Source of the DNA: an uncultured Gammaproteobacteria bacterium
GTDB lineage: Bacteria; Pseudomonadota; Gammaproteobacteria; Pseudomonadales; Pseudohongiellaceae
Direction of reading: 5' to 3'
NCBI GenBank assembly: GCA_913060495.1
Contig: CAJXRP010000007.1
Span: 1-64,000, forward strand
DNA: 64,000 nt
Shown: positions 1-64,000 of the stretch, one piece after another
How the letters are laid out: each line of letters starts with the position of its first letter
Position numbering within the stretch: position 1 is the stretch's first letter
The notes under the pieces: model-generated
What the model saw: only the letters and a program-made list of their open reading frames with translations
What the model was told of the DNA's origin: nothing
Databases searched by the model: none
Position numbers and translations under genes: made by a program

Positions 1-1990
1 GCGAATGAGGGTCAGAGGTTAGCATTTGAATTGCTGCATCCTCTCGATATTTGGCTCGCCACACTTGCGCCCAACTTAAGAAGAACCTTTGATCACCGGT
101 TAGACCGTCGATAATTGGAGCCTCTTCGCCATTCAATGCCATCTTGTAGGCGCGGTAAGCGATAGAGAGACCACCGACATCACCGATGTTTTCGCCTAAG
201 GTAAAATTGCCATCGACAAAATAGCCGCTGACAGGTTCGAACTGATCATACTGTGCGGCGAGCGCTGTTGTTAGTAGATCAAAATTGGCGCGATCCTCAT
301 CTGTCCACCAATTCCGTTGCACACCTTGAGCGTCGGACTTAGAGCCCTGGTCGTCAAAACCATGGCCCATCTCATGACCGATTACTGCACCGATACCACC
401 GTAGTTAACTGCTGGATCAGCCGCGGCGTCGAAGAAGGGCGGCTGCAAAATTCCAGCAGGAAATACGATCTCGTTAAAAGAGGAATTGTAATAGGCGTTT
501 ACAGTTTGCGGAGTCATACGCCACTCTTCGCGATTTGTCGGTTTGCCAAGCCGGCTTAGATTGTCTTCATAATAAAACTCGCGAATGTTCTGCGCGTTTG
601 CGAACAAATTATCCCGGCTTATCTCTATAGAAGATAGGTCTTTCCATTCGTCAGGATAGGCAATCTTAGGTCGGAAGGCATTCAGCTTAGTCATTGCCTC
701 GTCTTTGGTCTCGGCACCCATCCAGTCGAGTTGTTCAATACTCTGTGCGAGGGCGCCGCGCAAATTCGATACTAGATCTTCCATCTGCTGTTTAGCTGAT
801 TCAGGAAAATGTCTTTCCACATAAACTTGGCCTAAAGCTTCACCGAGGCTACTTCTGGACCCTATTCTTGCAACGCCCCTCTCCCAACGCTCTCTCTGGG
901 CAGGTACTCCACGTAATACTGTCGAATAGAAATTGAAATTTTCAAGATCTATCTCTGCTGACAATATACTCGCGTTGTTGGAAATGAAATGATAAGTCAT
1001 GTAGCTATTCCAATCGGCGACCGGAATTTCTGAGATCAAACTGATGATCGGAGCCATCGCACTAGGATAGGAAACATTGAGATTAGTCAGCTCTTGAACA
1101 CCACCGGCAGAAAAATAGTTGTTCCAATCGAAGTCGGGATAAGCGGCGAGGAATTCATCGTAGCTCATGGGGTTATAAGTAAGATCGCGATTGCGACGAT
1201 CTGCTCTTGGCCAAATGTGTTCGGCGATTCGCGTTTCGACCGCTAACACGGATGCTGCCTTTGTCGCACTGTCTTCGACGTTTGCAAAATCTAACATGCG
1301 CTCAATATGAGCTATGTACTCTTCTCGCACCTCTAGAAAGCGTTCAGTATCTTCTAAGTAGTAGTCACGGTCTGGCAGTCCAATACCCCCCACAGAAACA
1401 CCAAGCTGATGACGATCTGAATTGCTGCGGTCAGTGCCGATGCTAAAACTGATGGGAGTCGCAGTGGTATCGATGCGCGCGCGCCCAAATGCGCTGACCA
1501 GCTCTGCGACAGTGTCGATCTCTGCAAGATTGGCTAGGCCGGGCAGCAGGGGACTTATGCCTAGCGCATCAAGGGCCTCAGTATTCATGTAGCTCAGATA
1601 GTAGTCGCTGATCTTTTGCTCCATCGAATCTTCAGCAGGCTCGATTGAGCTTAGATCATTGATGATTGTTCTGACTCTTTCATCAGATCGATCTACAAGA
1701 TCATTGAAAGAGCCATGGGTGCTTCTATCTGCGGGCAATTCGTAGCTATCCAGCCAGCGGCCATTTGCGAAGCGAAAAAAATCATCGCCTGGGCGTGTTG
1801 ATAAATCTTGGTGTGAAAGATCTATGCCGAAACTGCCTAGTTCGGGCGTTATTAGTTCTGTGCTAACGGCTGTATCAGAGGGCGTGTCCTGGACACTAGA
1901 GTGTTCTGAGTTTGTCGTGCTCTCCTCAGCCCCGCAAGAAACCAATGTTGTGCATAGCGCCAAGACTAAAAGCTTAATGGGTGACGACAT
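1..1990 (-). CDS. M13 family zinc metallopeptidase (neprilysin/PepO-like), lipoprotein; 3' end beyond the left edge
   Basis: Reading the minus strand from an ATG at 1990 (GGAG eight bases upstream) gives an open frame of about 663 codons that is still open at base 1. The N-terminus MSSPIKLLVLALCTTLVSCG is a lipoprotein signal peptide with the lipobox LVSC. The C-terminal half carries the M13 hallmarks in order: NAYYNSSFNEIVFPAGILQ, the zinc motif GHEMGHGFDDQG (HExxH), and GENIGDVGG, which supplies the third zinc ligand (ExxxD). M13 enzymes are single-zinc endopeptidases that cut small peptides. This one should sit in the periplasm, anchored to a membrane. About 40 C-terminal residues (the usual CxxW end) lie outside the window. 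It is transcribed divergently from the 2193 gene. Family assignment is secure; the substrate is unknown. Confidence 0.93.
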   Translation of the reverse strand, partial: MSSPIKLLVLALCTTLVSCGAEESTTNSEHSSVQDTPSDTAVSTELITPELGSFGIDLSHQDLSTRPGDDFFRFANGRWLDSYELPADRSTHGSFNDLVDRSDERVRTIINDLSSIEPAEDSMEQKISDYYLSYMNTEALDALGISPLLPGLANLAEIDTVAELVSAFGRARIDTTATPISFSIGTDRSNSDRHQLGVSVGGIGLPDRDYYLEDTERFLEVREEYIAHIERMLDFANVEDSATKAASVLAVETRIAEHIWPRADRRNRDLTYNPMSYDEFLAAYPDFDWNNYFSAGGVQELTNLNVSYPSAMAPIISLISEIPVADWNSYMTYHFISNNASILSAEIDLENFNFYSTVLRGVPAQRERWERGVARIGSRSSLGEALGQVYVERHFPESAKQQMEDLVSNLRGALAQSIEQLDWMGAETKDEAMTKLNAFRPKIAYPDEWKDLSSIEISRDNLFANAQNIREFYYEDNLSRLGKPTNREEWRMTPQTVNAYYNSSFNEIVFPAGILQPPFFDAAADPAVNYGGIGAVIGHEMGHGFDDQGSKSDAQGVQRNWWTDEDRANFDLLTTALAAQYDQFEPVSGYFVDGNFTLGENIGDVGGLSIAYRAYKMALNGEEAPIIDGLTGDQRFFLSWAQVWRAKYREDAAIQMLTSDPHS

Positions 1991-2192
1991 TTTCTATCTC
2001 CGTTAGCTGAGCAACAATCACTAAATGTTGAGTATTCATTCGGTGAATAGGGAGTATACCGGAATTGGATTAGTGAAAAATCCAGAAAAACTCCTGCTCT
2101 TATATTTGCCAGAAGATGTGGGTAAGATAAAGCGCTAACGACGTCAGAGATTCTCACGGGAGGCATCAAGGCTAGCAGAACAGAGGAAAAAT

Positions 2193-2804
2193 TTGTGGAC
2201 GCTGCAAGCACAGCGTTACAAAATTTGGTTCTCATTCTCGGTACCCCGATGCAATAGATCTCCTATGGGAAACGAAATCCCCAAAGCTGATGTGTCATGG
2301 CTAGCGGTCATCATCATGCTCTTTGGTCTCCTGCTGTTAGCTAGCCACGGTAATGAGCTGCTTAAGCAAACAGTAATAGGTCCCGGTAGCAGTGCGGAGC
2401 TTGGCATTGCTGCGGATTGTAGGGCTGATGAGTTAGAAGAAGAACAACTCTCCCTTGAAGAATGCCAGCTGATGGTGAGCAATGTGCGCATAATCTTGAG
2501 TTCCAGCCCCCAGTGGTTTCGGCCTTATCAACAAGCGCTCTCTAGCCTCGGAATAGCAGCGACTTTACTATCACTAGTATCAGCCTTCAGTTTAATGAAT
2601 CGACAGCGCTCCAGCTTGCGCTTGGTGGTCATCAGTGTTGCATTGTTATTGCTCGTTGATATTGCCGGCTTCATTGCCGCGGTGAATATCGGACCATTGC
2701 TTCGAGCTCAATACCTTTGGCCGCTATTTTTGTGGATCTCCATTCATCTGTGCATGTTAGTCGCGGTCATTCGCCTCGAGCAGCGAGGCAAGATGGATAG
2801 TTGA
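2193..2804 (+). CDS. Hypothetical four-helix inner-membrane protein
   Basis: I do not recognise a named family. The protein has four predicted hydrophobic helices, near residues 36-52, 117-137, 142-165 and 172-195. An acidic loop with two cysteines follows helix 1 (ADCRADELEEEQ and SLEECQ), so a disulfide in an exported loop is possible. The start is uncertain. TTG at 2193 has AGAGGA five bases upstream. ATG at 2265 has no evident ribosome-binding site but gives a cleaner N-terminus (MGNEIPKADVSW) directly before helix 1. The stop codon overlaps the ATG of the cytochrome b561 gene (TGATG), so the two are probably translationally coupled and may work as one membrane unit. That partnership is inferred only from the gene arrangement. 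Confidence 0.7.
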   Translation: MWTLQAQRYKIWFSFSVPRCNRSPMGNEIPKADVSWLAVIIMLFGLLLLASHGNELLKQTVIGPGSSAELGIAADCRADELEEEQLSLEECQLMVSNVRIILSSSPQWFRPYQQALSSLGIAATLLSLVSAFSLMNRQRSSLRLVVISVALLLLVDIAGFIAAVNIGPLLRAQYLWPLFLWISIHLCMLVAVIRLEQRGKMDS

Positions 2805-3370
2805 TGTCGGTAACTGAGGATTCATTGAAGCCTGATAATCAGAAACTGCCGCGGGTGGTAGTACTTCTGCATTGGCTGGTGGCTGCGTCTGTCTTTTTCC
2901 TATTTGTTTCCAGTTGGTGGATGTTGTCGTTACCTTTGCCCTCAGCCGAATTCACTTACCGCGAACTACCGTTTCAACTGCATAAAAACATCGGCATGAC
3001 CCTATTTGTTGCTGTCCTTGTTATGGTCGCGATGCGTGTTAGGTTTTTGCTGCGCGAGGTGAGCTCGTCTCTAGGCTGGCTGCAGCGCTTGGCGGTCTGG
3101 GATCATCTATTGTTGTACACACTGCTAACGGTTTGTTGCCTTAGTGGCTATATGTCTTCTTCCTACAGTGGTTGGACTACCACCCTATGGTGGCTTGTCG
3201 ACATTCCATTGTGGGCCGCAGAGAATGATGAGCTAAACATAGTGTTCTCCGAGATTCATTTGTGGAGTTGTTGGGCATTGTTAGGGCTACTTCTGCTGCA
3301 CATCGGTGCTGCGATCTATCATGGCATTGGCAGCGATGGAGCGATCGACAAAATGTTTCGCCTGCGTTAA
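2804..3370 (+). CDS. Cytochrome b561 family protein
   Basis: A protein of about 188 residues with four membrane helices and histidines where di-heme cytochrome b561 proteins keep them: VLLHWLVA in helix 1, QLHKNIGM in helix 2, SEIHLWSC before helix 4 and LLLLHIGAAIYH in helix 4. The bacterial family (CybB/YodB-like) moves electrons between quinol and other acceptors in the inner membrane. ATG at 2804 shares a base with the upstream stop codon; a TTG at 2801 is also in frame. Coupling to the four-helix protein upstream suggests a two-component membrane redox unit. The electron partner cannot be read from the sequence. The next gene is 47 bases away and functionally unrelated. Confidence 0.88.
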   Translation: MSVTEDSLKPDNQKLPRVVVLLHWLVAASVFFLFVSSWWMLSLPLPSAEFTYRELPFQLHKNIGMTLFVAVLVMVAMRVRFLLREVSSSLGWLQRLAVWDHLLLYTLLTVCCLSGYMSSSYSGWTTTLWWLVDIPLWAAENDELNIVFSEIHLWSCWALLGLLLLHIGAAIYHGIGSDGAIDKMFRLR

Positions 3371-3417
3371 CCGAAAGAATTCACTAGAATTTTGAAATAT
3401 CACTAACGAGAAAACAC

Positions 3418-4647
3418 ATGGAAGAGATTAAAACTTTTGTTACCCATCTTGAGTGTAGCTACACGGGCAAGGTGTATCCGGCGGATCAACTTCACGGTCT
3501 GTCGGAAGCGGGAAAACCGTTGTTGGTCAAATATGATCTGGAAGCCCTGGGAAAAGCAGTAGAGAAGGAAGATCTCGAGGGAAGGCTGCCCGAGTTTTGG
3601 CGCTACCGCGAATTCTTGCCGGTTCGCAATGCGAGCAATATCGTTCGACTTGGCGAATTGATGACACCTATTCTACCCGCCGAGAAGTTGCAGAACGACT
3701 ATGGCTGCGGCGAGATTCTCATTAAGGACGAGGGACGTCTACCAACGGGTTCGTTTAAGGCTAGAGGCCTGGCACTTGCCGTTGCGATGGCGAAGGAACT
3801 GGGCGTTAAGCGTATGGCGATGCCTACCAACGGAAATGCTGGTGCTGCGCTCGCCGCGTATTGTTCGGCTGCAGACATAGAGACGTATGTTTTTTGTCCT
3901 GAAGATACGCCTAAGGTGAATATCGCAGAGATCGCCTTTCAGGGGGGTAAGACATTTCTCGCTAACGGCTATATCAATGACTGCGGCCGTATCGTTGGTG
4001 AGGGCAAAGAGATCATGAATTGGTTCGATGCCTCCACACTAAAAGAGCCTTATCGCATAGAGGGCAAGAAGACCATGGGCTTAGAATTGGCAGAGCAATT
4101 AGATTGGAATCTGCCTGATGTGATTCTATATCCAACCGGCGGAGGCACTGGATTGATTGGCATGTGGAAGGCATTCGATGAGCTTGAAGCTATAGGATGG
4201 ATAGGCTCCAAGCGGCCACGCATGGTTGCTGTTCAGGCAGAGGGTTGTGCCCCTATCGTCAAGGCCTTCGACGAAGGAACCCGTCACGCAGAGCCGTGGG
4301 TCGATGCACATACGATCGCATCAGGCATTCGTGTTCCCGTGGCGGTAGGAGATTTCCTGATTCTAGACGCGGTGCGTGAGAGCAATGGCTTCGCAGTAGC
4401 CGTAAGCGATGAGTCCATCGTTGAGGCGCATAAGGAGTGTGCTCGCAAGGAGGGGATCCTGCTCTGCCCTGAGGGTGCGGCGACACTCGCTGCGCTTAAG
4501 CAAGAACTGGTCAGCGGGCGCATTAAGGCGGATGAGCAGGTTATGCTTTTTAACTGCGCAACGGGACTAAAATATCCTATGCCATCCACCCATCATACGA
4601 TCGATCTAGCGCAGCCTATCGATTACGATTTTATACGCGATTGTTAG
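3418..4647 (+). CDS. thrC: Threonine synthase
   Basis: A 409-residue fold-type II PLP enzyme. The PLP lysine is K114 in GSFKARG. TNGNAGAALAAY is the substrate/phosphate loop, and PTGGGTGLIGMW is the PLP-phosphate glycine loop. The N-terminal segment, with LECSYTGKVYPADQ, matches the threonine synthase form found in plants, archaea and many bacteria rather than the E. coli ThrC form. The reaction converts O-phospho-L-homoserine and water to L-threonine and phosphate, the last step of threonine synthesis, in the cytoplasm. No hom or thrB lies in the window, so it stands apart from a thr operon. The closely related threonine dehydratases and diaminopropionate lyases are less likely given the N-terminal domain. 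A hairpin follows the stop codon. Confidence 0.88.
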   Translation: MEEIKTFVTHLECSYTGKVYPADQLHGLSEAGKPLLVKYDLEALGKAVEKEDLEGRLPEFWRYREFLPVRNASNIVRLGELMTPILPAEKLQNDYGCGEILIKDEGRLPTGSFKARGLALAVAMAKELGVKRMAMPTNGNAGAALAAYCSAADIETYVFCPEDTPKVNIAEIAFQGGKTFLANGYINDCGRIVGEGKEIMNWFDASTLKEPYRIEGKKTMGLELAEQLDWNLPDVILYPTGGGTGLIGMWKAFDELEAIGWIGSKRPRMVAVQAEGCAPIVKAFDEGTRHAEPWVDAHTIASGIRVPVAVGDFLILDAVRESNGFAVAVSDESIVEAHKECARKEGILLCPEGAATLAALKQELVSGRIKADEQVMLFNCATGLKYPMPSTHHTIDLAQPIDYDFIRDC

Positions 4648-4665
4648 TTTCTATTTCCGCTATAC

Positions 4666-4691
4666 GGGGCGTCGATGTAAGGCGCCCCTTT
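4666..4691 (+). terminator. Probable rho-independent terminator of thrC
   Basis: GGGGCG (4666-4671) can pair with CGCCCC (4683-4688) across an 11-base loop and is followed by TTTGCTT. The stem is short but very GC-rich and lies 18 bases after the thrC stop codon. Confidence 0.55.
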
Positions 4692-4795
4692 GCTTAGCCC
4701 CTCCCGCATGTAAACTATTGCCTTAGAATAGTTGTCGCTAAATTTCAATTATCGCAATAACTGGCGATCCATCGTATTCGAACTAGTCTTAGATT

Positions 4796-4816
4796 ATTCC
4801 TATGTACATCGGGAAT
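4796..4816. promoter_or_regulatory. Imperfect inverted repeat upstream of the microcin-like gene
   Basis: ATTCC (4796-4800) and GGAAT (4812-4816) flank a centre containing GTAC. The repeat ends 30 bases before the ATG of the double-glycine peptide gene, where an operator or promoter element would be expected. No regulator is identified, so this is only a candidate site. Confidence 0.25.
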
Positions 4817-4845
4817 ATTTCTATTACTTGGTTTGGAGAACAGAT

Positions 4846-5064
4846 ATGCGAGAACTTACTTTGAAAGAGATAGAGCAGGTTAGTGGCGGCGGAACAATTG
4901 GTGACTGGGCGGCCGATGGTGGAGCGCTTGGATCAATCGCTGGGACGTTGGCGACGAATACACTGCGTGGAGCTGCTCGAGGAGGACTGGGAGGCGCACT
5001 AGTGGGTGCATCTTTTGGTGGTGGACAAGTAATCGGGACAGCACTTTATGACTGGTTATCCTGA
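4846..5064 (+). CDS. Microcin V-like double-glycine leader peptide (class II bacteriocin precursor)
   Basis: ATG at 4846 has GGAGA six bases upstream and encodes 72 residues. The first 15, MRELTLKEIEQVSGG, form a near-textbook double-glycine leader, almost superimposable on the microcin V leader (MRTLTLNELDSVSGG, from memory). Cleavage after G15 would release a cysteine-free peptide of about 57 residues, very rich in Gly and Ala, with many GxxxG spacings and a closing TALYDWLS. This is the composition of membrane-active unmodified class II microcins. Leaders of this type are removed and exported by ABC transporters with a C39 peptidase domain; none is present in the window. The small membrane protein 22 bases downstream is the natural immunity candidate. 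Activity is inferred, not shown. Confidence 0.75.
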   Translation: MRELTLKEIEQVSGGGTIGDWAADGGALGSIAGTLATNTLRGAARGGLGGALVGASFGGGQVIGTALYDWLS

Positions 5065-5086
5065 TTCGTTTACTAGGACTCGTACG

Positions 5087-5374
5087 ATGACACTTAAAAT
5101 TGCCAAGAGAGCCATACTAGTGATGATCTCACTATCGATTGGCATAGCGATACTTCACATATTTATCGAGCCGGACTATATCGGGGCGATGATTGGCATA
5201 TCGTCAGCCTCTGCTTTCTATTTTTTACATAGAAACCCCGAGATGATGATGGCGAAAAACTGGGAAGAATTCGGGGAGCATGCGGACAACGCTCGCGACC
5301 AGAAATATATTTGGGGCTTTCCGGCCTACCATGCAGTTATGTTAGCCGCGATACTCTATATCTGGTTGGTCTGA
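5087..5374 (+). CDS. Small three-helix membrane protein, candidate bacteriocin immunity protein
   Basis: ATG at 5087 with AGGA eight bases upstream gives 95 residues. Hydrophobic helices lie near residues 8-27, 31-47 and 78-95. Between helices 2 and 3 is a charged cytoplasmic or periplasmic loop containing NWEEFGEHADNARDQKY. I recognise no named family. It follows the double-glycine peptide gene by 22 bases on the same strand. Immunity proteins of class II microcins are typically small, unrelated in sequence, membrane-embedded and encoded next to the toxin, so that is the leading hypothesis, based on position and architecture alone. An in-frame upstream start at 5048 would overlap the peptide gene and lacks a ribosome-binding site. 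Confidence 0.65.
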   Translation: MTLKIAKRAILVMISLSIGIAILHIFIEPDYIGAMIGISSASAFYFLHRNPEMMMAKNWEEFGEHADNARDQKYIWGFPAYHAVMLAAILYIWLV

Positions 5375-5431
5375 AGTATTCGCAAAATGGCGGCGGTGGC
5401 GATTACTTGCTGCCGCTGCTACTACGGCCCG

Positions 5432-5860
5432 TTAAATATTTTCTTCAATCAGGAAATCAAAAATAAACTCTTCGCAGTCTGCAAATTCAATGACAAAGAA
5501 TTCGCCAGAATCAAACCCGTTACGCCTGAGCTTTTCCATGCGACGCCGCCCATCAACCATACGATAGGCTCTATTGCAGGGGTTCGGCATGGCATGAATA
5601 AGGATTCCTGGGTATTGCGGGTCCGCTGCCTCATACCTCTCGCCGGAAAAGTCGTCCCCTCCAAACCAGTCTCCAGGCTTTGCGCAGATATCTCTAAAGA
5701 GAATCGTCTTGGCTGGTTTTCCCAGCATGTGTTTTTTTGCGAGATCGAATAGGGCAATATAGCTATATTCGCGTCCAGGCAAGGCCCAACCTCCATACAT
5801 GCTATGGCCGGGGACTTCAGAGGGCTTGCTAACGCGCAGAATGGGTTTGTTGAGAGGCAT
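5432..5860 (-). CDS. Conserved hypothetical protein with a ParB/sulfiredoxin-like DGRRR motif
   Basis: About 142 residues from ATG at 5860; a TTG at 5869 is an alternative, and neither has a strong ribosome-binding site. The middle reads PQYPGILIHAMPNPCN then YRMVDGRRRMEKLRRNG. The pattern (I/V)DGRxRxxxL resembles the nucleotide-binding loop of ParB/Srx-fold proteins, and similar PKYPGIL...DGRHR proteins occur as hypotheticals in marine bacteria and cyanophages (from memory). The C-terminus is acidic and hydrophobic (VIEFADCEEFIFDFLI). The function is unknown. The gene lies between the microcin-like pair and the glutathione transferase, on the opposite strand to both. Confidence 0.6.
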   Translation of the reverse strand: MPLNKPILRVSKPSEVPGHSMYGGWALPGREYSYIALFDLAKKHMLGKPAKTILFRDICAKPGDWFGGDDFSGERYEAADPQYPGILIHAMPNPCNRAYRMVDGRRRMEKLRRNGFDSGEFFVIEFADCEEFIFDFLIEENI

Positions 5861-5911
5861 AGAATTCAATTTTTTTGTCTGTGAGTTGAGTCTAATACGA
5901 GAGGATACGGT

Positions 5912-6565
5912 GTGACTACAGAAGAGAACAAGAAAGGAATCGATCTTTACACATGGAATACGCCAAATGGGCGTAAGGTATCTATCATGTTAGAAGAGGT
6001 CGATCTTCCTTACAATGTTATCCCCATCGATATCACCAAGGGCGATCAGCTCCAGCCAGATTTTCTGCTCATTAGTCCTAACAACAAGATACCCGCAATT
6101 ATCGATCACGATACGGGGGTTCATTTAATGGAGTCAGGTGCAATATTAATGTATCTGGCAAACAAGACCGGAAAGTTGCTAAGCCCTATAGGTGCGAAGT
6201 ACTGGGAACAGATGGAATGGCTAATGCTGCAGATGGGTTCAATTGGGCCAATGCTTGGCCAGACTCATCATTTTGTAAAATTTAATCCAGGCAAGTCGCC
6301 CTATGCCGAAGAACGCTACAGCAAGGAGAATGCGCGATTGTATCGTGTGTTAGAGAACAGGCTTCAGGACAGAGAATTTATTTGCGACGAGTATTCGATA
6401 GTCGATATAGCCACTTGGCCATGGATATCTCGCTTTGGATTTCAGCAAATGAATCTATCGGATTACCCCAATTTAAAACGTTGGTATCTGAATATAGCTA
6501 AGCGGCCCGCTGTGCAAAAGGGCTATGGTGTGCCGGAAGTATTAGAAGTGCCATTGCCAGAGTAG
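5912..6565 (+). CDS. Glutathione S-transferase, Nu-class (YfcG/YghU-like)
   Basis: GTG at 5912 with GAGGAT five bases upstream; 217 residues. The N-terminal thioredoxin-fold domain starts with IDLYTWNTPNGRKVSIMLEE, and the TPNGxKVxIxLEE segment is diagnostic of the YfcG/YghU (Nu) class, where Thr/Asn contact the glutathione thiols. NKIPAIID supplies the cis-proline, and MESGAILMYLA is the glutathione gamma-Glu site. The helical C-terminal domain contains YSIVDIATWPW. Nu-class enzymes bind two glutathiones and reduce disulfides, with some peroxidase activity, in the cytoplasm. It stands alone and ends at a strong hairpin shared with the convergent hydrolase gene. Confidence 0.9.
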   Translation: MTTEENKKGIDLYTWNTPNGRKVSIMLEEVDLPYNVIPIDITKGDQLQPDFLLISPNNKIPAIIDHDTGVHLMESGAILMYLANKTGKLLSPIGAKYWEQMEWLMLQMGSIGPMLGQTHHFVKFNPGKSPYAEERYSKENARLYRVLENRLQDREFICDEYSIVDIATWPWISRFGFQQMNLSDYPNLKRWYLNIAKRPAVQKGYGVPEVLEVPLPE

Positions 6566-6591
6566 GCGTTGTTGAGTTAAAGCCAACACAT

Positions 6592-6624
6592 CACAAGAGT
6601 TAGGTTATTTGCCTAACTCTTGTG
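6592..6624. terminator. 13-bp perfect hairpin between convergent genes
   Basis: CACAAGAGTTAGG (6592-6604) pairs perfectly with CCTAACTCTTGTG (6612-6624) around a seven-base loop. It lies between the stop codons of the glutathione transferase (+) and the hydrolase (-). There is no long T-run on either side, so it may act as a bidirectional terminator or an mRNA 3'-end stabiliser. Confidence 0.6.
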
Positions 6625-6634
6625 AATAGAGTGC

Positions 6635-7948
6635 TTAATCGACAAGACTGTCATAGATAATGTCGCGGGATACATTTCTCATGTTTGCCGCACCGGGGCG
6701 TCGCTCTCCCTGTGCTTGAATCATGCCTATCAAGAACATGTCCTCAACTGGATCCACCCAGAACCAAGTGCCGGCAGCGCCAGCCCAATAGTAGGTGCCT
6801 GGGCTAGCCGGTGTATTAGCCTTTTCGGGATCGTAGATAACCGCGAAATCAACGCCAAAACCTTGGCCAGCCTGACCGTCGCTGGTAGCTGTGCCCCGCA
6901 GATTTAATTCATCGCGTAAGCTATTAGTGCGCATTATGCGTATGGATTCGGGCGAAAGTAGTTTCTGTCCGTCGAGTTCACCTTCGTTAACTAACATCTG
7001 TAGGAAGCGTGCATAGTCGTGTGTAGATGAAACCAGCCCGCCGCCACCGGATTCCAATCGCTCTGGATCGAGATAGCTGGGCCGATCAGTACGGTGTGGT
7101 CTCTGTACTAAGCGATTACGTTCAGCATCCCAATTGTGAACTTCGGCAAAGCGACTGACGTCTTTGGCTTTCACATAGAAGCCTGTATCAGTCATGTCTA
7201 GAGGCGTAAAGATATTCTCTTGTAAAAACTCGCCGAAGCTTTGTCCAGAAAGTTTCTGCACAATATAGCCTTGGATATCGACTGCAATAGAGTAGGACCA
7301 TTGCTCACCAGGTTGGAACAATAACGGTATGTCGGAAACTTTCTCGATCAATTGATCGAGATCTGAAGAGGCGAGAACTTCCGAATCGCGAAATTTGTTG
7401 TTGATCGGATCGCTGCCGCCTAGGCCGTAACCAAATCCGGCTGAGTGATTAAGTAGCTCGCGCATATTCGGTTCACGTACTGCGGAAACTAACTCCATCT
7501 CGCCTTCGTCATTGTAACTGCTCATGATGCGCAGGTTTGCCAATTCGGGAACATGTTTGCTAACCGGATCATCGAAATTCCAGAGACCTTGCTCATGGAG
7601 CATCATCAATGCGACGCCAGTTACTGGCTTCGTCATTGAATAGATACGAAACAGAGAATCCATTTCCATGGATGCCTGATCATCTACTCGGGAGAGACCG
7701 GATGTCTCAAATGTTGCAACCTCACCATCTTTAGCAAGTAGCCAAACCATGCCAGCCACATCTTGATCAGCGACAATCTTCTCCATCGCTGTGTCTAACG
7801 CTTGAATGCCTTCTTCAGTAAAACCAGCGGCAGATGCGCCGACTTCTTGCTGTGGCCACGAATCCGCTTGAGCGGCAGTGGAAAGGCTTAGACCTACCGC
7901 AATTGCCAGTAGTGATTGTTGCCAGTTGTTTCGCATGAACCTAGTCAT
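6635..7948 (-). CDS. Exported serine hydrolase of the beta-lactamase/EstB family
   Basis: 437 residues from ATG at 7948, with GGAG nine bases upstream. A Sec signal peptide ends near AAQA-D29. The catalytic SxxK motif is S104-M-T-K107 (FRIYSMTKPVTG), and the general-base tyrosine motif is YSIAVD at Y219. The late GTYYWAGAAGTWFWVDP segment corresponds to the third (KTG-like) element and matches class C-like esterases. Family members include D-aminopeptidases, EstB-type esterases and lactonases; true beta-lactamase activity is unusual in this branch. It should act in the periplasm. The gene is monocistronic by context. The physiological substrate cannot be assigned. Confidence 0.85.
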   Translation of the reverse strand: MTRFMRNNWQQSLLAIAVGLSLSTAAQADSWPQQEVGASAAGFTEEGIQALDTAMEKIVADQDVAGMVWLLAKDGEVATFETSGLSRVDDQASMEMDSLFRIYSMTKPVTGVALMMLHEQGLWNFDDPVSKHVPELANLRIMSSYNDEGEMELVSAVREPNMRELLNHSAGFGYGLGGSDPINNKFRDSEVLASSDLDQLIEKVSDIPLLFQPGEQWSYSIAVDIQGYIVQKLSGQSFGEFLQENIFTPLDMTDTGFYVKAKDVSRFAEVHNWDAERNRLVQRPHRTDRPSYLDPERLESGGGGLVSSTHDYARFLQMLVNEGELDGQKLLSPESIRIMRTNSLRDELNLRGTATSDGQAGQGFGVDFAVIYDPEKANTPASPGTYYWAGAAGTWFWVDPVEDMFLIGMIQAQGERRPGAANMRNVSRDIIYDSLVD

Positions 7949-8038
7949 TATGAGTGCTCCGCATATTCTTTAGTGTTGTTATTTTGCACAACTCGGCGGC
8001 TTTCAATGCACCAAATTAAGGGGGCCAATAAACGAAAA

Positions 8039-8076
8039 ACCGCGCAAGGAGGCTGATAGTAACCCTCTTGCGCGGT
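8039..8076 (-). terminator. Rho-independent terminator of the di-heme peroxidase gene
   Basis: ACCGCGCAAGGAGG (8039-8052) pairs with CCCTCTTGCGCGGT (8063-8076) with one mismatch. Read on the minus strand the hairpin is followed by GTTTTTCGTT, a proper T-tract, 27 bases after the peroxidase stop codon. Confidence 0.8.
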
Positions 8077-8102
8077 CATTGGCTAGTAGCGAAAATTGAG
8101 TA

Positions 8103-9905
8103 TTAGTTGACGCTAAACTGGATAGGCGCCGAGTTATAGCGAAGTACGCCATCGCCAGTGTCATAGGCAATATAGATCGCGAACTCGCCAGCGGTCTGTG
8201 TCAGTTGTTCTGCTATTGAAATATTCTCTATGCTGCCGAATGTTGTAGCTTCCATAGCCGGCAAAGACACTGGGTCTCCATTCCAGGCTTGATAGCTGCC
8301 ATTGCTGTTCATGGCGTAGTACGCGCCCTGATAGACGATGATGCAGTAGATATTCCCGCTGCTGCCAACATCTGCCGGATCTATCTCGATTCTGGCAGCT
8401 ATCGCGAGCACTTCTGCTGAGTTGAAACTGCCGCTGCTATTACTTCCATCGGTGCTAGTTACCGACCCGCTAAATATTGCTTGTGTTGCCGTACCTTGAG
8501 AAGTTGAGCCGGCAATAGCTGAGTTGATGCTTAGAGCGGAGGTAGTTGTCTCGTTTGCAAGCGTGGGGCGATCGAAGGGAAAGGTTTCGGCTGCGACCCG
8601 TGGGTCCGTAAGACCATTCATCAGAAACTCGATGACCTGCCCACGTTGAGCCGGATCATCGCCGAACACATCGATTTCATCGATATCGAGATTGCTTCCG
8701 GGTATGCCCGATTGATTCTGTGTGAACTGTAGGTGTCCTGTGTTGTTAGTTCCGGCGTTGTAGAAATCGATCGCATCGGAAACATCGGTAATCCAACCTA
8801 CATGCATGAGCGCACTGCGTAGACCAACATTTCTTAGCGATGGGGTTTTGAAATCGCCACGATCATTGTTTTGTCCTGATACTTCAAATCGGCCCAAGTC
8901 TTCATTTGCCGGGCGAAGACCAATGTTGCGAAAGTTGTTATCACTAAATAGTGGCGGCTCATGACAGTTTGCGCAGGGAGTGTTGTTGAACAATTCCCAA
9001 CCCTCGATCTGGTCGCTTGTCATAGCATTGTTGTTGCCTGCGATATACAAGTCCCATGGCGTCTGGTTGGGAACTAATGTTCTCTCATAGGTAGCGATCG
9101 CCATGGCTATTCTGATTGGGCTTATTTCTGGATCACCAAAGGCGGCATCAAAAAGTTGTGGATAATTAGTTCCACCTTGCAAGGCATCGACCATATCAGC
9201 AGGGATGCTCGAAGCGAGTGACAGAGGTGTTACTTGCTCGAGCTTAGTTACCACATCGGTCCAATCGCGGCCTTGTTGTGCCATCTCGACAGTATTAAGT
9301 ATAGGGCCAAGCGCTTGGCTCTCCAGTGAGCCACCTTCCTCAATGATGGTGTTGTTAGGGTTTAACGGGTCTACGAATTCATCAGTGGCACGGCCGTCCC
9401 AGAAATTGCTGTCTGCGAACATGGAAGTGAAGAAAGAAGGGGTGGCGCGTCCAGTAACCTGTGCATCATGACCGAATATTGGATCGTTCAGCTGTAGTCC
9501 GTTTTCATCGAGTGCGCGAATACCCGGCGAGCCTACTATATCGTCGTCATTACCAAAGATTTGATCGAAGCCGGGATTGATTGCTAAGCGTGTGTCAGAA
9601 CCCCCTGCGGCAGGTTTGTGGCAGGTTCCACAGGCCACAGTATCATCACTCGAGAGCTGTTCTTCCCAGAACAGAATTTTTCCTAATACACGCTTGGACT
9701 CCGTAATCGGGTTTTCATCTGGTACTGGTGCATCGCCTAGGGGTTGTAGATTTTGACCGCCATTATTTCCACCGTTGTTCCCGCCTCCAGGACCACCGCC
9801 GGGGCCGCCACCTTGCGCAAAGGCAAGCGATGAGAAAGCTAAAAGCAGCAGTGCGCCGAATCCCATAATGCTGCGATGCTGCACGGGAGAATTACTGTTA
9901 GGCAT
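8103..9905 (-). CDS. Di-heme cytochrome c peroxidase / MauG-like protein with extra C-terminal domain
   Basis: 600 residues from ATG at 9905 (AAGGAA six bases upstream). A Sec signal peptide ends near LAFA-Q31 and is followed by a glycine/asparagine-rich linker (residues 32-52). Two CxxCH heme sites are visible: CGTCH at 92-96 and CANCH at 311-315. The order and the FWDGRATD segment fit the CCP_MauG family. The domain ends near residue 450. About 150 further residues (TTTSALSINSAIAGSTSQGT onward) look beta-rich and are not part of a standard peroxidase; they may be a sugar- or surface-binding module. Family members reduce hydrogen peroxide with cytochrome c or catalyse protein maturation in the periplasm. 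The role here is open. The gene is divergent from the 10340 gene. Confidence 0.88.
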   Translation of the reverse strand: MPNSNSPVQHRSIMGFGALLLLAFSSLAFAQGGGPGGGPGGGNNGGNNGGQNLQPLGDAPVPDENPITESKRVLGKILFWEEQLSSDDTVACGTCHKPAAGGSDTRLAINPGFDQIFGNDDDIVGSPGIRALDENGLQLNDPIFGHDAQVTGRATPSFFTSMFADSNFWDGRATDEFVDPLNPNNTIIEEGGSLESQALGPILNTVEMAQQGRDWTDVVTKLEQVTPLSLASSIPADMVDALQGGTNYPQLFDAAFGDPEISPIRIAMAIATYERTLVPNQTPWDLYIAGNNNAMTSDQIEGWELFNNTPCANCHEPPLFSDNNFRNIGLRPANEDLGRFEVSGQNNDRGDFKTPSLRNVGLRSALMHVGWITDVSDAIDFYNAGTNNTGHLQFTQNQSGIPGSNLDIDEIDVFGDDPAQRGQVIEFLMNGLTDPRVAAETFPFDRPTLANETTTSALSINSAIAGSTSQGTATQAIFSGSVTSTDGSNSSGSFNSAEVLAIAARIEIDPADVGSSGNIYCIIVYQGAYYAMNSNGSYQAWNGDPVSLPAMEATTFGSIENISIAEQLTQTAGEFAIYIAYDTGDGVLRYNSAPIQFSVN

Positions 9906-10339
9906 TTATATTCCTTATTCTAATAGGACAGACTTGTTACTTATTCAAACGCAGAGGAAGGAGTTTGGTTTACACAGCAATGGTGAGAGTGTCCCAGAGT
10001 GATTGTCAGCCGAGGCGGTCGTACGTGCTACGGCAGGTGATGTTGACTAGGGATCACTGTGTACCCGAGTGCCGATTGGGTCGTGTATTTTAACTGCTTC
10101 ACGATGATTCTTTTTTGGCGAGACCGTAAGAGGCATGTGCCGCGGGGCTTGCGCCTAATTTTGCATCTAGTCATTGATTTAGAACTGCTCCGGTAGCCTG
10201 TCTGGAATACGCGCCCAAGTGACCATTTCCGCCTGTTTGGAAATTGCCTGTGCAATGCCAAAGGAGTAGTCTGATGGAAGCTAGCGTTGACTCCATTGCT
10301 GACGCCGATGAATAACTACTGATTTTTCGAGGAACGATC
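9906..10339. other. 434-bp divergent intergenic region with a possible 13-codon ORF
   Basis: No recognisable gene lies here. It must hold the promoters of the peroxidase (-) and the 10340 gene (+). One micro-ORF stands out: ATG at 10274, with GGAG seven bases upstream, encodes MEASVDSIADADE and stops at 10315, 25 bases before the next gene. It could be a leader peptide or chance. No operator palindrome was found. Confidence 0.35.
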
Positions 10340-11344
10340 ATGAAAAATACAATACAGCTTGGGTTACTACTCTTAGGCTCCAGCTTTTGTCTCAATGCTT
10401 TGGCGGCGGAAGATTACAGTCCTCCAAAAACCGAATGGGGCCAGCCGGACCTTCAAGGCGTATGGAATTTTTCATCTAACGTTCCAATGGAGCGGCCTGA
10501 GCGTTTCGGTGATAGAGAATTCATGACTGTAGAAGAAGTGGAAGCGATGCGTGCTCGACTTGCGGCGCGAGATGCTGCGTCAGACCAAGCGGTTCCTCAA
10601 ACAGATGGTGGTCCTGGTGGCTACAATGATTTCTGGGTTGAAAGTGCTGGCATTACCGATCAGATTCGAACTTCACATATAGTCTATCCAGGCAATGGTC
10701 GTTTACCCAGTAGAGTCGAAGGCGCTGCTATTGCCTTTGGTGGTTTGGGTGATGATGTTCCTGGCGAGCGACCTGTTCGCTATACGGTGGGTGGTATAGC
10801 AAAGAATGGTCCAGAGGATAGAGGCCTGTCTGAGCGTTGCATCGTTGGTTTCAATTCTGGCCCTCCTTTTGTGCCAAGCCTATACAACAACAACGTACAA
10901 ATTTTTCAGAGCAAGGACACGGCGGTAATCATTACTGAAATGATTCACGATGCACGTATCGTGCAGATTGGTGAGCATCCTCCTCTTGATGAGAAGATAG
11001 GGTTATGGACCGGTGATTCAAGAGGTTACTGGGATGGCGATACTCTGGTAGTTGAAACGCGTAATTTTAATGGTCTTACGCAGAGTTACAGTGTGTTCGG
11101 GGATTCCGAAGACAAGTTACTTATCGAAAAATTCTATCGTGTTGATCCCTACACAGTAAACTACGAGTGGACACTAGATGATCCTTCTACCTTTACCGAT
11201 AGAATCACGGCGATTGTACCGATGACAAAAGTTGCTGGTCAGCTTTATGAGTACGCCTGTCATGAAGGCAACTACGGCATGCAGAATATTTTGCGTGGCG
11301 AGCGCATAGCCGAAAAAACGGCGCAGGAATCTGGCGCTAACTAA
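10340..11344 (+). CDS. Exported protein of unknown function (WGQPDLQGVW family)
   Basis: 334 residues from ATG at 10340 with GAGGA six bases upstream. The Sec signal peptide ends near ALAA-E24. The mature start, with KTEWGQPDLQGVWNFSS, is characteristic of a large uncharacterised family common in Acidobacteria and marine Proteobacteria (from memory) and usually annotated only as hypothetical. Later segments such as SERCIVGFNSGPPFVPSLYN, YWDGDTLVVETRNFNG and the closing YACHEGNYGMQNILRG are also typical, with a cysteine in each conserved block that could form a disulfide. No catalytic motif is evident. It should be periplasmic. A strong terminator follows, so it is monocistronic. Confidence 0.8.
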   Translation: MKNTIQLGLLLLGSSFCLNALAAEDYSPPKTEWGQPDLQGVWNFSSNVPMERPERFGDREFMTVEEVEAMRARLAARDAASDQAVPQTDGGPGGYNDFWVESAGITDQIRTSHIVYPGNGRLPSRVEGAAIAFGGLGDDVPGERPVRYTVGGIAKNGPEDRGLSERCIVGFNSGPPFVPSLYNNNVQIFQSKDTAVIITEMIHDARIVQIGEHPPLDEKIGLWTGDSRGYWDGDTLVVETRNFNGLTQSYSVFGDSEDKLLIEKFYRVDPYTVNYEWTLDDPSTFTDRITAIVPMTKVAGQLYEYACHEGNYGMQNILRGERIAEKTAQESGAN

Positions 11345-11364
11345 ACACGTACATAGATTCAAGA

Positions 11365-11387
11365 AACGGCCCTACGGGGCCGTTTTT
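11365..11387 (+). terminator. Rho-independent terminator
   Basis: AACGGCCC (11365-11372), loop TACG, GGGCCGTT (11377-11384), then more T. This is a classic terminator 20 bases after the stop codon of the exported protein gene. Confidence 0.9.
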
Positions 11388-11477
11388 ATTCCCCCCCCTG
11401 TTTTGTCACAGTGACACAAGAAATTCCTTTTTTGCGATCGTTTAGCCTAATGAGTTGACTTTGGGCTCTTCTCAAAA

Positions 11478-11497
11478 TACTGTATATATATACAGTA
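11478..11497 (+). promoter_or_regulatory. LexA (SOS) box upstream of dnaE2
   Basis: The 20-base perfect palindrome TACTGTATATATATACAGTA contains CTGT-N8-ACAG (11480-11495), the ideal gammaproteobacterial LexA site. TATAAA at 11496-11501 directly follows as a possible -10 element, so LexA would block RNA polymerase. It lies 18 bases upstream of the ATG at 11515, marking dnaE2 as DNA-damage inducible. Confidence 0.92.
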
Positions 11498-11514
11498 TAA
11501 AATCCCATCACATC

Positions 11515-14500
11515 ATGACCCTAAACCATTCGATAGCACGCGATCCTGCATCTCAGGCGGAGGCAGGCGCGACTCTTGACCCCTACAATAAAGGCAGGGC
11601 TGTGAAGACTCGGCCGGCAACCGCGCAGGCTTACGCTGAATTACACTGCATTTCCAATTTTACATTTTTACGGGGTGCTTCGTTTCCTGAGGAGTTGGTA
11701 GAGCGAGCGGTGGTGCTTGGATACAGCGCTATTGCGATTACCGACGAATGCTCACTGTCCGGTGTGGTAAAGGCGCACATGGCCGCGAAACAGCGTGCCA
11801 TCAAATTAATCATCGGTAGTGAATTTGTGTTGCGCGGTGCAGCAACTGAATCTGGGCAAGATGAACTTCCTGCTAGCGGCCAAAATGCCTTGAACAACGG
11901 CATGCACATCGTATTTCTTGCCCTCAATCGCAAAGGCTATGGCGAGCTCAGTCACCTAATAAGCTGTGCGCGTCTACGGGCAGATAAGGGTGAGTATCGA
12001 GTCGATAGTGAGCTGCTGCAGGAAAAGTTTCCTACCGATTGCGCGCTATTGTGGATTCCTGATCTTAAGCAGCCAGATGCCAGCATCGAATCTCAGGCAG
12101 GCTATCTGCGCTCTCTAACGGCAGGCAATCTGTGGATCGCTGCGGAGCTTCTGCTTAACGGGCGCGATAGACTAAAGCTAAAACGGTTACGTAGCTTGGG
12201 TAGGAAGTTTGATATTCCTGTGTGTGCTGCGGGCGGAGTTTACATGCACGAAGCTGGGCGGCGTATCGTGCAAGACACACTGACGGCAATACGTTTGGGT
12301 CAGCCGTTGTCGGAGATCGGTTTCGCTGTCGAACCAAATTCCCAGAGACACTTACGCAGTATCGAGCAACTCAGGAAACTCTATCCGGTAGAGCTTCTCG
12401 AAGAGACGCTCACAATCGCGAACCGCTGCGATTTTTCTCTGGACGAGCTTCGCTACGAATATCCATCGGAGCTCGTGCCGAAAGAACATACGGCTCACTC
12501 TTGGTTATGGCAGTTAACTAGAGAAGGAATCAAGAAGCGCTGGCCACAGGGGATATCGGAAAAGAATCAGAAAATTATCGAACACGAGATGCGGCTGATA
12601 AAGCAGCTGTCCTATGAACATTTCTTCCTGACGGTGCATGAGATAGTTTGTTTCGCCGTTGAGCAGAATATCTATTGTCAGGGCCGCGGCTCTGCCGCTA
12701 ACTCTGCAGTCTGTTACTGCCTCGGAATAACTGAGGTGAGTCCCGATCACGCAGAATTGTTGTTCGAACGCTTTCTCTCCCCCGAACGTTCGGAGCCACC
12801 AGACATTGATGTGGATTTCGAGAACAGTCGCCGCGAAGAAGTGATTCAGCACATCTATCAGAAGTATGGTCGTCATCGCACGGCGATCGCGGCGACAGTC
12901 ATTACTTACCGTTCTCGCAGTGCTGTGCGCGATGTAGGTAAGGCATTGGGTCTCGATGATGATCTGATCAATCGCCTTGCTAAGTCGATCTTTTGGTGGG
13001 GCAGCGATTTGGAAGAGCAGCTATCGGACTCGGGCGTTGACTATACCGAACCAAAGATTAAGACCCTCATACACCTCGCTCGATCTCTGATGGGCTTTCC
13101 TCGTCATCTGTCTCAACATGTTGGTGGCTTCATTATTAGTCAGGGGGATTTGTCGCATCTTGTTCCTATCGAGAATGCAGCTATGGTGGATCGAACAATC
13201 ATCCAATGGGACAAAGACGACCTGGAATCTTTAGGCCTGCTTAAAGTTGATGTACTCGCGTTGGGGATGTTGAGTGCCATACACAAGGCGATAGATCTGG
13301 TGAATAGCTATACCGTCGAAGAAATAGGTATGGATAAAATCTCTTTGAAGGAAGACCCGCAAGTCTATGACATGATCTGCGAGGCTGACACGGTAGGCGT
13401 TTTCCAGATTGAGTCTCGCGCTCAGATGAGTATGTTACCTAGGCTAAAGCCCCGCAGTTATTATGATCTGGTCATACAAATTGCAATCGTCAGGCCCGGT
13501 CCGATTCAGGGGGATATGGTGCACCCTTATCTGGAGCGCCGCAAAAACCCTAGCAAGATCAAATACGAGAGCGAGGCAGTGAGAGAGACGCTGCAACGTA
13601 CTCTGGGTGTGCCGATTTTTCAGGAACAGATCATGAAGTTGGCTATGGTAGCTGCTGGGTTCTCCGCGGGTGAAGCGGATCAGCTACGTCGTGCCATGGC
13701 AGCATGGAAGAAGAAGGGGGGGCTCGAGCCATTTCGAGATAGATTAATTTCCGGCATGGGGGCTCGCGGCTACAGTGAAGACTTTGCTCTGCGTATCTAT
13801 AGTCAGATTAAAGGCTTCGGTGACTATGGGTTTCCAGAGTCGCATTCGGCAAGCTTCGCACTGCTCGCCTATGTTTCTTCCTGGTTAAAGTGCCATCACC
13901 CCGCCGCGTTTTGCTGTGCTCTGCTTAATAGCCAGCCTATGGGTTTCTACCTGCCGGCCCAGTTGGTTCAGGATGCTGTACGTCATGGTGTTGTGGTTCT
14001 GAGCATTGATGTAAATGAAAGTTATTGCGACTCTACTCTTGAGTTCAAAAAAGGTATGCCCGAAAAACCTGTCCTGCGTTTGGGTTTTTCTTTGGTAAAA
14101 GGTTTATCTGCAGCCGGGGCCGAGTCAATCTGTCTGGCGCGAAGTTCGGGCCGATTTACATCGGTGCAAGATTTGCTGACAAGAGCGGCGTTGAACAAGA
14201 AAGACAGTGAAAGTCTTGCCGCCGCCGATGGGCTGAACACACTGGCCGGTGACAGACACAGAGCCTTCTGGATGGTGGCTGGGGCCGACAAACCCCTGTC
14301 CTTTTCCGAGAGTCACTCAGGTAGTGAAACAGGCAGGCAGTCGCTCACTCTAGAGCAAAGTGACTTTGGTGTAGATGTATTACTGCCTGTTCCGTCGGAA
14401 GCCAATAATATAATGGCTGACTATGCCAGCACTGGGTTGACCCTGCGTAGGCATCCTGTGGCCTTGTTACGCCCGCACCTCGATTTGTACCACGTGAAAA

Positions 14501-14814
14501 GCGCCAATAGTCTTCAGTCGATACAGAGTGAAGGCTTTATTAAGGCGGTGGGTATCGTAACGAGCAGACAGCGCCCACAGACGGCGGCGGGAGTTACCTT
14601 CTTAACCTTAGAAGACGAGAGCGGTTTCGTTAATGTGGTTGTCTGGCCAAGCTTGGGAGAGAAGCAGCGACCTATTGTAAGAAGGGCGGTGCTAATAGGT
14701 GTAGTTGGTCATGTGCAGAAAAGCGATGGTGTAGTGCATCTCATCGCTAGAGAGTTGGTCGACCTTAGTCAGTGGCTGGGCGCGATGAATTTGTCATCAC
14801 GAGATTTTGTTTGA
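11515..14814 (+). CDS. dnaE2: Error-prone DNA polymerase III alpha subunit DnaE2 (ImuC)
   Basis: 1,099 residues from ATG at 11515. The PHP domain opens with YAELHCISNFTFLRGAS. The polymerase palm carries PPDIDVDFENSRREE, with catalytic aspartates near D430 and D432. Helix-hairpin-helix and OB-fold domains follow (GVTFLTLEDESGFVNVVVWP). The overall length and the LRRHPVALLRPHL segment separate DnaE2 from the replicative DnaE. DnaE2 does translesion synthesis in the SOS mutasome with ImuA and ImuB. Start choice: a TTG at 11455 would put the LexA box inside the gene, so it is rejected. ATG 11515 lacks a ribosome-binding site; GTG at 11602, preceded by AGGCAGGG, is an alternative and would begin 12 residues before YAELHC. 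It converges on the 14831 gene with 16 bases between stop codons. Confidence 0.93.
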   Translation: MTLNHSIARDPASQAEAGATLDPYNKGRAVKTRPATAQAYAELHCISNFTFLRGASFPEELVERAVVLGYSAIAITDECSLSGVVKAHMAAKQRAIKLIIGSEFVLRGAATESGQDELPASGQNALNNGMHIVFLALNRKGYGELSHLISCARLRADKGEYRVDSELLQEKFPTDCALLWIPDLKQPDASIESQAGYLRSLTAGNLWIAAELLLNGRDRLKLKRLRSLGRKFDIPVCAAGGVYMHEAGRRIVQDTLTAIRLGQPLSEIGFAVEPNSQRHLRSIEQLRKLYPVELLEETLTIANRCDFSLDELRYEYPSELVPKEHTAHSWLWQLTREGIKKRWPQGISEKNQKIIEHEMRLIKQLSYEHFFLTVHEIVCFAVEQNIYCQGRGSAANSAVCYCLGITEVSPDHAELLFERFLSPERSEPPDIDVDFENSRREEVIQHIYQKYGRHRTAIAATVITYRSRSAVRDVGKALGLDDDLINRLAKSIFWWGSDLEEQLSDSGVDYTEPKIKTLIHLARSLMGFPRHLSQHVGGFIISQGDLSHLVPIENAAMVDRTIIQWDKDDLESLGLLKVDVLALGMLSAIHKAIDLVNSYTVEEIGMDKISLKEDPQVYDMICEADTVGVFQIESRAQMSMLPRLKPRSYYDLVIQIAIVRPGPIQGDMVHPYLERRKNPSKIKYESEAVRETLQRTLGVPIFQEQIMKLAMVAAGFSAGEADQLRRAMAAWKKKGGLEPFRDRLISGMGARGYSEDFALRIYSQIKGFGDYGFPESHSASFALLAYVSSWLKCHHPAAFCCALLNSQPMGFYLPAQLVQDAVRHGVVVLSIDVNESYCDSTLEFKKGMPEKPVLRLGFSLVKGLSAAGAESICLARSSGRFTSVQDLLTRAALNKKDSESLAAADGLNTLAGDRHRAFWMVAGADKPLSFSESHSGSETGRQSLTLEQSDFGVDVLLPVPSEANNIMADYASTGLTLRRHPVALLRPHLDLYHVKSANSLQSIQSEGFIKAVGIVTSRQRPQTAAGVTFLTLEDESGFVNVVVWPSLGEKQRPIVRRAVLIGVVGHVQKSDGVVHLIARELVDLSQWLGAMNLSSRDFV

Positions 14815-14830
14815 TCGGTTTGATCTAATT

Positions 14831-15805
14831 CTAAAGATCGAAAAAAAGCATCTCCAAATTTATCATAAGCTTTGGCTGAGGCCGCCATTTTTCATCGCGT
14901 GATACGATTAGTTGCGGTCTGATTTCAAGAAACAGCCATTGCCCTCGAATTGCTCGTCGATACTGTGCCCCTACGTAGTAGTCATTAATTCTTACATTGG
15001 GTGTGTTGATGCCCAGTATGCCTAGCTCATAGCTCATAGTTTCAAATTGCCCGAGAGTGTTATGCAGGGCGACGGTTTGACTGAACTCTGTTTGCTTACT
15101 TTCCTGCTGGTATCTAACTTCTGAAGAAATTTGTAATATTTTTTCTTGATCGATTCTTCGATTGAATGAGACGTCAGTATTGTAGCCCCAGCCTTGGCTT
15201 TTGTAGTGCCATATTTTTTGACGATAGCCTATAGACCAGTCGTTGTTTATCTGTTGTTCATACTGTGTCTTGAGTCGATAGAACGGATCGGCTGGCACTC
15301 TAGACCTGAAGCCTATTGAATGACTTACTTGCCAAGAACCAGTGGTGCTTTGCTGGTAACTAAGCCCACCAATCGATTCAGTTGAGGCTTCATCTCTGAG
15401 CACGCTGCCTTCCAGAGAGTTGAGTTCTGCTGCGTCCGATTCGAATATCAGTTTCCAGCGCTCTGATGTTTGGGGTAGGTCGAGACTTCCGTCGATTTTC
15501 AGCCTTGAATGGTATCCGTCAAAGGAGGCGGCCTGTTGATTAAAACGGATACGTAAATAGGTTTCGTTTGAATTATCTCCAATGCTTTCGCCAGATAGCC
15601 AAGCATCAAGATTCCGGCCTAGGGCCGTAACGTTCTGGGAGATTTGGCTTCTTCCCTTTTCCAGCCATTGCCATGAATCAGCTTCAGCTAGCGGATCGGA
15701 CTCAGCAGCATCTACGGAATAGCTGAACAAGGCTGCAACAGAAAGGATATAGAGTAGTTCGGCACGTTTGCCTACTAGAGCTATTAGCCAGCGTAAGCTA
15801 ATCAT
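14831..15805 (-). CDS. Predicted outer-membrane beta-barrel protein between dnaE2 and imuB
   Basis: From ATG at 15805 the protein has about 324 residues; an in-frame start at 15856 adds 17 residues ahead of the signal sequence. A signal peptide (LLYILSVAALFSYSVDA-AES) is followed by alternating-polarity strands rich in Tyr, Trp and Gln, such as WSIGYRQKIWHYKSQGWGY and WLFLEIRPQLIVSRDEKW. The chain ends in ...EMLFFDL rather than a clear aromatic C-terminal signature, though FF near the end is compatible with BAM recognition. I know no named family. It lies 104 bases downstream of imuB on the same strand and could be co-transcribed from the SOS promoter; no promoter or terminator is obvious between them. 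Confidence 0.72.
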   Translation of the reverse strand: MISLRWLIALVGKRAELLYILSVAALFSYSVDAAESDPLAEADSWQWLEKGRSQISQNVTALGRNLDAWLSGESIGDNSNETYLRIRFNQQAASFDGYHSRLKIDGSLDLPQTSERWKLIFESDAAELNSLEGSVLRDEASTESIGGLSYQQSTTGSWQVSHSIGFRSRVPADPFYRLKTQYEQQINNDWSIGYRQKIWHYKSQGWGYNTDVSFNRRIDQEKILQISSEVRYQQESKQTEFSQTVALHNTLGQFETMSYELGILGINTPNVRINDYYVGAQYRRAIRGQWLFLEIRPQLIVSRDEKWRPQPKLMINLEMLFFDL

Positions 15806-15960
15806 GCCAAAGCCGCTCTTTGATGTTTTATGTAATTGTTGCTCATAACAATACAATTCTGTAACAAATAGAATGATTAAGTATTAATGTAAATCATAGC
15901 ATTGAAATTTAGGTTTTCAGGTTTAGAAGATAGGTTTAAAAGGCAGATTAGACAATCAAT

Positions 15961-17457
15961 CTAGGCGAATATGCCGTGTAGGTACCATTTCCCTGCATCG
16001 TTCTTTTCTTTGTAGATCCATAGTTTGCTGCCACTAAGTTCTCTAGCGACATAATAGTCTCGACACACATCGGCTCCTGACCACCAATGTGTCTCTATAC
16101 GCTCGGGCCCACTTAAGATGGCGATAGGCTTTCGATAGAAAAGCCTGCCCTTGTTGATGTTGAGTTGCTTGGGTTTCTGCAGTAGCCATAGAGGCCTAGG
16201 ATTTGCAGGAGTTTCTGTAGATAAAGCCGCGCCGATTTTCCGATTCGGCTTCTCTTTGTAGTCGAGATGTAGGCTTGCATGCTCTGGGCAATGCTGAGCT
16301 GTATTAATAACACTCTTTACATAATTGTCACCGAGTCTTGCCTGTAGCTGTTCCATAAATTGAATTAGATTATGATTACTATATGGTGTCGAAACTAATT
16401 CATCGTCTCTTAAAAAAGAATCGTTCTTGGCAAAAAAAGCATCAAATTTTTTAACTTCGATTTTTATAGAAACTACCGGAGCTGGAATAGATAGCTTATC
16501 GAAATGAGTTTCTAATAATAGAGTGAGATGTTCCTGGGAACGACTTGCCATACGTAAGCCAATATTAATTTCGGTGCGATCGCGTTTTTCATGAAATAGA
16601 GATAGAACTAGACTGCTAGTACTAAGGTCTCTCCGCCGTAAAAAGTCGCAAAGCTGTGCCAGAAGTTCGTCGGCAATCGGTAATAGTCGATCAAGGTTCT
16701 CAAGTTCATAAGGCAGGTCATAGGATGCTATGAATTCCGGAGGGGGAATATAATTTTGCGTCGGCTCTGCTGCCTTGCCCAGTGCCTGATTTAACTGGTT
16801 AACAAAATTGCTGCCAAAACGTTTGCGCAAGCCATCGCTGGGTAGGCGCCAGATGTCCCTTAAATAATTAATGCCCATATTAAGAAGTCGTCTTCGCTGT
16901 TCTTTATTTAGGTCTAGAACGTCTATAGGGAGTTGCCCTAATGCGGAGCGTAGGTTTTCTTTTTGGTAGACCAGTGCGTTGTGCCCCGACCTAGCTAACA
17001 ATAAGCTGCCGCTGACAGTGGGGCTGGCAGCATAGGAAAAATCATCTGCCATGGCCCATTGCTGTAATTGTTCCTCAAAGAGTTTTTGCAATTTTTGATG
17101 AATAGCGTCGATGCCGGAAAAATATTTCAAACTACTGCGGATCTCGCAGATTAATGCCTGGGGATGAAAGCTCACGGTAGAGCTAACACTTTGCATGAGC
17201 TCGGCTAATTGGGTGAGATATTTCTTCTGTTGTGCTGAATCTAGTTCTCTAAGCTGAGGAAGATAGAGCGCATACCATAGACTATTAGATCTGCTGCGCT
17301 TTGTGACGGCTTTGGCCTGTGCGCCACCCGCCGTAGCACTGTAGGTTTTCTCCTTCGCTAGGTCTCTGTCTTGCGCAGGGAGTTGGATGATCTGAGCGCC
17401 AGATTCGGGCGCTATACAGGGCAGAGGGAGCTGTGCCTCACTGTCTGGGTCTTTCAA
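15961..17457 (-). CDS. imuB: ImuB, catalytically inactive Y-family polymerase-like mutasome protein
   Basis: 498 residues. The N-terminus, SLWYALYLPQLRELD, is the ImuB form of the Y-family palm, where the catalytic Asp of DinB/UmuC is lost. ICEIRSSLKYFSG, DDFSYAASPTVSGSLLLARS and GLRKRFGSNFVNQLNQALG follow the Y-family order. The C-terminus has the ImuB-specific signature HWWSGADVCRDYYVARELSG. ImuB scaffolds the translesion mutasome, linking DnaE2, ImuA and the beta clamp. It begins 18 bases after imuA on the minus strand and shares its SOS promoter. dnaE2, the usual third gene of the cassette, is not downstream but comes from the opposite direction. Confidence 0.92.
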   Translation of the reverse strand: MKDPDSEAQLPLPCIAPESGAQIIQLPAQDRDLAKEKTYSATAGGAQAKAVTKRSRSNSLWYALYLPQLRELDSAQQKKYLTQLAELMQSVSSTVSFHPQALICEIRSSLKYFSGIDAIHQKLQKLFEEQLQQWAMADDFSYAASPTVSGSLLLARSGHNALVYQKENLRSALGQLPIDVLDLNKEQRRRLLNMGINYLRDIWRLPSDGLRKRFGSNFVNQLNQALGKAAEPTQNYIPPPEFIASYDLPYELENLDRLLPIADELLAQLCDFLRRRDLSTSSLVLSLFHEKRDRTEINIGLRMASRSQEHLTLLLETHFDKLSIPAPVVSIKIEVKKFDAFFAKNDSFLRDDELVSTPYSNHNLIQFMEQLQARLGDNYVKSVINTAQHCPEHASLHLDYKEKPNRKIGAALSTETPANPRPLWLLQKPKQLNINKGRLFYRKPIAILSGPERIETHWWSGADVCRDYYVARELSGSKLWIYKEKNDAGKWYLHGIFA

Positions 17458-17475
17458 GGCGTTGCTCCAGACAGC

Positions 17476-18207
17476 TCAGGGTTGTTGGTAGAGGTTAATG
17501 TTTGCGCTTAGTGAACGGAAATTGCCTCTAGCCTTAATAACGGTTACTTCAGACTCGTTAAAACCTGCATTTTCTGTATAAGAGTCCTGTATTTTAAGGC
17601 GTATAGGTGATGGTGAGTGCTCACTATCATGATGTTTGAACAACACCCCTAAAGTGTCTCCTGTGTCTGCTGCCAGCTGTAGGCGGCGCAATACTTTAGT
17701 CGGTAGCCAGTTCTGCCAAGCCAATACCAGGCCGCAATTTTCGGTCTGTAGAGCCTTTTCCATACTCCATAAAGCGTCTTTACAGGAGGTGTCTAATTTG
17801 ACCACCAACACTTGGTCGGTATTAATTCCCGCTTGAACTAAGGCAGGGGCATAAAGCAAATACGGAGGCGATATCCATAGGATCCATTTCCCTTGTTCAA
17901 CAATTGAACGCATGAGTGGAATCAGCAGCTGCAATTCGCCCATTCCCCAATGAGGTGTGATGACTTCCATTAAACCTTTCTCTGGCCACCCGCGCCCGGG
18001 AAGAATTTCATCCAGTTGTGGAAAACCAGTACTTCGACCCTGTATGCCCTGACCGGCCATATCGCAGCCACGCCATAGGTTCGGATTGCTTTGTATTAGC
18101 TCGTCTATATCGCTAGAGCCCGCACCATGGAAGGCATCTGCCTGTTCTGGCTGATATTGGTTCTGGTATAGCTGCTGCGTGTCTGAGTGGTTTTGAATAG
18201 TAGTCAT
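17476..18207 (-). CDS. imuA: ImuA, SOS mutasome RecA/SulA-like protein
   Basis: 243 residues from ATG at 18207. An upstream in-frame start at 18312 is rejected because it would enclose the LexA box. The core LWRGCDMAG...TGFPQLDEILPGRGWPEKGLMEVI, followed by HWGMGELQLLIPLM, is the RecA-like N-terminal region of ImuA/SulA-type proteins, with a degenerate P-loop. Later AWQNWLPTKVLRRLQLAAD and SPIRLKIQ are typical of ImuA. ImuA binds ImuB and RecA and is required for SOS mutagenesis with DnaE2. It is the first gene of the imuA-imuB unit. Confidence 0.9.
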   Translation of the reverse strand: MTTIQNHSDTQQLYQNQYQPEQADAFHGAGSSDIDELIQSNPNLWRGCDMAGQGIQGRSTGFPQLDEILPGRGWPEKGLMEVITPHWGMGELQLLIPLMRSIVEQGKWILWISPPYLLYAPALVQAGINTDQVLVVKLDTSCKDALWSMEKALQTENCGLVLAWQNWLPTKVLRRLQLAADTGDTLGVLFKHHDSEHSPSPIRLKIQDSYTENAGFNESEVTVIKARGNFRSLSANINLYQQP

Positions 18208-18227
18208 TATGCTCAACCTAAATAGTA

Positions 18228-18243
18228 CTGGATGGATATACAG
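18228..18243 (-). promoter_or_regulatory. LexA (SOS) box upstream of imuA
   Basis: On the minus strand the sequence is CTGTATATCCATCCAG, with CTG and CAG half-sites 10 bases apart as in the E. coli LexA consensus. Flanking TA on both sides extends the palindrome. TACTAT follows as a likely -10. It lies 20 bases upstream of the imuA ATG. Confidence 0.88.
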
Positions 18244-18400
18244 TATTATAGGCAGCAATTTCTCCAGCGCAATAGAAACTTCAAACTTTCGATAATTGGA
18301 CGGAGGTTCCATCGCTAATCGGTTGTTTTTTCGAGGAAATTAAAGGTTTGGCAAGAAGAGACGTTAAAGCTCTTGTACGTTGAACAGCATGGAGACGAAT

Positions 18401-18493
18401 ATGAGCAAGAAACCAGACATGGTTATGGTTGTTATTACCCTATTCGTAGTGGGCGTGTTGGCTAGCGGCGTTGCTCACAGCGCATTGCTATAG
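18401..18493 (+). CDS. Small single-pass membrane protein (30 residues)
   Basis: ATG at 18401 with GGAGA five bases upstream encodes MSKKPDMVMVVITLFVVGVL plus ASGVAHSALL, then TAG. The pattern is a short positively charged N-terminus and one hydrophobic helix of about 20 residues. A good ribosome-binding site and coherent helix argue for a real gene despite its size. It lies alone between the divergent imuA gene and the convergent fau gene. I believe similar short proteins recur in marine gammaproteobacteria, but I cannot verify this here. Function unknown. Confidence 0.65.
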   Translation: MSKKPDMVMVVITLFVVGVLASGVAHSALL

Positions 18494-18603
18494 AAATCCC
18501 TCGCACAACTCCTCGAGAGTCGCGTGAGACCAAGGCAGTGAATAGCAAGTTCAAGATAGCAATAAGAAGATAAGCCAAGGATAGGCAGTATCAGTATTCC
18601 GAC

Positions 18604-19194
18604 CTAGTCAGTATCGGGGCGGTATATTTTTTTCTCGGTGGCAACCGCGTCCAAGCGGACATCCCAGCTCTCCACCGGAAACGAATCAATCAATTGAGAC
18701 TCATGCGCGAGACCCACAAGTAATGGGCTGCTGCGACGATTAAAAATTTTGAAACTGAAAGTACGATCGTAAAAGCCTTTACCCATTCCTATTCGAAAAC
18801 AATCCCTACTAAAACCAACTAGCGGCACGAAAACCACATCGAAATTGGTTGGAGAGATGACCTCGGATGCAGGTGGTTCCGCTATTCCCCATTTATTCGG
18901 CACTAATTCAGTGTTGGCATCATAAGGCGAGAAAGAAACGAACTCGGGATTGTCTTGCTGAATGACTGGGAGGAAGCAGGATTTACCCTCGCTAAGAGCC
19001 AGATCGAGCAGCATGCGCGGGTCGATCTCACCGTCGGCAACTTGATAAAAAGCAATGCGTTGGGCGACACGGAAAAAGTCCTGATTTCCGAGCATGTTGA
19101 ACAAGGCGACCGATGCGCTTTCTTGTTGCTCTGAGCTCAGCTCCTGACGCCCTTGGCGCAGGGAAGAACGTAGCGTATTACGAGTATCAGACAT
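18604..19194 (-). CDS. fau: 5-formyltetrahydrofolate cyclo-ligase
   Basis: 196 residues. The C-terminal motif IGMGKGFYDRTF is the family signature (GxGxGYYDR-like), with the folate and phosphate sites before it (VFVPLVGFSRDCFR). The N-terminus has the expected Lys/Arg-rich ATP site (RNTLRSSLRQGRQELS). The enzyme (YgfA/MTHFS) uses ATP to convert 5-formyl-THF to 5,10-methenyl-THF in the cytoplasm. In E. coli the gene lies directly downstream of ssrS, and the same arrangement appears here. Co-transcription with 6S RNA, and in other species a link to persistence, are known for this gene pair. Confidence 0.92.
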   Translation of the reverse strand: MSDTRNTLRSSLRQGRQELSSEQQESASVALFNMLGNQDFFRVAQRIAFYQVADGEIDPRMLLDLALSEGKSCFLPVIQQDNPEFVSFSPYDANTELVPNKWGIAEPPASEVISPTNFDVVFVPLVGFSRDCFRIGMGKGFYDRTFSFKIFNRRSSPLLVGLAHESQLIDSFPVESWDVRLDAVATEKKIYRPDTD

Positions 19195-19231
19195 AGAAGA
19201 TTGGTAATGAATTAGAGTTAAAAATAGTCAA

Positions 19232-19404
19232 GCCCCCCGGAACACCGCTACCAAATTTGCCCTGAACCCAAAGGTTCAGGTGGTGGCTCCCGCGATGTAT
19301 AAGGCTTTCCGACTAGCGGACATGCACAACAACATCTGTCGAGTTGCCTCCGGTGGTAAAGATATCGGCTCAAGAACAAGTATTGATTGGCAAATGTTCT
19401 AGGA
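19232..19404 (-). ncRNA. ssrS: 6S RNA
   Basis: The minus strand between zapA and fau contains the conserved 6S segments in order: TTGAGCCGATATC..TACCAC near the 5' side, the central bubble region (GCATGTCCGCTAGTCGGAAAGCC), and CACCTGAACCTTTGGGTTCA near the 3' side. Ends can pair (CC..GAACA with TGTTC..GG), giving the long hairpin with an open bubble that mimics a melted promoter and binds sigma-70 RNA polymerase. On the minus strand TATACT at 19424-19419 is a suitable -10, and TATTTTTAAC after the 3' stem is a likely terminator. Boundaries are estimated to within about 10 bases. The gene order zapA-ssrS-fau is the standard gammaproteobacterial context. Confidence 0.88.
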
Positions 19405-19872
19405 AGCTATCGCCCATAAGTATATATCGGGGTGGAACAATAAGGATAGTCGGGAAGGGGTGAAACCTCTGCAAAGCTTTGTTGTTGCATCGCCCTCAGA
19501 GGGAGAGCATCCCTGCTCACGGTCCTTTGGCCCTGACTGTTCCCTGGAATACTCTCCCTCTGAGGGCTCCGTATTGTCATGAATTCTTGGCGATAGAGAA
19601 ATATGCAGAGGTTGATAGGAATAGAAGGAGAGGCAATCTCTATACCTCAAGTATTCAAGCTGGGAATTGGGGTGCTGTTTGCGAACAGTCAGAGCCGAAG
19701 GCTCGTGAGCAAATAGTAGCGCGGTTGCCGGCGGCCGGCTTGGATGTTGTCCCATCGCCCGCAGCTAGGAGTTCTAGAGTAGAGCAAATATGTAGAAAGT
19801 TTCGCAAGAGGGTATGAAAAAGGGGGTGGTGAAGGAGAAATGTCGGCGCAGTTCTCCTTGGGCTTGCCTGCC
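19405..19872. other. 468-bp region between ssrS and zapA, non-coding
   Basis: Apart from the ssrS promoter near 19411-19424 and the inverted repeat at 19492-19567 I see no gene. A short GAGCCGAAGGCTC hairpin lies near 19690. An open frame running 19755-19399 on the minus strand overlaps the 5' end of ssrS and looks spurious. The region is unusually long for this locus. Confidence 0.5.
19492..19567. repeat. Perfect 16-bp inverted repeat, possible structured RNA or dispersed repeat
   Basis: GCCCTCAGAGGGAGAG (19492-19507) is the exact reverse complement of CTCTCCCTCTGAGGGC (19552-19567); 44 bases separate the arms. Each arm itself contains the short palindrome CCCTCAGAGGG. The loop is GC-rich and can form small inner stems (GGTCC..GGCCC). 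No T-run follows on either strand, so a simple terminator is unlikely. It lies about 90 bases upstream of the 6S RNA start. Confidence 0.7.
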
Positions 19873-20187
19873 TTAGATCTCTAGCTGACGACTATTGGCG
19901 ATAGCTGAGTCGATCTTGCTTTCAATGCCCTGCACCTGTTGTGCTGTGGCATGGCGGGTTTCGTTGATGAGTCGATTCTTACGCAGCATATCGTGGGTAA
20001 TGTTCAGCGCTGCCATTACGGCGATTTTTTCGACACCGTGAATATTTCCACGGCCCTTAATCTTACGCATGTTCTCGTCTAGGTAGCGTGCGGACTTAAT
20101 CAGGGCTTCCTGATCGGAGGGCGGGCAATTTACCTGGTACTCTTTGTCCATGATTTTTACTTGCACAGATGTACTTTGTTCGCTCAT
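19873..20187 (-). CDS. zapA: Cell division protein ZapA
   Basis: 104 residues from ATG at 20187; a GTG lies one codon upstream. VQVKIMDKEYQVNCPPSDQE is the ZapA globular head, ARYLDENMRKIK follows, and VEKIAVMAALNITHDML leads into the C-terminal coiled coil. ZapA cross-links FtsZ protofilaments and stabilises the Z ring at midcell. The gene sits between the ZapB-like gene and ssrS, as in Pseudomonas and relatives. It is probably co-transcribed with the ZapB-like gene 72 bases upstream. Confidence 0.93.
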   Translation of the reverse strand: MSEQSTSVQVKIMDKEYQVNCPPSDQEALIKSARYLDENMRKIKGRGNIHGVEKIAVMAALNITHDMLRKNRLINETRHATAQQVQGIESKIDSAIANSRQLEI

Positions 20188-20259
20188 CACATTACCTAAA
20201 TAATTGTACTTTAATTCAAAACGGTGTTTTGGCTAGCGGGCCACAAGAGAGAAAAATCC

Positions 20260-20466
20260 CTAGGATTCGTCCATGGCTTTGAGGCGTACGAGTATAGATT
20301 CCAATTTGGATTTGGCATCTTTATTCTTATCCATCAATTGCTTGCGTTCGCTCTGCCAGGAATTCTCCCCGGCTTTCAATGTTTGATTTTCGCGCTTCAT
20401 GTCCGCGCAAAGGTCGATAAGGTCATCGACTTTCTCGCTCAAAGTTTGGAATCTGTCTTCACTCAT
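20260..20466 (-). CDS. TIGR02449 family coiled-coil protein (ZapB-like)
   Basis: 68 residues, almost entirely one charged heptad-patterned helix (MSEDRFQTLSEKVDDLIDLC onward). This size, composition and position immediately upstream of zapA match the TIGR02449 family of gammaproteobacteria, thought to be a ZapB-like division factor. It should bind ZapA or form filaments at the Z ring; that role is inferred from context. It is divergent from pepP. Confidence 0.85.
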   Translation of the reverse strand: MSEDRFQTLSEKVDDLIDLCADMKRENQTLKAGENSWQSERKQLMDKNKDAKSKLESILVRLKAMDES

Positions 20467-20691
20467 CTCGCAGTTTCTCTTATTACTATCTGGTATTCCT
20501 AACGGGTGTTAATTCTCAATGCCCGCAACGCCCTATTGGCATTAGTTTAGGATTTACATTAACAATGCCCTAACTATAGAGCCGAGTTGGAAGGGGGTCA
20601 ATAATGGAATTGCAAAAATTGGTACTTGGTTCCCTTATAAGACAGCTATATGCTTGGTCGCTGAATTTAAATACAGGTATCTGAGGTTGAA

Positions 20692-22014
20692 ATGAGCAGT
20701 AAGTACCGTGAGATGAAGCTCCGTCGGAAAGAGCTTATGGCACAGATGGAGCCCAACAGCATAGCGCTGCTGGCGTCGGCACCACCGCATATGCGCAATG
20801 GCGATGCCGAATACCTGTATCGACAAAACAGCGATTTCTACTACTTAACGGGCCTCAAGGAGGAGCATGCATTCTTAGCCTTGATACCGGGTCGCAAGCA
20901 GGGCGAAGCCGTGCTGTTTTGCCAGGAGAAGGACAAGCAGAAAGAGCTTTGGACAGGTGTTCTCATGGGGCCCGATGCGGCCTGTGAGAATTTGGGAATC
21001 GACGACGCGTTTCCAATTAGTGATATCGATGACATCCTGCCGGGATTGATCGAAGGGCGCGATCGCGTGTACTACTCAATGGGCAAAGATGACCAATTCG
21101 ACAATCAGGTCATGGACTGGGTCAAAGTCATTCGAAACAAAGCAAAGATGGGAGCCCACCCACCGGGTGAATTTCTCGTGCTCGACCATTTGCTGCATGA
21201 ATTGCGACTATTCAAGAGTGCAGGCGAAATCAAATCGATGGAAAAAGCCGCGAAGATCTCGGCCGAGGGCCACAAGCGAGCTATGGCTTGCTGCAAACCT
21301 GGGATTAAAGAATACGAGATGGAGGCAGAACTACTTTACGCCTTCACACGCAATGGCAGTAGAGCCCCGGCATACAATTCGATAGTTGCCACAGGAGAGA
21401 ATGCCTGCATCTTGCACTACAACACTAACGATGCCGAAGTAAAAGAGGGCGACCTGATACTTATAGATGCGGGTTGTGAGTATGAATACTACGCCTCTGA
21501 TATCACTCGCACATTTCCTGCTACTGGAAAGTTTTCGCCAGAACAAAAGGCTATCTATGAAATTGTGTTAGCTGCCCAGGATGCAGCAATAGCTGCGGTT
21601 GCACCTGGCGCCTCTTGGGACGAGCCACACAACGCTTCAGTCAAAGTTATAACCCAGGGATTGGTAAAGCTAGGGTTGTTGAAAGGCAAGGTGAGTCAGC
21701 TCATCAAAGTCGGGGCCTATCGTGACTTCTACATGCACCGTGTGGGCCATTGGATTGGCATGGATGTACACGACGTTGGAGACTACAAGATAGATGATCA
21801 CTGGCGTTTACTTGAGCCGGGCATGGTGACCACCATAGAGCCAGGCATATACATTTCTCCAGATAATAAGAAGGTTGAGAAACGCTGGCGCGGAATCGGC
21901 GTTCGAATCGAAGACGATGTATTGGTTACCAAGCAAGGAAACAAGATTCTAAGCAAAGGGATTCCAAAGACAGTAGAAGAGATCGAAACATTCATGGCGA
22001 GCGCGGTTCACTAG
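20692..22014 (+). CDS. pepP: Xaa-Pro aminopeptidase P
   Basis: 440 residues. The N-terminal creatinase-like domain includes DFYYLTGLKEEHAFLALIPG. The C-terminal pita-bread domain shows all metal ligands: D in LIDAGCEYEY, D in YASDITRTFP, H in RVGHWIGMDVHD, E in TTIEPGIYI and E in GVRIEDDVLV. It is a dimanganese exopeptidase that removes an N-terminal residue preceding proline, in the cytoplasm. ubiH starts three bases after its stop codon. The ygfB gene that usually precedes pepP is missing here. An AGGTTGA sequence precedes the ATG. Confidence 0.95.
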   Translation: MSSKYREMKLRRKELMAQMEPNSIALLASAPPHMRNGDAEYLYRQNSDFYYLTGLKEEHAFLALIPGRKQGEAVLFCQEKDKQKELWTGVLMGPDAACENLGIDDAFPISDIDDILPGLIEGRDRVYYSMGKDDQFDNQVMDWVKVIRNKAKMGAHPPGEFLVLDHLLHELRLFKSAGEIKSMEKAAKISAEGHKRAMACCKPGIKEYEMEAELLYAFTRNGSRAPAYNSIVATGENACILHYNTNDAEVKEGDLILIDAGCEYEYYASDITRTFPATGKFSPEQKAIYEIVLAAQDAAIAAVAPGASWDEPHNASVKVITQGLVKLGLLKGKVSQLIKVGAYRDFYMHRVGHWIGMDVHDVGDYKIDDHWRLLEPGMVTTIEPGIYISPDNKKVEKRWRGIGVRIEDDVLVTKQGNKILSKGIPKTVEEIETFMASAVH

Positions 22015-22017
22015 TAG

Positions 22018-23259
22018 ATGCAAATAACAAAGCCAGAAAAATTCTATGATCTTGTCGTAGTGGGCGGCGGCATGGTGGGCGCAAGTTTTTGCTGCGCCTT
22101 AGAAGAGGCGCTAGGTGATAAGCCCCTCTCGATTCTGGTTATAGAAGCAATTCCCCCGAACGCGAATTTGGCAAAGCAATCCAGTTTCGATGCGAGATCA
22201 ACCGCGCTCTCGTTCGGCACACGAAAATTCTTCGAAGGCATCGATCTTTGGAAAATGCTGGGTGAAGCAGTTTCTGCTATTCATGAGATTCAGGTTTCCG
22301 ATCGTGGACGTCTTGGTTCAGTGGAAATAAACGCAGACGAACAGAATGTAGAAGCTCTGGGTTATGTAGTTGAGAATAAGCTACTGGGTCAGGTTCTTAA
22401 TGCAAAATTGAATGAATCGAAAAAGATAAGTTTGTTGTGTCCCGCATTAGTGTCTTCGGTGAAGGCAATTGAGAAGGGTATGCAACTTCGACTGACTCAT
22501 GGCGACCTAGAAACAAATGTAGGCGCTTCTCTGGTGGTGTTGGCTGACGGAGGTAAATCTCCGGTATGTGAACAGCTGGGTATTGCGAGATCGATCGAGC
22601 GCTATGACCAGCATGCTCTTATCGCCAATATTGTTTTCGAGAAATCACATCAGCACGTTGCGTTCGAAAGATTCACTGATACTGGTCCATTAGCTGTATT
22701 GCCTTTACCCTCTATAGAGGGCAAGAATAGAGGTTCTCTAGTGTGGACGTTATCAGTAGAGCAGGCTGACCAATACAGAGAATTGAGCGAAGCCGAGTTG
22801 CTACCTCTGCTACAAGAACGGTTTGGTTATAAGCTCGGTAAAATTCTTGAGATCGGCGAAACATTTGTGTATCCATTAAGCCTCTCCATTGCGAAGGAAC
22901 AGGTGAGACCCGGCCTAGCTCTATTGGGGAATGTTGCCCATACACTTCATCCGGTTGCAGGTCAGGGGCTGAATCTGGCGCTGCGAGATGCTCGAGCTTT
23001 GGTCGATGTGCTGATCAGTGCGCGGGAGCGCGGTCTAGGCGTAGGCGAGATGAATGTATTGCTGGAGTATGTTGCGGGCCAGGAAGCTGATCAAGCAATC
23101 ACCACGCAATTTACGCACAATATTACCAAGCTATTCTCTAGCAACAATGAGGCGAAGGTATGGCTGCGAAAATTTGGGCTGGTCGCCCTCGAGCTATTGC
23201 CGAATGTAAGGCGCAGCCTAGCCGAACGTGCGATGGGCTTAGTTAAGAGCAAGAGCTAA
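22018..23259 (+). CDS. ubiH: Ubiquinone biosynthesis hydroxylase UbiH (2-octaprenyl-6-methoxyphenol hydroxylase)
   Basis: 413 residues of the UbiH/UbiI/UbiF FAD monooxygenase family. The N-terminal dinucleotide motif is VVGGGMVGASF, and the second FAD motif is LLGNVAHTLHPVAGQGLNLALRDA, with the GN variant typical of UbiH rather than UbiI. It adds a hydroxyl group to the C4 position (C1 by other numbering) of the ubiquinone ring precursor at the membrane. Tight spacing after pepP (3 bases) repeats the conserved pepP-ubiH pair. The following gene of the usual locus, ubiI, is displaced 3.6 kb downstream. Confidence 0.92.
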   Translation: MQITKPEKFYDLVVVGGGMVGASFCCALEEALGDKPLSILVIEAIPPNANLAKQSSFDARSTALSFGTRKFFEGIDLWKMLGEAVSAIHEIQVSDRGRLGSVEINADEQNVEALGYVVENKLLGQVLNAKLNESKKISLLCPALVSSVKAIEKGMQLRLTHGDLETNVGASLVVLADGGKSPVCEQLGIARSIERYDQHALIANIVFEKSHQHVAFERFTDTGPLAVLPLPSIEGKNRGSLVWTLSVEQADQYRELSEAELLPLLQERFGYKLGKILEIGETFVYPLSLSIAKEQVRPGLALLGNVAHTLHPVAGQGLNLALRDARALVDVLISARERGLGVGEMNVLLEYVAGQEADQAITTQFTHNITKLFSSNNEAKVWLRKFGLVALELLPNVRRSLAERAMGLVKSKS

Positions 23260-23265
23260 AAAATA

Positions 23266-23279
23266 GTCCATCCATGGAC
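23266..23279 (-). terminator. Possible terminator of the blaI-blaR1-tonB unit
   Basis: On the minus strand GTCCATGGATGGAC can form a five-pair hairpin and is followed by TATTTTTTAG. It lies 18 bases after the TonB-like gene stop codon. The stem is short, so confidence is moderate; it also sits just after the ubiH stop on the other strand. Confidence 0.5.
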
Positions 23280-23296
23280 ATCAGAGGTAAGGTCAG

Positions 23297-23920
23297 TTAC
23301 CGGGAAGCGGGGTCTATCTGAAATACTATGCGGTGGCGTACGTCGTAGGTTTCAATGGGCTGTCCACTATTCATCGCTGGAGAATATTTCCACCTGCTGA
23401 TCGACTGCAATGCAGCTCTGTCAAAAACCCCCTCGGGCACTGCGTTAATAACAACGGGGTCGACGACGCTACCGAACCTATCTACAGTGAAAGAGAGTTC
23501 CACGAATCCCTCAAGCCCACGCTGTAATGCACGGCTCGGATAATTCGGTGTTGTGCGTATCAGCGGAATCATGATGTTATTCGACATCGGCAAGACGCCC
23601 TGAGGGGATGCATCTATATCAAGCGTTTCTTGAGATACACGAATCACAGGCCCATCCGAGAACTCATTGCTTCTACTCGGTTCGCTCACGATTGGAATAT
23701 TCTGCGTGACGATTGGTTCTGGCCGTACTTCCTCGAGAAAAACTTTATTTTCAAATTCAGGCACCGTTGAATCAAGCATTCGGACGACACTAATCGTCTG
23801 CGGACGATCCGATTCAGTCTCAATTAAATACTGCATAAAATAGAACAATAGAAATGTAATAAAGGCTGCCAGGAGTACTGAGGCATTCAGCTTTATGAAA
23901 TTTCGGGCAATAGCTTGCAT
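23297..23920 (-). CDS. TonB family energy-transducer-like protein
   Basis: 207 residues: an N-terminal membrane anchor (residues 12-31, LNASVLLAAFITFLLFYFMQ), a periplasmic spacer with prolines but no long Pro-Lys/Glu repeat, and a TonB C-terminal domain (residues 120-205) with PNYPSRALQRGLEGFVELSF, AALQSISRWKYSPA and a final VRHRIVFQID. TonB domains transmit proton-motive energy to outer-membrane receptors, but copies next to BlaI/BlaR1 genes, without ExbBD, often have no proven transport role. It lies 59 bases after blaR1, in the same unit. Confidence 0.85.
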   Translation of the reverse strand: MQAIARNFIKLNASVLLAAFITFLLFYFMQYLIETESDRPQTISVVRMLDSTVPEFENKVFLEEVRPEPIVTQNIPIVSEPSRSNEFSDGPVIRVSQETLDIDASPQGVLPMSNNIMIPLIRTTPNYPSRALQRGLEGFVELSFTVDRFGSVVDPVVINAVPEGVFDRAALQSISRWKYSPAMNSGQPIETYDVRHRIVFQIDPASR

Positions 23921-23979
23921 AGTCGCATCTCCTTATCTCGGTGCGTTTTAAGTGGCTTTAGTTTTTTGCTTGCTCCGAA

Positions 23980-25110
23980 CTATCTAAATTCGGCCATCAG
24001 GTAGTTATGCTCTCTAGAATCATTCGGGAAAAATGAAACAGCAATAATTGGATTTTTAAATTGAATAGTTGATTCTAGTTCAGATTGCTGAAGATCGATG
24101 CTTAGTGCAGCCAATGGTGCAACGACTAAGGCTGCGAGCAAAAGGCTAGGTAAAATATTGCTGGTGTCACTGCTGCGGCCGTTGACCTCCTGCTTCAAGA
24201 TATGTCTGATGCGATGGGATAGGCTGGATTGAACGCCTAGCAGTGCGGGTGCGACTAGCGAATGCTGCGCGTTAAACGTATTAGCAAGTGCAAGCAAGTT
24301 TTGCGCATAGGACAAGGGGGAGCCGGAATTTTCTACAGCAACATCGTCACAGGCCTTCTCGGTTTCGATAAGCAATTCTCTATGTGCTAACCAAACGAGA
24401 GGATTGATCCAATAAAGACTGACAGCGATCCTTGCAATTATCTGAAGAACCCAGTCTCCTCGCTGCACGTGTCCTAACTCATGACTGATGGATTGTTGCA
24501 ATAGTTCTTCGCTCCAGCCATAAGCTGCCAATGGAAAAATAATTTTATGGCGCCACATTCCCCAAGTTAACGGTGAGGAAATTTTTGGGCTTACTAATAA
24601 TTCGATAGGACGGCCACAGCCATTAATCTGTTGTAACTGCTGCAGTTTCCTCGCTGCTATCTCGTGTTTGAAAGGTCTGGCAAATCGTGTAAGGACAATG
24701 ACTTTCAAAATGCCGGAGAGGAGATAACAAACAAGTAGTCCACATATTAATAGGTAGCCTATACCTAAGCCTAAGAGACTAGTCGCTATAGCATCGATCT
24801 GGGTGGAAAAGGCAATAGACGACTGTGTGCTCTCTATCGTGTCGGCGATGACTGGCCCAATGCTTAGTGAAAATGAAATCTTCGGAATGAATGCATGAAA
24901 GAGGGGAAGGAGGATCAAGGCCGCAAAAGCCATCATCCAAATGATGCTCTTCGTGGATGGAGTTAGGCATCTTTCTCTAATAAAAAGCTGTATTGCAAAC
25001 GCGACGAACAGAACGAGAGAGGATTTTAGGCTAAGGTCAATAAGGAAGAACAACAATGCATGCTGTTGTTCGAGTATATTGAGTGCAGCGATTACTGAGT
25101 ATGCTGTCAT
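23980..25110 (-). CDS. BlaR1-like M56 family membrane metallopeptidase
   Basis: 376 residues from ATG at 25110 (GGAGAA upstream). Membrane helices lie near residues 21-42, 55-74, 112-140 and 222-240. The zinc motif is H210-E-L-G-H214, and the distal ligand region is ETEKACDD near residue 251, both diagnostic of M56. BlaR1/MecR1 proteases sense an envelope signal and cleave the BlaI repressor. This protein lacks the C-terminal penicillin-binding sensor domain, ending near residue 376 with a short soluble tail, so the signal is probably not a beta-lactam. It lies downstream of the blaI-like gene and upstream of the TonB-like gene. Confidence 0.9.
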   Translation of the reverse strand: MTAYSVIAALNILEQQHALLFFLIDLSLKSSLVLFVAFAIQLFIRERCLTPSTKSIIWMMAFAALILLPLFHAFIPKISFSLSIGPVIADTIESTQSSIAFSTQIDAIATSLLGLGIGYLLICGLLVCYLLSGILKVIVLTRFARPFKHEIAARKLQQLQQINGCGRPIELLVSPKISSPLTWGMWRHKIIFPLAAYGWSEELLQQSISHELGHVQRGDWVLQIIARIAVSLYWINPLVWLAHRELLIETEKACDDVAVENSGSPLSYAQNLLALANTFNAQHSLVAPALLGVQSSLSHRIRHILKQEVNGRSSDTSNILPSLLLAALVVAPLAALSIDLQQSELESTIQFKNPIIAVSFFPNDSREHNYLMAEFR

Positions 25111-25218
25111 TATTATTCTCCTGTTCGAAGAGCATATCTCTCCGACTGGGCTCTATGTCTAGCGGTGACTCTGGTTCCTTCTCTGCTTGTTGCTACCTAG
25201 CTATTTTTCTAGGGCTGT

Positions 25219-25608
25219 TCACTTCTTTAGCTTTTCTTTCTTGGCGTTTTCCAGAAGCTTGTTGAGCTCGTCCAATTCTTTTTCGGTAACGCTGTCTTTG
25301 GACAGATCCAATAGCGTGCTCATAGCTTGTGATGCTGAGCCTTCAAAGAATGTTTTCAAAAGTCGCTGTAGCGCGGATTCTCTTGCCTCCTGATGGTCGA
25401 TCAGGGGGTAGTAGACATACTTTAGATCGCGCTCGCGGTGTGCGAGGAAACCCTTGGTCTCCAGCTTATTCATGGTGGCTCTAATCGCCGAATATCCGGG
25501 AGGATTGGGCAGGTGGGCTTCCATGTCCTTGGCAGAGGCCTCACCGAGTTCATAGACGATATCCATGATTTGGCGTTCGCGGCGGCTGAGCTGTGAAGAC
25601 AATGGCAT
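25219..25608 (-). CDS. BlaI/MecI/CopY family transcriptional repressor
   Basis: 129 residues from ATG at 25608 with AGGGAG upstream. The winged-helix N-terminus (LSRRERQIMDIVYELGEASA then YSAIRATMNKLETKGFLAHR) is the standard BlaI fold. The C-terminal helix around residues 85-125 mediates dimerisation and contains the region cleaved by BlaR1 partners. It should repress its own operon (blaI-blaR1-tonB) through the tandem sites at 25645-25681. Confidence 0.92.
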   Translation of the reverse strand: MPLSSQLSRRERQIMDIVYELGEASAKDMEAHLPNPPGYSAIRATMNKLETKGFLAHRERDLKYVYYPLIDHQEARESALQRLLKTFFEGSASQAMSTLLDLSKDSVTEKELDELNKLLENAKKEKLKK

Positions 25609-25644
25609 TGGGCTCTCCCTTGGAAAATATAAGTAATTTGGCTA

Positions 25645-25681
25645 GTGTTATAAAAGTAGCACCATGCGATAAAAATAGCAT
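25645..25681. promoter_or_regulatory. Two tandem 18-bp operators, probably for the BlaI-type repressor
   Basis: GTGTTATAAAAGTAGCAC (25645-25662) and ATGCGATAAAAATAGCAT (25664-25681) share 12 of 18 positions, and each is an imperfect palindrome with GTG/CAC or ATGC/GCAT ends. Their period is 19 bases. On the minus strand TTGACT (25699-25694) and TATTTT (25677-25672) are a plausible -35/-10 pair, so the second site overlaps the -10. The pair lies 37 bases upstream of the repressor ATG. Confidence 0.65.
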
Positions 25682-25764
25682 CTGCTGAGCTAAAGTCAAG
25701 CAGGATTGCTGTCGACTTTAGCGAGGAACGTAGCTTGGGAATATAAAGCTTTTAAATCAGTGTG

Positions 25765-26169
25765 TTAGAGCTGGCTGCGAATTGCTTCAATGCGTTTGCG
25801 ATTTGCGCCCATGTCGCTATAGCCGAGGCGAGAAGCGGATCTTACATGAGTGCTATTGCTTGCGGCATCGTATAAAAATTCTACGTCATCAACATAGCCC
25901 ATGAGACTGCTGGTGAATTCCGCATAAAGGTAATTACCCGACTGCTCGACAATATTGGCTTCATCCATTGCGAGAAGTATTTGTTGAATCTGGCTCAGGT
26001 TCGCATCCAGGGCGGCGATTGAGTGTTGCTCGCTGCTTTCATAGCTCGATACGCAGTTTGGTGATTCAGGACACGCAGCTAAACTGCCATCTCTAATACC
26101 AATATTCTGTGGTGGTTCTCCAGCACAGGCGCTGAGAAAGGGGAGCAGGGCGAGAAGTGATTTATTCAT
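25765..26169 (-). CDS. DUF1499 family lipoprotein
   Basis: 134 residues. The signal peptide ends in the lipobox LSAC (C15). The following text, LAACPESPNCVSSYESSEQH, is the DUF1499 opening, and the domain closes with THVRSASRLGYSDMGANRKR. DUF1499 proteins are small periplasmic or lipid-anchored proteins of unknown function. It is transcribed in the same direction as its neighbours, with 74 bases to the MaoC gene upstream, and may form a separate unit. Confidence 0.82.
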   Translation of the reverse strand: MNKSLLALLPFLSACAGEPPQNIGIRDGSLAACPESPNCVSSYESSEQHSIAALDANLSQIQQILLAMDEANIVEQSGNYLYAEFTSSLMGYVDDVEFLYDAASNSTHVRSASRLGYSDMGANRKRIEAIRSQL

Positions 26170-26243
26170 AGTTCGAACTCTCTGGTTTCAATTTTTCGGT
26201 GGCCGTTGTAATCCGCAGCTCACAGATAATAATAAGTAATACC

Positions 26244-26708
26244 TTAGCCAATGACTGTCATGCCCAGCCACTCGGCGATCAAGGCGGGTTTGTCTTCGCC
26301 TTCAATTTCGATGGTCACATTGTGCTTTATCAAATAGTGGTTGGGCTTCTTCTCCTCACTACTGACTAGTTGGAATCGAGCGCGAATCTTGCTGCCAACT
26401 TTTACAGGATTTATGAAGCGCACTTTGTCCAAGCCGTAGTTGATCCCCATGACAGCGTTCTCAAGCTTTATGCCACCATTCTCTGCACTAAGCATGCTCA
26501 TTAGTGATAGCGTGAGGAAACCATGGGCTATCGTTGTGCCGAATGGAGTCTGTGCGGCTCGCTCTGGGTCGATATGGATATACTGATGATCGCCAGTGGC
26601 ATCGGCAAACTTATTAATTCTATCCTGGTCTATCTCAATCCAATCGGTGACTCCGACTTCTTGTCCTATGTAATTGCCGATCTGATCGGCGTTGACAACA
26701 TTGCTCAT
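26244..26708 (-). CDS. MaoC family (R)-specific enoyl-CoA hydratase
   Basis: 154 residues with a single hot-dog fold. The hydratase-2 motif is seen as FADATGDHQYIHIDPERAAQTPFGTTIAHGFLTLSL, where the Asp/His pair (D-x4-H in GDHQYIHID) is catalytic. Such proteins add water to trans-2-enoyl-CoA to give (R)-3-hydroxyacyl-CoA, in fatty-acid or polyhydroxyalkanoate metabolism. No pha genes are nearby, so the pathway is open. ubiI diverges from it. Confidence 0.9.
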   Translation of the reverse strand: MSNVVNADQIGNYIGQEVGVTDWIEIDQDRINKFADATGDHQYIHIDPERAAQTPFGTTIAHGFLTLSLMSMLSAENGGIKLENAVMGINYGLDKVRFINPVKVGSKIRARFQLVSSEEKKPNHYLIKHNVTIEIEGEDKPALIAEWLGMTVIG

Positions 26709-26817
26709 CTTGAACCTCCACTGGAATACGGGCTTTGTAAATCACTACAAGCGCAGCAGTCTAGCAGTAAATGCCAAATCTCGAAATAGGCCCCTAGGGA
26801 AAAAGGCCCACACAGCC

Positions 26818-26823
26818 TATAAT
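26818..26823 (+). promoter_or_regulatory. -10 element placing the ubiI transcript start at or beside its ATG
   Basis: A perfect TATAAT at 26818-26823 lies eight bases before the ATG at 26832. No Shine-Dalgarno sequence is present. Transcription normally starts about seven bases after the -10, so the mRNA would be leaderless or nearly so. The -35 region is poor. Confidence 0.45.
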
Positions 26824-26831
26824 ACGACGCT

Positions 26832-28082
26832 ATGCCCGATGCACATACAAATGAGTTCGATATAGTCATAGCTGGCGCAGGGATGGTTGGTGCTAGTCTC
26901 GCGTGCTTACTAGCGGAGTCTTCGCTGCGTATCGCATTGATAGATCGTAATCCTCTTGTTCGTGAGAACGAAGCTATTGATCAGCAGCGTAGCAATGAAA
27001 AGTTTGATCCCCGTGTCAGTGCAATCAGCAAGGCTTCACAGCAGCTCTTTCAACAGCTCGGCGTCTGGGAGGATATGAAAGCTACGCGTGTCTGTAACTA
27101 TACCGCGATGGAGGTCTGGGATGCTGAGGGCACCGGTTGCATTAATTTCTCGGCAGACGAGATCAATCAAGCAGAGCTAGGTAGTATCGTAGAGAACTCA
27201 ATTATCATAGCAGCTCTGCATAAGCGCATAGCACAGCTAGAAAATGTATTTCCTATCACGCCTTTCTCTATAGAATCCCTCGAACACATTGAGCGTGAAG
27301 ATGGTTCAATCGTAAAACTAAACGCCGACGATGGGCAGGCTATTCGTGCACCGCTGGTTATTGCAGCGGATGGCGCTAACTCGAAGTTAAGGCAGCTCGC
27401 TAATTTCGAGTGCCGCGAATGGGACTACGAGCAACACGCTCTGGTAACTACAGTGCGGACCCAGCAGTCACATAACAACACTGCACTACAGCGTTTCATG
27501 GAAACGGGGCCGCTCGCCTTCTTACCTTTGCATGGGACTGTCGAGGATGAAACTGAACACTTCTGCTCCATCGTTTGGTCGATGTTGCCGGACCAGGCAG
27601 CGCGAGTTTTGTCTTTGAGCGAAGCTGAGTTCAATACAGAGCTAGGCGCAGCTTTAGAGTTCAAGCTTGGCCCTATCGAGTGGAGCGACAAGCGATTCGT
27701 CTTTCCACTTCGGCAACGTCACGCTTTAGACTACGTGAAGGAGGGTATTGTGCTTGTGGGTGATGCAGCCCATACGATTCACCCTCTAGCCGGGCAGGGT
27801 GTGAATCTAGGTCTGTTGGATGCAAAGGCATTGGCAGAGGAATTACAGCGCGGTGTCGGAGCGGGTAGATCTGTCGCTGATCCTACCGTACTGCTTCGGT
27901 ACCAACGCAGACGCAAAGGCAATAACCTTTCGATGATGTGGTTAATGGAGGGGTTCAAGCGGCTTTTCGCGCAACAAGATCTCAGCATACGCTGGTTACG
28001 TAACATCGGTATGAATGCAGCAGATAAAATGAAGCCGATAAAGAATCAAATGATGCGCAAGGCAATGGGGCTCGATAGTTAG
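26832..28082 (+). CDS. ubiI: UbiI-like ubiquinone biosynthesis FAD monooxygenase (VisC)
   Basis: 416 residues, paralogous to UbiH at 22018. The dinucleotide motif is IVIAGAGMVGASLACLLAES and the second FAD motif is LVGDAAHTIHPLAGQGVNLG, with the GD form typical of UbiI/UbiF. It hydroxylates the ubiquinone ring (C5 for UbiI; C6 for UbiF, which cannot be fully excluded). In related genomes it follows ubiH directly; here five minus-strand genes separate them. It seems to be transcribed alone and ends seven bases before the convergent TetR gene. Confidence 0.85.
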   Translation: MPDAHTNEFDIVIAGAGMVGASLACLLAESSLRIALIDRNPLVRENEAIDQQRSNEKFDPRVSAISKASQQLFQQLGVWEDMKATRVCNYTAMEVWDAEGTGCINFSADEINQAELGSIVENSIIIAALHKRIAQLENVFPITPFSIESLEHIEREDGSIVKLNADDGQAIRAPLVIAADGANSKLRQLANFECREWDYEQHALVTTVRTQQSHNNTALQRFMETGPLAFLPLHGTVEDETEHFCSIVWSMLPDQAARVLSLSEAEFNTELGAALEFKLGPIEWSDKRFVFPLRQRHALDYVKEGIVLVGDAAHTIHPLAGQGVNLGLLDAKALAEELQRGVGAGRSVADPTVLLRYQRRRKGNNLSMMWLMEGFKRLFAQQDLSIRWLRNIGMNAADKMKPIKNQMMRKAMGLDS

Positions 28083-28089
28083 CAAGCGC

Positions 28090-28776
28090 CTAATGTTTGC
28101 TCTTTCCGCGGGAACTACTCAGCATACCATTTATCATTATTTGCACATGATCTTCTATAAGTTTTTCTACCTGGGCATCATCAGTCAAACCACATTTGCT
28201 AGGCCAATTCTGATGACTGACAGCGGCGCCTATCAGGCCGGAATTTCTTAGAGTTACAATCCCATGTAACTGCGACCATATCAAAAGTGTGGCATTCACC
28301 ACCTCTTCTTCGCTGCACTGTAACTGATACTTCTCATGTATTTCGAAAACAAGTCTCCGTGCCCGAATTATACAATGGCAGGATACATCGACGATTTCAT
28401 CAGTGGACCACTCCATGGGAATGGAGGCGCTAAAGATAAATCGGAACTGAGAAGGAAATTTTCTGGAAAAATGAAAATAGGCTAAACACATTTGTATCAA
28501 TGCTTGATCGGGATTGTCGGTTTCTCTGCAATTTTCCGCAAAGAATTTGTTAAAGCTCTGATAAATGCGAATCTTTATGGCGAGTATGAGCGCATTCTTG
28601 TCTGCGAAATGGTTGTATACCGCTGAAGGAGTTACACCAACCTCTTTAGAAAGGGCGCGTAAGGAGATCATCTCGCCTTCGTTGTTCTCGATGTGATTCT
28701 GAGCGGCGTTTAACAGTGCTTCTTTCACATTGCCGTGATGATAGTTTGAAGCCGTTTTCTGTGAATCCAATAACAT
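28090..28776 (-). CDS. TetR family transcriptional regulator, last gene of the MMPL operon
   Basis: 228 residues from ATG at 28776, preceded by an excellent GGAGG. The N-terminal helix-turn-helix runs MISLRALSKEVGVTPSAVYNHFADKNALILAI, and YHHGNVKEALLNAA is the characteristic first helix. The C-terminal ligand domain (residues 85-215) has the pattern of the TetR_C_33/WHG group (LIWSQLHGIVTLRNSGL). It is 15 bases downstream of the outer-membrane protein gene. By position it should control the MMPL-LolA-like-OMP genes, perhaps through the palindrome at 33631. Confidence 0.88.
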   Translation of the reverse strand: MLLDSQKTASNYHHGNVKEALLNAAQNHIENNEGEMISLRALSKEVGVTPSAVYNHFADKNALILAIKIRIYQSFNKFFAENCRETDNPDQALIQMCLAYFHFSRKFPSQFRFIFSASIPMEWSTDEIVDVSCHCIIRARRLVFEIHEKYQLQCSEEEVVNATLLIWSQLHGIVTLRNSGLIGAAVSHQNWPSKCGLTDDAQVEKLIEDHVQIMINGMLSSSRGKSKH

Positions 28777-28791
28777 GTAGCCTCCAGAACT

Positions 28792-30189
28792 CTATATTTG
28801 AAAGTTGTAACGCAGATGAACTTGCAAAATATCGTTGTTGCGGAAATTATAAAAGATTGAATCGCGATCGCTGCCGTAGTCCACCCATAGCAAGCCAAGC
28901 TCTACGCTGTCAGACCAATTATAATCTACCGACACTCTGCTAACTTGGCCTGATTCATTGGCTAATTCGTTTCGTACTGCTACTACCGTTAGCTTCTCGT
29001 TTAGCGCAGTCCAGTAAAGGCGTGCGCCAAAGCTAGTTTGGTTCTTGTCGGCATACATAAACGCATCATGGTTTTTGGTTCGTGTGCTATCCAGCTCTAC
29101 TGTTAGCAGTAGATTTCTGAAACCGTTGTACTCAACTCCTAGTACTGAAAGGATTTGATCTTTCTCATCCCAGCCGCCTAGCTGTCGAAATACCGAGTCT
29201 CGATTAGGAATCACCGCCTTGTCTAGATGCAAGCCTAGCTCGCCAAAATACAGCCAAGATCCTTCCGCCCAATTTGCAGCCACACCGAAAGCGCGCATGC
29301 GATTTTGGCCATATTGAAATAGCGGATTTGCAGAACGCTCAGCAGTAATTTCTTCTAGGCTTAATGCATTGTTATTGAACTCGCCAGCGACTAATTGAAG
29401 ATCTCCCTGACTGAGGTGCGTAGAGGCTCGAAAGAAATACTCCGCCTCTTTGTCCGGAGAATCCCTCTCGACTCTTATGCCCGCTTGACGCAAGGCGACA
29501 AACTGATCGAACTCATCACCAATGGGGGCGGTATAATTTTTATTGGCACGGTATGTAATTACGCCGTCGAAGGTCCATTCGGCAGCGCTGTAACTAAGCA
29601 GCGCGGCGGGGACTTGCAGGCGAATGTCTTCCAGATCTTGTTGCGCGAAGGTGTATTGGTCTTCGGTATTGATTAGGTCGGTAACTCGAGAATACTCAGC
29701 CAATCCCCACGCCAGTATCTGATTGCCTAGTTTGAAATAGAAGCCGTTGTTGTATTGTTTCTCTATATAGAAGTCTCGCACTTCGAAGCGATTACGAAAT
29801 TCATTCGTCTCGTCAGAGCTGTAGTCGATGCCCTCATTAAGTCTATAGACTTCATCATGATAAACCTTCCCACTAATGCGAAAGTCGAAACCCTCGCCAA
29901 GTGTTGTATCTAGTTGTGCAAAGAGATTGGTCTCGATCTTATTTAGATCTCGATCCTGTCGACTAAACAGCACCCCAGGGCGCTCTATTCCCTGAGAAAC
30001 TTTTTGAGTGACCCATCCGATTACAGAAAAATTCTCGTTCGCTCGGGAATCATTGGTCTCTATGTCGACATCGAGAGCGTTGAAGAAATCATTCTGTGCA
30101 AAGCTGGTTTCAGTACAAGCAATTGCTAAGACAGCGATAAGCAATCGATAGCAACCTTGAGGGGAATGTATGGTCACGTTAGATGCCAC
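28792..30189 (-). CDS. Outer-membrane beta-barrel protein (DUF1302-like) of the MMPL operon
   Basis: 465 residues with a signal peptide ending near TSFA-Q33. The chain is a succession of amphipathic strands. GNQILAWGLAEYSRVTDLIN matches the WGxxxxxxxTDxxNP-type signature of the DUF1302 group, and the chain ends HLRYNFQI, consistent with a barrel C-terminus. DUF1302 proteins accompany MMPL permeases and LolA-like carriers and are thought to form the outer-membrane part of a lipid or hydrophobic-molecule pathway. It lies 11 bases from the LolA-like gene and is clearly co-transcribed. Confidence 0.82.
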   Translation of the reverse strand: MASNVTIHSPQGCYRLLIAVLAIACTETSFAQNDFFNALDVDIETNDSRANENFSVIGWVTQKVSQGIERPGVLFSRQDRDLNKIETNLFAQLDTTLGEGFDFRISGKVYHDEVYRLNEGIDYSSDETNEFRNRFEVRDFYIEKQYNNGFYFKLGNQILAWGLAEYSRVTDLINTEDQYTFAQQDLEDIRLQVPAALLSYSAAEWTFDGVITYRANKNYTAPIGDEFDQFVALRQAGIRVERDSPDKEAEYFFRASTHLSQGDLQLVAGEFNNNALSLEEITAERSANPLFQYGQNRMRAFGVAANWAEGSWLYFGELGLHLDKAVIPNRDSVFRQLGGWDEKDQILSVLGVEYNGFRNLLLTVELDSTRTKNHDAFMYADKNQTSFGARLYWTALNEKLTVVAVRNELANESGQVSRVSVDYNWSDSVELGLLWVDYGSDRDSIFYNFRNNDILQVHLRYNFQI

Positions 30190-30200
30190 CGTGCTTTTCC

Positions 30201-31040
30201 TCAGTCGAGGCCTCGTTGCATTGCTTCGGTAGTAAGAAGATCATCGGCGACTTCGGCGTTGTAGTCGATGGAATTGATCTGCAAGACACTCGCGTGTTCC
30301 TGTCGATCATTCCGCGTGGTGATGGCCTGCAGTCTTTTAACGGTCCAGACATCTTCGATCAGTTCGATTTCAGACGAAGTAAAGAACTTAACCCGATTGC
30401 CCCGAAGCTCCCAAGCTTGTCCGCGAAGCTGCACGAGCTTTTCTTTGCTAATCCAACTTTGCATCTTTGAGTAGCCGGTTGCTTCTTCGGCACGATCTTT
30501 AAATTCCGGCTTGGGAATCATTTCTATAACCCAGCAGTCTTCGCCATCTACCATCTCGGATTCATTGACGAAGTTGTAGTCGTACCAATCGATCTCGAAG
30601 CCATTAATATCAGCATAGGTAAAGTCGCTGCCTAGAAAAGAATCCGATGTGTCGCTAGTTGCTAATCTTTTTACTCTTTGCAGGGCTGGCAGATAGAGCC
30701 AGGAATCATCGTCACGCAAATTTTCATTCCACTCAAAATTTAGGTAGGCAGTGCCACGAATGTCGGCTGGTGATTCGAATAGAGATAGAGTTTTTGTGTC
30801 TGCTCCATAGTCCTTGGAATAGAGTTTTAAATTTCTGACACGCTGTCTATCTCTTCTATCGATGAGCACCATAGTAATGTCACTAATAGAGGAATCGCCA
30901 TCGTAGCGTTCATCGAACATGCGTACGACTTCTTCTGCAGAGTATTCAGCAGCAGTTGAGAGAGAAAATGGCTCTAACGATGTGCAGAAAATGCAAAAAA
31001 CCGTTGCGAGGCTGCGTATTGAAAGACCGCGAATAATCAT
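30201..31040 (-). CDS. LolA-like outer-membrane lipoprotein-sorting family protein
   Basis: 279 residues with a signal peptide ending near STAA-E32. The core DDDSWLYLPALQRVKRLATS followed by SDSFLGSDFTYADI is the recognisable signature of the LolA-like (Pfam LolA_like) proteins that pair with MMPL transporters. The fold is an open beta-barrel that carries acylated molecules across the periplasm. Here the cargo is probably a lipid delivered from the 31117 permease to the outer membrane protein encoded downstream. This is a different branch from the housekeeping LolA. Confidence 0.88.
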   Translation of the reverse strand: MIIRGLSIRSLATVFCIFCTSLEPFSLSTAAEYSAEEVVRMFDERYDGDSSISDITMVLIDRRDRQRVRNLKLYSKDYGADTKTLSLFESPADIRGTAYLNFEWNENLRDDDSWLYLPALQRVKRLATSDTSDSFLGSDFTYADINGFEIDWYDYNFVNESEMVDGEDCWVIEMIPKPEFKDRAEEATGYSKMQSWISKEKLVQLRGQAWELRGNRVKFFTSSEIELIEDVWTVKRLQAITTRNDRQEHASVLQINSIDYNAEVADDLLTTEAMQRGLD

Positions 31041-31116
31041 GTTTTTCTCTCCTGAAATTTGCGCCCTATCAGTCCAGTCGCAATTTCATATATACAAGAC
31101 CCCGATGATGAGTTTG

Positions 31117-33456
31117 TTACCCAGTAGCCGAAGTGATTTCTGCGTCCTCGGAACCATCGGCCCAATAGAGTATAGCTGGCAGTACTACGAGATCACCTAT
31201 CAGCGCCAGAGTCATTATGATGGATCCGAACAAACCTACATAGATAATGGTGGTGAATGATGCGAAGCACAGTACGCTGAAACCAAACACCAGTACTAAA
31301 GAGCTAAAGACGACCGCTCGACCAGACTCATTCATAGCTCGAGCAATAGACTGTTTGGTGCTGGCTCCCTCACCCTTGGCGAGTAGATACCGGCTCATAA
31401 CATGGATGGCATCGTCTACCGCTATACCCATCGTCATGGCAAATACGATGACGGCACTCTGGTCCAACGAAATTCCTAGCCATCCTGCAAAGCTACCCGC
31501 CAAAACGATCGGCAATACGCTGGGAATAATAGACAAGAGGCCATATTTAACCGATTTGAACAAGGTAATAAAGAACAGTGTGATAACGCCCAGCGCGATC
31601 AGGAAGGACAATGCCATCCCTTCGGATATATAAGTATCTTGCACGGTATACAGCGCCATCGTGCCGGTAACAATCGCCTGCAGGCGTGGATAGTTCTCGC
31701 TCAAGTAGGCTTCGATGTTTTCCAGTTCAGCCTGCATCACAGATGCTTGCATGTTCACCACCGGCACCACGAGCCTTGTGCGCCGATTCTCGAAATCCTT
31801 GATGTCTGAAAGGTCTTCATTCGCACCTGAGCTTTCATACAACAGAAGAAACTGTGCAGTCATCTCTCGAGTAGATGGGAGGCGATAAAAGTCAGGATCG
31901 TCGCCATTCATAGCCTGATTTATTTCTTTGAGGTAATCCGCCATGGAGTTAATTGGGCCCAGTGTTTCGCGTTGCTGAAGCCAATTTTGTATCTCATCAA
32001 GTTGCACCAAAAATTCCGGATCTTTAATGCCCTCTTCTTCGCCGGAGTCGAGGATGATGTCCAGATTCATCATGCCGCGATAAACATCATCGAAGTACTC
32101 GATATCTTGGCGTGTCTGGCTACTCTCTTTAAACAAAGTAACGTAGTTCGAATCAATAACAATATTGGGTATGTTCCACATAGAAAACAACAACGCAGCA
32201 AGGCCGCCTAGCAATATCCTATTTCTATTTCTTAAAGTGAAATCGGGAACCTTCTGAGTAATCTTGGAAATTAATCCACCGTCTAATACCTTGTTGGTAT
32301 TCACCGGAATCTTTTTCATAAAACTGAGCATGGCGGGAAGAGCTGTCAAAGCAAAAAGAAAAAGAATGATAGAGCCCATCGCTCCTAGAAAAGCAAATTC
32401 TCGGATGGGAAGAATCTTTGTAACGGAGAGTGCAAAAAAACCGGCCGCTGTGGTAATTGCCGTGAAGAATGCGGGGCGCCATATATTGATGATGGTAGAA
32501 CGAGCGGCATCGATGCCGTCGGAACCGGAATGCATATAGTGAAAGAATTCTAGTAATACGTGGACGGTTATCCCGATCCCAATAATTATCAATGTAGGTG
32601 CCAGAGCTCCGCTATCAACGGTTGTATGAGGAATGCCTAGATAGCCCTGCATTTCCTGCACCAATAGAATTCCACAGGCAATAACTAGCCACGGAGCGAT
32701 AGTTGCCCACAGAGATCGAAAACTAAAAAACAGTATCAAGACCATCAACACAACCATAACTGGTATTAATATGGCTACGTCTTCCGCTGAGACAGTTTCA
32801 AAGCGTTCTTGAGCTAGTGGGTAGCCGGAGAGGTGAAGAATGTAACTGTCGGAAGTTAAATTTTCCTCTGCAACGAAACGATACAAGTCCTGAACTAATT
32901 GCACCTTCGCTTCGGAAGTTTCGTTACTGTATTCAACCCTGGCCGCAACTCTTGTATGTCGGAAGTCTCTGGTTATCAAAGTATCCAAGGCAAGGGTTTC
33001 GTTATTCAGAATATTCTTTGTGTTGGCGATCGCGGCAGCGTCACCGATTACATCTTCAACATCTTCGATCAGGTAGTCGATACTCAGGTCATCATTGTCA
33101 GCATGAATAAATTGAAAGTTGGTGATTGAGCGCAGTTGTGTCACGTACTGATGGTATTCGAGGAAATCTGAAACTCGGGCGATGTCTCGAAGCGTATCCG
33201 TATTAAAAATATCGGGCTCATCAGACGTGGCCTCAAAACCGACGATGAGGTATTCATTGTCTCCGAAGAGATCTATCAGATTGTCGTATTCTGCAAGAGC
33301 GGGGTCGCCGGCGACGAAGTATCGCTCTGTGCTGTTATCGAAGGGTATAGCATTGCCGGTCAGTATTGCGGCGAGCAGAAGCGCTATCGACCCAATAATG
33401 ATTGGGATTCGATTGCTAATCGTGAAGCTTGCCCAAGCCTTGATTAGAGCTGTCAT
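31117..33456 (-). CDS. MMPL/RND superfamily permease
   Basis: 779 residues from ATG at 33456 (GAGGGG seven bases upstream; a TTG at 33471 is also in frame). The architecture is a duplicated RND unit: helix 1 near residue 17-37, a periplasmic domain to residue 220, five helices to 380 (VLMVLILFFSFRSLWATIAP), helix 7, a second periplasmic domain, then a last helix bundle with GIAVDDAIHVMSRYLLA, where Asp residues carry the proton relay. There is no membrane-fusion protein partner. MMPL/HpnN-like members move lipids or hopanoids. It is the first gene of the four-gene operon. Confidence 0.9.
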   Translation of the reverse strand: MTALIKAWASFTISNRIPIIIGSIALLLAAILTGNAIPFDNSTERYFVAGDPALAEYDNLIDLFGDNEYLIVGFEATSDEPDIFNTDTLRDIARVSDFLEYHQYVTQLRSITNFQFIHADNDDLSIDYLIEDVEDVIGDAAAIANTKNILNNETLALDTLITRDFRHTRVAARVEYSNETSEAKVQLVQDLYRFVAEENLTSDSYILHLSGYPLAQERFETVSAEDVAILIPVMVVLMVLILFFSFRSLWATIAPWLVIACGILLVQEMQGYLGIPHTTVDSGALAPTLIIIGIGITVHVLLEFFHYMHSGSDGIDAARSTIINIWRPAFFTAITTAAGFFALSVTKILPIREFAFLGAMGSIILFLFALTALPAMLSFMKKIPVNTNKVLDGGLISKITQKVPDFTLRNRNRILLGGLAALLFSMWNIPNIVIDSNYVTLFKESSQTRQDIEYFDDVYRGMMNLDIILDSGEEEGIKDPEFLVQLDEIQNWLQQRETLGPINSMADYLKEINQAMNGDDPDFYRLPSTREMTAQFLLLYESSGANEDLSDIKDFENRRTRLVVPVVNMQASVMQAELENIEAYLSENYPRLQAIVTGTMALYTVQDTYISEGMALSFLIALGVITLFFITLFKSVKYGLLSIIPSVLPIVLAGSFAGWLGISLDQSAVIVFAMTMGIAVDDAIHVMSRYLLAKGEGASTKQSIARAMNESGRAVVFSSLVLVFGFSVLCFASFTTIIYVGLFGSIIMTLALIGDLVVLPAILYWADGSEDAEITSATG

Positions 33457-33630
33457 CCTGAAACCCCTCAATCTTAGTAGGACTTAGTTCTGTCCCGTTT
33501 ATTATTATTTGAGTCGAGCGGAGAAGGCACTTCACCAACTTCGGGGGACAGTGTAATGCCAGATGTGAACTGCGTAAAGTTTACACTGTTAATATTATTT
33601 TCTAAATTCAAATTCTAAAAAACTCTATAT

Positions 33631-33656
33631 ATAAGAATTTCTTATGAAGATTTCTT
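33631..33656. promoter_or_regulatory. AT-rich palindromes upstream of the MMPL operon, candidate TetR operator
   Basis: ATAAGAATTTCTTAT (33631-33645) is a perfect palindrome around one central base and is followed at once by AAGATTTCTT (33647-33656), a second copy of the same AAGA/TCTT half-sites. The element is in the 276-bp divergent gap between the MMPL operon and the small gene at 33733. Binding by the operon's own TetR regulator is inferred from position. Confidence 0.4.
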
Positions 33657-33732
33657 AAAGTCAGTCGATACTACTTTTGTGCGAAAATTCGGGCCAAATC
33701 GGAGCCTGAGCACCTCAGGGAGTAGTCATAAT

Positions 33733-33921
33733 ATGTCAAAGGAATCTAATTTCCCCTTCGATCTAGACCTCAGCACTCTAGATACAAGCAGTATTACTAA
33801 TATTCTGGGCGATATTGAAATGCATATGCCTCTCATGGAAAGTGAGGGTGATGTAACGCAACTACTGCAGGTTAAGGACTTTTTCGAGACCGAACTCAAG
33901 CTCGAACGACGCCTCCACTGA
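33733..33921 (+). CDS. Small acidic hypothetical protein
   Basis: 62 residues from ATG at 33733, with AGGGAG ten bases upstream; the frame is open back to 33679 but that extension has no ribosome-binding site. The protein is soluble, acidic and probably helical, with MEMHMPLMESEGDV-like text in the middle (IEMHMPLMESEGDVTQLLQV). No family is recognised. It may be a small regulatory partner; nothing in the sequence shows of what. A TATAAT box starts 16 bases after its stop codon. Confidence 0.55.
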   Translation: MSKESNFPFDLDLSTLDTSSITNILGDIEMHMPLMESEGDVTQLLQVKDFFETELKLERRLH

Positions 33922-33936
33922 ACCTCTGAACCCCCG

Positions 33937-33980
33937 TATAATGGCCTTCTAGAGCAGTTATTCGACTCATCGAATAACTG
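33937..33980 (+). promoter_or_regulatory. -10 box followed by a perfect 11-bp hairpin
   Basis: TATAAT at 33937-33942 is a perfect -10. Thirteen bases later CAGTTATTCGA (33955-33965) pairs perfectly with TCGAATAACTG (33970-33980) around the loop CTCA. There is no T-run, so it is more likely a structured 5' leader of the methyltransferase-like gene at 34131, or the start of a small RNA, than a terminator. Confidence 0.4.
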
Positions 33981-34130
33981 TGTACTCCCCGCCGTGCTTG
34001 GTTTATGCTCCTATGCCCTATAGCTAAAACCTATCTTTAAAAATAGGCGCTTTCAGAAAGATTATCCAGTTGAAGGCAGCCATTAAAGCTACTGGGCAGG
34101 ATCAACACTAGGAACTCACAAAAAAGGGTC

Positions 34131-34844
34131 ATGAATATGAAATCCGTATTATCTTTGCTCGCAGTTTGCAGCTTGGTCTGCAGCAGCGCCCAGGCGCTAG
34201 ATATGGCCGCTCTAGAAAGAGCGATGGCAAATCCAGATCGTCCAGCGGCTGATAAAGAAAGAGACGCCAGCCGTCAGGCTCCCGCTGTATTGGACTTTCT
34301 TGGCTTAGAAGCCGGAATGACTGCGCTGGATATCAATGCATCCAGTGGTTGGTACACAGAAGTCCTTTCCTACGCAGTAGGTCCCAATGGCAAGGTACTA
34401 ATGCAAAATCGCCCAGGTGGCGGCTCTGCAGAAGCTGCGACCGCGAAAGCTGACCGCCTATCAAATGTTGAAGAGTGGCTAACGCCAATCTCTGACATCT
34501 CGGCCGGCTCGGTAGACTTTGCTATTACAGCATTGAACTTCCATGATTTTCACAATTCTAACCCAGCCGCAGCACAGGGCATTCTGGGTCAGGTTATGGG
34601 TGCGCTAAAATCCGGCGGAATACTCGCGGTGATCGATCACGAAGGTACGTTTGGTGCTGACAATCAAGCTCTACATAGAATCGCATTCGAAGATGCTGTA
34701 AAGGCAGTGCTCGAATCTGGTTTCGTGTTGGCCGGCGCCAGTGACGTGCTAGATAACGACGCAGATGATCATTCAGTTGGTCCATTCGATCCTTCATTGG
34801 AACGCAATACGGATCGCCTCGTACTTAAGTTCATGAAGTTGTAA
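34131..34844 (+). CDS. Exported class I methyltransferase-like protein
   Basis: 237 residues with a Sec signal peptide (MNMKSVLSLLAVCSLVCSSA, cleaved near QALD). The mature part has a Rossmann methyltransferase order: motif I-like ALDINASSGWYTEVLSYA, an acidic residue at the end of strand 2, SVDFAITALNFHDFHN as motif IV, and ALKSGGILAVIDHEG as motif V/VI. Motif I lacks the usual GxGxG. S-adenosylmethionine is cytoplasmic, so an exported member is surprising; the family is known from other marine Proteobacteria (from memory) but has no established activity. A terminator follows. ATG 34137 is an alternative start. Confidence 0.8.
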   Translation: MNMKSVLSLLAVCSLVCSSAQALDMAALERAMANPDRPAADKERDASRQAPAVLDFLGLEAGMTALDINASSGWYTEVLSYAVGPNGKVLMQNRPGGGSAEAATAKADRLSNVEEWLTPISDISAGSVDFAITALNFHDFHNSNPAAAQGILGQVMGALKSGGILAVIDHEGTFGADNQALHRIAFEDAVKAVLESGFVLAGASDVLDNDADDHSVGPFDPSLERNTDRLVLKFMKL

Positions 34845-34911
34845 ATTGCTTCGCTATTGTAAGTAAATGCAATAGCCTGAAACTTTACTAATTTATAGCA
34901 AGTTAGAAAGC

Positions 34912-34945
34912 AAAGGGTCTTGGTGCTAACTAAGACCCTTTTTTT
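34912..34945 (+). terminator. Rho-independent terminator
   Basis: AAAGGGTCTT (34912-34921), a ten-base loop, AAGACCCTTT (34932-34941) and a continuing T-run. It ends the methyltransferase-like gene and separates it from the ABC exporter. Confidence 0.85.
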
Positions 34946-34977
34946 ATACCTAGACAGCATTCAAGTTTGGACATAGT

Positions 34978-36807
34978 TTGGAAAAGGAAAACTCCCAAAA
35001 CCCTATTAAGAAATTCCTCTCGGTATTTCAATATAGCGGTGTAGCCTTAGAAATCGTCTGGAGTACCAGTGCGAAGCTAACAATCGTCATGGCCTTGACG
35101 ACATTAGTGTCCGGTGTGTTGCCGGCGCTGATCGCTTCTGTGGGCGGCCTATTCGTAGACGTAGTTTCTAATGCCTTTCAAGGCGATGGCAGTAACGCAG
35201 AACAATTACGCAGCGACGCTCTCTACTATGTGTTTCTTGAAGCAGGCTTAGTTGTGTTGATGACAGGCGCCCAGCGTATCAACTCAGTTTGCCAATCTAT
35301 ACTGCGGGTTTTGTTGGGAAACAAGATAAACGTGATGATTCTTGAGAAGGCTCTTACTCTTGAACTCGCACATTTTGAAGATGCGGAATTCTACGACAAG
35401 CTTGTGCGTGCACGTCGAGAGGCATCCAGTCGGCCGCTTAGTCTGGTTATAAAGACGTTCGATTTATTCAGGGATCTCATCAACCTTATTGCAATAGGGA
35501 TATTTTTGTTTCAATTCTCCCCCTATGCAGTATTACTTCTTGGTCTTGCCGGCATTCCCGCATTTGTTGCAGAGGCGAAATTTTCCGGCGAAGCATTTCG
35601 CATACACCGTAGGCGTTCGGCTGAGCGGCGTATGCAGATCTATCTAGAAATGGTGATGACGCGCGAAGATGGGGTTAAAGAAGTGAAGCTGTTGCAGCTG
35701 GGCAAGATGTTCCTGCAGCGCTATGTAGATATCTTTCTCAACATCTACAAAGAAGATAAGTCTCTGGTTTTGAGAAGAGGCATCTGGGGGTATGTTCTAG
35801 GCCTGATTGCTAGCGCGGCATTCTATTTCGCCTATGGCTGGGTAGGCTTCGCAGCTATCGCAGGTGCTATTACTATCGGGCAGATGACGATGTACATCGC
35901 ACAGTTTCGACTTGGTCAAAATTCCGTTACAAACAGCCTGACCTCGATAAATGGTATGTATGAAGACAATTTGTATTTATCGAATCTCACCGAATATTTG
36001 GACCACAAGGTGCCAGAACATACAGGGGACAAAACCCAGGGCCCTAATCCAGCCGATGGTATTCGCTTCGAGAATGTTAGCTTCTCTTATCCTGGCGCGA
36101 AAACGCCTGCGCTGCACAACATCAATTTACATATTACCCCCGGTGAGAGCTTGGCGATCGTGGGTGAGAATGGCAGTGGTAAGACTACGCTGATTAAACT
36201 ACTCACTCGTCTGTATGCACCAACCGGCGGGCGCATACTTGTGGATGGTTTGGATCTGCAAGAGTGGGACACAGACACCATCCGTGAAAAGATCGGTGTG
36301 ATATTTCAAGATTTCGCGCGCTATCAGCTGATCGTCGGAGAGAATATTGGGATTGGTGACGTTGATAGCATTGGCGAAGACGATCAGATTTCTGAAGCGG
36401 CTCGCAAGGGCATGGCCGATGAATTTGTGAAGGACTTGCCACAAAAATATCAGACGCAACTTGGTACCTGGTTCAAGGATGGTCAGGAACTGTCCGGAGG
36501 TCAATGGCAGAAGATCGCATTGTCTCGCGCGTTCATGCGCAGCAAAGCGGATATCTTGATCTTGGATGAACCTACGGCGGCTATCGATGCGCGAGCGGAG
36601 GCTGAGATCTTTGAGCACTTTGGAGAGCTAACTGACAATCGAATTTCAATAATTATTTCTCATCGATTTTCGACAGTCCGCATGGCTGACCATATTATCG
36701 TGCTAGAGAAGGCGGAGATTATGGAGCAAGGCAGTCATCAACAACTACTAGATCTCGACGGACAGTACGCCACCTTGTTCAAGCTACAAGCGAAGGGTTA
36801 TCAGTAG
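34978..36807 (+). CDS. ABC exporter, fused permease and ATPase (half-transporter)
   Basis: 609 residues from TTG at 34978; no clear ribosome-binding site, so the start is not certain. The permease domain (residues 1-340) holds six helices. The ATPase shows Walker A GENGSGKTTL, the Q-loop VIFQDFARYQ, signature LSGGQWQ, Walker B ILILDEPTAAID and the switch SHRFSTVR. The FQDFxRY Q-loop is common in exporters linked to peptide natural products. It has no N-terminal C39 peptidase, so it cannot itself trim double-glycine leaders. As a half-transporter it should act as a homodimer. The substrate is unknown. A LysE-like gene starts two bases after it. Confidence 0.87.
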   Translation: MEKENSQNPIKKFLSVFQYSGVALEIVWSTSAKLTIVMALTTLVSGVLPALIASVGGLFVDVVSNAFQGDGSNAEQLRSDALYYVFLEAGLVVLMTGAQRINSVCQSILRVLLGNKINVMILEKALTLELAHFEDAEFYDKLVRARREASSRPLSLVIKTFDLFRDLINLIAIGIFLFQFSPYAVLLLGLAGIPAFVAEAKFSGEAFRIHRRRSAERRMQIYLEMVMTREDGVKEVKLLQLGKMFLQRYVDIFLNIYKEDKSLVLRRGIWGYVLGLIASAAFYFAYGWVGFAAIAGAITIGQMTMYIAQFRLGQNSVTNSLTSINGMYEDNLYLSNLTEYLDHKVPEHTGDKTQGPNPADGIRFENVSFSYPGAKTPALHNINLHITPGESLAIVGENGSGKTTLIKLLTRLYAPTGGRILVDGLDLQEWDTDTIREKIGVIFQDFARYQLIVGENIGIGDVDSIGEDDQISEAARKGMADEFVKDLPQKYQTQLGTWFKDGQELSGGQWQKIALSRAFMRSKADILILDEPTAAIDARAEAEIFEHFGELTDNRISIIISHRFSTVRMADHIIVLEKAEIMEQGSHQQLLDLDGQYATLFKLQAKGYQ

Positions 36808-36809
36808 GC

Positions 36810-37439
36810 TTGGAAAATCCACTCCTCTATTTTCTCGTTGGATTCCTCGCTTGCTTGCTAGGTACTATTCCCTTCGGCCCGATTAACCTGGTAGTGGTAA
36901 AAACCACGGTCGATTATGATCGTCGCAGTGGTATCGAGATTGCATTCGCAGCCTCATTGATCGAGATTCTGCAGGCGTTAATCGCAATATCCTTTGGCAT
37001 GCTAATTAGCAATTTTCTCGATGCAAATGTCTTCGTCACATTTTTCTTAGCGTTCGCTTTTATTGCATTGGCTATCTTCATATTTACCCGTAAGCCGACG
37101 CCGACTTTAGAAATTGAAAAAAATAGGCCAGCATCATTTTTTCGAAGCGGTTTACTTATCGCTGGATTGAACCCGCAAGCGGTACCATTTTGGATATTCG
37201 CACTGGCGACAATAAGCCAGTATTTCGAATTTCAGTACATGGGGCTGACTTTGATTGGTTTTTTGCTAGGAGTGTTTATTGGCAAGTTTGTCGCGCTGTA
37301 CGGTTTTGTCGTAGCGAGCACCTATTTGAAGGCTCACTTGCAAGAAAGTAGCATCCTAGTTAATCGCTTGCTGGCAGCGATATTGTTATTTATTGGTTTA
37401 AGTCAGGGATGGAACGCGGTAAATTCTGTATTAGCCTAA
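36810..37439 (+). CDS. LysE/RhtB family-like membrane exporter
   Basis: 209 residues from TTG at 36810, two bases after the ABC gene stop, so translation is probably coupled. Six hydrophobic helices are seen. The N-terminal GTIPFGPINLVVVKTTVDY corresponds to the PGP motif region of LysE-type amino-acid exporters, and LNPQAVPFWIFALATISQY to their second conserved asparagine-proline segment. The family exports amino acids or small metabolites by proton antiport. Why it is coupled to an ABC exporter is not clear. Confidence 0.75.
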   Translation: MENPLLYFLVGFLACLLGTIPFGPINLVVVKTTVDYDRRSGIEIAFAASLIEILQALIAISFGMLISNFLDANVFVTFFLAFAFIALAIFIFTRKPTPTLEIEKNRPASFFRSGLLIAGLNPQAVPFWIFALATISQYFEFQYMGLTLIGFLLGVFIGKFVALYGFVVASTYLKAHLQESSILVNRLLAAILLFIGLSQGWNAVNSVLA

Positions 37440-37474
37440 GCAATCAAAAATGAAAAGAGCGCCTGAGCGAGCGA

Positions 37475-37831
37475 ATGTCAAAACCTCAGCAACAGCACAA
37501 GAAAATTCCTGAAAGTCCGGATCCAGTGAAATTTTCAAAGGAGCTTCGCGAAATCGTTAGAGCGCGCACTCGTCTCGCTGTTTGTTTCTGGACTCTTCCA
37601 GTGTATGTCTTGGCGGTCTGGGTGCTACTTAACAATGGGCGTAGCGTCGATTCTATGATGTGGATCTATATGGCGGTCTACGCTGGATTCGCGATTAATA
37701 TGTCGATGAAAAACTGTCCTAGCTGTCACAAGCAATTCTACGTAAAAAATATATTTCTAAATTTGCTAAGCAAAAAATGTGTGCATTGTGGACAGACGTC
37801 CGCGCCTCCTGAATTTAGCTCGGAAGACTAG
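37475..37831 (+). CDS. Hypothetical membrane protein with C-terminal zinc ribbon
   Basis: 118 residues. Two helices (about residues 32-50 and 58-74) are followed by a four-cysteine ribbon, CPSCHKQFY and CVHCGQTSA. The N-terminus is basic and polar, so the ribbon would be cytoplasmic. I recognise no named family. It lies 35 bases after the LysE-like gene and could be the third gene of that unit. Function unknown. Confidence 0.7.
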   Translation: MSKPQQQHKKIPESPDPVKFSKELREIVRARTRLAVCFWTLPVYVLAVWVLLNNGRSVDSMMWIYMAVYAGFAINMSMKNCPSCHKQFYVKNIFLNLLSKKCVHCGQTSAPPEFSSED

Positions 37832-37872
37832 GGCATATCCAATAACGCTCTGCCGCCGATTCTTTGCTGGGC

Positions 37873-39453
37873 TTAATTTCCCTGCCGCATCAGCCGCAGA
37901 AGCTCAGTTAGCTTGGGTGGCTGACCGGTTCGCAACACCCCCATTCGAAAGACTTTGCCAGAGAGCCAGAGAACGAAGACGATGCTCAATATCAGTAGAA
38001 TGGTCGTGCCAACCACATCAACAAGTGGTGGATCAGCGGCTGCGCGGTTCATCATTAGGTAGGGGGTGAACAGTGGGAACCAAGACATGGCTCGAACTAT
38101 CGTATTGTCAGGGTCGCGAACTACAAACACCATCATCGCCAGTGGAATTACCTGAATCATAATCATCGGCATCATCATCGCCTGCGCTTCTTTCAGGGTA
38201 TTACACAAGCTGCCTATTGCGAGAAATACGCCGGAATAAAGTGCATAGCCTGCAAAGTAGTAGAACACAAACCAGGGAATCAACTCAGAGCCTAGAATAA
38301 CATCCAGTATCTGGCTAATAAGTTCTGTCTGACTGCTCTGATAAAGAGTAATAAACAGAAAGAACGAAAATAGCCATACCGCTATCGTGGTCAGTCCTGA
38401 TAGCCCAATCCCAAGGAGTTTTCCCATCATGAGTTCGCCAGCAGTCACCGATGCGAGCAATACCTCAATGATGCGATTCGATTTTTCTTCAATAGTATTG
38501 CTCAGTAAATACTGAACACTCTGCATCAAGGAAATAAACATCAGATACACGAAGCCGATCGGTGCGAGTTGCCTAAAGGTATCAGCGACGCTAACGGCTT
38601 CTTCACCGATCTCCGCAGTTGGGTCGAGTTGGCTAATAGGCATGCGTGTGCGTTGCACGTCGCGGACAATCTGGCTGTCTACACCCAGGTCTATGTATTC
38701 GCGGTTGCGAATCTCTGAGTTAATACTGCTGATAATGGCATCCGGCAGACGAGAGTCTGTGAGATTTCTTGCCCAATACTGAATGCCGATCGGTCTACCG
38801 GCTGGCTGGGGTATGATTCCTGGCCGTGAAATATCATCATCTACACTGGCAGGAATAAGAATCAGCGCGAATAGGTCGCCGGGCTCAGAATCCACCAATA
38901 TCTTTCTTTCGCCACTGAGATAGGGCCGCAGTGCCTGTGCAATCTCCTCGGGTGGCGCAGAGCTATCGATGCCTTCTGGTAGGTCCGCTGCGATGAACTG
39001 GCGGGAAGGCTGCTCAAAGGGCTGTATATCTTCTTTCAGAGCAGGGCTTGCCATAGTCAGCGCGAAATTTAGACCGCCGCTCTCTAACCACTCATCTAGT
39101 GCCGCGACTTCGTCTGCATCGGCATTGTCTATCAATTGTTCTGCTGCGTTGTTTCCAGCTGCGGCAGAGAGCTCTAGATTGGTCTCTTTGCGATTTTCCA
39201 TCAAGTAGTTTACGAACTCGCCTAGTATTCGTCTCTGATGTTCGCGTTCGATTGCCGTCTCGACTGCTTCGCTATACTCCCCGGATTGGTCGATGAAGAT
39301 GTAGTAGCGGGTAGGTGTAGAGTTGGACAGTGTCGTCTGTAGAAAATACATAACCGTAAAAATTACGGGGAAGATGAGAATGCCCGCCCAGAAACCCTTG
39401 GTCTTTACGTTCTCCATGTATTCGCGCCACGCGATCAAACGAATCATGTTCAT
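37873..39453 (-). CDS. ABC transporter permease, NatB-type
   Basis: 526 residues. Helix 1 (residues 22-40, FWAGILIFPVIFTVMYFLQ) is followed by a large extracytoplasmic domain to about residue 290, then five or six helices to the end, with SNTIEEKSNRIIEVLLASVT being the signature of ABC2/NatB permeases. Its ATG overlaps the ATPase stop by four bases (ATGA), so the two are coupled. NatAB systems export sodium in Bacillus; many family members have unknown cargo, so the symbol is withheld. Confidence 0.88.
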   Translation of the reverse strand: MNMIRLIAWREYMENVKTKGFWAGILIFPVIFTVMYFLQTTLSNSTPTRYYIFIDQSGEYSEAVETAIEREHQRRILGEFVNYLMENRKETNLELSAAAGNNAAEQLIDNADADEVAALDEWLESGGLNFALTMASPALKEDIQPFEQPSRQFIAADLPEGIDSSAPPEEIAQALRPYLSGERKILVDSEPGDLFALILIPASVDDDISRPGIIPQPAGRPIGIQYWARNLTDSRLPDAIISSINSEIRNREYIDLGVDSQIVRDVQRTRMPISQLDPTAEIGEEAVSVADTFRQLAPIGFVYLMFISLMQSVQYLLSNTIEEKSNRIIEVLLASVTAGELMMGKLLGIGLSGLTTIAVWLFSFFLFITLYQSSQTELISQILDVILGSELIPWFVFYYFAGYALYSGVFLAIGSLCNTLKEAQAMMMPMIMIQVIPLAMMVFVVRDPDNTIVRAMSWFPLFTPYLMMNRAAADPPLVDVVGTTILLILSIVFVLWLSGKVFRMGVLRTGQPPKLTELLRLMRQGN

Positions 39454-40448
39454 CGGAAGGCATGCTCCTTCGCGTCGTCACCAACGAGATGAACGAAGAC
39501 GTCATGCAGGCTAGGTTCGGTGAATTCGAACCGACTTAAAGAAATGTTTTTCTCGAAACAGCTGCGCAAGATGTCCTGTGGATTCAAGTGTTCACTTATC
39601 TGTAATTGCCACTGTTGCTTAGTGGCATCACTAGCGTCTAATTCTTCAGTTTTAGTTATCTCTATGACGCCTGCGATAGATTTCAAAGAAGCTACATTAT
39701 CTGCAGATTCGAGCATGACTCGACGGGGAATCGTAGCCTTGGCTTCATTCACCGTGCCATCGAATATTTTCCTGCCCTTGGCAATCAATAGAATGTGATC
39801 ACATAGCCGCTCGGCATGTTGCATTACATGAGTGGAAAAAATTACCGTCTGACCATTCTGGGCCATGTCCGTGATGAGGTCTTCCAACACGGATTGATTG
39901 ACCGGGTCTAATCCGGAGAAAGGTTCATCTAGAATTACTAGCTCCGGTTCGTGTGCCACGGCCGAGAGCACCTGTACTTTCTGACCCATGCCTTTGGAGA
40001 GTGACTCAACTTTTGCCTCGGCAAAATCTTTCAGGCCGTATTTTTCCAATAGATGCCAAGCTTGTGTTTTCGCCTCATGCTTTTTCATGCCTTTCAACAT
40101 GGCGAAGTACTGAATCAGCGCCCACACCTTCATCTTCTTATAGAGACCCTTCTCCTCCGGTAGGTAGCCTATCTGGTTGCGAACATCCAGTGCCGAGGAA
40201 TGGCCTAGAACGCTGATGCTGCCCTTGCTGGGTTTTATGATGTCCAAAATCATGCGAATGGTAGTGGTCTTGCCTGCACCATTGGGGCCGAGAAAACCAT
40301 ATATCGAGCCTTTTGGAATAGAAAGGCTCACGTCGTTTACCGCAGTGAATTCACCGTAGGTCTTGGACACATTCTGCAGACTTAAAACCGAACTTGATTC
40401 GGTCTCGTGCTGAGAAGGAGAAGGGGATTGTATAGTGGGATTGACCAT
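39450..40448 (-). CDS. ABC transporter ATP-binding protein, NatA-type
   Basis: 332 residues from ATG at 40448; another ATG lies one codon upstream. Walker A is GPNGAGKTTT, signature LSKGMGQ, Walker B LVILDEPFSGLDP and switch STHVMQHAE. The C-terminal 90-residue extension after the ATPase, ending SEHLNPQDILRSCFEKN...FVHLVGDDAK, is the DUF4162-type domain of NatA-like ATPases. It forms the transporter with the permease encoded downstream, with four bases of overlap. A start near residue 22 would give the minimal ATPase, but no ribosome-binding site supports it. Confidence 0.9.
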   Translation of the reverse strand: MVNPTIQSPSPSQHETESSSVLSLQNVSKTYGEFTAVNDVSLSIPKGSIYGFLGPNGAGKTTTIRMILDIIKPSKGSISVLGHSSALDVRNQIGYLPEEKGLYKKMKVWALIQYFAMLKGMKKHEAKTQAWHLLEKYGLKDFAEAKVESLSKGMGQKVQVLSAVAHEPELVILDEPFSGLDPVNQSVLEDLITDMAQNGQTVIFSTHVMQHAERLCDHILLIAKGRKIFDGTVNEAKATIPRRVMLESADNVASLKSIAGVIEITKTEELDASDATKQQWQLQISEHLNPQDILRSCFEKNISLSRFEFTEPSLHDVFVHLVGDDAKEHAFR

Positions 40449-40484
40449 CACTATCGGCTCGTAAAAAGGGATCGAGCTAGTATG

Positions 40485-41264
40485 TCAGAAACGTTCTGAA
40501 GATGGAAAATTTGCTGATTCTGGGATACTTCCATCCAATTGCAGATCGGCAGTTAAGGCGCAATGATCGGAGACCGACCGCCAATCTATATGGGTCATCA
40601 CGTCTGCGCTGCAAACCTTGAAACCGCGGACATAAATTCTATCCATGGGGAGCATGGGAAACATTGCAGGAAATGTAGCCGCTACCTTTCCGTGCAACGT
40701 CTGGTATACCTCGGTTAGTTCTAATTCTTGGTAAAGCTCTCGGTGCACCTTTCGGCGCCAATCATTAAAATCGCCAGCAAGAATTAACGGCTCCGAAGCT
40801 CCGATGTTTTCTTTAACATAGCGGATCAGTTGCTTAATCTGACTTAGGCGCTCGCTCTCAAACAAGCCCAGATGGGCGCACAGTAGGTGTATGCCATTCT
40901 CCAAAGTCCCATGCAGTATGCCGCGTTGAGAGACGCGCATCGTAGATACATTTATATTGTGTAATTTACTGAATGGAATTTCGCTGAGGATGGCGTTGCC
41001 GTGATGGCCATGCTGGTAGATAGCATTCTTTCCATAGGCAAAGTGGTCCCAGATAGAGTCTGCTAGGAACTCAAACTGATTGTTATCAGACCAGTTAGGT
41101 ATCGTATCTTTCTGCTTCTCATTATCTCCAGTAACTTCCTGGAGGAAAACGATATTGCTGTTCGATTGTTTAAGGCAGTGCTTGATTCTTTCGAGAGTGA
41201 AATGCCTATTACTCATTGAATATCCTTTATGGATATTTAGAGTGAGGATTTTGAAATCATGCAT
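40485..41264 (-). CDS. Endonuclease/exonuclease/phosphatase (EEP) family protein
   Basis: About 259 residues from ATG at 41264 (TTG/ATG starts lie just upstream). The EEP fold motifs appear in order: N12 in ILTLNIHKG, E45 in IVFLQEVTG, HHGNAILSE, LILAGDFNDW with the catalytic Asp/Asn pair, and the final SDHCALTADL with Asp-His. These metal-dependent phosphohydrolases act on nucleic acids, inositol phosphates or phospholipids; the closest pattern is YbhP-like proteins next to cardiolipin synthases, but no such neighbour is present here. No signal peptide is seen. Confidence 0.85.
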   Translation of the reverse strand: MHDFKILTLNIHKGYSMSNRHFTLERIKHCLKQSNSNIVFLQEVTGDNEKQKDTIPNWSDNNQFEFLADSIWDHFAYGKNAIYQHGHHGNAILSEIPFSKLHNINVSTMRVSQRGILHGTLENGIHLLCAHLGLFESERLSQIKQLIRYVKENIGASEPLILAGDFNDWRRKVHRELYQELELTEVYQTLHGKVAATFPAMFPMLPMDRIYVRGFKVCSADVMTHIDWRSVSDHCALTADLQLDGSIPESANFPSSERF

Positions 41265-41568
41265 TAACATCGACTCTACAATTTTCGACAGTGCGAAAGT
41301 GCCTGCTAAAACTATTAAAGCGCCTCAACCATGAAGGTGTAAACAGTAGGGATGAAAATACTTCACTTGCTGTCAGGAAACAATGAATTCTAGGCGGCGT
41401 GTTACTTGATCTTAGTCAAGGTGACAGGCGGGCCCAAAGATACTATAAATACAGAGAGAACCGAAAATGTAAGAAGAGTTAGTTAGAGGGAGGGCGCCTG
41501 ACAGGGGTTCTCTTTATTGACACGAATCTTTTCACTGACTATGGTTCAGCAACAAAATTGAGGATTTC
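41265..41568. other. 304-bp divergent intergenic region holding the usp promoter
   Basis: No gene is seen between the EEP gene (-) and the usp gene (+). The right half carries the FNR/ANR-type box and a -10 (TACTAT, 41441-41446), giving a leader of roughly 115 bases before the ATG at 41569. I saw no other palindrome. Confidence 0.6.
41406..41419 (+). promoter_or_regulatory. FNR/ANR-type box upstream of the universal stress protein gene
   Basis: TTGATCTTAGTCAA matches the FNR/ANR consensus TTGAT-N4-ATCAA at nine of ten positions. The centre is 41412.5. With the -10 at 41441-41446 the transcription start falls near 41454, so the box is centred at about -41.5, the standard position of an activating class II FNR site. 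Confidence 0.75.
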
Positions 41569-42450
41569 ATGATGATTAAAATATCCAATGTGGTTGCCCT
41601 AGTTGACCTGAACGACGAGTATGAGGGAGTAATCGAAAAGGCCGCAACCGTCGCGCGGGCCAATAATGCATGCTTGGAGCTGGTGAGTATTGATTACTCG
41701 TCCTATTTCGAGGATGGCAATTACTTTGAACCGATTCAGGCAGCTGAGCTACGTCTGCAGATGTTGGAAGAGCATCGATTAGCACTCGATGAAATTGCCA
41801 GCACCCTGAAAGAGGGAGATCTGAAAGTTGAGACGTTTGCAACCTGGGGCCACCCTAGCTACAAGTCGCTCAACGAGCATATTAAGCATCCGGAATCGAC
41901 GTTAGTAGTTAAATCGACGCAGCATCATAACAAGATTGCTCGTCTATTTTTGTCCAACGAAGATTGGGACTTAATCAGGCACTGTGCTTCTCCGCTACTA
42001 TTGGTTAAGGGGCAACCTTGGTCGAAAGAGCCAGTATTTGTAACGGCTATCGATCCTAATCATGCTAACGACAAACCTGCAGCGCTAGACGTAAAAATGG
42101 TTGCCTGCTCTCAGGTGTTAGCGGGTAGTTGTGGCGGTAGCGTTCATCTGTTTCACAGTGATTCTGTTCCTCCATTTATGGGGGTCTATTCGCTGATCAT
42201 GAATGAAGAGGACAAGAGCGCGAAGCTAGCTGCATTTGGAAGACGAGCCGGCATCGAAACGAGCCATTGTCATTGGACCGATAGCCCGATAGAGAATTCA
42301 TTACCAAAATTGCTCGATAAGTTGGATGCGAGCGCCGTGGTGATGGGGGCGATTTCACGCTCAGGAATTGATCGAGTCTTGATTGGCAGCACTGCAGAGA
42401 GACTCTTAGATCTCATAGACCGGGATGTGTTGATCGTTAAACCAGACTAA
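41569..42450 (+). CDS. Universal stress protein with two Usp domains (UspE-like)
   Basis: 293 residues holding two tandem Usp folds, about 1-145 and 150-293. The second carries the ATP-binding pattern GAISRSGIDRVLIGSTAERLL (G-x2-G-x9-G-S/T), followed by DVLIVKP; the first has the eroded version seen in UspE. Double-domain Usp proteins respond to stress and oxygen limitation. The FNR/ANR-type box upstream predicts induction when oxygen falls, as known for several Pseudomonas usp genes. The antiporter follows 33 bases later, and both are probably in one transcript. Confidence 0.9.
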   Translation: MMIKISNVVALVDLNDEYEGVIEKAATVARANNACLELVSIDYSSYFEDGNYFEPIQAAELRLQMLEEHRLALDEIASTLKEGDLKVETFATWGHPSYKSLNEHIKHPESTLVVKSTQHHNKIARLFLSNEDWDLIRHCASPLLLVKGQPWSKEPVFVTAIDPNHANDKPAALDVKMVACSQVLAGSCGGSVHLFHSDSVPPFMGVYSLIMNEEDKSAKLAAFGRRAGIETSHCHWTDSPIENSLPKLLDKLDASAVVMGAISRSGIDRVLIGSTAERLLDLIDRDVLIVKPD

Positions 42451-42483
42451 GGTAACGGGCATAGCTAAACCCTAGGAAAGACT

Positions 42484-43800
42484 ATGCATGATATGTTTTT
42501 CCTGACCATTATATGGTCAGGAGTCTATCTCTCACATTTCCTAGCAGCTAGAACTAAGCTGACCCCCGTGCTGTATTTTCTGGCCTTCGGCTCAACGATG
42601 GTCAACATGGGTGTGTTGCCACAAGAGAGCACGGAATTTATTCGCGGGTTCTCGGAAATTGGCATTATCCTGATCATGTTTGCTCTTGGCTTCGAGGAGG
42701 ATACGCAGCGTTTCATAAAGGGCATTAAGCGCAGTTGGGGTATTGCTCTATTCGGTGCCTTAGCGCCGTTCGTAGCAGCCTACTCGATTAGTTTCTATTT
42801 CTGGCAGGACGCCAAGCTAGCGCTTATGTGCGGTCTCGCCATGACCGCTACTGCCGTGTCACTCACGATGGTCTCCCTTAAGAGTGAGAAGCTGCAGGGC
42901 ACAGCCGCTGCCACGGGGATAATGACCTCAGCTATCCTCGATGACATCGCTTCACTTGTGGCTGTTGCGATTCTGGTTCCGCTGGCTACCGGTGAATCGG
43001 ATATCTCCGCTCTCAGCATCCTAGGGGTTATTGGCAAGGCTATAGCCTTCTTCTTTTTCATTGTCATGCTGGAAGTATTGATATTCCCCCACGATAGTAA
43101 GTTAAGCCTATTTCATAAGATTCCAATCCTGCGCAATTTTGGGGTGAAACATTTCATCTCTTTCGGAGATGGCAGTCAATCCGCGTTGGCGGTGTTACTC
43201 ATTGCCCTGGTAATTAGCATGATTGCCTTCGAGTTTGGCTTCCATCCGGCCGTGGGTGCGTATATGGCGGGCCTAATCGTCAAGCAGGACTATTTCAGGG
43301 TGCGGGATACTTCTGAAGTTGAACCCTCTACAGTAGATCGTTATACCCAAACCCGGGAGGTCGTAGACAGCGTAGCCTTTTCATGGATAGGACCGGTTTT
43401 TTTCGTCGAGTTAGGAACTAAGATAGTCCTGGACCCCAGCATTCTCGTTAACGTCATTCCCCAAGTTATCGCGCTTACAGTTGCTATCTTTGTGGTGCAA
43501 ATATTATCCGCCGCATTGGCTGCTCGATTTACCGGGAACTACGCCTGGCACGAGAGCATATTGATCGGGCTGGGGATGTTGGGTCGCGCTGAACTGGCAT
43601 TTGTAGTTATGGATATAGGCTATGTGCAGAATTCGATTCTCACTACCGATGCCTTCTACACGCTGATGGTTACCGCGTTCATGTTGAATGTGGCTGTGCC
43701 CATTTCAATTAAGTTATGGAAGCCGTATTTCGAGGGTAGCAAGAGTTTGAAGATATCCCTCGGTGGGAAGCTGCATAGCCTCTCTAAGGAGCTGCACTAG
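42484..43800 (+). CDS. CPA2 family cation:proton antiporter
   Basis: 438 residues and about 12 membrane helices. AILDDIASLVAVAILVPLA holds the paired aspartates (DD) of the ion site, and FGFHPAVGAYMAGLIV and MLGRAELAFVVMDIGY are typical CPA2 (Kef/NapA-like) segments. There is no C-terminal RCK domain, so it resembles Na+/H+ exchangers more than the K+ efflux Kef proteins. It is co-transcribed with the double Usp gene, which suggests a role in pH or sodium balance during oxygen limitation (inference). A strong bidirectional terminator follows. Confidence 0.87.
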   Translation: MHDMFFLTIIWSGVYLSHFLAARTKLTPVLYFLAFGSTMVNMGVLPQESTEFIRGFSEIGIILIMFALGFEEDTQRFIKGIKRSWGIALFGALAPFVAAYSISFYFWQDAKLALMCGLAMTATAVSLTMVSLKSEKLQGTAAATGIMTSAILDDIASLVAVAILVPLATGESDISALSILGVIGKAIAFFFFIVMLEVLIFPHDSKLSLFHKIPILRNFGVKHFISFGDGSQSALAVLLIALVISMIAFEFGFHPAVGAYMAGLIVKQDYFRVRDTSEVEPSTVDRYTQTREVVDSVAFSWIGPVFFVELGTKIVLDPSILVNVIPQVIALTVAIFVVQILSAALAARFTGNYAWHESILIGLGMLGRAELAFVVMDIGYVQNSILTTDAFYTLMVTAFMLNVAVPISIKLWKPYFEGSKSLKISLGGKLHSLSKELH

Positions 43801-43832
43801 ATTGATTTAGAGAGGAGTGGGAAGCCAGAACA

Positions 43833-43865
43833 AAAAAAGGGAAGAGCAATGCTCTTCCCTTTTTT
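43833..43865. terminator. Bidirectional terminator
   Basis: AAAAAAGGGAAGAGC (43833-43847), loop AAT, GCTCTTCCCTTTTTT (43851-43865). The stem is perfect with an A-run on one side and a T-run on the other, so it can stop transcription from both the antiporter (+) and nhaB (-). Confidence 0.92.
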
Positions 43866-43904
43866 GTGCGCATCTCGATTGATGCGTATTCCTGAGAGAC
43901 TTTA

Positions 43905-45413
43905 TCAGAGCCAGTTGTACATGATGATGCCAGCGACCGAAGTACAGACTAGAAAGTACGGTAGCGCCATATAGACCATGCGTCCGTAGCCTAATCGAAT
44001 GCGTGGTGCTATCGACGACATAAGTAGGAACAAGAATGCAGCCTGGCCATTTGGAGTGGACATGCTTGGGATACCGGTTCCCATAACCACGGCGACCGAC
44101 TGAGCTTCGAAAATCTCTCTGCTCATTAAGCCCTGCTCCATCAACGGTGTGATCTGATTCATGTAGATCGTTGCGACAAACACGTTGTCACTGATGGCAG
44201 ATAAGAAGCCGTTGGTGAGGAATACCATGAAGACTTGCTGGCTACCCTCCATCTCCAACACCCAGTTCATAACTGGAGTGAACATCGCCTGGCTATTGAT
44301 CATAGCGACGATGACATAGAACACGACTAGCAGTGATGCGAAAGGAAGTCCTTCCGTAAAAGCCTGCCCGATTGAATGTTCGTCGGTAACGCCTATCATC
44401 GAGGAAGCGAGGATGATTACGGCTAGTCCGATAAGTCCGATCTCGGCAAGGTGAAGAGATAGGGCAATAATCATTAGGATCGCGACTACAAGCTGAAAGT
44501 AGATTACCAGGGTGTCTCCTCTGGTGGCTTTCGCTTGTATCTTCGCGTCTTCATCGGCCAAAATTTGTCTTACGGCGTCTGGTAGTGCTGCGCCATAGCC
44601 AAACCATCCTAGCTTCTCTAGTACGAAGCAGGTAAACACACCTGCAACAAGTGTAGGCATCGTAGCGGGCCCAACCATTGTGGCGAATGTAACGAAATCC
44701 CATTCGGCCGCGCTGCCGATAACGATATTCTCTGGCTCACCAACTAGAGTACATACACCACCGATCGCGGTGCCGATCGCGCCATGCATTAGAAGCCCGC
44801 GCAAGAATGCGCGAAAATCGTCGAGGTCTTCCCTGTGCAATTCGTTGATGTGCCCATCTTCGGAATCTGGGGCGTCGCTATAACCTACCTTCGACACCAC
44901 CTTTTCATAGACATCATAGAAGGCGGTGGCAATGGCTATGAGTACCGCCAAAATAGTTAGTGCATCGAGAAAGGCTGAAAGTATGGCGACCACTATGATG
45001 GTCGTTACATTCATCACTACGCGAGACTTGATGCCTAGCAGAACCTTGTTAATGAACTTAAACAGCATCTCTCTAAGGAAATGCACACCGGCTACCATGA
45101 AGATAACCAGAAGAATCACCGGCAAACCATGCTCAACCTCTTCGTAAACATGATGGGAGTCGGTGAGTTGCATCGCCAGTACTTGCAAGGCTAGCAAGCC
45201 GCCGGGCTGAAGAGGGAAGCATTTCAGAGACATAGCGAGCGTGAAGATAAACTCGAACAGGATTATCCATGAGGTAACTAGGTGTCCGAGAGTGAAGTAA
45301 AAAACAACATTCATTACCAGAGCGGCCAAAACGGCTTTCTTGTACCAAAGAGGGGTGTGACCCAGGAACATCGCCATTGGCGAGTCGGGGTAGTGGTGAG
45401 CTGCTGATGACAT
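43905..45413 (-). CDS. nhaB: Na+/H+ antiporter NhaB
   Basis: 502 residues, close to the length of E. coli NhaB, and hydrophobic over its full length. SAFLDALTILAVLIAIATAF, GEPENIVIGSAAEWDF and NVFVATIYMNQ are the recognisable ion-pathway segments of NhaB; the closest other families (ArsB, CitT) are less likely. It exchanges cytoplasmic Na+ for external protons at the inner membrane and helps keep a low internal sodium in saline medium. It is convergent with the CPA2 antiporter, so two antiporters lie within 4 kb. Confidence 0.93.
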   Translation of the reverse strand: MSSAAHHYPDSPMAMFLGHTPLWYKKAVLAALVMNVVFYFTLGHLVTSWIILFEFIFTLAMSLKCFPLQPGGLLALQVLAMQLTDSHHVYEEVEHGLPVILLVIFMVAGVHFLREMLFKFINKVLLGIKSRVVMNVTTIIVVAILSAFLDALTILAVLIAIATAFYDVYEKVVSKVGYSDAPDSEDGHINELHREDLDDFRAFLRGLLMHGAIGTAIGGVCTLVGEPENIVIGSAAEWDFVTFATMVGPATMPTLVAGVFTCFVLEKLGWFGYGAALPDAVRQILADEDAKIQAKATRGDTLVIYFQLVVAILMIIALSLHLAEIGLIGLAVIILASSMIGVTDEHSIGQAFTEGLPFASLLVVFYVIVAMINSQAMFTPVMNWVLEMEGSQQVFMVFLTNGFLSAISDNVFVATIYMNQITPLMEQGLMSREIFEAQSVAVVMGTGIPSMSTPNGQAAFLFLLMSSIAPRIRLGYGRMVYMALPYFLVCTSVAGIIMYNWL

Positions 45414-45500
45414 CTAGTGCTTCCTTATTATTATCGGTTATTCGAATATCCGAGGCGAGACCCGGTCAAATATACTGCTATTAGGGGCTGTTGACCAAAT

Positions 45501-46940
45501 TTATTCTGCGCTCAGGAACTTATCGATCTTATCGGCGACCAACCTTCCTTCGTCGATAGCACGAACCACCAGTGATTGTCCGCGGCGGCAATCGCCTGCG
45601 GCAAACACCTTCGCCGTGGAAGTTTGAAAATCGCGGTATTCTGCCTTGTAGTTGGAGCGCCCATCGAGTTCTAGGCCTAAGGATTCACTAAGATAGTGTT
45701 CCGGCCCTAAGAAGCCCATGGATAGTAGGATTAGGTCTGCTTCCCAGAATTGCTCACTGCCGGGAACTTCGGTGAATTTATCATCGACATTCACTGTCTT
45801 GATGCCCTTCAGCTTTCCATCGGCATCGCGAACGATCTCTTTGCCCGAGACTGAGTATACCCGTGGATCCTGACCAAACTTCTCGGCAGCTTCCTGATGG
45901 CCATAGTCTACGCGGTAGATTTTAGGCCAAAGAGGCCAGGGGTTATTGTCTGCTCGATCGAGAGGAGGAATCGGCATGATCTCGAAATTCACTAATGACT
46001 CGCAGCCATGTCGCAGGGAAGTGCCGATACAGTCAGTGCCGGTATCGCCGCCACCGATGACAATGACTTTCTTGCCCTTCGCGCTTAGATAGCCGTTATC
46101 TTCTAGATTCGAATCCAGCAGGCTCTTGGTGTTCTTGTGCAAGAACTCCATCGCCAGATGGATGCCATTGCCTTCTCGATTTGGGATGTTGAGGTCGCGG
46201 GCGGTGGTTGCACCGGTCGCTAGCAACACAGCATCGTTGTCATTCATTAACTGTTCAACGGCAACACCATTCTCACCGCTGCCGCCCACGTCGGCGTTGA
46301 CTACGAAGTTTATACCTTCTTCTTTAAGCAGGGTCACGCGACGGTCGACGACGCCCTTATCTAACTTCATATTAGGGATACCATACATCAGCAGTCCGCC
46401 AATACGGTCGTCTCTCTCATAAACAGTTACATTGTGCCCGGCAAGGTTGAGCTGCGCCGCGGCAGCTAGTCCCGCAGGGCCTGAACCGATGATCGCTACT
46501 TTCTTATCGCTGCGCTGCTGTGGAGGGTTCGCTACTATCCAGCCGTTTTCGAAACCTTTATCCGCTATCGCGCACTCGATGTTCTTGATGGTTACTGCTG
46601 GCTCATTGACGCCGAGGACACAGGCCCCTTCGCAAGGAGCTGGACAAACACGTCCGGTGAATTCTGGGAAGTTATTGGTTTTGTGTAAACGATCTAGCGC
46701 TTCTTTCCAGCGATTCTTGTAGATCAGATCGTTCCATTCAGGAATGAGGTTGTAGACCGGGCAGCCTTCTTCGGATTGGCAGAAGGGAACACCACAATCC
46801 ATGCAGCGAGCACCTTGATTGTTCAGGAGTTCTTCGTTGTGGCTTGTATAAATTTCCTCATAGTCCAGCAGTCGGTCCATCGCATTGCGATAAGGCTCAG
46901 TCTGGCGAGTAAATTCCTTAAATCCTGTTGGCTTTCCCAT
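45501..46940 (-). CDS. gltD: Glutamate synthase small (beta) subunit
   Basis: 479 residues. The N-terminal iron-sulfur region has [20 protein letters not shown] and [15 protein letters not shown]. The FAD motif is [15 protein letters not shown], the NADPH motif is [13 protein letters not shown], and the C-terminus has [15 protein letters not shown]. GltD takes electrons from NADPH and passes them through FAD and two [4Fe-4S] clusters to GltB for glutamate synthesis. It lies 79 bases after gltB, in the same operon. Confidence 0.96.
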
Positions 46941-47019
46941 TTAGCTATCTACCTTTCTACTAACCTTCTGCGCCGGCTGTGTGGTTGCCAGCTTCAATCT
47001 ATTTGTTGTTTACAGGTAT

Positions 47020-50000
47020 TTAGACAGCGTTGTCTAAAACCCGCTTGTAATCAGTTGGCATGACCTTAGCGAAATGCTTTAGGTTTTGCTCCCAATCATC
47101 GAGGATATTCTTCGCTACCGGCGAATCGGTATACAAGAAATGCTTCTTGATCATCGCTTTCAATTCTAGGATATCGTCGATGGAGGCGAGTGGTTCGATC
47201 TCGAAGGTGCCGGTATTGCACTGCTTCGGGAAATCGCCTTCTGGATCCCAGACATAGGCGATACCACCGCTCATGCCGGCGCCGAAATTTCTGCCAGTCT
47301 TACCTAAGATCACGATGCGCCCGCCAGTCATGTATTCACAGCCATGATCACCGATGCCTTCGACGACAGCTACAGCGCCACTATTTCTCACGGCGAATCG
47401 CTCAGCGACGATGCCTCGGAAATAGGCTTCACCTGCGGTTGCGCCATACAGGTTTACGTTGCCTGCGATAACGCTTTCTTCAGCTTTGAAGCTGGAATTC
47501 TTTGGCGGATATACGATGATCTTGCCGCCGGAGAGGCCCTTGCCGACATAATCGTTAGCATCGCCTTCCACTGTTAGGGTAATACCCTTCGCAAGCCAAG
47601 CACCTAAGCTCTGCCCAGCGGAACCATTTAACTTAATATTGATGGTGTCTTCGGGCAGCATGGCTTCTTTCCAGCGCTTTGCCACCTCATTTGACAACAT
47701 GGTGCCAACAACACGGTTTGTGTTGATGATTTCAGTCTCAATATCGACCTTGTCGCCGGTCTCCAGCGCTAATCTGGATAGACGAATTAATTCGTTATCC
47801 AGCGCCATATCGAGGCCGTGGTCCTGTTCCATCGTCTTATAGAACTCAGTGCCCTCAAAGACGACCTTAGCCGGCTGCAGCATGTTGCTGAGATCCAGGC
47901 CATCCGCCTTCCAATGATTTATAGCATCGTCGGTCTTCAGTAAGTCGACGCGACCTACCATTTCGTTCACTGTGCGAAAGCCTAGCTCGGCCATGATGCT
48001 GCGCATATCTTCAGCAACCATGAACAAGTAGTTCACTACATGCTCTGGTTTGCCTTTAAATTTGGCCCGCAGCTCGGGATCTTGAGTCGCGATTCCGACT
48101 GGGCAGGTATTCAGATGGCATTTGCGCATCATGATGCAGCCTAGAGTGATCAACGGCGCAGTGGCGAATCCGAATTCTTCCGCACCTAGTAATGCGGCCA
48201 TAGCGATGTCGCGTCCGGTCTTCAACTGACCATCTGTCTGCAGAGTGACACGAGAGCGCAAATTGTTCATAACAAGCGTCTGGTGGGTTTCGGCAACGCC
48301 CAATTCCCAAGGCAGGCCAGCATGCTTAATAGAAGTTAAAGGAGATGCGCCGGTACCGCCGTCGTGTCCTGCAATGACGAGGTGATCGGTCTTCGCTTTG
48401 GTTACACCCGCGGCGATCGTGCCAACGCCAACTTCGGCAACGAGCTTCACGCTAATACGCGCTTCGCGATTTGCATTCTTCAAGTCGTGAATTAGCTGAG
48501 CAATATCTTCTATCGAATAAATATCGTGATGAGGAGGAGGACTGATCAGTCCCACGCCGGGAGTAGAGTGACGAATACGTGCGATCTGTTCATCTACTTT
48601 TCCGCCAGGAAGTTCTCCGCCTTCACCCGGCTTGGCACCCTGCGCGATCTTAATTTGCAGTTCATCGGCATTAGTTAGATACCATGCTGTAACGCCAAAT
48701 CTTCCCGAAGCAACTTGCTTGATAGCCGAGCGCTTCGAATCGCCATTGGGTAGAATTTTAAAACGTTCTGGATCTTCACCACCTTCACCAGTATTTGATT
48801 TGCCGCCGATGCGGTTCATCGCAATAGCCAGTGATTCATGGCTCTCTTGTGAGATAGAACCGAAGCTCATCGCGCCCGTTGCGAATCGCTTTACGATCTC
48901 GCTAACCGGCTCGACTTCACTGATGGGGATTGGTTCGACTGAGTCTGTGTTGAAATCCAGCAGGCCTCTAAAAGTACAGCGTCGAGTCGCATCTTCGTTC
49001 GAATGTTTTGCGAAAGCTGCATAGGCTTCGGAACTGTTGGTACGTGCCGCGACTTGTAAGTTCCCAATCGTTTTCGGGTTCCACATGTGGGCATCGCCAC
49101 CGGAGCGCCAATGAAAATCGCCTGGGTTGGGAAGCACCGGAATACGGTCGCTGTCTCGCTTTGGAAAACCAATGGCGTGGCGACGTCTCTTTTCTTGTAT
49201 TAGCACATCAAAATTGACGCCCTGCACGCGGGAAGCTGTGCCGGTGAAGCAGCGATCGACGACTTCGTCTGCCAATCCAACCGCTTCAAATATTTGCGCA
49301 CCCTTATAGGAATGAAGAGTAGAGATACCCATCTTCGCCATGACCTTGAGCATGCCTTTTCCGACGCCTTTCTTGTAACCGGCAACTAATGCATCTTCGT
49401 CGGCGAACAGCGCACCAAGAAACCCTTCTTGCTGTGCTTGCCACAGGGCTTCGAAAGCTAGGTAGGGATTAATTGCATCTGCGCCATAGCTCGTAAGCAG
49501 GCAATGATGATGCACTTCTCTTGCTTCGCCAGTCTCAAGGATCAGACCAATCTGAGTTCGCTTGCGCGCCTTGATCAAGTGTTGGTGTACAGCACCACAA
49601 GCAACGAGGGCGCTAAGAGGAATACGTGCAGCAGACGTGAGGCGGTCCGATAGAATGACGAAAGCAAAGCCTTCATCAATTGCAGCTTCGGCCTCGAAGC
49701 AGATTCGGTCCATGGCATTCGTGAAGCCATTTTCCTCAGCACCGTCGAATGTTATATCGATTAGCTGCGTTTTCATGCCGCGATAGTCCATGTCCCTGAT
49801 ATCAGTCAGTTGCTGATTAGAAAGAATAGGATGATCGAGGCTGAGTCGATGGGCTTGCTCAGGTGTGGTCTGCAACAAGTTGCCTTCTGGGCCGATGAAA
49901 CAGCGCAGTGACATAACAATCTCTTCGCGAATCGAATCGATTGGCGGGTTTGTCACTTGGGCAAACAGTTGTTTGAAATAATCGTAGATCATACGCGGCT

Positions 50001-51567
50001 TGTCAGAGAGACAAGCAAGTGCGGAATCATTTCCCATTGAGCCCAATGGGTCGCGCGCCTCAGTTACTAGAGGCATTAGCATGAACTGCATGGTTTCTGT
50101 GGTGTAACCAAAGGCCTGCATACGCTGCGTGATGTTTTCGCTATCTAAGGAATGCGCGGCGCTACCACTTGCAAGGTGATCAAGTGTAATTTTTTGTTCA
50201 CTAAGCCATTCGCCGTAAGGTCTCTTGCCAGCAATCGTAAGCTTAACTTCTTCGTCTGGTATCAGGCGGCCTTCTTCGAAGTCCAATAGAAACATTTTGC
50301 CCGGTTGCAGACGACCCTTAAGTTTTACGTTCGCAGGATCGACCTGAACCACACCAACTTCCGACGCCATAATGACTTTGTCGTCATGGGTAACATAGTA
50401 GCGGCTAGGACGCAGACCGTTTCGGTCTAGAACGGCACCTATATAATGACCGTCAGAGAAAACGATAGAAGCAGGGCCATCCCAAGGCTCCATTAGAGCT
50501 GAATGGTACTCGTAGAAATCTTTCTTAACAGGATCCATGTTGACGTCTGACTGCCAGGCTTCTGGAATCATCATCATCACTGAAGCAGGAAGTGATCTTC
50601 CCGACATGAGCATGAATTCCAGTACCGCATCGAAGCTGCCTGAATCGGAACAATCTGCGTCGATGACCGGGAATATGGTGTTTAGTTTGTCACCAAAAAC
50701 ATCTGTCTTGGCTTTGCCCTGTCGTGCCACCATTGCGTTCACGTTGCCACGCAAGGTGTTGATCTCACCGTTATGGCTCATGAAACGATTTGGCTGCGCT
50801 CTATCCCATGAAGGGAAGGTATTGGTACTGAAGCGCGAGTGCACCATCGCCATATGGGTTTCGAAATCGGGATTTGTTAGGTCGCCATAAAAAGGAAACA
50901 GCTGACCGGGCGTAAGCATGCCCTTGTAAACGATGACTTTGGTGGACAGGCTGCAGGCATAAACTTGCTTCGCTTCGCTGAGCGATGTGTCTTGTCGCAG
51001 ACGGTGTGTAAAGCGCTTGCGAATAACGTAGAGCTTTCTTTCAAACTGCTCCTGGTCGAGGCTAGTATCGCTGGAGATGTAGAGCTGTTCGATTCGTGGC
51101 TGTGCCGTCAGTGCAGCTGGCCCTACATCGGCACCCTTGGCGTCGATGGGTACCTCTCTCCAACCTACGAGGGTCTGACCTTCTTCGGCGATAATCTCAT
51201 TAATTGCCTGGCGGCAGATGTCTCTTTCTTCTTTTATCTGCGGCAGGAATATATTACCCACTGCGAACTGACCTGCATCAGGCAAGTCGGTATCGAATTC
51301 GGTTTTTGCTACCTTGTGAAAGAAGCTATTCGGCAGCGCCATTAAGATTCCAGCGCCATCGCCGGTATTCGCTTCGAAGCCACAGCCACCGCGGTGATCC
51401 ATGCGGGAGTTGAGGTGATAGGCGTCTAGCATTATCTGATGGCTGGGCTGGCCTTTGATATTTGCAACGAATCCAACTCCACAGGAGTCTTTTTCCTGGG
51501 ATGGATCATAGAGTCCTGTTTTTTCAGGATATCCGAACTTTAAAGGGATTCGATTTTCGTTGCTCAT
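47020..51567 (-). CDS. gltB: Glutamate synthase large (alpha) subunit
   Basis: 1,515 residues from ATG at 51567; a TTG two codons upstream is unlikely. A propeptide of about 28 residues ends before the catalytic C29 (KDSC-GVGFV), the nucleophile of the class II glutaminase domain. The synthase domain binds FMN and the [3Fe-4S] cluster through LGCIMMRKCHLNTCPVGIAT. The C-terminal GXGXG domain begins near LNGSAGQSLGAWLAKG. GltB releases ammonia from glutamine and uses it to aminate 2-oxoglutarate, giving two glutamates. It is the first gene of gltBD. Confidence 0.97.
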   Translation of the reverse strand: MSNENRIPLKFGYPEKTGLYDPSQEKDSCGVGFVANIKGQPSHQIMLDAYHLNSRMDHRGGCGFEANTGDGAGILMALPNSFFHKVAKTEFDTDLPDAGQFAVGNIFLPQIKEERDICRQAINEIIAEEGQTLVGWREVPIDAKGADVGPAALTAQPRIEQLYISSDTSLDQEQFERKLYVIRKRFTHRLRQDTSLSEAKQVYACSLSTKVIVYKGMLTPGQLFPFYGDLTNPDFETHMAMVHSRFSTNTFPSWDRAQPNRFMSHNGEINTLRGNVNAMVARQGKAKTDVFGDKLNTIFPVIDADCSDSGSFDAVLEFMLMSGRSLPASVMMMIPEAWQSDVNMDPVKKDFYEYHSALMEPWDGPASIVFSDGHYIGAVLDRNGLRPSRYYVTHDDKVIMASEVGVVQVDPANVKLKGRLQPGKMFLLDFEEGRLIPDEEVKLTIAGKRPYGEWLSEQKITLDHLASGSAAHSLDSENITQRMQAFGYTTETMQFMLMPLVTEARDPLGSMGNDSALACLSDKPRMIYDYFKQLFAQVTNPPIDSIREEIVMSLRCFIGPEGNLLQTTPEQAHRLSLDHPILSNQQLTDIRDMDYRGMKTQLIDITFDGAEENGFTNAMDRICFEAEAAIDEGFAFVILSDRLTSAARIPLSALVACGAVHQHLIKARKRTQIGLILETGEAREVHHHCLLTSYGADAINPYLAFEALWQAQQEGFLGALFADEDALVAGYKKGVGKGMLKVMAKMGISTLHSYKGAQIFEAVGLADEVVDRCFTGTASRVQGVNFDVLIQEKRRRHAIGFPKRDSDRIPVLPNPGDFHWRSGGDAHMWNPKTIGNLQVAARTNSSEAYAAFAKHSNEDATRRCTFRGLLDFNTDSVEPIPISEVEPVSEIVKRFATGAMSFGSISQESHESLAIAMNRIGGKSNTGEGGEDPERFKILPNGDSKRSAIKQVASGRFGVTAWYLTNADELQIKIAQGAKPGEGGELPGGKVDEQIARIRHSTPGVGLISPPPHHDIYSIEDIAQLIHDLKNANREARISVKLVAEVGVGTIAAGVTKAKTDHLVIAGHDGGTGASPLTSIKHAGLPWELGVAETHQTLVMNNLRSRVTLQTDGQLKTGRDIAMAALLGAEEFGFATAPLITLGCIMMRKCHLNTCPVGIATQDPELRAKFKGKPEHVVNYLFMVAEDMRSIMAELGFRTVNEMVGRVDLLKTDDAINHWKADGLDLSNMLQPAKVVFEGTEFYKTMEQDHGLDMALDNELIRLSRLALETGDKVDIETEIINTNRVVGTMLSNEVAKRWKEAMLPEDTINIKLNGSAGQSLGAWLAKGITLTVEGDANDYVGKGLSGGKIIVYPPKNSSFKAEESVIAGNVNLYGATAGEAYFRGIVAERFAVRNSGAVAVVEGIGDHGCEYMTGGRIVILGKTGRNFGAGMSGGIAYVWDPEGDFPKQCNTGTFEIEPLASIDDILELKAMIKKHFLYTDSPVAKNILDDWEQNLKHFAKVMPTDYKRVLDNAV

Positions 51568-51573
51568 GGTCAA

Positions 51574-52169
51574 TAGTTTCTCGTGCAGTAATCGCTATTT
51601 GTTTCTTTTCTTGTTCCGCAGCTCTATCCCCCATCGAGACAGGGTCTCTCGGGTCGGAACATACTATTCTGCTGAATTGGTCTAGATAGGGCCTGACTAT
51701 TCAATCAGTTCCCCTTTGTGCGAGTAGCTGCGCAATGCCTGAGCGCTGCAGAAAGGGCCGAACACAATACCATTGCATCAGAATATGTCAAGATCGGCGG
51801 GGCTCTGACTTTGATCAATCTGGCAACATGTTGTCGTAAATATAAAGAGGCTGATCCTACTTTAATAACCGCAAAACTACGCGGCTGAGATTGCTAAGAA
51901 AGAGGTCGGTTGTTGCCCATTTTAGTGAACACGGGAGATCTGTTTGCTAATGCTTGGTAATTCCACTGAAGGCTGATGAGAAATCCGCTGAAACGACCAA
52001 AATACATGCGGTTCACGGGTTTCGGTTGCTTGATAAAAAGCAGAAGGTGATTTACTCTAGCCGACGCTAAGTACCTAATAAGAAAAACAAATATTGCGAA
52101 TAGTTCTCATTTAGATTTAATAATTGAAAATCAGAATTCCTGTCCACATCACGGAGGCGAATGTAAATC
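51574..52169. other. 596-bp divergent intergenic region between gltB and the hydroxylase operon
   Basis: No gene is seen. It must contain the gltB promoter (-) and the hydroxylase promoter (+). An AT-rich stretch at about 52080-52135 could hold the latter. TTGATCAAT near 51812 looks like half of an FNR site but lacks the second arm. At the right end GGAGG (52153-52157) is followed by ATGTAA at 52161-52166, a start codon directly followed by a stop. Confidence 0.5.
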
Positions 52170-52754
52170 GTGAATCCAAAACTAACCCGTAGACGCTTTA
52201 TCAAAGGTGTAATTGCCTCTGGTGCAGCTGCCACTTCAACCACAATCTGGTACACGGCCAATGGCCAATCACGTCCAGCAGGTGCTGTTGAACGCATGAT
52301 CAGAATTAATATTAACGGCCAGATGCGCAACGTAGACGTAGCGCCCCAGGAAACACTGGCATCTACCCTTCGTTACAAGCTTGGCCTAACCGGCACAAAG
52401 CTGGGATGTAATCGCGGCGAATGTGGCGCGTGCACCGTTCTTGTTAACGATATCCCAAGTTATGCCTGTTCGGTATTGACGCACTCAGTTAAGAACATGC
52501 GCGTCGAATCTGTAGAGGGTCTGGAGTCGGCTAATGGCGATCTTCACCCAGTGCAGCAGGCATTCGTGGATGAGCTTTCTCCACAGTGCGGTTACTGCAC
52601 ACCAGGTCAGGTTATGTCCGCTGTAGGTTTACTGCGTTCTAACCCAAATCCAACAAGAGAAGAAGCACGACAAGGTATGGCAGGTAACATATGCCGCTGT
52701 GGTTCTTATGATTCTTACCTTAACGGCGTCATGCGCGCAGCACAAATAGGATAA
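52170..52754 (+). CDS. Molybdenum hydroxylase [2Fe-2S] subunit with Tat signal (PaoA-like)
   Basis: 194 residues from GTG at 52170. LTRRRFIKG is a twin-arginine signal, so the complex is exported folded. The plant-ferredoxin domain binds one cluster through C80, C85, C88 and C100 (GCNRGECGACTV, YAC), and the helical domain binds the second through C140, C143, C175 and C177 (QCGYCTPGQ, ICRCGSY). These transfer electrons from the molybdenum centre to FAD. The same layout is seen in E. coli PaoA and in CoxS/IorA proteins. The ribosome-binding site GGAGG is 12 bases from GTG, unusually far, with an ATG-TAA mini-ORF between. The next gene is five bases away. Confidence 0.92.
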   Translation: MNPKLTRRRFIKGVIASGAAATSTTIWYTANGQSRPAGAVERMIRININGQMRNVDVAPQETLASTLRYKLGLTGTKLGCNRGECGACTVLVNDIPSYACSVLTHSVKNMRVESVEGLESANGDLHPVQQAFVDELSPQCGYCTPGQVMSAVGLLRSNPNPTREEARQGMAGNICRCGSYDSYLNGVMRAAQIG

Positions 52755-52759
52755 TCAAC

Positions 52760-55183
52760 ATGGCATATATGCATATTGGTAAAGATTTTGTTCCACCAGA
52801 TGTGCCTGGCAAAGTTACAGGCCGCATTAAATACGCTGAAGACTATGCTCGAGATGGCATGGTTTACGCTCGTTTACTAACTAGTCCCGTACCTCATGGG
52901 CGCGTCGTCAACATCGATGCTTCTGAAGCGCTTGCGATGGAAGGTGTGTTCGGCATTTTGACTGCCGACGACGTGTATCCAGATGGCGAGCCACAGAGTC
53001 CGGGTCTCAAAGTATTAACGAATGAGCCTACTCTTATGGGTGAGCCTATTCTTGCAGTAGCGGCGGTCGACGAGAAAACTGCCGAAAACGCTATCGCTGC
53101 AATTGAGCTGACAATCGAGAGACTACCTTTCGTACTAGACCCGCTAGACAGTCTTGAGGAAGGTGGAGCCAACGCCTACAACGGCGGTAATACTTTTATC
53201 TTTCGCCAAGGTTTCGCGGAAGAGAAGTGGACGTCGGATCAGGTTGAGAGCTTTAGAAGTGGTAACGAACCTACTGCCGAAGCACAGCAAAGCTGGGAAT
53301 ACGGCGATCTTGAAGCAGGTTTTGCCGCTTCAGATTTCGTTCACGAAACAACATTCTCTACAGCTGGTTACCCGCACATGTCTATGGAGCCTCGTAGCGC
53401 CATGGCTTACTGGGAAAACGGCAAATGCTTTCTACACGGTACTTCACAGAGCTTAAGTGCAATCGCCGAGCCTATGGCAGCGATTGTAGGTGTGCCTCTT
53501 GAAGATTTCGTTTTTATTAATGAGGCAACCGGTGGTGGTTTCGGTCAGCGAGCTCGTGCAGGAAGTATTCCTAGCATGGCGATTCCTGCGAAACTTTCTC
53601 TGAAGATAAACCGCCCAGTGATGATGCGTGTATCACGCGAAGAAGAATTCACCATAGGTGGGGCGCGGCAGGGTCTTCAAGGCTGGATCAAAGTTGGATT
53701 TAAATCTGACGGAACTATGGCTGCGATGGACATGTACTGCGTCTCCGATAACGGCGGCAAGGGTGGTGGCGGCGACGCTAACTCCGCAGCAGCCGGTGTA
53801 AGCGCGCTTTATCAAACTGAGGCGATGCGCTTTCGCAACACGTCTATTGGTACTAATACTGGTCACCGTGGTGCACAGCGTGGTCCAGGTGAAAACCAGA
53901 TCATGGCAGTAGTGGCGCCTATCTTAGACAAAGCAGCCGAAGAACTTGGCCTGGATCGCTTGGCAATCCGTAAGCTCAACGCCGCACAAAATGGCGATGT
54001 GAGTGGACCAAGAAGCACACCATTTACTAGTGCCTATATGCCCGAAGCTTTACAGCAAGGCGCAGATCAGTTTGATTGGGAAGGCAAAAAAGGCCGCTCT
54101 CGCCAAACTAATGGCAGCAAAGTAAGAGGCCTTGGCATCGGTCAGGGATATCACAATGCAGGTCGTAGCGGCATGGACGGTATCGTTCGTCTAATGCCAA
54201 ACGGACGACTGCAGGTACACAACGGTATTGGTAACCTCGGTACTTATTCTTATGCATCTACCTCTCGCGCAGCAGCGGAAGTGCTGAAGATGGATTGGGA
54301 AAATTGCGATGTTGTCACCGGTCGTACCGACAGACACCTTCCAATTACGTCACCACAAGATGGTAGTAACTCTATCTTTACTAACACGCGCACCTGCTTT
54401 GGTGCGGCGCAAGATTTGTTAGCAAAGATGAAGGAAATTGCTGCAATGGATCTTGGCGGCGAGACTGCTGATTACGACGTAGATGGTACTAGGGTTCATC
54501 AGATCGCAGACAACACTGTAGGCATGACCTATGCAGAAGTTGCTCAACGCGGCATAGAGCTTGGTGGCAAATTCTCTGGCGAGTCTGATTTACCAGAAGA
54601 ACTAAATACTCTTACAACACTGTCGGTCTCACGACTTGCGGGCTCTGCATTGATGGGCATCTATCATGATCCTCGTCACAGCGATAATCCTCCAGGTTTC
54701 ACGGTAACGTACACTGAAATCGAATTGGATAAAGAGACTGGTAAGTTTGAAATTCTCGATATGGTAACTATTGCTGAGTGTGGAACGGTCGTTCATCCAC
54801 AAGGTTTGGCAAATCAGTTGAGAGGTGGCGCAGTTTGGGGAATCGGTCTTTCGGTATTAGAGAGACATCTTTACGATCCTCAGAATGGTCTTCCAGCGAG
54901 CAGTGGCTATTGGCAGAGCAAGATTCCTACGTATCTTGATACGCCGGCAGAAATTGGCACGGGCTGGGTTGATTTACCCGATCCAGAAAACCCTGTTGGC
55001 GCTAGAGGTATTGGCGAGCCAGCAATGGGCGCAGTATCGGCCGCACTTAACGCTGCAATCTCAGACGCACTCGGTGGACATTTGTTTGACACCTCGCCTG
55101 TGACTACAGACATGATCATTAACCACATAGCTGGGGTTTCGGAAGAAGCAAAGCCTCTAGCTCAAAATAATTTCAGAGGTTGA
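52760..55183 (+). CDS. Molybdenum hydroxylase large subunit (xanthine dehydrogenase/PaoC/CoxL family)
   Basis: 807 residues. The N-terminal VTGRIKYAEDYARDGMVYAR is the usual entry of the aldehyde oxidase domain. The molybdopterin region has EATGGGFGQRARAG (family GGGFG), NTGHRGAQRGPGENQI and the catalytic glutamate in ARGIGEPAMGAVSAAL near residue 755. It lacks the AYxCSFR loop of CO dehydrogenase, so carbon monoxide is not the substrate; an aldehyde or N-heterocycle is more likely. It has no signal of its own and should travel with the Tat-carrying subunit. Two bases separate it from the FAD subunit. Confidence 0.92.
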   Translation: MAYMHIGKDFVPPDVPGKVTGRIKYAEDYARDGMVYARLLTSPVPHGRVVNIDASEALAMEGVFGILTADDVYPDGEPQSPGLKVLTNEPTLMGEPILAVAAVDEKTAENAIAAIELTIERLPFVLDPLDSLEEGGANAYNGGNTFIFRQGFAEEKWTSDQVESFRSGNEPTAEAQQSWEYGDLEAGFAASDFVHETTFSTAGYPHMSMEPRSAMAYWENGKCFLHGTSQSLSAIAEPMAAIVGVPLEDFVFINEATGGGFGQRARAGSIPSMAIPAKLSLKINRPVMMRVSREEEFTIGGARQGLQGWIKVGFKSDGTMAAMDMYCVSDNGGKGGGGDANSAAAGVSALYQTEAMRFRNTSIGTNTGHRGAQRGPGENQIMAVVAPILDKAAEELGLDRLAIRKLNAAQNGDVSGPRSTPFTSAYMPEALQQGADQFDWEGKKGRSRQTNGSKVRGLGIGQGYHNAGRSGMDGIVRLMPNGRLQVHNGIGNLGTYSYASTSRAAAEVLKMDWENCDVVTGRTDRHLPITSPQDGSNSIFTNTRTCFGAAQDLLAKMKEIAAMDLGGETADYDVDGTRVHQIADNTVGMTYAEVAQRGIELGGKFSGESDLPEELNTLTTLSVSRLAGSALMGIYHDPRHSDNPPGFTVTYTEIELDKETGKFEILDMVTIAECGTVVHPQGLANQLRGGAVWGIGLSVLERHLYDPQNGLPASSGYWQSKIPTYLDTPAEIGTGWVDLPDPENPVGARGIGEPAMGAVSAALNAAISDALGGHLFDTSPVTTDMIINHIAGVSEEAKPLAQNNFRG

Positions 55184-55184
55184 T

Positions 55185-56180
55185 ATGCCAGCCACATCAC
55201 ATGACGTAATGCCAGATATCGAACTTTATCAGCCTACTGATGAAGCAAATGCTCTAGATTTAGCAAGCACTCTAGGCGAAGACGGTTGGATAGTTGGTGG
55301 CGGACAGGATACTTATGGCTGGTTGAAAGACCGCAACAAGTCTCCCGCCGCTATGATCGAAATAGCCCAGATAGATGCTTGGAAAGGAGTGAAAGAAACT
55401 GCAGACGGTATAGAAATCGGTGCGGTAACAACACTTACAGACATCGCTAATCATCCTCTGGTGCAATCCAAATTCAGCCTGCTTGCAACAGCGGCGAGCA
55501 AGGTTGCTAGCCCACAGATTCGCAATGTTGGAACCTTGGGTGGCAATTTAAATCAGGACGCGCGTTGCTGGTATTACCGCCGCGGACTGGATTGCTACCG
55601 TGCAGGTGGCAATATTTGCTATGCAGATTCTCCAGAAGGCTTGAATCGCGAGCACGCCATCTTCGGAGCGAGCCGCTGTGTTGCGGTAACCCCTTCGGAT
55701 ACTGCGCCTGCTCTAGTAGCTCTTGATGCAACTATGGTTGTAGCGAGCGCGAGTGGCGAGAGACTGATTCCTGCCGGCGATTTCTTTGTAGGTCCTGATC
55801 GCGACATCGTCAATATGACTGTGTTGAATGAAGGTGAGATTCTGACAGCAGTTCGACTACCCAATGAATGGGCAAACGCGGAGTTCTACTTTGAGAAAGT
55901 CGCCGACAGAAACGTATGGGACTTTGCCTTAGTGAATGTTGCTGCGGCGTTTAAAGTTTCAGGTGGTTCAATTTCAGATGCTCGTATAGTTTGCGGTGCA
56001 GTTGAATGTACACCTAGGCGTCTGGAAGCTGTAGAGAATGCTATTCGCGGACAGCAGCGTTCAGAAACTTTGGCAGACCAGGTCGCAGCCATCTCTGTAG
56101 AGGGCGCGAGACCTTTGAATTACAATAATTTCAAAGTGCCATTGATGGAAAATCTAGTTAAACGAGCGATCCGAGGTTAA
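55185..56180 (+). CDS. Molybdenum hydroxylase FAD subunit with an extra Fe-S site (PaoB-like)
   Basis: 331 residues. The FAD domain has VGGGQDTYGWLKD and NVGTLGGNLNQDA. Between them and the substrate side, four cysteines, C128, C137, C145 and C165 (ARCWYYRR, LDCYRA, NICYAD, ASRCVAV), match the loop that binds a [4Fe-4S] cluster in E. coli PaoB. The C-terminal CO-dehydrogenase flavoprotein domain follows. It would accept electrons from the [2Fe-2S] subunit and pass them on, here probably to the membrane cytochrome encoded next. Confidence 0.9.
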   Translation: MPATSHDVMPDIELYQPTDEANALDLASTLGEDGWIVGGGQDTYGWLKDRNKSPAAMIEIAQIDAWKGVKETADGIEIGAVTTLTDIANHPLVQSKFSLLATAASKVASPQIRNVGTLGGNLNQDARCWYYRRGLDCYRAGGNICYADSPEGLNREHAIFGASRCVAVTPSDTAPALVALDATMVVASASGERLIPAGDFFVGPDRDIVNMTVLNEGEILTAVRLPNEWANAEFYFEKVADRNVWDFALVNVAAAFKVSGGSISDARIVCGAVECTPRRLEAVENAIRGQQRSETLADQVAAISVEGARPLNYNNFKVPLMENLVKRAIRG

Positions 56181-56239
56181 ACCTCGGGTTTACTCGAGCT
56201 AACTAAATAATAAACATAAGAAATTAAGAGGGTAGTACT

Positions 56240-57007
56240 GTGGGAGAAATTGTCCGCTATAAACGCGATGTTTGGGGCGAGGAAGTAATTCTCGGTGTTT
56301 CATGGGATTTACTCTGGGTTGTTGCAGTTGCAGTTTTAGTTCTACTTGCAGCCCATGCGATCATTATGGCTGCTTTGGCCAACAAGAAGATAGAAAAGGC
56401 TTCGTCCGAAGGACGGCGCGTTCTTCGTCATGAGACTATCGATCGATTGTTTCACTGGGTAATGGCAGCAAGCATTCTAACTCTGATTGCCACAGGTATA
56501 GCGCCGATTCTTGGTCTACGAATTGCCTGGTTGAATATCCATTGGATCGCCGGTCTATTGCTTACTTTCGTGGTGGTTTTTCATATTATTCGCTCGCTTT
56601 TCTGGCAAGATTTTAAGTCTATGATTCTTGCCCCTAAAGATTTTGGCGAGCCATTCGATTCAGCGCAGAAGCCGGGTAAATATACTTTCGAACAGAAGGG
56701 TATGCACTGGGCAGTAACGGTAGTTGTCTTGGCAGTTATTGCCACTGGCATTCTATTGTTCTTGCAGATTGACAGCCCATTCTGGGATCGCACTAATAGC
56801 ATGGCTGAAGACACTCTAGGCCTAATGTTCTTGTTGCACGGTCTTTCTACTCTTGCATTGGTAGCTCTTGCCGCAACGCATATCTACTTTGCTCTGAGAC
56901 CAGAAAAATTGTTCTACACACGTTCTATGGTATCCGGTTGGATTTCGGAAGATGAAATGACGGCAAACCATGACACAAGTCTGTGGTCTCCAAAAGAAGC
57001 CGATTAA
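56240..57007 (+). CDS. Membrane cytochrome b (formate dehydrogenase gamma-like)
   Basis: 255 residues. An N-terminal helix (residues 24-48) precedes the four-helix di-heme core. Heme-ligand histidines are visible in RHETIDRLFHWVMA, NIHWIAGLLL, VVFHIIRS, GMHWAVTVVV, LLHGLSTLAL and ATHIYFAL. The family passes electrons from a periplasmic dehydrogenase to quinone (as FdnI/FdoI do). It is 59 bases after the FAD subunit, in the same operon, so it is the likely electron exit of the hydroxylase. PaoABC itself has no such subunit. Confidence 0.87.
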   Translation: MGEIVRYKRDVWGEEVILGVSWDLLWVVAVAVLVLLAAHAIIMAALANKKIEKASSEGRRVLRHETIDRLFHWVMAASILTLIATGIAPILGLRIAWLNIHWIAGLLLTFVVVFHIIRSLFWQDFKSMILAPKDFGEPFDSAQKPGKYTFEQKGMHWAVTVVVLAVIATGILLFLQIDSPFWDRTNSMAEDTLGLMFLLHGLSTLALVALAATHIYFALRPEKLFYTRSMVSGWISEDEMTANHDTSLWSPKEAD

Positions 57008-57013
57008 AAATCT

Positions 57014-57034
57014 CCGTATCGCTTTTTGATACGG
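57014..57034 (+). other. Hairpin between the cytochrome b gene and the last operon gene
   Basis: CCGTATC (57014-57020) pairs perfectly with GATACGG (57028-57034) around the loop GCTTTTT. No T-run follows, so it may act in mRNA processing or as a partial terminator before the last gene. Confidence 0.5.
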
Positions 57035-57063
57035 ATCCGAAAACGACTAACGAGTAAAATGCT

Positions 57064-57480
57064 GTGATAGAAGAAGATATAGAAGCCATAGAATCTGGCT
57101 ACGAGTTCCTGTTGGCTTTCGCCGCTCAGGGACGACCTGCACAAAATGAAACAGGGCCTGGGCCACATGCCAGACCTATCATCGAAGAAATTTCAGCCGC
57201 GATGAAAAACATCGCAGCTGGCTTTTCTGAGAGCAAGGATGAGTTCGAGCAGGTAATCGCTAATGATTGCCGAAATGCTGGTGCTGCTGTCCGTTTCATT
57301 CTGAACCAAGAAAAAATCGGATCAGAGATCGTGGATAATTTGAATGCGTCTATTCACCTTCGAGCTGTGTTGACTGATTTGTTTTTGTATAGCGAAGCAT
57401 TGAAGCCGCTCGATACTGCAGAGGGCGGGAGCCCAGCTGCAGCTGGTGGTGTTGAGACTTACGACGCAACGAAGAAATAA
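57064..57480 (+). CDS. Hypothetical helical protein, last gene of the hydroxylase operon
   Basis: 138 residues from GTG at 57064. The protein is soluble, mostly helical and acidic, with NETGPGPHARPIIEEISAAM near the N-terminus and a low-complexity tail (EGGSPAAAGGVETYDATKK). It has a single cysteine. No family is recognised. It is 56 bases after the cytochrome gene and ends before a terminator, so it belongs to the operon and could be an assembly factor or an extra subunit. A three-codon ORF (ATG CTG TGA) starts five bases upstream of the GTG and overlaps it, echoing the ATG-TAA before the first gene. Confidence 0.65.
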   Translation: MIEEDIEAIESGYEFLLAFAAQGRPAQNETGPGPHARPIIEEISAAMKNIAAGFSESKDEFEQVIANDCRNAGAAVRFILNQEKIGSEIVDNLNASIHLRAVLTDLFLYSEALKPLDTAEGGSPAAAGGVETYDATKK

Positions 57481-57552
57481 GCTAAAGACAATTAAGTAAC
57501 ATAAGTATGTTCTGACGCTGCTCACTTGAGCTAGCAGAATGAAACAACGCAG

Positions 57553-57587
57553 AAACGGAATCGGACTAGCTCTTGTTCCGTTTTTTG
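57553..57587 (+). terminator. Rho-independent terminator of the hydroxylase operon
   Basis: AAACGGAA (57553-57560) pairs with TTCCGTTT (57576-57583) across 15 bases and is followed by TTTGTTTTC. It closes the operon before the PLP enzyme. Confidence 0.8.
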
Positions 57588-57620
57588 TTTTCTAACTGGA
57601 ATTAATCAGAGACGTTTCCA

Positions 57621-58619
57621 ATGATCGAATGGCCGGCAAGAATAGAACTCGCGCAACTGCCTACACCTATTACCAAGCTGGAAAGGTTTTCGCAGCGTTT
57701 TAAAGATACAACTATCTGGGTTAAGCGAGATGAACTTACCGGCACAGAGGTTTCCGGAAACAAAATACGGAAACTAGAATTCTGTATTGCTGAAGCGAAG
57801 AGTCAAGCGTGCGACACCCTTATTACTTGCGGCGGTATTCAATCGAATCATTGTCGAGCAACCGCTGTGTTAGGTGCGCGTTTGGGTATGAAAGTACATC
57901 TCATTCTTCGTGGCGAAGAACCCGATGTTCCGGAAGGTAATTTGTTAATGGATTACCTATGCGGTGCCAAGATCAGCTACTTGAGTCAGGCCCAGTGGAG
58001 CAGCCATGAGGCCCTGGCGAAAAAGCTACAGGATGATTGTGTCTCAGGTGGCGGAAAGGCTTTCTTTATTCCCGTTGGCGCTAGTGACGAAGTCGGGCTA
58101 TGGGGCTATATAAAGGCGAGCGAAGAACTAAACCAAGATTTCCTGGGTTTGCAGATGGAGCCGGAATACATAGTTACCGCTACTGGTTCGGGAGGAACTC
58201 AGGCTGGACTGATCGTAGGCACGCAGTTGCTGGGTATGAAGAGCCAAGTGGTAGCGTTTAATGTCAGTGATGACGCTGCTTATTTCGATAAAAAAATCCG
58301 TGAGGACGTGACGCTCTGGAAACAGCGCTACAATCAAGAATTTGATGTAGAGAAGATGAAGGTGAAGACTGTAGAGGGTTATCTAGGGCCAGGTTATGGT
58401 GTTGCTGGTCCGGAAATTTTCGACACTATTGCCGAGTTAGCCAGTAGTGAAGGCATTTTCCTAGACCCAGTCTATACAGGAAAAGCCTTTCATGGCATGG
58501 TATCTGAGCTACAAAAGGGCGATGAGGGGCAGCTGTCCAGAGCAAAAAATGTGGTCTTTATCCACACCGGCGGCCTGTTTGGTGTTTTCCCCCAACAGCA
58601 TAATTTTCGTTTCGATTAA
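57621..58619 (+). CDS. D-cysteine desulfhydrase / ACC deaminase family PLP enzyme
   Basis: 332 residues, fold-type II PLP enzyme. The PLP lysine is in SGNKIRKLEF (K52). CGGIQSNHCRATA is the carboxylate site, and ATGSGGTQAGLIVGTQ is the phosphate loop. IFLDPVYTGKAFHGM and HTGGLFGVFPQ are typical of this family. Members convert D-cysteine to pyruvate, H2S and ammonia, or deaminate 1-aminocyclopropane-1-carboxylate; the family cannot be split safely by eye, but the GGIQSNHxR form fits D-cysteine desulfhydrase better. It stands alone between a terminator and the TolB-like gene. Confidence 0.85.
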   Translation: MIEWPARIELAQLPTPITKLERFSQRFKDTTIWVKRDELTGTEVSGNKIRKLEFCIAEAKSQACDTLITCGGIQSNHCRATAVLGARLGMKVHLILRGEEPDVPEGNLLMDYLCGAKISYLSQAQWSSHEALAKKLQDDCVSGGGKAFFIPVGASDEVGLWGYIKASEELNQDFLGLQMEPEYIVTATGSGGTQAGLIVGTQLLGMKSQVVAFNVSDDAAYFDKKIREDVTLWKQRYNQEFDVEKMKVKTVEGYLGPGYGVAGPEIFDTIAELASSEGIFLDPVYTGKAFHGMVSELQKGDEGQLSRAKNVVFIHTGGLFGVFPQQHNFRFD

Positions 58620-58687
58620 CGAACTACTAACCGAACTAGAACCAATTAGACAACAATGAAGTTTCAATTTTTAGACTGGACATTGCT

Positions 58688-59896
58688 ATGAATAAGATCT
58701 CTCGGGAACAGGCTTTAAAGGCACTGATTGCGACTAGCTTTATCTTACCCGGCTATCTCGGATTTTCCATTTTGGCTACGGCTCAAGATGGAAGCGCTGG
58801 CGCGAGTACATCGTATCAGCCTGATGGAGTAGCAGCAGCTAGCTATTCCGCTCCAGAGCCAGCGAACCCACTAATGGAGAGTGACAATGAAGATCAGTTA
58901 CTCTCGAATACCCGTCAATTGATAGAAGGCAGTCTGCGTTCTGGAGAAGGTTACTTCAGTGCGGATGGCGATCGCTTCATCTATCAGAGCGAGACCACTG
59001 GCGACAATCCGTTCTATCAGATCTATGTTTTGAATCTCGCCGATGGCAGTTCGAGAAAAGTATCTCCCGGAATCGGGCTCACTACGTGTGCATGGATTCA
59101 CCCGACTTTGGATAGGGTAATGTTTTCCTCTACACATGAAGACCCTGATGCACGTGCCAAGCAGGCAGAAGAGATATCTATACGCGAGAGCGGGATTAGC
59201 CGGCCCTATGGCTGGGACTATGATCGTCACTACGATATCTATCAGGCAGACAGCAATGGCAACAACTTAATCAATCTTACAAGTACTGATGGTTATGATG
59301 CTGAGGGTTCTTACTCGGCCGATGGTAGCCAGATTCTTTTCGCATCAAACCGAGAGGCCTATCAGCGTAATCTGAGTCAGGCAGAGCAAAAGTTATTTGA
59401 TGACGATGCTTCCTATTTTATGGACCTCTATGTAATGGATGCCGATGGCACGAATGTGCGGCAGATAACACATTCCCCCGGCTACGATGGCGGGCCTTTT
59501 TTTAGCCCAGATAATAATAAAGTTGTATGGCGTCGCTTTAATCCAGACGGTAATAGTGCAGAGATCTGGACTATGAATATAGACGGTAGCGGTCAGCGTC
59601 AATTAACGGCTGATGCAATGGTCTCTTGGGGGCCTTACTATCATCCAAGCGGCGACTATATTATTTATTCCAGCAATATCCTAGGGAATGCGAATTTCGA
59701 ATTGTTCATGATAGATCCTGAGGGTGCGAATCCACCGGTGCGTGTAACCAATACTGCGGGTACGGATATCCTGCCGGTGTTCTCTCCAGATGGAAATCAG
59801 TTGGCGTGGAGCACAACACGCACTGCAGATGGTACATCGCAAATTCACATGAGCGATTGGAATCACCAACAAGCTCTGCAGTTGTTGGGACTGTAA
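58688..59896 (+). CDS. Exported TolB-like WD40/PD40 beta-propeller protein
   Basis: 402 residues. An N-terminal hydrophobic stretch (residues 12-33) ending ILATAQ-D is a signal peptide. From residue 75 on, PD40-type blades repeat: GEGYFSADGDRFIYQSE, AEGSYSADGSQILFASNR, DGGPFFSPDNNKVVWRR, WGPYYHPSGDYIIYSSN, LPVFSPDGNQLAWSTTR. These propellers recognise proteins or peptides in the periplasm. No catalytic domain is attached. The neighbouring metallopeptidase gene follows 33 bases later, so the propeller may present substrates to it (inference). Confidence 0.85.
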   Translation: MNKISREQALKALIATSFILPGYLGFSILATAQDGSAGASTSYQPDGVAAASYSAPEPANPLMESDNEDQLLSNTRQLIEGSLRSGEGYFSADGDRFIYQSETTGDNPFYQIYVLNLADGSSRKVSPGIGLTTCAWIHPTLDRVMFSSTHEDPDARAKQAEEISIRESGISRPYGWDYDRHYDIYQADSNGNNLINLTSTDGYDAEGSYSADGSQILFASNREAYQRNLSQAEQKLFDDDASYFMDLYVMDADGTNVRQITHSPGYDGGPFFSPDNNKVVWRRFNPDGNSAEIWTMNIDGSGQRQLTADAMVSWGPYYHPSGDYIIYSSNILGNANFELFMIDPEGANPPVRVTNTAGTDILPVFSPDGNQLAWSTTRTADGTSQIHMSDWNHQQALQLLGL

Positions 59897-59929
59897 TCTT
59901 AGTCGCGCTCTCTAGGCTCAACGAATGTA

Positions 59930-62900
59930 ATGACTAACAGGATTTCACAAAGCGTGTTGCATCGAACTGTCATTGTTGGCTTAAGTCTGTTGTGTGGCTT
60001 CTCATTGTTAGGGAATTCCGTATCGGCGCAGATCCCCGATGCTGTGGCAATTGAGCCCGAGCCCGCACTTGTTCACCATAGCCTTAAGGTAACTCTCGAT
60101 CCACAGAACCAATCGTTGTCTGTAGAGGACACGATTACACTGACGGATTCGATGCTAGCGTCCCCACTAAGCTTCTCGCTAAACAGCAATCTCCGCATTA
60201 GCAATAACCCCAGGCGCCTACAAGAACTTGTCAGTGATGCAGCAACAGCTGAGCCAGGGATCAACAATACTGGTGGCTTAGCCGCAGCTACCACCACATA
60301 CAGTATTAGTCCCCCGCGCAGAAATTCAACTCAGCTAGTTCTTATCTATAGCGGGACCATCTTCGATAGCGCAGAGCAGACAAGTGCCGAGTATGCGCAG
60401 AGCTTCGGGGAAAGTTCAGGCATCATCAGCGAACAAGGTGTCTATTTGAACAAGGGTAGCGCCTGGATTGCAGATTTCGGCGGTGACCTAATTAGTTTTG
60501 ACGTGCAGGTAGAGTTCGTCGATTCGGCGTCTGCTTGGACGGCAGTGAGCCAGGGTGATCGCCTTGGTGGCAACGGTTGGCGCAGCGATCAACCCATGGA
60601 AGAGGTCTATCTGATCGCGGCCGATTTTACTGAGTATTCGCAACAGGCGGACGATGTTGAGGTTCTTGCTTACCTGCGAACACCGGACTCTGACCTTGCG
60701 ACAAAATACATGGACGCGACTGGGCGCTATCTCGAGTTGTATGAACCGCTGCTAGGTGAATACCCCTATAGTAAATTTGCATTGATCGAAAATTTTTGGG
60801 AAACCGGCTATGGGATGCCATCGTTTACCCTCCTCGGGGAGCAGGTAATTCGTTTTCCCTTCATACTCGAATCGTCCTACCCTCATGAAATTCTTCATAA
60901 CTGGTGGGGTAACGGAGTCTACCCTGACTACGAGACAGGAAACTGGAGCGAAGGTCTTACAGCCTATCTTGCCGATCACTTGTTTCGGGAAATGGATGGC
61001 TTAGGGCATGAGTATCGCAAAGAGATGCTGGCTAGATACAAGAACTATGTAGCTGATGGTACGGATTTTCCTCTCTCAGAATTTACCTCGCGAAACTCAG
61101 CTGCTTCTCAAGCCGTTGGCTACGGTAAAACACTTATGCTCTGGCATATGCTTCGAGTTGAAATTGGTGATGACTTGTTTCTGGATGGGCTCAGACAGTT
61201 CTACGAGCGTTACAAATTCAAGCGCGCGACTTTCAAAGATATCGCTCTACATTTTACTGAGTTGAGTGGTTTAGATCTGACTGGCTTCTTTAGTCAGTGG
61301 GTGGATCGAACGGGCGCGCCCGAGTTGTCTATTTCAGTGGAAGAGGTAATAGGTAATCGTGCTCGAATAATGTTCGCGCAGATTCAGGCTGAAGAGCCTT
61401 ACCTACTGAAAGTGCCAGTCGCACTCTATTACGAAGGAAGCGATGTTCCGGAAATTTATGACATCGATGTCACGCAGCGACTTGAAGGCGTGATGGCTGA
61501 TAACTACGATCAATTACAGGCTGTGTTAGTTGATCCTTATTTTGATGTGTTTCGAACTTTGGATAGGGAAGAGACCCCTCCTACTATTGGTGAATTATTC
61601 GGAGCCCAGACAATCAGTTTTGTCTTGCCGCAAACCAATCGACAATATTGGGCGCAGATGGCTGAATCCTTCGCCGCTGGCATCGATGTGCAAATAGTCA
61701 ATGCAGAAGATATTGCCGAAATACCGCAGGATAGATCGGTGTGGATACTAGGGCGTGACAATCCCTTCGCTCCTTCTGTATATGCTGCAAGTGAATTGTA
61801 TGGAGTTCAAGCGAGCCCGTCGGGCATTCTCATGGGCGGAGAAGATGTGCAATTTGCAGACAGAAGCAGCGTACTAGTTGCTCGTCATCCAGCAAATTCT
61901 GAGCTCGCTCTAGGCATTATCGATGTAGATCAGATGATTGCTATGCCAGGCATGATTGAGAAGCTGCCGCACTACGGGAAGTATTCCTACCTAAGTTTTT
62001 TGGGAGATGAGCCTACTAATGATGTAAAAGGAATTTGGTCTAGCCCAGATTCACCAATGCAATGGGTCAAGCCGGATCTTCAAGTAGCAATGAATTTTCA
62101 GAACTTACCGGAGGTAGAGCCGCTCACACTACTTCCTTCGAAGTATAGTGCCGATCAGCTCAGAGAGCACGCGAGGCAACTTAGTGCTGCAGAGTTTCAG
62201 GGCAGAGGTCTTGGGACGAATGGTGTCGACTTGGCGGCACAGTACATTGCCGAACAGTTTCGTGCCGCCGGACTTCAGACTCTTAATGGAACTTACAGTC
62301 AAGAGTGGAACCAAAGTGTTGCCGGTAAAGGCAACGTCAAGATGAGAAACATCGTCGGCATGATCCCCGGCATCAATCGTTCGCTTAGCGGTGAGCCTGT
62401 AATCATTGGTGCCCACTACGATCACCTTGGCATCGATCCCCTCTCTGGTCGTCACTTTCCCGGAGCAGACGATAACGCGGCAGGCATTGCTGCATTAATA
62501 GAGGTGGCAAGCCAGTTGGTGCGCGCTTTCACTCCACAGAGACCAATATTCTTCGTTGCTTTCAGCGGAGAAGAGTCTGGCTTGTTGGGCTCGGAATATT
62601 TTGTAGATAATCCACCTGCTGGATTTGAATCGCGAAATTTCTACGCGATGATAAATCTCGACGCTGTAGGGCGTCTCGATGGACGGGACTTGCAGGTATT
62701 TGCTACCGACAGTGCCTATGAGTGGCCTTTCATGGCGCAAGGAATCGGGTTCACCATCGGTGTGAATTCCAGCTTTCCAGTTAACACAATTGCTAGCAGT
62801 GACCATGTGAGCTTCCTCAATGCAGGAATACCTGCCATCCACTTATTCAGTGGCGTGCACGAGGATTATCATCAGTTGAGTGACAGCGCCGACAAGCTCG

Positions 62901-63295
62901 ACCTAGCTGGTTTAGCTGATGTAGCGCTTTGGCTAGAAGAGGCTGCGGTCTATCTCGCCGATAATGTCGAACCACTGCGGGTGACACTTACCGGTGCGCC
63001 GGTTCGAGTGCAATCCAGAGCTAGTGGGGAGAGATCTGCTAGCTTGGGAACCGTGCCAGACTTCGCTTTTGCAGGTGTCGGAGTTCGCATCAGTGGTGTG
63101 ACTCCAGGCGGTGCTGCGGAACTAGCTGGTTTGCAGGCTGGGGACATTTTGCTCACTTACAATGAACAAGCCATGACTGACCTGCAGGTCTACTCAAATC
63201 TTTTAAGAGAATCCGCTCCTGGCGATACCGTGCGTATAGATATTCAACGCGATACTCAGCAGTTAACGCTAGAGGCGGTCTTGCAGGCTCGCTAG
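59930..63295 (+). CDS. Two-domain metallopeptidase: M1-like domain, M28 domain and C-terminal PDZ domain
   Basis: 1,121 residues with a signal peptide ending near VSAQ. Residues 45-560 form an M1-like aminopeptidase module; its zinc site is H319-E-I-L-H323 with a distal E341 in WSEGLTAYLAD, while the GxMEN exopeptidase motif is replaced by ENFWETGYGMPSF. Residues 720-1000 form an M28 aminopeptidase with the five zinc ligands in order: GAHYDHLG, GADDNAAGIAAL, AFSGEESGLLGSEYF, MINLDAVGR and HEDYHQLSD. Residues 1030-1115 form a PDZ domain (ISGVTPGGAAELAGLQAGD). One frame, no stop, and a good linker of about 160 residues argue for a genuine fusion. It should act in the periplasm or at the surface on peptides. 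Confidence 0.9.
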   Translation: MTNRISQSVLHRTVIVGLSLLCGFSLLGNSVSAQIPDAVAIEPEPALVHHSLKVTLDPQNQSLSVEDTITLTDSMLASPLSFSLNSNLRISNNPRRLQELVSDAATAEPGINNTGGLAAATTTYSISPPRRNSTQLVLIYSGTIFDSAEQTSAEYAQSFGESSGIISEQGVYLNKGSAWIADFGGDLISFDVQVEFVDSASAWTAVSQGDRLGGNGWRSDQPMEEVYLIAADFTEYSQQADDVEVLAYLRTPDSDLATKYMDATGRYLELYEPLLGEYPYSKFALIENFWETGYGMPSFTLLGEQVIRFPFILESSYPHEILHNWWGNGVYPDYETGNWSEGLTAYLADHLFREMDGLGHEYRKEMLARYKNYVADGTDFPLSEFTSRNSAASQAVGYGKTLMLWHMLRVEIGDDLFLDGLRQFYERYKFKRATFKDIALHFTELSGLDLTGFFSQWVDRTGAPELSISVEEVIGNRARIMFAQIQAEEPYLLKVPVALYYEGSDVPEIYDIDVTQRLEGVMADNYDQLQAVLVDPYFDVFRTLDREETPPTIGELFGAQTISFVLPQTNRQYWAQMAESFAAGIDVQIVNAEDIAEIPQDRSVWILGRDNPFAPSVYAASELYGVQASPSGILMGGEDVQFADRSSVLVARHPANSELALGIIDVDQMIAMPGMIEKLPHYGKYSYLSFLGDEPTNDVKGIWSSPDSPMQWVKPDLQVAMNFQNLPEVEPLTLLPSKYSADQLREHARQLSAAEFQGRGLGTNGVDLAAQYIAEQFRAAGLQTLNGTYSQEWNQSVAGKGNVKMRNIVGMIPGINRSLSGEPVIIGAHYDHLGIDPLSGRHFPGADDNAAGIAALIEVASQLVRAFTPQRPIFFVAFSGEESGLLGSEYFVDNPPAGFESRNFYAMINLDAVGRLDGRDLQVFATDSAYEWPFMAQGIGFTIGVNSSFPVNTIASSDHVSFLNAGIPAIHLFSGVHEDYHQLSDSADKLDLAGLADVALWLEEAAVYLADNVEPLRVTLTGAPVRVQSRASGERSASLGTVPDFAFAGVGVRISGVTPGGAAELAGLQAGDILLTYNEQAMTDLQVYSNLLRESAPGDTVRIDIQRDTQQLTLEAVLQAR

Positions 63296-63759
63296 AACTC
63301 AGAACCATTGTGTACTAGCGAAGCGCACTAAAGAGAAATGCTACAAACAGGCAGAGCAGGGACACAGTAATCAGGTGGCGACTCATGCCCGATCTCTTCT
63401 CCGCCCATTTGTATCTCTCTTCCTCAACGAATAGACAATTCTGAGTCTTCTTAAACAGTTTCACCGGATATTCCTTTGCAATTGATAGTAGATAGCGTGT
63501 ATTACAGCGCACTATTCTGACAAGCGATGGGCCGAAAAAAGGCAAATTACAGAGCAATAATGACGAAACATGGCGATTGCTGTTTCTTCTGGCAGCGACG
63601 GGGATAGTTAGCCTTCTAGTTGCTGTAAGATATTTGTAACTATTTGTTTCTGTTTAGTAATTTAGAAAACTATTGCGATATAGTGCGCGTATAAGAAGTA
63701 GTGCTGATCTGGGGTATTGCGTATCTCAGTGACTAAAAAGCCAACCCTAAGGTATAAAT
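63296..63759. other. 464-bp region between the peptidase gene and the last gene
   Basis: Besides a doubtful small minus-strand frame (63315-63557) I see only promoter-like AT-rich sequence at 63640-63710 for the gene at 63760. No terminator with a clear T-run follows the peptidase stop codon. Confidence 0.4.
63315..63557 (-). CDS. Possible small protein with C-terminal membrane helix
   Basis: 80 codons from TTG at 63557. The middle is basic and aromatic (VKLFKKTQNCLFVEEERYKW), and the last 20 residues, MSRHLITVSLLCLFVAFLFS plus ALR, would form one helix, giving a tail-anchored shape. No ribosome-binding site supports the TTG. The alternative is that only a short frame, or no gene, is real. 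No family recognised. Confidence 0.3.
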   Translation of the reverse strand: MLCNLPFFGPSLVRIVRCNTRYLLSIAKEYPVKLFKKTQNCLFVEEERYKWAEKRSGMSRHLITVSLLCLFVAFLFSALR

Positions 63760-64000
63760 ATGGCCAAGTTCCATCCTCGTGTCTGTCTTTGCCTCTTACT
63801 TGTCCTGTTTTCTTTGCCGACTATGGCGCAGCAATCATTTCCTCAGCTCACGCGTATTGATGAGAGCGATGCAAATATCAACTTAGATGGCTTTGTCGAC
63901 GAAGCAGTCTGGGAGAATATTCCAGTTGTAGATGGCATGAGAGTCATAGATCCCGATACTCTGGCCGAGACGCCCTATGAAACTCACATTCGTATGTTCT
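63760..64000 (+). CDS. Exported DUF5916/CBM9-like protein, 3' part beyond the window
   Basis: ATG at 63760, with AAGG seven bases upstream, gives about 80 codons still open at the right edge. A Sec signal peptide (CLCLLLVLFSLPTMA-Q) is followed by INLDGFVDEAVWENIPVVDG, the typical opening of the carbohydrate-binding family 9-like domain that starts DUF5916 proteins. Full members have about 700-800 residues with a C-terminal outer-membrane barrel. The assignment rests on this short N-terminal piece. Confidence 0.75.
   Translation, partial: MAKFHPRVCLCLLLVLFSLPTMAQQSFPQLTRIDESDANINLDGFVDEAVWENIPVVDGMRVIDPDTLAETPYETHIRMF

Follow-up and report, generated by a model that had tools for sequence, protein, structure and literature searches.

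The window analysed here, a stretch of 64,000 nucleotides, carries a gene for a protein of 1,121 residues in which an M1-like zinc peptidase unit, an M28 peptidase and a PDZ domain are joined in one chain. Judged by sequence, the M1-like part misses two defining features of the M1 aminopeptidases and retains the hydrolytic machinery. The M1-like/M28/PDZ family is large and apparently undescribed; its modular architecture is common and probably ancient. We report its domains, residues, predicted fold, conservation, distribution and gene linkage as observed. Concerning function our opinion is almost evenly divided, doubt being slightly the heavier, over the reading that we prefer, namely an exported dual-site envelope peptidase. 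The M1-like site would make a cut other than that of an aminopeptidase, the M28 domain would trim N-termini and the PDZ domain would hold the substrate, with partners that vary between lineages.

Domain organisation

The reading frame is complete and begins at ATG. The features of the locus are as follows.

59930..63295, + strand: M1-like/M28/PDZ reading frame, 1,121 residues, exported-looking (translation, Pfam)
59930..60028, + strand: residues 1-33, probable Sec signal peptide (translation inspected by eye)
60065..60676, + strand: M1-type N-terminal beta domain, residues about 46-249 (AlphaFold2 model, structural alignment)
60812..60829, + strand: G-M-P-S-F-T, residues 295-300, where GxMEN would stand (alignments)
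60884..60898, + strand: HEILH, residues 319-323, carrying zinc ligands of the M1-like site and its catalytic Glu (Pfam, alignment)
60950..60952, + strand: E341, third zinc ligand, 17 residues past H323 (alignment)
61121..61123, + strand: Y398, equivalent to the catalytic Tyr of M1 enzymes (alignment)
61535..62104, + strand: alpha/beta domain, residues about 536-725 (AlphaFold2 model)
62348..62926, + strand: Peptidase_M28, residues 807-999, with H829, D848, E881, E882, D911 and H981 (Pfam, alignment)
63089..63250, + strand: PDZ domain, residues 1054-1107 (Pfam, PDB sequence matches)
58688..59896, + strand: PD40/TolB-like propeller gene, 402 residues, directly upstream (Pfam)

An earlier note on this DNA had described an exported protein with a PDZ domain and two zinc peptidase modules with intact ligand motifs in one chain, and the reading frame, Pfam and the conserved residues bear this out. 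Export is judged from a signal-like N-terminus, basic and then hydrophobic with VSA/Q near residue 33, read by eye. Three Pfam families score above their curated cut-offs: Peptidase_M1 (PF01433) at residues 319-457 (E 3e-10, 40.4 bits against 27.7), Peptidase_M28 (PF04389) at 807-999 (E 8e-38, 130.5 bits against 21.3) and PDZ_6 at 1054-1107 (E 3e-12, 46.6 bits against 27). Sequence matches in the PDB are to M1 aminopeptidases over residues about 318-478, leucyl aminopeptidases for the M28 part and DegQ and DegS for the PDZ domain. The N-terminal beta domain has no Pfam match and is assigned by fold only. Pfam detects no S41 domain in this frame or in the propeller gene.

Some part of the protein was matched in 55 of 58 genomes searched. 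Thirty same-genus loci were retrieved, the window's own included, and 27 have the three domains in one frame; the other three are cut by contig ends or interrupted. The block NFWETGYGMPSFTLLG...HEILHNWWGN...GNWSEGL is near-identical among those of the 30 that have the stretch. Since the same-genus loci keep the three-domain frame and the same motifs recur across many phyla, the frame is far beyond chance.

The M1-like site

Conservation was assessed in 90 representative M1-like units, 69 accompanied by M28 and/or PDZ and 21 by neither; most same-genus loci, near-duplicates, fragments and one interrupted locus (L095) were left out. The zinc site consists of H319, E320 and H323, then 17 residues, then E341 (HExxH-X17-E). 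These residues and Y398 are invariant in the alignment of all 90 units, and the 21 units that have neither M28 nor PDZ all keep the zinc ligands, the catalytic Glu and the Tyr. The X17 spacing occurs in 88 of the 90; the remaining two (L088, L132) fall outside the search pattern, yet their aligned residues agree.

GxMEN is absent. Residues 293-300 read G-Y-G-M-P-S-F-T, and G-M-P-S is invariant in the M1-like subfamily in place of that motif, with P297 and S298 at about the position of its Glu-Asn in 90/90 aligned units, the pairing being loose in that stretch. The genome's own PepN-like protein, which serves as a control, has GAMEN and X18, and its other M1 paralogue has GGMEH and 18 residues as counted by eye. 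Profile alignments set the M1-like block opposite the motifs of both paralogues, loosely around GxMEN, and Y398 aligns with a Tyr of the PepN-like protein. The missing GxMEN and the one residue fewer before the distal Glu, both remarked upon in the earlier note, are fixed across the whole subfamily. The unit is, on these sequence criteria, a coherent M1 subfamily defined by X17, GMPS and the kept hydrolytic residues.

In M1 aminopeptidases the GxMEN Glu holds the free alpha-amino group of the substrate. Its loss predicts a loss of N-terminal anchoring, which does not in itself prove endopeptidase action. Ordinary aminopeptidase work could be done elsewhere, since the genome has separate M1 paralogues, one of them with GAMEN and X18.

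Predicted fold

Residues 34-742 were modelled with AlphaFold2 from a 66-row alignment, and in this prediction (pLDDT 91.4, pTM 0.91) the M1-like part takes the M1 fold, domains I-III being followed by a mixed alpha/beta domain. In Foldseek and VIA-align tricorn factor F3 is the top structural match (Z 32.5 and rmsd 3.1 over 456 aligned residues), and nothing but an engineered form of F3 itself comes within 1 Z of it; PepN, IRAP, LTA4 hydrolase and the two-domain Deinococcus enzyme come next with Z 28-30. Model residues about 501-690, which correspond to about 534-723 of the protein, form mixed strands and helices at the position occupied in PepN by the helical domain IV. For this alpha/beta domain no sequence in the PDB matches below E 0.47, and no Pfam family is present in more than 1/47 members. 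A search with the full-length model (pLDDT 89.8, pTM 0.83) returned M1 chains only among its top 50 matches.

The M28 and PDZ domains

In the M28 part H829, D831, D848, E881, E882, D911 and H981 are invariant in 64/64 complete fusions among the 90 representatives; from M28 background we take these residues to be the metal ligands and the catalytic Glu. The closest solved structures by sequence are aminopeptidases. The two zinc sites need not cooperate, since M28 is missing from several members. In HtrA-type proteases PDZ domains capture C-termini.

Distribution and history of the fusion

A contig scan with the M1-like alignment gave at least 560 relatives, of which the best 80, a selection biased to near relatives, were assessed. 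Seventy-two of these 80 loci encode all three parts (M1, M28, PDZ) in a single complete frame, divided between near relatives (28 of 29; L031-L057, L059, L063) and loci outside that group (44 of 51). Four of the others end inside the protein at a contig boundary with M28 visible (L031, L073, L105, L109), one is interrupted by one stop (L095), two are M1-like only (L099, L110) and one has M1-like and PDZ parts without M28 (L102). Titles of the fusion records in this set of 80 name Pseudomonadota, Planctomycetota, Acidobacteriota, Calditrichota and Ignavibacteriota, and further KSB1, Aminicenantes, Neomarinimicrobiota and Parcubacteria, about nine phyla overall; most of the records are metagenome bins, and single placements, Parcubacteria above all, may be binning errors.

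Over an even sample of the window's class the M1-like unit is present in 47 of 274 genomes. At least 12 of the 47 have the fusion (11, the window's own included, plus G090), genomes with no retrieved locus being called solo from frame length only and one partial match (G312) being doubtful. The earlier note had thought the architecture unusual. That view does not survive the 72 fusions among the best 80 loci of at least 560: sequence databases hold many such proteins, none of which we found characterised, and our literature search, which covered top-ranked titles and few subscription journals, found no description of an M1-M28-PDZ architecture. Rarity is ruled out by those fusions and the 47/274 class genomes with the unit; a genus-specific fusion is ruled out by the phyla named in the titles.

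The fusion is not constant. Two genomes of one genus, G257 and G128, differ, one having M28-PDZ and one lacking it. No separate M28 frame lies beside the solo loci L099, L102 and L110 (E 1e-5, flanks up to 8 kb) or in longer stretches of G128, G298 and G185 (E 1e-4); the remaining solo loci have flanks of at most 1.5 kb, so the M28 search covers only these six. On a tree of the 90 M1-like units the fused or solo label changes 6 times, against about 19-20 times for shuffled labels, or 7 times if the M1-PDZ protein is counted separately, and the starred branches require at least 4 changes. This is a quick tree, with a midpoint root for drawing only; under that root we infer one old fusion followed by several M28 losses as the simplest history. 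M28 appears to have been lost several times with the M1 unit retained. The M1 unit is the constant part of the set, which was itself found by that unit, and M28-PDZ the optional part. Such natural variants with and without M28 make the two sites separable without engineering.

Neighbouring genes

Gene neighbourhoods were compared within the same best 80 of at least 560 loci, as the 29 near relatives and 50 of the 51 others, L106 being left out. The TolB-like propeller gene that the earlier note placed directly upstream is there, at 58688-59896 on the same strand, and in 29/29 near relatives a gap of 93-270 bases separates the end of a same-strand propeller frame (in two pieces in L032) from the M1 domain that follows. 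A D-cysteine-desulfhydrase-like gene lies at most 2.5 kb upstream in 21 of the 29. Of the 50 other loci, 13, most of them from a single region of the tree, have an M16 peptidase gene immediately upstream; 12 have a neighbouring PD40 gene, on whichever strand, and five have ChaN no more than two genes away. Of 16 M16 genes detected, 15 keep HxxEH and the last is truncated at a contig end; one query found no M16 gene in the near-relative loci. PD40 fused to the M1-like unit was not detected by Pfam in four proteins.

Might the M1-like unit be a dedicated processing protease, acting on one partner or substrate of a ChaN/propeller/M16 locus, with M28-PDZ as an optional extension that disposes of the products? 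We consider this unlikely while allowing it some weight. Such a task might be, for example, to mature an envelope protein or to turn it over. ChaN is present in 44 of the 47 class genomes with the unit and in 37 of the 227 without it, an association (Fisher p 8.6e-25) whose independence is overstated by the relatedness of the genomes. In 27/47 at most 3 kb separate ChaN from the M1-like gene, although this is so in only 2 of the 11 fusions tested; in the twelfth, G090, ChaN is on another contig. The two genes share a 4-base overlap in Azoarcus sp. KH32C, and two Phycisphaerales records (L065, L068) have ChaN joined to the N-terminal side of the unit. The apparent loss of M28 in several lineages that keep M1 also agrees with a processing role. 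Against it, the near-relative loci of the window have no adjacent ChaN, nor does ChaN adjoin the M1-like gene in Azospirillum thermophilum.

The window's genome has ChaN on another contig, and 23 of 25 same-genus genomes examined, its own included, have the gene. Three ChaN neighbours that were scanned consist of ChaN and PDZ; ten ChaN loci from the genus and order gave no PDZ match. Complementary use of PDZ, with M1-PDZ beside ChaN lacking PDZ or the reverse, is not a rule, since PDZ is present on both proteins in L114. A strict ChaN active-site pattern, drawn from general knowledge, fits only 11/19. The partner set is not uniform, given the ChaN located elsewhere in the window's genome, the lack of a PDZ match in ChaN of the genus and order, and the near-relative loci in which the one query found no M16.

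Possible function

The dual-site peptidase that we favour would be exported, probably to the periplasm, and have two independent zinc sites. Its M1-like site would most likely make internal cuts in peptides or act at some end that is not a free N-terminus, since the Glu that holds the amino group is lost and the hydrolytic residues are kept. The M28 domain would then remove amino acids at exposed N-termini, and the PDZ domain may capture substrates or partners, probably via their C-termini as in HtrA-type proteases. PD40 propeller, M16 peptidase and ChaN/Tiki-superfamily protein would complete a lineage-variable envelope set for peptide degradation. A broader proposal, which we find doubtful, would make the M1-like unit the founder of a class of envelope zinc peptidases that spans phyla and has a non-aminopeptidase specificity. 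It would also have the unit form, together with ChaN/Tiki, PD40 propeller and M16, a recurring proteolytic system of the envelope, the four modules ChaN, M1-like, M28 and PDZ being at times joined in a single chain.

It is rather improbable that the protein is an ordinary pair of scavenging aminopeptidases, in which another residue would hold the amino group at the M1-like site and M28 would widen the specificity. The M1 fold and hydrolytic residues are retained, as this requires, and two plasmid-borne solo relatives are labelled 'M1 family aminopeptidase'; but the labels are presumably automatic and the motif that defines the activity is replaced, with Pro-Ser at its Glu-Asn place, in 90/90.

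From the departures in the M1-like part the earlier note had derived either a changed specificity or a role in recognition. The former is a fair reading, since the GxMEN loss and X17 are fixed features of the whole subfamily. The latter, a non-catalytic recognition module with all cutting by M28, agrees with the same two features but is disfavoured and very improbable, since none of the 90 sequences, drawn from many phyla, departs in zinc ligands, catalytic Glu or Tyr, and these include 21 of 21 solo proteins without M28. Hydrolysis of a non-peptide or modified substrate, of the kind that LTA4 hydrolase carries out besides cleaving peptides, might find support in the novel invariant motif where specificity is set; it is just as improbable, several linked genes encoding peptidases or propellers.

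Comparison with known systems

The M1 aminopeptidases (PepN, ERAP1, F3, LTA4 hydrolase, the two-domain M1 enzyme of Deinococcus) share with the M1-like unit the N-terminal beta domain, the thermolysin-like catalytic domain, the HExxH...E zinc site and the catalytic Tyr, and most share the beta sandwich. They differ from it in having 18 rather than 17 residues before the distal Glu and GxMEN rather than GMPS; the unit described here is also often fused to M28-PDZ, and in the model an alpha/beta domain stands where PepN has helical domain IV.

The tricorn system comprises tricorn, with PD40 propeller, PDZ and S41 domains, and the M1 factors F2 and F3. It combines PD40 propeller, PDZ and M1 modules, as the present locus does, and F3 is the top VIA-align match. 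The likeness is no more than an analogy; Pfam finds no S41 here, the protein looks exported and the genes are separate.

The M28 part resembles M28 enzymes of the Vibrio leucyl aminopeptidase type, its best sequence matches of solved structure, in the metal-site residues, whose roles are assigned from background. Unlike those aminopeptidases it is the C-terminal part of a larger chain and is followed by PDZ. Two PDZ families, 'ZEP' (M28 and PDZ) and 'ChaN' (DUF399 and PDZ), are called uncharacterised in the accessible text of PMC6411480. The former joins M28 to PDZ as here, with no M1 part mentioned in that text; the make-up of the latter matches the three ChaN neighbours that we scanned. For such ChaN/Tiki-superfamily partners, uncharacterised according to the same text, a tight peptidase partnership would give a testable handle on both.

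HEXXH-X18-E is highly conserved in M1, as far as the accessible text of PMC13039773 goes, and NosP and AplP are described there as M1-type enzymes with both endopeptidase and aminopeptidase activity. These two show that one M1 enzyme can have both activities and still carry GAMEN. NosP retains HEXXH-X18-E as well and has a single site. Both enzymes make endo cuts and then trim from the N-terminus, an order like that suggested here for a protein with two sites and no GAMEN.

Related proteins and their neighbourhood

The M1-like, M28 and PDZ modules also occur in longer chains. Two fetched loci from Phycisphaerales each carry a single frame, of 1,877 residues (L065, 5634-11264) and 2,041 residues (L068, 5262-11384), in which an N-terminal ChaN domain precedes the three modules. 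The middle module is absent from a Nitrospirota protein (L102, 7854-10406), which retains the M1-like and PDZ parts without M28. The Riflebacteria copy is broken by a single stop at positions 3478-3480 of locus L095, the result of either a sequencing error or decay.

Genes for a DUF5916 protein, a GDPD and a TonB-dependent receptor lie 3′ of the ORF in locus L153 (752-6876). The DUF5916-GDPD pair is likewise placed in L034, one of the near relatives of the window, and similarly sized genes are found 3′ of the ORF in several other relatives.

Other genes in the window

A third kind of zinc peptidase, of the M13 family, is encoded at 2-1990 on the reverse strand and is incomplete at the window edge. 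The molybdenum hydroxylase operon at 52170-57007 comprises 2Fe-2S, molybdopterin and FAD subunits together with a cytochrome b561; the start of the 2Fe-2S subunit, judged by eye, is twin-arginine-like.

At 11455-18312 a DNA polymerase III alpha-like gene is followed by three genes on the opposite strand: two ORFs, of 341 and 498 residues, that match no Pfam family, and a third gene that matches SulA. Judged by eye, these three include ImuB and ImuA, and the region is perhaps a mutagenesis cassette.
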